A DNA stretch of 18,081 bases from Ignavibacteria bacterium UBA4661. GTDB taxonomy: Bacteria > Bacteroidota > Ignavibacteria > Kapaibacteriales > UBA4661. Below are positions 1 to 18,081 of this stretch, in pieces. The stretch lies in contig DHLT01000291.1 in assembly GCA_002405405.1 (NCBI GenBank), positions 1 to 18,081 on the forward strand, in the 5' to 3' direction. A program made the position numbers and the translations under genes. Every line of letters starts with the position of its first letter. Within the stretch, counting starts at the first letter, position 1. The notes under the pieces are model-generated. The model was not told where the DNA came from and searched no databases. It saw only the letters and a program-made list of their open reading frames with translations.

Positions 1-2
1 TG

Positions 3-242
3 ATACCCTACATTCGTGCGGAGCCACAAACCTTGCAGACGGCACTCGAAGATGTTATGATGGAGCAAGACTTTACAGCAATCATGCTTCATCTCAAGGA
101 ACTTTCAAGTTTGATCAATGATATGCAGAATACTTCGGAAAAAGAAAAGCTACAGATACTGTATGATGTTTTGCAAAGAGAAGCCTCAGCAGAGAATAAC
201 CTATTCTTTTCAAAATTTACGGATGCACTGCTGATAGCATAA
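3..242 (+). CDS. 3' end of an unidentified protein (partial, cut by left edge)
   Basis: An open frame enters from the left edge and ends at TAA 240-242, giving about 79 C-terminal residues beginning IPYIRAEPQTLQTAL. The only candidate start inside is a TTG at 33, and the frame is open upstream of it, so this is the tail of a longer gene and not a small gene. It is rich in helix-forming Leu, Glu and Lys and has no membrane segment. The opening IPYIRAEPQTL resembles the end of the nucleotide-binding half of GT4-type glycosyltransferases, and a polysaccharide cluster lies nearby on the other strand, but this is a guess. The next gene begins about 24 bases downstream on the same strand, so the two may be co-transcribed. 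Confidence 0.6.
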   Translation: MPYIRAEPQTLQTALEDVMMEQDFTAIMLHLKELSSLINDMQNTSEKEKLQILYDVLQREASAENNLFFSKFTDALLIA

Positions 243-266
243 TTTGCTACAGAAAGGAAAATGCTC

Positions 267-701
267 ATGGATATGCAAGGACTAGTAGCAGACTATGGTG
301 CGATTGGTCTTGGTTTCTTTTGCTTTATATCAGGAACAATTCTTCCGATAAGTTCTGAAGCCGCCTTAGCACTTGCTCTTGCCAATGGTATGTCGCCAAG
401 TGTTGCATTAATGAGTGCTTCGGTTGGTAATTGTTCTGCTTGTGCCTTGAACTATGGTTTGGGATGGTGGTTTGGACACCGAATGCATACGAAGTTGATG
501 GCATCACGTTTTGGAGCAAAAGCACTGCATTGGATTGAATCGTTGCGCTGGTGGGGTTTGGCAGGCTCATGGCTTCCATTTATAGGGGATCCTCTCACTA
601 TTGCCAGTGGCATCGCCGGAATGCCATTTTTACCTTTTGCTATAATTGTCTTCGGTTTGCGTATCCTGCGATATGCTGCGGTGATCGCCGGTATGCAGTA
701 A
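267..701 (+). CDS. YqaA/DedA-like small inner-membrane protein (VTT domain)
   Basis: About 144 residues, nearly all hydrophobic: an N-terminal segment (GAIGLGFFCFISGTILP), a central GNCSACALNYGLGWWFG segment, and a C-terminal segment ending RILRYAAVIAGMQ. The FISGTILPISSEAAL stretch matches the early Leu-Pro-x-x-x-Glu signature of YqaA proteins, a short branch of the SNARE-associated/VTT (DedA) family of inner-membrane proteins. Related proteins are implicated in lipid carrier or phospholipid translocation, but the substrate of YqaA members is not established. ATG 267 is preferred because the AAAGGA at 253-258 lies 8 bases upstream. ATG 261 is possible but too close to that site. The TAA stop sits in the loop of a perfect hairpin (688-712). 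The gene converges with the desaturase 34 bases away. Confidence 0.8.
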   Translation: MDMQGLVADYGAIGLGFFCFISGTILPISSEAALALALANGMSPSVALMSASVGNCSACALNYGLGWWFGHRMHTKLMASRFGAKALHWIESLRWWGLAGSWLPFIGDPLTIASGIAGMPFLPFAIIVFGLRILRYAAVIAGMQ

Positions 702-712
702 TTGCATACCGG
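688..712. terminator. Perfect 10-bp hairpin between convergent genes, stop codon in loop
   Basis: Left arm CCGGTATGCA (688-697), loop GTAAT (698-702) and right arm TGCATACCGG (703-712) are fully complementary. The TAA stop of the YqaA-like gene occupies 699-701, inside the loop. The hairpin lies just before the convergent desaturase 3' end (736). No T-run follows on either strand, so it is not a classical intrinsic terminator. It may act as a shared 3'-end stabiliser or a U-tract-less terminator. Confidence 0.5.
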
Positions 713-735
713 AGAACAACCACAATCGACAATAC

Positions 736-1737
736 TCACTCTAATGCAAATTCACGATGGTATAGAAAATTGAAATCAAATGTTTTTTTCGTGGACTTAA
801 AGTCAAGATATTCAGCGATTTTCTGAAGCCGTGCGGGGATTTTCATGATTTTTTCTTGGGCTTGACGACCCATTTCGTTGAGTCCGGTCAGAGTTTCAAT
901 TTTCCAAAACTCGATAGACTCTTCAACGATTTTTTTGTAGTCATGTGGACCATAGATGCCAATGCGACGCACAACATCTGCCATTTCTTTGAAGTGTGGC
1001 ATGGTTAGTCCGGGCATATCAATCGCGGGCATAATTGTCAGTGCTGATTGTAATGCACGATTGGGGTCGAGATTCAAGATCGCCTTGAAGATATTACGAT
1101 AAAACATAAAGTGCTTGGATTCATCGCCAGCAATACATTTCAAAATGCCATACAAGAGAGGTTCATCTTCGCTGACCACTTTGCCGGTGTTATAGTGTGA
1201 CCATTGCGTAGCGCGCTCTTGCAGGGTAGTGTATACGAAAACACGATACGGATCCTTATCCCAACTTGGCGTAAAGCCTGCTTGCTGATAGGCGAATTGC
1301 ATAAACTCAACATGGCGGTACTGAAAAATACGTGCTTCGCGCGTGTAATCTCGAAGCAGGCATCCATGGCGGTCTTCTTCCGCTGTCCACAAAAAATTCC
1401 ACTTATTCCAAATACTGTTTTCACCCAAATGCGCCGAGATAAGTCGGTGAAAATGTGGTAAACCCTCTTCGGTAATCAAGTTCAAACAAATCGCTACACG
1501 TGCTGCGTCAGGGATGCCCCGTGCACGTTCCCGAAGAACAGCAAGACGTTTTTCTTGGTCTTCAGTCATGCGTTCATCTGCAGGAAGAAAATCATTTGGC
1601 GACCAATCGCGCCGATTATGAAAGTGCTTTTCCATCAAGGAATGCACAAAAGAAGTTAATTGATCGAGGACTTCAAATTTTTCGCATGTTTCGAAATGTT
1701 CTTGTTTGTCTGGGGCAGTGGGGAAGCGTAGTTGCAT
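736..1737 (-). CDS. Acyl-[acyl-carrier-protein] desaturase (ferritin-like di-iron)
   Basis: A 333-residue soluble desaturase of the plant stearoyl-ACP desaturase/DesA1 family, which puts a double bond into ACP-bound fatty acyl chains using O2 and reduced ferredoxin. The di-iron ligand pattern is complete: ITEEGLPHF (Glu90/91), EEDRHG (Glu121, His124), LQERAT (Glu175) and DESKHF (Glu206, His209). There are no membrane segments, and the length is near the family norm. ATG 1737 (MQLRFPTAPD) was chosen; the frame extends to a GTG at 1776, which adds an unconvincing hydrophobic leader. The stop is TGA. The gene lies 137 bases after the membrane VWA gene on the same strand, and that gap shows no convincing terminator or promoter. 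Its likely role is unsaturated fatty-acid synthesis or membrane fluidity in an aerobic cell; the electron donor is not in this window. Confidence 0.92.
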   Translation of the reverse strand: MQLRFPTAPDKQEHFETCEKFEVLDQLTSFVHSLMEKHFHNRRDWSPNDFLPADERMTEDQEKRLAVLRERARGIPDAARVAICLNLITEEGLPHFHRLISAHLGENSIWNKWNFLWTAEEDRHGCLLRDYTREARIFQYRHVEFMQFAYQQAGFTPSWDKDPYRVFVYTTLQERATQWSHYNTGKVVSEDEPLLYGILKCIAGDESKHFMFYRNIFKAILNLDPNRALQSALTIMPAIDMPGLTMPHFKEMADVVRRIGIYGPHDYKKIVEESIEFWKIETLTGLNEMGRQAQEKIMKIPARLQKIAEYLDFKSTKKTFDFNFLYHREFALE

Positions 1738-1874
1738 GGAAAATCTCTGAAAGTGGACGAGAAAAATGGTATGCACATGATGAAATACATAGCAACTTAC
1801 GGGAAACCTATGGAGGATGAGCAGGAATTCTTAGCAAAGAATATTGATACTTCCAATATGTGACAATATTGTTC

Positions 1875-4082
1875 TTACATCATACCGCTTTGCTTGCGCA
1901 ACCACCATTCCGCAGAGAATGCAAGAATGGCAAGAGCAACTGTCCAGAACGTTGTCCAGAGGGGGATTTCCTTCTGCTCGGTAATAGGTCGAGATACAAA
2001 ATTGGGTTCCGCAAGCATGGCTCGAAGTACTTCTTGAGGGTTGCATTCGTGTATAGGGATAAATTTCCCGCCGGTCTTGATTGCTATATCTTTTAAGAGT
2101 CGGTCATTCATACGTTGATCTTGATACTCAAGTGCAACATTGCCAATAGTGAAGCGTCCGGCATCTTCACCAAGGAGAGCGTCACGATATAATGCATTCC
2201 CTGAAAAGCTGTACTCGCCTGCGCGCAAACCTTGTACTTGCGCGGTGTAGCGACCGTTACCGATGCCGGTCAACAGAATATCGCGCTTATCATTTGCATT
2301 CGATGACCCAAGGAGGGAGAGTGTTACACGCACATCGGCATTATCGGCGGGTGTATAACTTTGGTCGTATACCTGCGCAACAATCTCAACCGGTTCGCCT
2401 TGTGCGTACACATCGCGTGTTGTAGCAATGCGCATGCGTTTGCCTTGATCGCCGGCAGTAATCCATCGTGCGGCATTATTCACAAAAAGCGAGAGAATAT
2501 CAGCAGACTCTTTGCCCTTGCTTCGATCGGCAGCAAATCCCATCAATCGCCAGCGGAAAAGCCCGTAGCCCAAGACGGCAAGAACTCGTGTTGATGCACC
2601 GGTACGTTGTAGAATCAGAGGTTCATTGACAGATGTCGAGCCAATACGAATAGTTGCCAATACTTCGGCTTCGGGTTTTGCACGTGCAAAGAGTTCGGTA
2701 CGAAAAATTGGAGGTAATGCCTCCCACTGTATCGCATCCTCATCAGCGCCTTGAATTTTCATAGCAGGCGAGCTGAGTGCTTTGGCTGTTACTTGTGCTT
2801 GTACCAAAACTTCTTGTTGCGAATTCGAGGCAACAGTAAAAGGTAAGTAATTATCAAAGACCCGTGCTTTTGCATAGTCTGTTTCGCGTGAAGCGATAAA
2901 AAGCAGGGGTTTATTGTGTGAAAGTTCTTCGGCAATCATGTCCATTGTGCTTGAACCGCTTTGAGCGGTAGGATAACCCACCATGATGATACACTCTGCC
3001 GCGCGAAGAATTTCGCGAGTCAGTGTACCTTCACGTCCGCCAAAGTCATAAAAAACATCACCTGTTTTCTGAACAAAGGCTTTGATCTCAGTAGAATTAT
3101 CACCTAGCAAATTCCGTATAAAGGAGACATCAGCAGATGGTGCACCACAAATCATGACAAAGGAGCGTTTGTCTTTGAGGACGCGGATAAAGCGCGCTAT
3201 GGTATTATTCTTTTCAGTCAATTCATTGGCAATAGGGACAATTTCAGCAGTAAGCTTACGTGTGCCATCGCTTGTAGGGGTGTAGGTGAATTGTACACTT
3301 TGCACTTCGTTGGCAGAGCGTGGCGTAATAATTTGTTCACCGATCGTGGTTGCATCATCTTTTAAAAGAACACGCAGAGAAGTTTGTGCAAAGCCAACGG
3401 AGCGAATATTGACAACTACGGGCGTAGGAACATTGCTGTATGCAATATCATTCGCAATAATTGATGTGAGTGCAATGTCTTTAGGCAAGGTTGTATCGCC
3501 GATGCCAATAGTCGTAATCGGGCGCGCCAGTATTTCTGCGGCATAGAGAGGATTATCACCGACATTATAGGCACCATCTGTAACAAGAAGAAGTGAACGG
3601 ACATTGGTACGATCTGCTGTCTTGCCAACTTCAGTAAGAGCTTGATGGATATTAGAGAACTGTCCCGTCAGTGTGATAGAGTCATTGGAAAACGAAGTCA
3701 ATTCTTGTGTGCCTGCGTCGAAGCGATACACGACAACTTTATTGCCAAGAGCACTCAGATTTGCGTTACGAAGAAATTCACGGTAGAGTTTTGTTCGATC
3801 AAAGGTTGCATCTTTCATGCCTGCCGACAACGAATTATCCAGCACAATGGCAAGGCGTGGTTCTTCTTCACGTGAGGATACAAGACGCAAAAGCGGTTCA
3901 CTTAAGATGAGAAGCATGATCCACAATCCTATCGTGCGTAAAGTGATGAGTACCCTACGTCGTGCATCGGTAATCGGCGGCACCGTAATGCGATAGCTGT
4001 ACCAAGCAATACAAGCAGAAGGCAGTGCCAGCAAAACTGCTACCCACCACAAAGTGCCAAAAATGAGAGTTGATGAAAACAT
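1875..4082 (-). CDS. Large membrane-anchored VWA-domain protein (BatA-like N-terminus, GATase-like middle)
   Basis: 735 residues. Two N-terminal membrane segments (about 6-30 and 44-67) precede a von Willebrand A domain (about 75-230) whose metal-site motif is LDNSLSAG (Asp82, Ser84, Ser86) with VTDG at Asp169. The next region (about 230-320) looks beta-sandwich-like. A stretch from about 320 to 420 (MICGAPSADVSFIRNLL to ECIIMVGYP) resembles the glutamine-amidotransferase-like fold found in other bacterial membrane VWA proteins. The C-terminus carries one more membrane helix (about 700-725) and a short charged tail. This architecture belongs to the Bat/aerotolerance-type and related envelope proteins, whose biochemical role is poorly defined. 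Neither a MoxR ATPase nor a DUF58 partner is adjacent, so it is not a standard bat operon. ATG 4082 is the first start and has no visible Shine-Dalgarno site. Confidence 0.8.
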   Translation of the reverse strand: MFSSTLIFGTLWWVAVLLALPSACIAWYSYRITVPPITDARRRVLITLRTIGLWIMLLILSEPLLRLVSSREEEPRLAIVLDNSLSAGMKDATFDRTKLYREFLRNANLSALGNKVVVYRFDAGTQELTSFSNDSITLTGQFSNIHQALTEVGKTADRTNVRSLLLVTDGAYNVGDNPLYAAEILARPITTIGIGDTTLPKDIALTSIIANDIAYSNVPTPVVVNIRSVGFAQTSLRVLLKDDATTIGEQIITPRSANEVQSVQFTYTPTSDGTRKLTAEIVPIANELTEKNNTIARFIRVLKDKRSFVMICGAPSADVSFIRNLLGDNSTEIKAFVQKTGDVFYDFGGREGTLTREILRAAECIIMVGYPTAQSGSSTMDMIAEELSHNKPLLFIASRETDYAKARVFDNYLPFTVASNSQQEVLVQAQVTAKALSSPAMKIQGADEDAIQWEALPPIFRTELFARAKPEAEVLATIRIGSTSVNEPLILQRTGASTRVLAVLGYGLFRWRLMGFAADRSKGKESADILSLFVNNAARWITAGDQGKRMRIATTRDVYAQGEPVEIVAQVYDQSYTPADNADVRVTLSLLGSSNANDKRDILLTGIGNGRYTAQVQGLRAGEYSFSGNALYRDALLGEDAGRFTIGNVALEYQDQRMNDRLLKDIAIKTGGKFIPIHECNPQEVLRAMLAEPNFVSRPITEQKEIPLWTTFWTVALAILAFSAEWWLRKQSGMM

Positions 4083-4175
4083 GAAGCAAGATAAAGGGGA
4101 GTTCGCAAATGATATTCTTTACGTGATATGTAGATCAGCTGACAGCATCCCTACGCTTATTGGTTGTTATCGTTT

Positions 4176-4877
4176 CTACAAGCCAAGTGCAAGCCGCCAC
4201 ACAATCCATGCCGCTTCGAAAATGATATTTTTGCTCATCTTCGAGGTACCACTACGCCGATCAACAAAAATGATAGGAATCTCTTTCAAACGGGCACCTG
4301 CTTTCCAAAGCTTGTAATTGATTTCAATCTGAAATGCATAGCCATTGGAATGAATACGATCTAATTTGATTGTACGAAGAAACTCTGTTTTGATTGCCTT
4401 AAAACCACCGGTTGCATCATATAACGGCAACCGTGTAATGAATCGTGTATACAAGTTTGCCGAGTAACTCAATATCAATCGGCGTAAGGGCCAGTTCACG
4501 ACGGTAACACCGCCATTGAGATAGCGTGAACCAATTACCACATCCCTATGTTCCAACTCACGTAAAAAATTTGGTATTTCTTGAGGATCATGAGAAAAAT
4601 CGGCATCCATTTCAAACACGACATCGTATCCACGATCCAAACCAAACTGAAAGCCCTCACAGTATGCTGTTCCTAAGCCAAGTTTACCGGCACGTTTGAG
4701 TAAGTGCACACGTGGATTGGCGCGTTGAATATCGTGTACAATATCAGCGGTGCCATCGGGCGAATTATCGTCAACAATCAGTATATCAACACTCTGCTCT
4801 GCCGAGAGAACTGCTTCAATAATTGCTGTGATGTTATCACATTCGTTATAGGTCGGTATAATGATAAGAGATTTCAA
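4176..4877 (-). CDS. Polyprenyl-phosphate mannosyltransferase-like glycosyltransferase (GT2, DPM1 type)
   Basis: About 233 residues of a single GT-A domain with no membrane helix. The motif series matches dolichol/polyprenol-monophosphate mannose synthases: IIIPTYNECDNI, VDDNSPDGTADI (nucleotide binding), EMDADFSHDP (Asp-x-Asp metal site), GSRYLNGG, ATGGFKAI and RRSGTSKMSK. Such enzymes transfer mannose or another hexose from GDP/UDP-sugar to a polyprenyl phosphate at the inner face of the membrane. The frame lacks any early ATG. TTG 4877 gives MKSLIIIPTYNE, the usual family N-terminus, while TTG 4901 would add eight residues. The stop is TAG. It follows the FkbM gene by a few dozen bases on the same strand, so co-transcription is likely and a role in lipid-linked sugar donor synthesis is inferred. 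Confidence 0.87.
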   Translation of the reverse strand: MKSLIIIPTYNECDNITAIIEAVLSAEQSVDILIVDDNSPDGTADIVHDIQRANPRVHLLKRAGKLGLGTAYCEGFQFGLDRGYDVVFEMDADFSHDPQEIPNFLRELEHRDVVIGSRYLNGGVTVVNWPLRRLILSYSANLYTRFITRLPLYDATGGFKAIKTEFLRTIKLDRIHSNGYAFQIEINYKLWKAGARLKEIPIIFVDRRSGTSKMSKNIIFEAAWIVWRLALGL

Positions 4878-4934
4878 TGCGGAGTAAAAAATAAAATGCA
4901 AGAAAACAAATGTGTACGATCAGGATTATAAATA

Positions 4935-5699
4935 TCAAGCCCATGTTTTTACGGCGCGGAGTGGACTGTGTTGCAAGACAAAGACGCAATCACATTGTGC
5001 AAGAGCATTATCATAGGGTCTGCGTAAGCTATCAGTAATATCATAAAGCACATAGCCATTCTCTGCCATCATGCCGATAATATCATGGATGATCGGTGCT
5101 TTCGGAAAAAACTCCATTAATCCGACTTCAATAATAAAAGCATGAGTTCTACCAAAACAAGAAGGCATGCCTTTGAGAACTTCCTTCTCAAATCCTTGAA
5201 CATCAATTTTGACAAGATCAGGAACAGCCAGTTTTTTTTCGTGAATGAGATTGTCAACAGTAACAATCGGCACAACTCTTCGCTCTAAGCCTTGTGTTGC
5301 AGGATCATTCCTGTCAGGTGAAAACGAACTTCCGGCGCGGTCTTCCCACACGGTTAGAGTGAGTTCTCCCGGTTCAGCACCTGCACCGGCAAGTAATGTT
5401 TGTGAAGCCGGAAAATCCTTAACAAATGCCGATAGATGTGGTTGCATTTCGTACTGTGGTTCAATTAAAAAGCACTGAGCATGGGGAAACGAGCGCATTG
5501 CCAAGCGACTCCATTCGCCACGATTTGCACCGACATCGAGAATTGTTGTTACCTGTACATGGTGTGCCTGAAGCTGACGAAAAAATGCTGTCAGTGCTTT
5601 TGCTCCGGGCTTGTGTGACTTATACCACTCCACCGCACGAAACACGGGCGCGCCTAGTATAGGATTGCGATAAAGAAATTGCTTGAGTGTTTGTGTCAT
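4935..5699 (-). CDS. FkbM-family SAM-dependent methyltransferase
   Basis: 254 residues. The SAM-binding motif I is ILDVGANRGEWS (about 53-64), followed by the acidic LIEPQ (78-82), VDNLI (148-152) and KIDVQGFEKEVLKG (164-177), the order and spacing typical of FkbM methyltransferases. Members methylate hydroxyl groups of sugars, polyketides or other small molecules. Beside a WbaP-type transferase and a GT2 enzyme, methylation of a surface glycan sugar is the likeliest job, though the substrate cannot be read from sequence. ATG 5699 is the first start. The stop is TGA. The 73 bases between it and the upstream wbaP-like stop contain no terminator, which fits one transcription unit. Confidence 0.88.
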   Translation of the reverse strand: MTQTLKQFLYRNPILGAPVFRAVEWYKSHKPGAKALTAFFRQLQAHHVQVTTILDVGANRGEWSRLAMRSFPHAQCFLIEPQYEMQPHLSAFVKDFPASQTLLAGAGAEPGELTLTVWEDRAGSSFSPDRNDPATQGLERRVVPIVTVDNLIHEKKLAVPDLVKIDVQGFEKEVLKGMPSCFGRTHAFIIEVGLMEFFPKAPIIHDIIGMMAENGYVLYDITDSLRRPYDNALAQCDCVFVLQHSPLRAVKTWA

Positions 5700-5772
5700 G
5701 ATCGTATGGCGTATATGCGTGTGTTGCTATCTTCTTCTTGTCATTGGATATTTTTATAATGGGCATAAGTTC

Positions 5773-7302
5773 TTATCCTTGCCCTTTACCTTGAAAAACT
5801 TTGACGACAGTTCGGAGAATAATTTCAATATCCAAGCGAAAGGACATATTCTCAATGTAATAGAAATCAAACTTCAAACGGTCGCGTACTTCATCGAGAG
5901 AGTCTTCATAGCCATCATTTTGTACTTGCCACCAGCCCGTTAAACCCGGTCGTACTTTTAGTCGGCGTGAATAGTAGGGTACTTCTTGAGTAAATTTTTC
6001 AACAAACATCGGGCGTTCAGGTCGTGGACCGACCACTGACATATGACCAACAAAAATATTCCAAAACTGAGGTATTTCGTCAAGGTGGGACTTACGCAAA
6101 AAACGACCAATCGGTGTAACGCGAGGATCATTCATCTTTGCCCATTGTGGCCCAAGTTTTTCAGCATCGGTACGCATAGAGCGAAATTTCCACATTTTGA
6201 AAGTCTTGCCATCTTTGCCGGAGCGTTCTTGCCCATAGAAAATTGGACCGGGCGATGTAAAGCGCACAGCGCAACCAATGATGAGATAAAGTGGTAAGCC
6301 AAAAAGCATTGCACACCCACTCAAAGCAATATCGAGCAGTCGTTTTGCAATGGCTTCCCATGGCTTCATGAGTTGTGTGCTGATTTCAATGAGAGGTACG
6401 CCATAGAGTTGAAATGTTCGCGCTTGCCCCATAAAAATGTCATATAAGTCGGGTTGAATTTTGACATTGATATCCATGGTTTCACATTCCCATGCAATGC
6501 CAAGTAATTCATCATGATTGTGATGGCGCAAAGCAATAATAGCTTCGGTAGGTTTATACTCGCGAATAATATCTTGTAGTTGCGGCAGTATGCCGAGTAC
6601 AGGAGCATAAGAAAATTCTTGTGTATTCTGTTGCCATGAAGCAATCTCCGCTTCGTTATGCAAGACAACCCCCTGCACACGATAGCCATACCACCGGAAG
6701 TGTTTGAGCGATGTCAGGACATCGGCGACGCGCTCGGCATCGCCAATAACAAGAGCAGGAATACGAATGATACCTCGTCTGCGTAAACGACGTTGGAGTG
6801 CACGTGCAAGAGATCGACCGGCGATCAACAGCAATGCCATGAAGATCCAGTACAAAACAATAATCAATCGTGAAATACCTGCACGCTTAAAGTCATCATC
6901 AAAGTAAATAACAAGCATTAACAGCAGGCATCCATAAAACGAAATACGTACTAAACTGAATGCTTCATCAAAAGGAGAACGAATGAACCAATTTTTATAC
7001 ATACCGGCAAGCCAAAAGAGCAGCGTCCAATAGATGGTCATCGTCAGCATCATTTGGTAGGGAATTGCCATCGTACCGAGTGTGATTGATGTACCCGGCA
7101 CTTCAACCGGCATTGCGGGAAGATAATCAGGATGGAGTAGGGCTGAGAACCACCCTGTGCGAAAACGCATAAAGTAGTACAAAGCAAATCCAGCCGATGT
7201 CGCAATGACATCAGCAACAAACTGAAACAGCCACGGAGGAAGCGTCAGTATGCGTTGTATCGAAGAAGGTGTAGAATGTGCTGTAGCCAAGGGATGAGAC
7301 AT
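5773..7302 (-). CDS. Undecaprenyl-phosphate glycosyl-1-phosphate transferase (WbaP/WcaJ-type, polyisoprenyl-phosphate hexose-1-P transferase)
   Basis: 509 residues. The N-terminal third has several hydrophobic helices (for example LFQFVADVIATSAGFALYYF). A middle nucleotide-binding-like CoA_binding_3 region follows (around RIPALVIGDAERVADVL). The C-terminal bacterial sugar transferase domain spans about 320-509, with KRLLDIALS, TSPGPIFYGQERSGKDG, KFRSMRTDAEKLGP, GRFLRKSHLDEIPQFWNI, MSVVGPRPE and VRPGLTGWWQV. These are hallmark motifs of enzymes that move hexose-1-phosphate from UDP-sugar to undecaprenyl phosphate, the first step of exopolysaccharide or O-antigen repeat-unit assembly at the inner membrane. 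ATG 7302 (MSHPLATAHS) was preferred over the longer frame to 7413, which runs back into the upstream terminator. A possible promoter lies at 7346-7375. It probably heads the wbaP-fkbM-GT2 unit. Confidence 0.92.
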   Translation of the reverse strand: MSHPLATAHSTPSSIQRILTLPPWLFQFVADVIATSAGFALYYFMRFRTGWFSALLHPDYLPAMPVEVPGTSITLGTMAIPYQMMLTMTIYWTLLFWLAGMYKNWFIRSPFDEAFSLVRISFYGCLLLMLVIYFDDDFKRAGISRLIIVLYWIFMALLLIAGRSLARALQRRLRRRGIIRIPALVIGDAERVADVLTSLKHFRWYGYRVQGVVLHNEAEIASWQQNTQEFSYAPVLGILPQLQDIIREYKPTEAIIALRHHNHDELLGIAWECETMDINVKIQPDLYDIFMGQARTFQLYGVPLIEISTQLMKPWEAIAKRLLDIALSGCAMLFGLPLYLIIGCAVRFTSPGPIFYGQERSGKDGKTFKMWKFRSMRTDAEKLGPQWAKMNDPRVTPIGRFLRKSHLDEIPQFWNIFVGHMSVVGPRPERPMFVEKFTQEVPYYSRRLKVRPGLTGWWQVQNDGYEDSLDEVRDRLKFDFYYIENMSFRLDIEIILRTVVKVFQGKGQG

Positions 7303-7345
7303 GAAGTACTCAGTCGAAATCAGTACAAAGAATGATTGCGTGAGA

Positions 7346-7375
7346 ATAGTATGCAAAAATAAACCTTGCGTACAA
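7346..7375 (-). promoter_or_regulatory. Candidate promoter for the wbaP-like gene
   Basis: On the minus strand, TTGTAC (7375-7370) is followed after 18 bases by TACTAT (7351-7346), each two mismatches from the sigma-70 hexamers. It lies between the terminator at 7398-7429 and the wbaP-like ATG at 7302, giving a leader of about 35-40 bases. The position is right but the match is modest, and FCB bacteria may use different promoter elements. Confidence 0.35.
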
Positions 7376-7397
7376 GTGCGCGTAGTTTGATAAACAC

Positions 7398-7429
7398 AAA
7401 AAAAATCGCCCACAAATACATGTGAGCGA
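7398..7429 (-). terminator. Intrinsic terminator (minus strand) after the HAD-VWA-MCP unit
   Basis: Reading the minus strand, TCGCTCACA (7429-7421), loop TGTATT, then TGTGGGCGA (7414-7406) form a 9-bp stem with one G-T wobble, followed at once by eight T residues (7405-7398). This is a textbook Rho-independent terminator. It lies about 120 bases beyond the chemotaxis-gene stop and upstream of the wbaP-like start, so it separates two minus-strand transcription units. Confidence 0.88.
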
Positions 7430-7547
7430 CAAATATACTCAATACCTTATTCTTCTGCCTGATGCAATGGTGCTTTTTCCGTGTATTATTTGGATAGGGT
7501 AGAATCTTATTCAAGTAAGTTATGCGCCCCTTGTATTACGCACACCA

Positions 7548-9152
7548 CTAACGATTATCTCGTACTACCATGCCACTTGTTTGTGCAAAAGGATTACCCT
7601 GTGTAACGGCTTTATAGTAGTCATCGAATTTTAATCCGCGCTGGTCGGGAGAAATACGAAACATTGAAGCAGTTTCCTTTTGATCAGAAGCAATCGCATT
7701 CAAATCATCCATTGTGTGGGAGATGGTTTGAACAGAGTCGGCAATATCCTGTGTTACTGACGAGATCATCCGTGATACCTCAAGTACCGTGCTACTGAAT
7801 CGTTCTGATTGGTTACGTTGTGATACAATGCCACTCAAAACTTCGCTGGCAAGAGCAATGACGGAAGCAGAATTCATATGAATTTGTGTTGCTTGTGTGG
7901 CATAGGTTAAACCACTATCAACACGATTATTGCCGGTGTTGATAGTAGATACAGCATCGGCAGTTTTGGCTTGAATATCACGAATCATAACCGATATTTG
8001 CTTCGTGGCTTTGGCAGTGCGCTCTGCAAGTTTACGCACCTCATCGGCAACAACTGCAAAGCCGCGTCCCTGTTCGCCGGCACGTGCCGCTTCGATAGCT
8101 GCATTCAGGGCAAGGAGATTCGTTTGATCGGCAATTTCTTCAATCACTAAAATGATCTCACCGATTTGGTCACTGCTATTACCAAGCATTTCGACTGTTT
8201 TTGCCGCATGATTAACGACGCTGGCTATTTCGCGAAACTCTCCTAACATATTATCAAAAAGTTGTTTGCTGTTTTCTGTAACGGCATCAGTTGCACTGAT
8301 AGAATCAACGACATGTTGGGCGGCTTCACTGCTACTTACATACAGACGATGAAAGTTTTCCATGCCATGAACAATTTGCTCCATTTGATTAGACAGTGTT
8401 GCAATTGTTCCTGCGATTGACTGCGTGCTGTTGCGTATAGAGTTGGCATCATCGCTGACACGATCCGACAATTCTTGAATTTCGGTAATAACTTCGCGTA
8501 ATGTATTGACAGTATTTTGTGTAGCTACGAGTAAGCCGGATGCCTCATCTGATTTGGTTTGCTCATTGACAATAGTTTGGCATAAATCGCCTTTTTGTAC
8601 AGCAAGCATGAGGGCGGACAGACGACGGAGTGTTTCATCTTGTTGTGCTTGTTGTGCAAGCGCGCCATTTTTGGTGTTTTCCGATGAAAAAAACATATTC
8701 TCCATGCGTGCAAATTTCTCTTCTGCTTGCTGATGTTTGCGAGCATTGTCTTGTGTAATAATGTCAAGCAACGCCGCAGATCCTGACCATGTTGGGTGTG
8801 CTGAAGCGTGTAATTTAGTTGCTGTATTGTCGGCAATAGCCGTGGTAAAACGTTCCATGAGGTCATCATAACGCGCTTTCTCACGCGCAAGCAATCGACC
8901 AAGAACAATACTACCGATTGAACATGTCAGCAAAAGTGTTATTAGTGGGATATAAGGCGTATCGCTTGTCATGATCATTACAACACTCATGGCTACAAGC
9001 ACGGGGATAATGAGAGCGTACAGCGTATAGCGAAAGAGCAAAGAAGTATTTATAATAGATTTGCACAAAATCAAAAAAGAAGTACCAGTGTAGTACGGTT
9101 GTTGCTGATAGAAAATAGAAGTTTTTACTGAATTTCTTTTGTAATCATTCAA
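7548..9152 (-). CDS. Methyl-accepting chemotaxis protein with minimal extracytoplasmic region
   Basis: 534 residues. Two membrane helices lie close together (about 38-61 and 67-86), leaving only a few exposed residues, so there is no classical ligand-binding sensor domain. A HAMP-like helical segment follows near [18 protein letters not shown], then a long coiled-coil signalling domain containing the highly conserved hairpin [19 protein letters not shown] and [17 protein letters not shown], which contacts CheA/CheW. No C-terminal NWETF-like CheR/CheB tether is present; the protein ends GMVVRDNR. The start is uncertain: the first in-frame ATG is inside TM1 (residue 55), and TTG 9152 keeps TM1, so TTG was taken. 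The stop is TAG. It follows the VWA gene by about 33 bases on the same strand. It may sense membrane or cytoplasmic state; no other che genes are in the window. Confidence 0.9.
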
Positions 9153-9185
9153 TTGTATGCAGATTTCTCCCGAGAAAAGGCGTAA

Positions 9186-10811
9186 TCATCGTTTTTTACG
9201 GATACTTCGACGGACGCGTTTACCGCGATGGCGTAGTTGCTGAAGCAAAATTTTGGCACGGCGCAGTTTACGCTTAACAATATGCTTGAAAAGCATCAGC
9301 CATGATGATTTTTTCCGCGAGCTGCCACCATGGAGCAAAGCAGAAATACGTTTGTTGTCGAGCGAATTAAACTGACTATTGTACTCCTCGTCTTCTTCTT
9401 TGCCCATAATAGCTTCAATCGATGAACGCAATTTGCTCATGGCATCATCCAAACGGTCGGAAGCAGTTTTATTGTAGGGTTGAACAAACTGCAAGTGATC
9501 AAGCAAAAGAGCAGCTTGCTTTACATCATCGGCATGGGGATGTTCTGTAAGGCGCTGTTCCATTTGTTCTGCTAAACTTTCAAGTTCTGCAATGCGATAG
9601 TCGCTCAAAGCAAACACTTCATACGGATTGATGTCTTGTATTTCAATGAAGATGCTGGATAGTTCTTGAATTTCTTTGCCATATTCTTGCAGGGCGCGCT
9701 GCATGATTTTACCTTCGGCAGTTGTGTATTGTTCATGGACGCTGGCGAGTTGAGCTTGCAGTGCATGGCGGCGAGCATCGCTTTTGGTTTTGCTCATTTC
9801 ACGGCGAATTTCGTCTTCGCGATTGAGCAGTGTTTGTGCGTACTTTGCTTGATCAGAGCCACCTTTGCGAATAATATCAGTGGTATAACTTTTCGGTGGC
9901 GCAATAGAGTCATTACCGATTTTAATGGTATTCAGGGTAATAGTATCACCCAATAATTGACCAATAGCACGCTTATCAATATGGACTGCGCCATCGGTAA
10001 TGAGAAGAATTTCAGCATTATCCGCGCCTGCTTGGAGCAAACCTGAGCGAATATCTTGTACTGCTTGTGTGAGTGCTTTGCCCAATGCCGTGCCATTTCC
10101 CAGTTTGGTAATGTTCATCATGTCGTAAATCAATTCACGGAATCCACGCTGATCGCGTGCAATGCGAAGTGCGCCAACCTCGATGTCGAAGGTGCGGAAA
10201 TATACAGTGCCGAGTTCTTTCATGTTGTGTTTCAGAAAGATATAGGCAATTGCCTTGGCAAGGTGCATGCGATAGTGCGCAATCATCGAACTTGATGTGT
10301 CGAGTAGAACAAACACTTGTTGCTTGCGATAGTCGGGTTCAAAGTCGCTGCTGTCTTTATCGAATTTGAAATTACGAGGTTCGACTGCTCGCGGCATCCA
10401 CAGCGAACGCTCGGCAAGTTTTTGATAAAAAATATCATCGGGGAGTAGGTATTGGTGGGGATATAATCGCTGAACATCGCGCACACTGCTGATGAGATGC
10501 GCTTGATATTCCTCCGCTGCAGTAAAAACAGGCACCGGCGGTTTGGCACTTTTTTGTTGGGGCTTATGCGTTGCATCATTGCGATATAGGATCGGCGAGA
10601 GCTTTTGTGCAAGCGGATGACAGGCTGTGTCGAGTACACGTGCTATGTCATAGACAAGGGTAAACTCCGGCGGCAGTGTTTCTTGAATAGCATCAAAAAA
10701 TCCGAATGCTTCCATTGCCCGAAAAAATGTTGCTGCCGTATACGTCGTATTCGTCAGTGAACGTGGCTGGGTTGTATCGTGTGTCGAAGCTATGTTTTTG
10801 GTTTCTGCCAT
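9186..10811 (-). CDS. VWA-domain protein with coiled-coil and strongly basic C-terminal tail
   Basis: 541 residues from ATG 10811 (MAETKNIAST); a TTG six codons earlier is less likely. There is no signal peptide or membrane helix, so it is probably cytoplasmic. A helical N-terminal region (about 25-160) precedes a VWA domain with an intact metal-ion site: LLDTSSSM (Asp171, Ser173, Ser175), GNGTALG (Thr241) and ITDG (Asp273). A charged helical or coiled-coil region (about 335-470) follows, and the last 35 residues are very rich in Lys and Arg (KRKLRRAKILLQQ, GKRVRRSIRKKR), suggesting nucleic-acid or membrane-surface contact. The layout recalls ViaA/CoxE-type VWA partners of MoxR/RavA ATPases, but no AAA ATPase is adjacent, so the assignment stays at domain level. 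It follows the HAD gene by about 21 bases and precedes the MCP gene. Confidence 0.78.
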   Translation of the reverse strand: MAETKNIASTHDTTQPRSLTNTTYTAATFFRAMEAFGFFDAIQETLPPEFTLVYDIARVLDTACHPLAQKLSPILYRNDATHKPQQKSAKPPVPVFTAAEEYQAHLISSVRDVQRLYPHQYLLPDDIFYQKLAERSLWMPRAVEPRNFKFDKDSSDFEPDYRKQQVFVLLDTSSSMIAHYRMHLAKAIAYIFLKHNMKELGTVYFRTFDIEVGALRIARDQRGFRELIYDMMNITKLGNGTALGKALTQAVQDIRSGLLQAGADNAEILLITDGAVHIDKRAIGQLLGDTITLNTIKIGNDSIAPPKSYTTDIIRKGGSDQAKYAQTLLNREDEIRREMSKTKSDARRHALQAQLASVHEQYTTAEGKIMQRALQEYGKEIQELSSIFIEIQDINPYEVFALSDYRIAELESLAEQMEQRLTEHPHADDVKQAALLLDHLQFVQPYNKTASDRLDDAMSKLRSSIEAIMGKEEDEEYNSQFNSLDNKRISALLHGGSSRKKSSWLMLFKHIVKRKLRRAKILLQQLRHRGKRVRRSIRKKR

Positions 10812-10832
10812 ACTAGTCTGTTGCGACAATGA

Positions 10833-11555
10833 TTATTCTATAGCATATGCTTCCATACGAAGAAGATGAGCTTGATGCCTCTGCTTGAGGCGCGGCTTAT
10901 CAAGTTCTTTTATCAGTAAACGCCGAACATCATTAAGAGACGAAAATTGATAATGAGGAATATGATGCTTATTGCAATATGCTGCCAATGTTTTTTTTGC
11001 AAAGACAATATCGGCATGTTGTGCCGCGCAAAAATCAGAGTATCCATCGCCAACATAAACAATGATGCTGTTAGGATGAGCCGAACGCAGTACGGTATTG
11101 CGCTTGCACGAAGCGCAAAAGCAAGAGCATGACTCGTCGCTGTAGGGGAATTCCGGTTGAATTTTGCCATCATGTTGTACCAATCGATTGGAATAAACAG
11201 GTACATCGATATTCTCAGCTTGTAGTAGTGGTCGAATATACTCGGCAAAACCATCGCTGACAATGGTGAATGCTATCTGCTCTGCATTGCACCAAGCAAG
11301 CAACGGATGAATAGTCGGATCAAGACGATGCTCTAAGGCAAAGTGAGCAATATCCGCTAATGTTAGCTCTGCCGGAAGTAATGAACAGAGTTCGCGCCAA
11401 TAGCGGTGGATGGGCAGATTTTCTTCTTTGAGTTTATGTTGGTATTCGGCAAAAGTAGAATATCCGGCAAACCGAATGAAAACTTCATCGCCCAAGTCGT
11501 GAAGAGCAATCGTACCATCGAAATCGCAAAAAATATGAAGTCGCGGAAAATGCAT
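10833..11555 (-). CDS. HAD-family phosphatase (HAD-IB, MtnX/phosphoserine phosphatase-like)
   Basis: 240 residues. Motif I is FCDFDGTIA (nucleophile and acid Asp), motif II is FTIVSDGF, the motif III Lys is probably in CKRN, and motif IV is VGDGYSDFCAA. These are arranged as in subclass IB HAD phosphatases such as phosphoserine phosphatase and the methionine-salvage enzyme MtnX. The cap region carries a dense cysteine run, SCSCFCASCKR. The true substrate is not readable from sequence. ATG 11555 (MHFPRLHIFCDFDGT) was chosen because catalytic motif I begins a few residues in; the frame extends to 11612 with an unlikely hydrophobic leader. It is the first gene of the minus-strand HAD-VWA-MCP series and is divergent from the rrf2-suf operon. 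Confidence 0.85.
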   Translation of the reverse strand: MHFPRLHIFCDFDGTIALHDLGDEVFIRFAGYSTFAEYQHKLKEENLPIHRYWRELCSLLPAELTLADIAHFALEHRLDPTIHPLLAWCNAEQIAFTIVSDGFAEYIRPLLQAENIDVPVYSNRLVQHDGKIQPEFPYSDESCSCFCASCKRNTVLRSAHPNSIIVYVGDGYSDFCAAQHADIVFAKKTLAAYCNKHHIPHYQFSSLNDVRRLLIKELDKPRLKQRHQAHLLRMEAYAIE

Positions 11556-11865
11556 AGACAAGGCACAGGAAAACCGGAGGAAGAAAACGTATAGGAGTAT
11601 AGACGTGCACAAAACGCAATCTATCTAATCACACAACAATGACAAGAATTTTAAATCCGACTATAATAGTCGTATATTTGTCGAGTAAGAAGTTGTGATT
11701 GTTTTTTAAGGGGTAGGGTCGCAAGTGTACCATAACGCCCAATGTTGGATGGGGTGTCGATTTCTTACACAGTTTTCGTGCTGAAAGAGCGAAGGACAAA
11801 GAGCCGGATAATGTCTGCTTTAGTCACGGTGAAGTATTTGTTTTTGTTTGTTTCGTTGTTGGTTC
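11556..11865. other. 310-base divergent intergenic region
   Basis: This stretch separates the divergent HAD and rrf2 genes. It holds the strong plus-strand promoter with embedded palindrome (11639-11677) and a leader of about 190 bases before rrf2. In the leader, ACGCCC (11735-11740) can pair with GGGTGT (11752-11757) as a short stem. Toward the HAD gene, a TATACT (minus strand, 11601-11596) could be a -10 element without a good -35. No RNA gene was recognised. Confidence 0.6.
11639..11677 (+). promoter_or_regulatory. suf operon promoter with IscR type-1-like operator over the -10 box
   Basis: ATGACA (11639-11644, one mismatch from TTGACA), a 17-base spacer, and a perfect TATAAT (11662-11667) make a strong sigma-70-type promoter. 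The -10 lies inside the perfect 15-bp palindrome CGACTATAATAGTCG (11658-11672). The surrounding sequence (11653-11677) fits the core YYGACTRWWWYAGTCRR of the E. coli IscR type-1 site, as I recall that consensus, at 21 of 25 positions by eye. The first downstream gene encodes an Rrf2 regulator with cluster-ligand cysteines, so repression by the holo-protein blocking RNA polymerase is the natural reading. Initiation is expected near 11674. Confidence 0.72.
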
Positions 11866-12327
11866 ATGCTTCGATTATCACGTAAAGTTGAATATGCACT
11901 GATTGCTCTGCAAGTTATGGCGGAACGGTATGATCAGGTTGTGTCTGCCAAAGAGATTGCTGATGAGCATGATATTCCCTTAGAGTTTTTAGCAAAAGTA
12001 TTGCAGTCGCTTGCCAAACTGAATGTCATTGTCTCGCAGCAAGGTGTACGCGGTGGGTATATGCTAGCGCAGGCACCGCATACTGTTACAGTCCTTTCGA
12101 TTATCGAAGCAATGGAGGGCAAGCCTGCATTGGTTGATTGTTGCGACGAAACATCGGATACGCTTTGTCGCATGAGCCAACAGTGTAGTATTCAAGACCC
12201 TCTGCAGAAAGTTAATCATGCAATTACCGGTGCGCTGCATGCGCTTACGCTGCAAGAACTTTCGCAGAAAAAACAATCGAAGCGTATTAGTGCGCAACGC
12301 TCTGCTTTGGTGCAGGTGTCGTTGTAG
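11866..12327 (+). CDS. Rrf2-family Fe-S transcriptional regulator (IscR/SufR-like) of the suf operon
   Basis: 153 residues. It opens with MLRLSRKVEYALIALQ, the standard Rrf2 first helix. A winged helix-turn-helix (about 27-70) follows, with AKEIADEHDIPLEFLAKVLQ and the wing VRGGYMLA. The cluster-binding loop has Cys92, Cys93, Cys101 and Cys107, close to the Cys92/98/104 pattern of IscR, so a [2Fe-2S]-type cluster is likely. ATG 11866 was chosen because it matches the family N-terminus; a TTG at 11848 only adds six atypical residues. No Shine-Dalgarno site is visible. It is the first gene of the suf operon and sits downstream of an IscR-like operator, indicating cluster-dependent autorepression. 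The stop is TAG, followed at once by a hairpin with a T-run. Confidence 0.9.
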   Translation: MLRLSRKVEYALIALQVMAERYDQVVSAKEIADEHDIPLEFLAKVLQSLAKLNVIVSQQGVRGGYMLAQAPHTVTVLSIIEAMEGKPALVDCCDETSDTLCRMSQQCSIQDPLQKVNHAITGALHALTLQELSQKKQSKRISAQRSALVQVSL

Positions 12328-12329
12328 TG

Positions 12330-12359
12330 TCTGACAGCGCGTACTGTCTAGAATTTTTT
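12330..12359 (+). terminator. Possible attenuator/terminator hairpin between rrf2 and sufA
   Basis: GACAG (12333-12337), loop CGCGTA and CTGTC (12344-12348) form a stem. It can be extended by TCT/AGA across one bulged T, and TTTTTT follows at 12354-12359. The stem is short, so partial termination is more likely than a full stop. This would set a higher level of regulator message relative to sufABCD. Confidence 0.45.
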
Positions 12360-12421
12360 GTCGTCAGAATATTTCAATTGCAGTTTTTCAATTCCAGTAT
12401 CATTTTTCAAGACTTTTTTCT

Positions 12422-12426
12422 AGGAG
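12422..12426 (+). promoter_or_regulatory. Ribosome binding site of sufA
   Basis: AGGAG lies 9 bases before ATG 12436. It is among the clearest Shine-Dalgarno sequences in the window and shows that sufA is still presented to ribosomes as a normal gene despite its amber codon. Confidence 0.7.
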
Positions 12427-12435
12427 AGCAATATC

Positions 12436-12768
12436 ATGGTTGATCTTGCAGAACCAACACTCGACAAACAAATTGTTACCGTTCCCATTGCTATGAGTGG
12501 TGCCGATGACGAAGATAATCTCAAACTCACCGGCAAAGCAATTGAGGAAGTCAAAAAAATCAAAGGACAGAACAATATTCCGGAGCATTATGGTCTGCGA
12601 ATGGGAGTAAAAGGAGGCGGCTGTTCGGGCTTTACCTATACACTTGGTTTCGATGCAGAGCCACGTGAGAACGACAAAGTTCTTGTTGCCGAAGACATTC
12701 GCGTATTCGTTGATCCGAAAAGTTTGTTCTATCTCATGGGGGTAGAGCTTGATTTTACTGATGGTTAG
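12436..12768 (+). CDS. sufA: SufA/IscA A-type Fe-S carrier, truncated by in-frame TAG
   Basis: 110 residues to a TAG at 12766-12768. After a roughly 28-residue acidic N-terminal extension, the A-type carrier fold is clear: LTGKAIEEVKKI, YGLRMGVKGGGCSGFTY (Cys63, first cluster ligand), DIRVFVDPKSLFYLMGVELDF. A-type carriers bind clusters through this Cys plus a C-terminal Cys-x-Cys, and hand clusters from SufBCD to apo-proteins. Here the reading frame is stopped at residue 111, where homologues have a Leu in Asp-Gly-Leu-Asn-Gly. The same frame then encodes the missing tail with Cys127 and Cys129 up to TAA 12841-12843. The full product would be 135 residues. Either the gene is newly inactivated, the codon is read through, or the base is a sequence error; TTG to TAG is one base change. 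It sits between rrf2 and sufB. Confidence 0.85.
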   Translation: MVDLAEPTLDKQIVTVPIAMSGADDEDNLKLTGKAIEEVKKIKGQNNIPEHYGLRMGVKGGGCSGFTYTLGFDAEPRENDKVLVAEDIRVFVDPKSLFYLMGVELDFTDG

Positions 12769-12843
12769 AATGGACGTGGATTTACCTTTAACAATCCCAA
12801 TGCTACCAAAACCTGCGGTTGCGGTTCGTCGTTCGGCGTGTAA
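12769..12843 (+). other. Detached in-frame C-terminus of sufA beyond the amber codon
   Basis: Reading on after TAG in the same frame gives NGRGFTFNNPNATKTCGCGS followed by SFGV and a TAA. This is the canonical A-type carrier C-terminus with the CGCG cluster-ligand pair. The frame has no shift and no second stop, and there is no in-frame start with which to translate it alone. Conservation of the tail argues that the interruption is recent, tolerated by readthrough, or not real. Confidence 0.85.
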
Positions 12844-12903
12844 TGTGTCATTCGTTCACGGTGTTTTTTCTCTTATCTCATTGCACAATTACGGGGAATC
12901 GTC

Positions 12904-14352
12904 ATGGCAAAAGAAAATATGGAAATTTTAGATGAGGTCGTCAGCAGTGAATACAAGTATGGCTTTGTTACTAATATCGAGCAAGAGATTGCTCCGGTAG
13001 GTTTGAATGAAGACATTGTGCGTATGATTTCCGCAAAAAAAAATGAACCGGAATGGATGCTTGAATGGCGTTTGAAAGCATATCGCCAATGGCTCACGAT
13101 GAAAGAGCCAACATGGCAGAATGTAACATTCCCGGCAATTGATTATCAAGCAGTGTCATACTATGCCGCACCGAAGCAAAAGGCGAAGTACAACAGTTTA
13201 GAAGAAGTCGATCCGGAGATGCGCGCGACTTTTGATAAACTCGGCATTTCGATGGACGAGCAGAAACGATTGTCAGGTGTTGCCGTTGATTTTGTGATGG
13301 ATAGCGAATCTGTCATGACATCATTCAAAGAAAAACTTAAAGAACTCGGCATCATTTTTTGCTCCATTAGCGAGGCAATCAAAGAATATCCGGAACTTCT
13401 GCAAAAGTATATCGGTACGGTAGTGCCGGTTACAGATAACTACTTCGCTGCTTTGAATTCTGCTGTTTTCAGTGATGGTTCCTTTGTGTATATCCCCAAA
13501 GGTGTGCGATGCCCGATGGAGCTCTCGACATACTTCCGCATCAATGCGGAAAATACGGGGCAATTTGAGCGTACTCTCATCGTTGCTGATGAAGGAAGTT
13601 ATGTTAGTTATTTGGAGGGATGTACTGCGCCAATGCGTGATGAGAATCAGCTTCATGCGGCAGTTGTAGAATTAATTACGATGGATAATGCCGAAATCAA
13701 GTACTCGACCGTACAAAATTGGTATCCGGGCGACAAAGACGGCAAAGGTGGTATTTACAATTTTGTAACGAAGCGTGGTATATGCCAAGGGATGAATTCC
13801 AAAATCTCATGGACACAGGTCGAAACAGGGTCCTCAATCACGTGGAAGTATCCAAGCGTTGTGCTGAAAGGTGATAATTCGGTGGGTGAATTTTATTCTG
13901 TTGCCGTAACCAACAATCATCAGCAAGCTGATACCGGTACCAAAATGTTACACATCGGTAAAAACACCAAAAGTCGTATTGTATCGAAAGGTATCTCTGC
14001 CGGTGTATCGCAGAATAGCTATCGCGGTCAAGTCCGTATCAACAAAACAGCCGAAAATGCACGCAATTTTTCACAGTGTGATTCACTCTTGATAGGTGAT
14101 CAGTGTGGTGCACATACATTCCCCTACATTGAAGTTGGTAATGCCAGCGGTACGGTGGAGCATGAAGCAACAACATCAAAAATTAATGAGGATGTTCTTT
14201 TCTACTTCAATCAACGTGGTATTGATACCGAGCAAGCTATTGCAATGGTTGTGAATGGTTATGCAAAAGAAGTCATGAATCAATTACCGATGGAATTTGC
14301 CGTCGAAGCGCAAAAACTGCTTGCTGTTTCGCTCGAAGGAAGCGTTGGATAA
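12904..14352 (+). CDS. sufB: SufB, Fe-S cluster assembly scaffold subunit
   Basis: 482 residues, the normal SufB length. SufB with SufC2 and SufD forms the scaffold complex on which SUF clusters are built. Diagnostic segments are [51 protein letters not shown], and the C-terminal [20 protein letters not shown], whose Cys392 matches the essential Cys405 of E. coli SufB, followed by EHEATTSKI and [23 protein letters not shown] 12904 has GGGGA six bases upstream. It starts 60 bases after the end of the extended sufA frame and shows no defect, so the rest of the operon appears intact. The stop is TAA. Confidence 0.97.
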
Positions 14353-14465
14353 CGCTGTGCTGATGTATCGGAGTAGAGTACGGAATATACTGTACGAGAT
14401 AGTGAATAATTCAACAAATAAGCTACGAATAACTTTATCTATTATTTCAAGGGGACATAGTGTCT

Positions 14466-15227
14466 ATGCTCACAATTAACAATCTTCAAGCATCGGTCGA
14501 AGGCAAAGAAATCCTCAAAGGTATTTCCCTCGATATTAAAGCGGGCGAGGTTCATGCTATCATGGGTCCGAACGGTTCAGGAAAATCAACCTTAGCATCC
14601 ATTCTTGCCGGTCGCGAAGACTATGAGATTACCGGTGGTTCAGTCGAGTTTCAAGGCAAGGACTTGCTTGAAATGGCACCTGAAGAGCGCGCCAATGAAG
14701 GTGTTTTTCTTGCATTTCAATACCCTGTGGAAATTCCGGGTGTCAGTAACACCAATTTTCTCCGTGCGGCTGTCAATGAGAAGCGTAAATATCAAGGATT
14801 AGAACCGCTTGAGTCGAAAGACTTTTTGAAAATGATGCGTGAGCGCATGAAGATCGTGGAAATGGATCAAGCTATGGTGAGCCGCTCAGTCAATGAGGGA
14901 TTCTCCGGTGGTGAGAAAAAACGCAATGAAATCTTTCAGATGGCAATGCTCGAACCAAGTCTTGCTGTCCTTGACGAGACGGATTCCGGTCTTGATATTG
15001 ATGCTTTGAAAATCGTTGCCAATGGTGTCAATCAACTACGCTCACCAGAGCGATCATTTGTGGTGATTACACATTATCAACGTTTGCTGGATCATATCGT
15101 TCCTGATTATGTGCATGTCTTGTACAAAGGTCGTATCGTTAAATCGGGCGGTAAAGAACTTGCCCTCGAACTTGAAGAAAAAGGATATGACTGGGTAAAA
15201 GAATTAGACGTAGAAGAGGTGGCATAG
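14466..15227 (+). CDS. sufC: SufC, ABC-type ATPase of the SufBCD complex
   Basis: 253 residues. It has all the ABC motifs: Walker A GPNGSGKST (about 34-42), Q-loop FLAFQYPVEIPGVS, signature FSGGEKKRNEIFQ, Walker B LAVLDETDSGLD, and switch His in VVITHYQRLLDHI. The LDETDSGLD and YPVEIPGVS wording is specific for SufC. It powers conformational change of SufB-SufD during cluster assembly and is cytoplasmic. ATG 14466 gives MLTINNLQASVEGKE, the usual N-terminus; GTG 14460 is an alternative, and AAGGGGA at 14449-14455 could serve either. The 107 bases after sufB hold no terminator. It ends in TAG one base before the sufD ATG, which suggests translational coupling. Confidence 0.96.
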   Translation: MLTINNLQASVEGKEILKGISLDIKAGEVHAIMGPNGSGKSTLASILAGREDYEITGGSVEFQGKDLLEMAPEERANEGVFLAFQYPVEIPGVSNTNFLRAAVNEKRKYQGLEPLESKDFLKMMRERMKIVEMDQAMVSRSVNEGFSGGEKKRNEIFQMAMLEPSLAVLDETDSGLDIDALKIVANGVNQLRSPERSFVVITHYQRLLDHIVPDYVHVLYKGRIVKSGGKELALELEEKGYDWVKELDVEEVA

Positions 15228-15228
15228 T

Positions 15229-16575
15229 ATGAGCGCGTCTACCATGACTCTTCAAGAAAAATTGCATCTCGACTTTGGTCTGTTTGAGCAACAACTCAAC
15301 GGACAAAGCAAGTCCTCTGTGCATCAAATTCGCAAAGCCGCAATGGAACGTTTTGCTGTATTGGGCTTCCCGACCATTCGACATGAGGAATGGAAATACA
15401 CGAACATTATGCCTATTGTTGCGCACGAATTTCATGCATTGCCCACAGCAACACACATAACAGCGACAGATGTCGACAGCTTCCGCATTAGTGGCTTCTC
15501 AGGTTCTTTGGTCGTGGTTGAGAATGGTCTTTTTCGTGCAGATCTTTCCATCATTCACCCACAAGAAGGCGTTGAGGTGCTTTCTTTTGCTGATGCTATT
15601 GCCAAACAGCATTCTGCGCTTGAACATTTCAGTGCTCATGCAAAGTTTGATCATGAAGCATTACTCGCGCTCAACACTGCATTTGCACGTGATGGAGTAG
15701 TGGTGCAAGTTGCACGCAATGTATCTGCTGAACAACCAATACATGTGATGTACATCAATGATGCTCGTGCACAGAATGTCATGAGTAATCCTCGTGCATT
15801 GGTCGTTGTGAACGAAAGTGCACAGGTAACGGTTATAGAAACCTTCCATACTATTGGTACAGAGCGTAGCTGGTTTAATCTCGGTTTTGAGGCAGTAGTT
15901 GCGCCGAATGCGGTGCTCTCTCACGATCGTTTGCAGGACGATAAAGCACAGACAACGATAACAACATCAACATCCGTTGCACAAGATCGTGATAGTAAGT
16001 ATCATTCAGTGTGTGTGGCATTGCAAGGTGGTTTGGTTCGCAATAATCTTAGCAGTGCTCTTAAGGGTAAAGGTGGTCATGCAGATTTTATTGGTTTGTA
16101 TATGCCAACCGGTAAAACCTTAATTGATAATCATACCGTGGTTGATCATGCTGTTGCGCATTGCACGAGTAATGAATTGTACAAAGGTATTTTGGATGAG
16201 CGTGGTACAGGTGTGTTTAATGGTAAAATCTTTGTTCGCAAGGATGCACAAAAAACACAAGCATACCAATCGAACCGTAATATTTTACTCTCCAATACAG
16301 CAACTATCAATACAAAGCCCCAGCTTGAAATCTTTGCCGATGACGTGAAATGTAGTCATGGTGCGACATCAGGTCAGCTCGATGAAACTTCACTCTTCTA
16401 TCTTCGTGCTCGTGGTATCGGCAAGGAGAAAGCGCGCGCCTTATTACTATATGCTTTTGCGGAGGAAATTGTCCAGCAATGTGCTAATGCAGCCTTGCAA
16501 GCACATATTGAACATCGTGTGGCAGAACTTTTACACCAAGAGCAAGAACTATTGACTGACAGCGACAACGACTAA
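15229..16575 (+). CDS. sufD: SufD, Fe-S cluster assembly subunit
   Basis: 448 residues. It partners SufB and SufC in the scaffold complex and is linked to iron acquisition. N-terminal IRHEEWKYTNI is a common SufD landmark. The C-terminal half is the beta-helix core, with ELYKGILDERGTGVFNGKIF, DAQKTQAYQSNRNILLS, and DVKCSHGATSGQLDE, whose Cys375 and His377 correspond to the Cys358/His360 region of E. coli SufD. The end ARALLLYAFAEEIV is typical. ATG 15229 is one base after the sufC stop. The N-terminal half is more divergent, as usual for SufD. The stop is TAA, followed by 125 bases before the next gene. Confidence 0.95.
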   Translation: MSASTMTLQEKLHLDFGLFEQQLNGQSKSSVHQIRKAAMERFAVLGFPTIRHEEWKYTNIMPIVAHEFHALPTATHITATDVDSFRISGFSGSLVVVENGLFRADLSIIHPQEGVEVLSFADAIAKQHSALEHFSAHAKFDHEALLALNTAFARDGVVVQVARNVSAEQPIHVMYINDARAQNVMSNPRALVVVNESAQVTVIETFHTIGTERSWFNLGFEAVVAPNAVLSHDRLQDDKAQTTITTSTSVAQDRDSKYHSVCVALQGGLVRNNLSSALKGKGGHADFIGLYMPTGKTLIDNHTVVDHAVAHCTSNELYKGILDERGTGVFNGKIFVRKDAQKTQAYQSNRNILLSNTATINTKPQLEIFADDVKCSHGATSGQLDETSLFYLRARGIGKEKARALLLYAFAEEIVQQCANAALQAHIEHRVAELLHQEQELLTDSDND

Positions 16576-16599
16576 AATAATATCGAACACGGGAGCCGC

Positions 16600-16628
16600 A
16601 TGACTATTCAAGCGGCGCTTCTTATATT
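16600..16628 (+). promoter_or_regulatory. Weak candidate internal promoter before the barrel-like gene
   Basis: ATGACT (16600-16605), 17 bases, then TATATT (16623-16628) could be sigma-70-type hexamers, with a -35 similar to the suf promoter ATGACA. Initiation near 16635 would give a leader of about 65 bases. A small GCCGC/GCGGC stem (16595-16616) overlaps it. There is no IscR-like palindrome here, so this would be an unregulated secondary start for the last genes. Confidence 0.25.
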
Positions 16629-16700
16629 CGATAAGATGTGCACACCTTTGTGCCACCAGAAACACTTTTTTTGCATCATCCCGGAGAAATAGGAAGTAGT

Positions 16701-17420
16701 ATGATTGTACGTTTCGTTCTTCTCGTGTGTTGTTTTTTATTAGATCTGAGTTGCAGCGTATATGCGCAAAGTACATCAATCTATATCGGCACTGCTCTTC
16801 GGACTACATTGAATTATCAAAATACAGTTCTCACCGAAACTCGTTTACAAGTAGGCATGCCCGATATTGTTGTCGGTATGAATATTCCCTTTGATAGGAT
16901 GTCAGATGTTAGCGGACAGTTCGAATATGGGTATGCTTCGTATGCAACAAAAAATATCGAAGGTGCACCGTTGAATTTGATTGTTCCTCGTTTTTTAATG
17001 CAAACATCGTTGCAATATCATACACTCAAGATTGGTTTAGGATTAACGAATCTTGGTTTTAACGGTGCTATTAACTTTGGTGGAAAAATCGGTCTTCCCG
17101 CTCGTGGTGAGTATCGAAGCGGCATGGACATTTTTCAGACAGGGCGTATTTTTTCAGGAGATTCTACTGTGCAGGTTGCTACGCAAAACATGCAAATGCT
17201 AATCGAGATGTACCTTTCCGGAACATATCGGGTTGCGCGTATAGGAGGGCAGCCACTCGATCTGCGTTTAGAGTTGGGCTATGTCTTCGGTGAATTGCTC
17301 CGTAGAAATTTGCCGCTGGATGTTTTGGGGCAGCAAGGATTGCTTGGTTATCGTACCTTAGGTATCCAACCCATTACGGTTTCACTTGGTTTGCTATGGA
17401 CACTTCCGCTTGCATTGTAA
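16701..17420 (+). CDS. Secreted or outer-membrane beta-barrel-like protein inside the suf operon
   Basis: 239 residues; not recognised as a named family. The N-terminus MIVRFVLLVCCFLLDLSCSV followed by YAQ is a good signal peptide, probably cleaved after Ala22. The mature part alternates hydrophobic and polar residues with many Gly and Tyr (SIYIGTALRTTLNYQN, VSGQFEYGYASYAT, YHTLKIGLGLTNLGFNG, ITVSLGLLWTLPLAL), as expected of a small outer-membrane barrel. No Cys lies in the mature chain, so it is not a cluster protein itself. ATG 16701 was chosen over a longer frame from 16638 because it begins the signal peptide and has GGAGAAATAGGAAG just upstream. It sits 125 bases after sufD and 61 bases before sufS, an unusual place for an envelope protein. 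Confidence 0.7.
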   Translation: MIVRFVLLVCCFLLDLSCSVYAQSTSIYIGTALRTTLNYQNTVLTETRLQVGMPDIVVGMNIPFDRMSDVSGQFEYGYASYATKNIEGAPLNLIVPRFLMQTSLQYHTLKIGLGLTNLGFNGAINFGGKIGLPARGEYRSGMDIFQTGRIFSGDSTVQVATQNMQMLIEMYLSGTYRVARIGGQPLDLRLELGYVFGELLRRNLPLDVLGQQGLLGYRTLGIQPITVSLGLLWTLPLAL

Positions 17421-17481
17421 TGATGTCCTTTGGTTGATTCACCTAGTTCCTTCGACTTTTTTTCTTGTTTTTCCTGACTCT

Positions 17482-18081
17482 ATGATTAGTTCTCAAAACC
17501 TTAATACGGTATCGAATCCGACCGATGTGCAATTGCCACAACCATATGATGTACGCGCATTACGTGCAGAATTTCCTATTCTGGCTCGTACCATTCATGG
17601 TAAGCCCTTGGTGTATCTCGACAATGCCGCAACGACACAGAAGCCACAAGCAGTTATTGATGCGATGGTACGGTATTACAGCGAATACAACAGCAATGTG
17701 CATCGTGGTATTCATACACTTAGCCAAGAAGCGACCGCGGCGCATGAGCACGTACGCGAGCATGTACGAAGCTTTATCAATGCTCGAAGCGACAAAGAAA
17801 TTCTTTTTGTTCGCGGAACGACAGAAGCAGTAAATATCATTGCACATTCTTTCGGAAAATATACCATTCAGCCGGGCGATGAAATTATTCTAGGTGCTAT
17901 GGAGCATCACTCCAACATCGTTCCATGGCAAATGATGTGCGAGGCGCATGGCGCCATTTTACGGGTTATTCCCATTAATGATGCCGGTGAATTGCTGTTA
18001 GATGAGTATCGTGCATTGCTGACACCACGAACAAAACTCGTAGCAATTACTCATGTGTCGAATACATTAGGAACAATTAAT
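17482..18081 (+). CDS. sufS: SufS cysteine desulfurase (partial, cut by right edge)
   Basis: The first 200 residues of a group II cysteine desulfurase, a PLP enzyme that takes sulfur from cysteine for SUF assembly. Diagnostic segments are VYLDNAATTQKPQAVIDAM, NSNVHRGIHTLSQEAT, FVRGTTEAVNIIAHSFG, GDEIILGAMEHHSNIVPWQ and LVAITHVSNTLGTIN. The His of HHSN contacts the cofactor; the PLP lysine and catalytic Cys lie beyond the edge. There is an N-terminal extension of about 22 residues (MISSQNLNTVSNPTDVQLPQ) ahead of the usual start near YDVRALRAEFPIL. ATG 17482 is the first in-frame ATG and has no clear Shine-Dalgarno site. It follows the barrel-like gene by 61 bases without a hairpin, so it is probably still in the suf transcription unit. 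Confidence 0.95.
   Translation, partial: MISSQNLNTVSNPTDVQLPQPYDVRALRAEFPILARTIHGKPLVYLDNAATTQKPQAVIDAMVRYYSEYNSNVHRGIHTLSQEATAAHEHVREHVRSFINARSDKEILFVRGTTEAVNIIAHSFGKYTIQPGDEIILGAMEHHSNIVPWQMMCEAHGAILRVIPINDAGELLLDEYRALLTPRTKLVAITHVSNTLGTIN

Follow-up and report, generated by a model that had tools for sequence, protein, structure and literature searches.

An in-frame amber codon interrupts the sufA gene in a stretch of 18,081 nucleotides from Ignavibacteria bacterium UBA4661 (assembly GCA_002405405.1, contig DHLT01000291.1, positions 1 to 18,081 of the forward strand; hereafter the window) and raises the question of whether the gene has recently been lost, is read through to give two forms of its product, or is merely misrepresented in the assembly. 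These three options were put forward in the original prediction, which was made from the sequence alone, and are examined here with the help of homologous proteins, related genomes, the decoding machinery and a survey of other interrupted genes in the same assembly.

Translation of the sufA frame (12436-12843, forward strand) gives 110 residues, a TAG, a further 24 residues and a TAA. The 110 codons that precede the in-frame TAG (12436..12768, stop included) were identified by translation and Pfam as those of an A-type Fe-S carrier; the TAG itself lies at 12766..12768, and the frame continues intact on the same strand through 24 codons, including those for Cys127 and Cys129, to the TAA (12769..12843). 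The position of the stop, the open tail and the numbering of Cys63, Cys127 and Cys129 are thus as originally described. All three Cys lie within the full frame, and the Cys-Gly-Cys motif is absent from a product ending at the TAG. The Fe-S_biosyn domain (PF01521) is matched from profile positions 3 to 87 of 110 in the cut product (45.1 bits) and from 3 to 109 in P0001, its best protein match (68.5 bits), both scores being above the cut-off of 26.3. The interruption is real in the given sequence; its biological meaning is a separate matter.

The genomic setting is that of a suf operon. An Rrf2-family regulator (11848..12327, PF02082) lies 5' of sufA, and sufB (12904..14352, PF01458), sufC (14460..15227, PF00005, with TAG as its stop) and sufD (15229..16575, PF01458 and PF19295) follow directly 3' of it, all on the forward strand. 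The rest of the operon is free of lesions, with open frames and the Pfam domains present. The regulator carries several Cys in its C-terminal half, a trait of IscR-like Fe-S sensors. Among the 15 genes taken from the window, TAA is the stop codon in seven, TAG in five (sufA included) and TGA in three, and a check of these stops agreed with the earlier statement that TAG ends the rrf2, sufC, MCP and GT2 genes.

A protein search covering about 5.8 billion proteins yielded 7,997 scored candidates, 7,994 of them passing, with a listing of the best 120; the high-scoring SufA homologues among the matches listed include those of Candidatus Kapaibacteriota and Bacteroidota. The best match, P0001, has 135 residues and, compared at the protein level, is identical to the window's sufA frame at 134 of 135 positions, the single difference being a Leu at position 111, where the window has the TAG. 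It sits on another contig, as its length of 24,802 bases differs from the 18,081 bases of the window and the window itself yields a separate 110-residue entry (P0003). A Leu is also found at this place in P0002, which is identical to P0001 at 119 of 135 residues. The expectation that homologues carry Leu at the TAG site holds for 119 of the best 120 of the 7,994 matches, the sole exception being P0003, the cut product of the window. The neighbouring protein encoded at 16701-17420 of the window occurs with an identical sequence on two contigs, of which the longer has 24,802 bases. The VWA neighbour (9186-10829) falls into a cluster with two members, whose representative is confined to the 18,081-base contig, and for this reason the two contigs may stem from truly differing strains.

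In the wider survey, a SufA match was found in 58 of the 61 genomes searched, the own genome included, and thus in 57 of the 60 relatives; each of the nine same-family relatives has one match. In none of the 57 matching relatives is there a stop at this position of sufA, and the codon there is a Leu codon in 39 of 39 other loci fitting the tail search motif, a count that left out loci not fitting the motif, such as L009 and L030. Conservation of the TAG in close relatives, proposed as a check in the original prediction, was therefore not observed, P0001 and P0002 having Leu and the 57 genomes no stop. Stops within the SufA match occur in the own genome and two relatives (G049 and G057); the TAA in the latter two was considered as a parallel case and rejected, being the natural end of the gene right after the Cys-Gly-Cys. 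As the 60 relatives contain no second genome of the same genus, P0001 and P0002 constitute the closest evidence.

The decoding machinery of the genome was also examined. Release factor 1 (prfA) was detected above the cut-off with its frame open; absence or breakage of this factor is a criterion for global reassignment of the codon only. A search with the tRNA model RF00005 gave 19 matches, 18 of them above its cut-off, and at 17 of these 19 loci ARAGORN predicted a gene. These represent 16 distinct genes, because the loci L126 and L129 give one and the same Leu gene. Visual inspection identified the match at L128 as a Leu (CAA) tRNA gene cut off by a contig end, that at L130 as probably an Asn (GTT) tRNA and the one at L129 as a Gly (GCC) tRNA. 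This Gly-type match (L129:922-991, C19) has two N inside and lies about 130 bases 5' of the tRNA-Leu gene. The suggested search for an amber suppressor tRNA thus returned no CUA anticodon among the 19 tRNA matches of a genome that is about 71% complete, and given this completeness such a tRNA could sit in the missing part. No Rfam match was obtained in the window, and the 135-base segment beginning with the stop forms no stable fold (z = +1.68, with 194 of 200 shuffles folding at least as well). A stimulatory RNA structure 3' of the stop is not required in every case of readthrough.

Other in-frame stops were sought in the own genome (G000), which comprises 3,060,074 bases in 334 contigs and is 70.74% complete and 1.94% contaminated. 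The sample consisted of every eighth contig from C1 to C313 (n=40; 328,405 bases, including 11,010 N), to which contig C222 and the window were added, and the target was stops flanked on both sides by coding-like sequence. Eight candidates had a codon score above 0.08, and a Pfam domain extends across the stop in four of the eight. Single in-frame TAA codons lie inside the Pfam domains of an Hsp33 (L145:983, C41) and an acyl-CoA dehydrogenase (L171:8102, C249) and inside the GIY-YIG domain of a UvrC-like gene (L170:3478, C241); the fourth case is a response regulator domain at a contig end with one in-frame TAG (L138:4841, the same site as C222:4841). Since C222 had been picked because of its stop, the unbiased count of Pfam-supported stops is three, all of them TAA. 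In the remaining four candidates the stop is not spanned by a Pfam domain. One is a TAG between coding-like stretches of a sortilin-like gene (L174:2006, C273), and those at L177, L172 and L162 have the appearance of gene ends. A TAA at L143:7030 was set aside, its upstream score being below the threshold and the site appearing by eye to be the end of one gene with a new start after it.

The same procedure applied to 20 stretches of a same-family relative (G002) also gave eight candidates above 0.08, so that the codon score alone does not separate the two genomes. The domain-across-stop test does, with none of the eight control candidates having a Pfam domain across the stop, though the control is a weak one in that six of the eight lack any Pfam match. 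The census also overlooks cases, sufA itself having scored -0.02. Response-regulator matches are interrupted in 1 of 51 instances in the own genome and in 0 of 145 in the relatives G002 and G008 combined. The assembly thus contains single in-frame stops repeatedly; their rate is not high, as none of 41 ABC-domain matches in the own genome contains a stop, and they are not amber-specific, as all three stops with Pfam support in the systematic sample are TAA. The TAG in the response regulator had been considered as a sign of amber decoding, a view that was rejected when the wider census gave TAA interruptions too.

The probable cost of losing the carrier also bears on the question. According to PMC6006206, conservation of the three Cys in A-type carriers is strict, and structures suggest a coordination mode unlike the old three-Cys model. 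In Escherichia coli, double mutation of iscA and sufA is lethal in air (PMC2682760). The search for a second A-type carrier, another check that had been proposed, found none, there being one match in the genome at its completeness of about 71%. The genome has one NifU-type C-terminal domain, which might take the place of SufA as a cluster carrier. Loss of SufA would be expected to be costly, which would favour either an error or a mutation of very recent date.

The TAG does not represent a regulatory feature; it is probably a single-base consensus error, in base calling or assembly, in a fragmentary draft assembly, and we infer error as the cause instead of a real mutation in the sequenced strain on several grounds: the near-identity of P0001 with its Leu at 111 and the identical neighbour on two contigs, the other mid-domain stops of the assembly (three TAA and one TAG) as against none among the eight control candidates, the response regulators cut here and not in two relatives, and an intact remaining operon together with the sole A-type carrier match of the genome. 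A normal sufA in a normal suf operon would then have had the TAG introduced into its consensus by a single base, and in the living population the gene would most likely encode a conventional A-type carrier of 135 residues that has Cys63, Cys127 and Cys129. Counted against this reading are the uninterrupted ABC domains, the VWA cluster, which may hint at differing strains, and the fact that natural pseudogenes would produce an identical stop census. It is possible, if less probable, that a genuine nonsense mutation of very recent origin, confined to the strain or to part of the population, has left a product without the Cys-Gly-Cys and made sufA a fresh pseudogene. One codon being the whole difference from the intact copy, the undecayed tail, as a recent event predicts, and the further interrupted genes in the same assembly all agree with such a mutation, and the NifU-type domain, if it carries clusters, could compensate for it. 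It is less easily reconciled with the absence of another A-type carrier from the approximately 71% of the genome that is represented, with the single SufA match found in each of the nine same-family relatives, with a remaining operon that bears no lesion and with the cost of carrier loss where this was tested (the E. coli double mutant of PMC2682760). The tentative division between consensus error and private mutation rests on the recurring interruption of conserved genes.

Both of these readings, the fresh pseudogene and the preferred error, survive from the original set of three, which was narrowed by the Leu in P0001, the sense codon in relatives and the TAA identity of all three systematic-sample stops; readthrough of the amber codon, programmed or suppressor-mediated, giving a short and a full-length SufA, gained no positive support and is very improbable. 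The intact tail frame would suit it, as would the second in-frame TAG in the response regulator and the candidate TAG in the sortilin-like gene, and a suppressor tRNA could be missing from so incomplete a genome. An otherwise identical copy has Leu, however, no such stop occurs in the 57 other genomes with a match, every stop with Pfam support in the systematic sample is TAA, none of the 19 tRNA matches has CUA, release factor 1 is present with an open frame, and the window offers neither an Rfam match nor a stable fold after the stop. The specific version in which a real TAG is partly read by a suppressor tRNA from the missing part of the genome, so that short and full SufA coexist, is likewise highly unlikely. 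No paper title among the 15 listed of 75 literature matches concerned readthrough in sufA, and further searches found no paper; amber control of a cluster carrier, if true, would have been new, and the evidence runs against it. With several conserved genes of this assembly carrying single in-frame stops, claims of gene loss or recoding based on it should be backed by reads or a second assembly.

Compared with known systems, the locus resembles amber recoding by suppressor tRNA, pyrrolysine or programmed readthrough in having a sense-like TAG in an intact frame, and differs from it in that the nearest copy lacks the TAG, no CUA tRNA was found, release factor 1 is intact and TAA is the codon at the other stops that have Pfam support in the systematic sample. 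With SufA and other A-type carriers (IscA, ErpA; PF01521) it shares the domain, the family's three Cys (in the full frame) and a place next to sufB, sufC and sufD, and departs from them in the one TAG 5' of the Cys-Gly-Cys in the window's frame, which the copy on the other contig does not have. No difference was seen from the nonsense errors or private nonsense mutations of draft assemblies, which have the same single stop in an intact frame, missing from the nearest copy, with other conserved genes of the assembly cut likewise.
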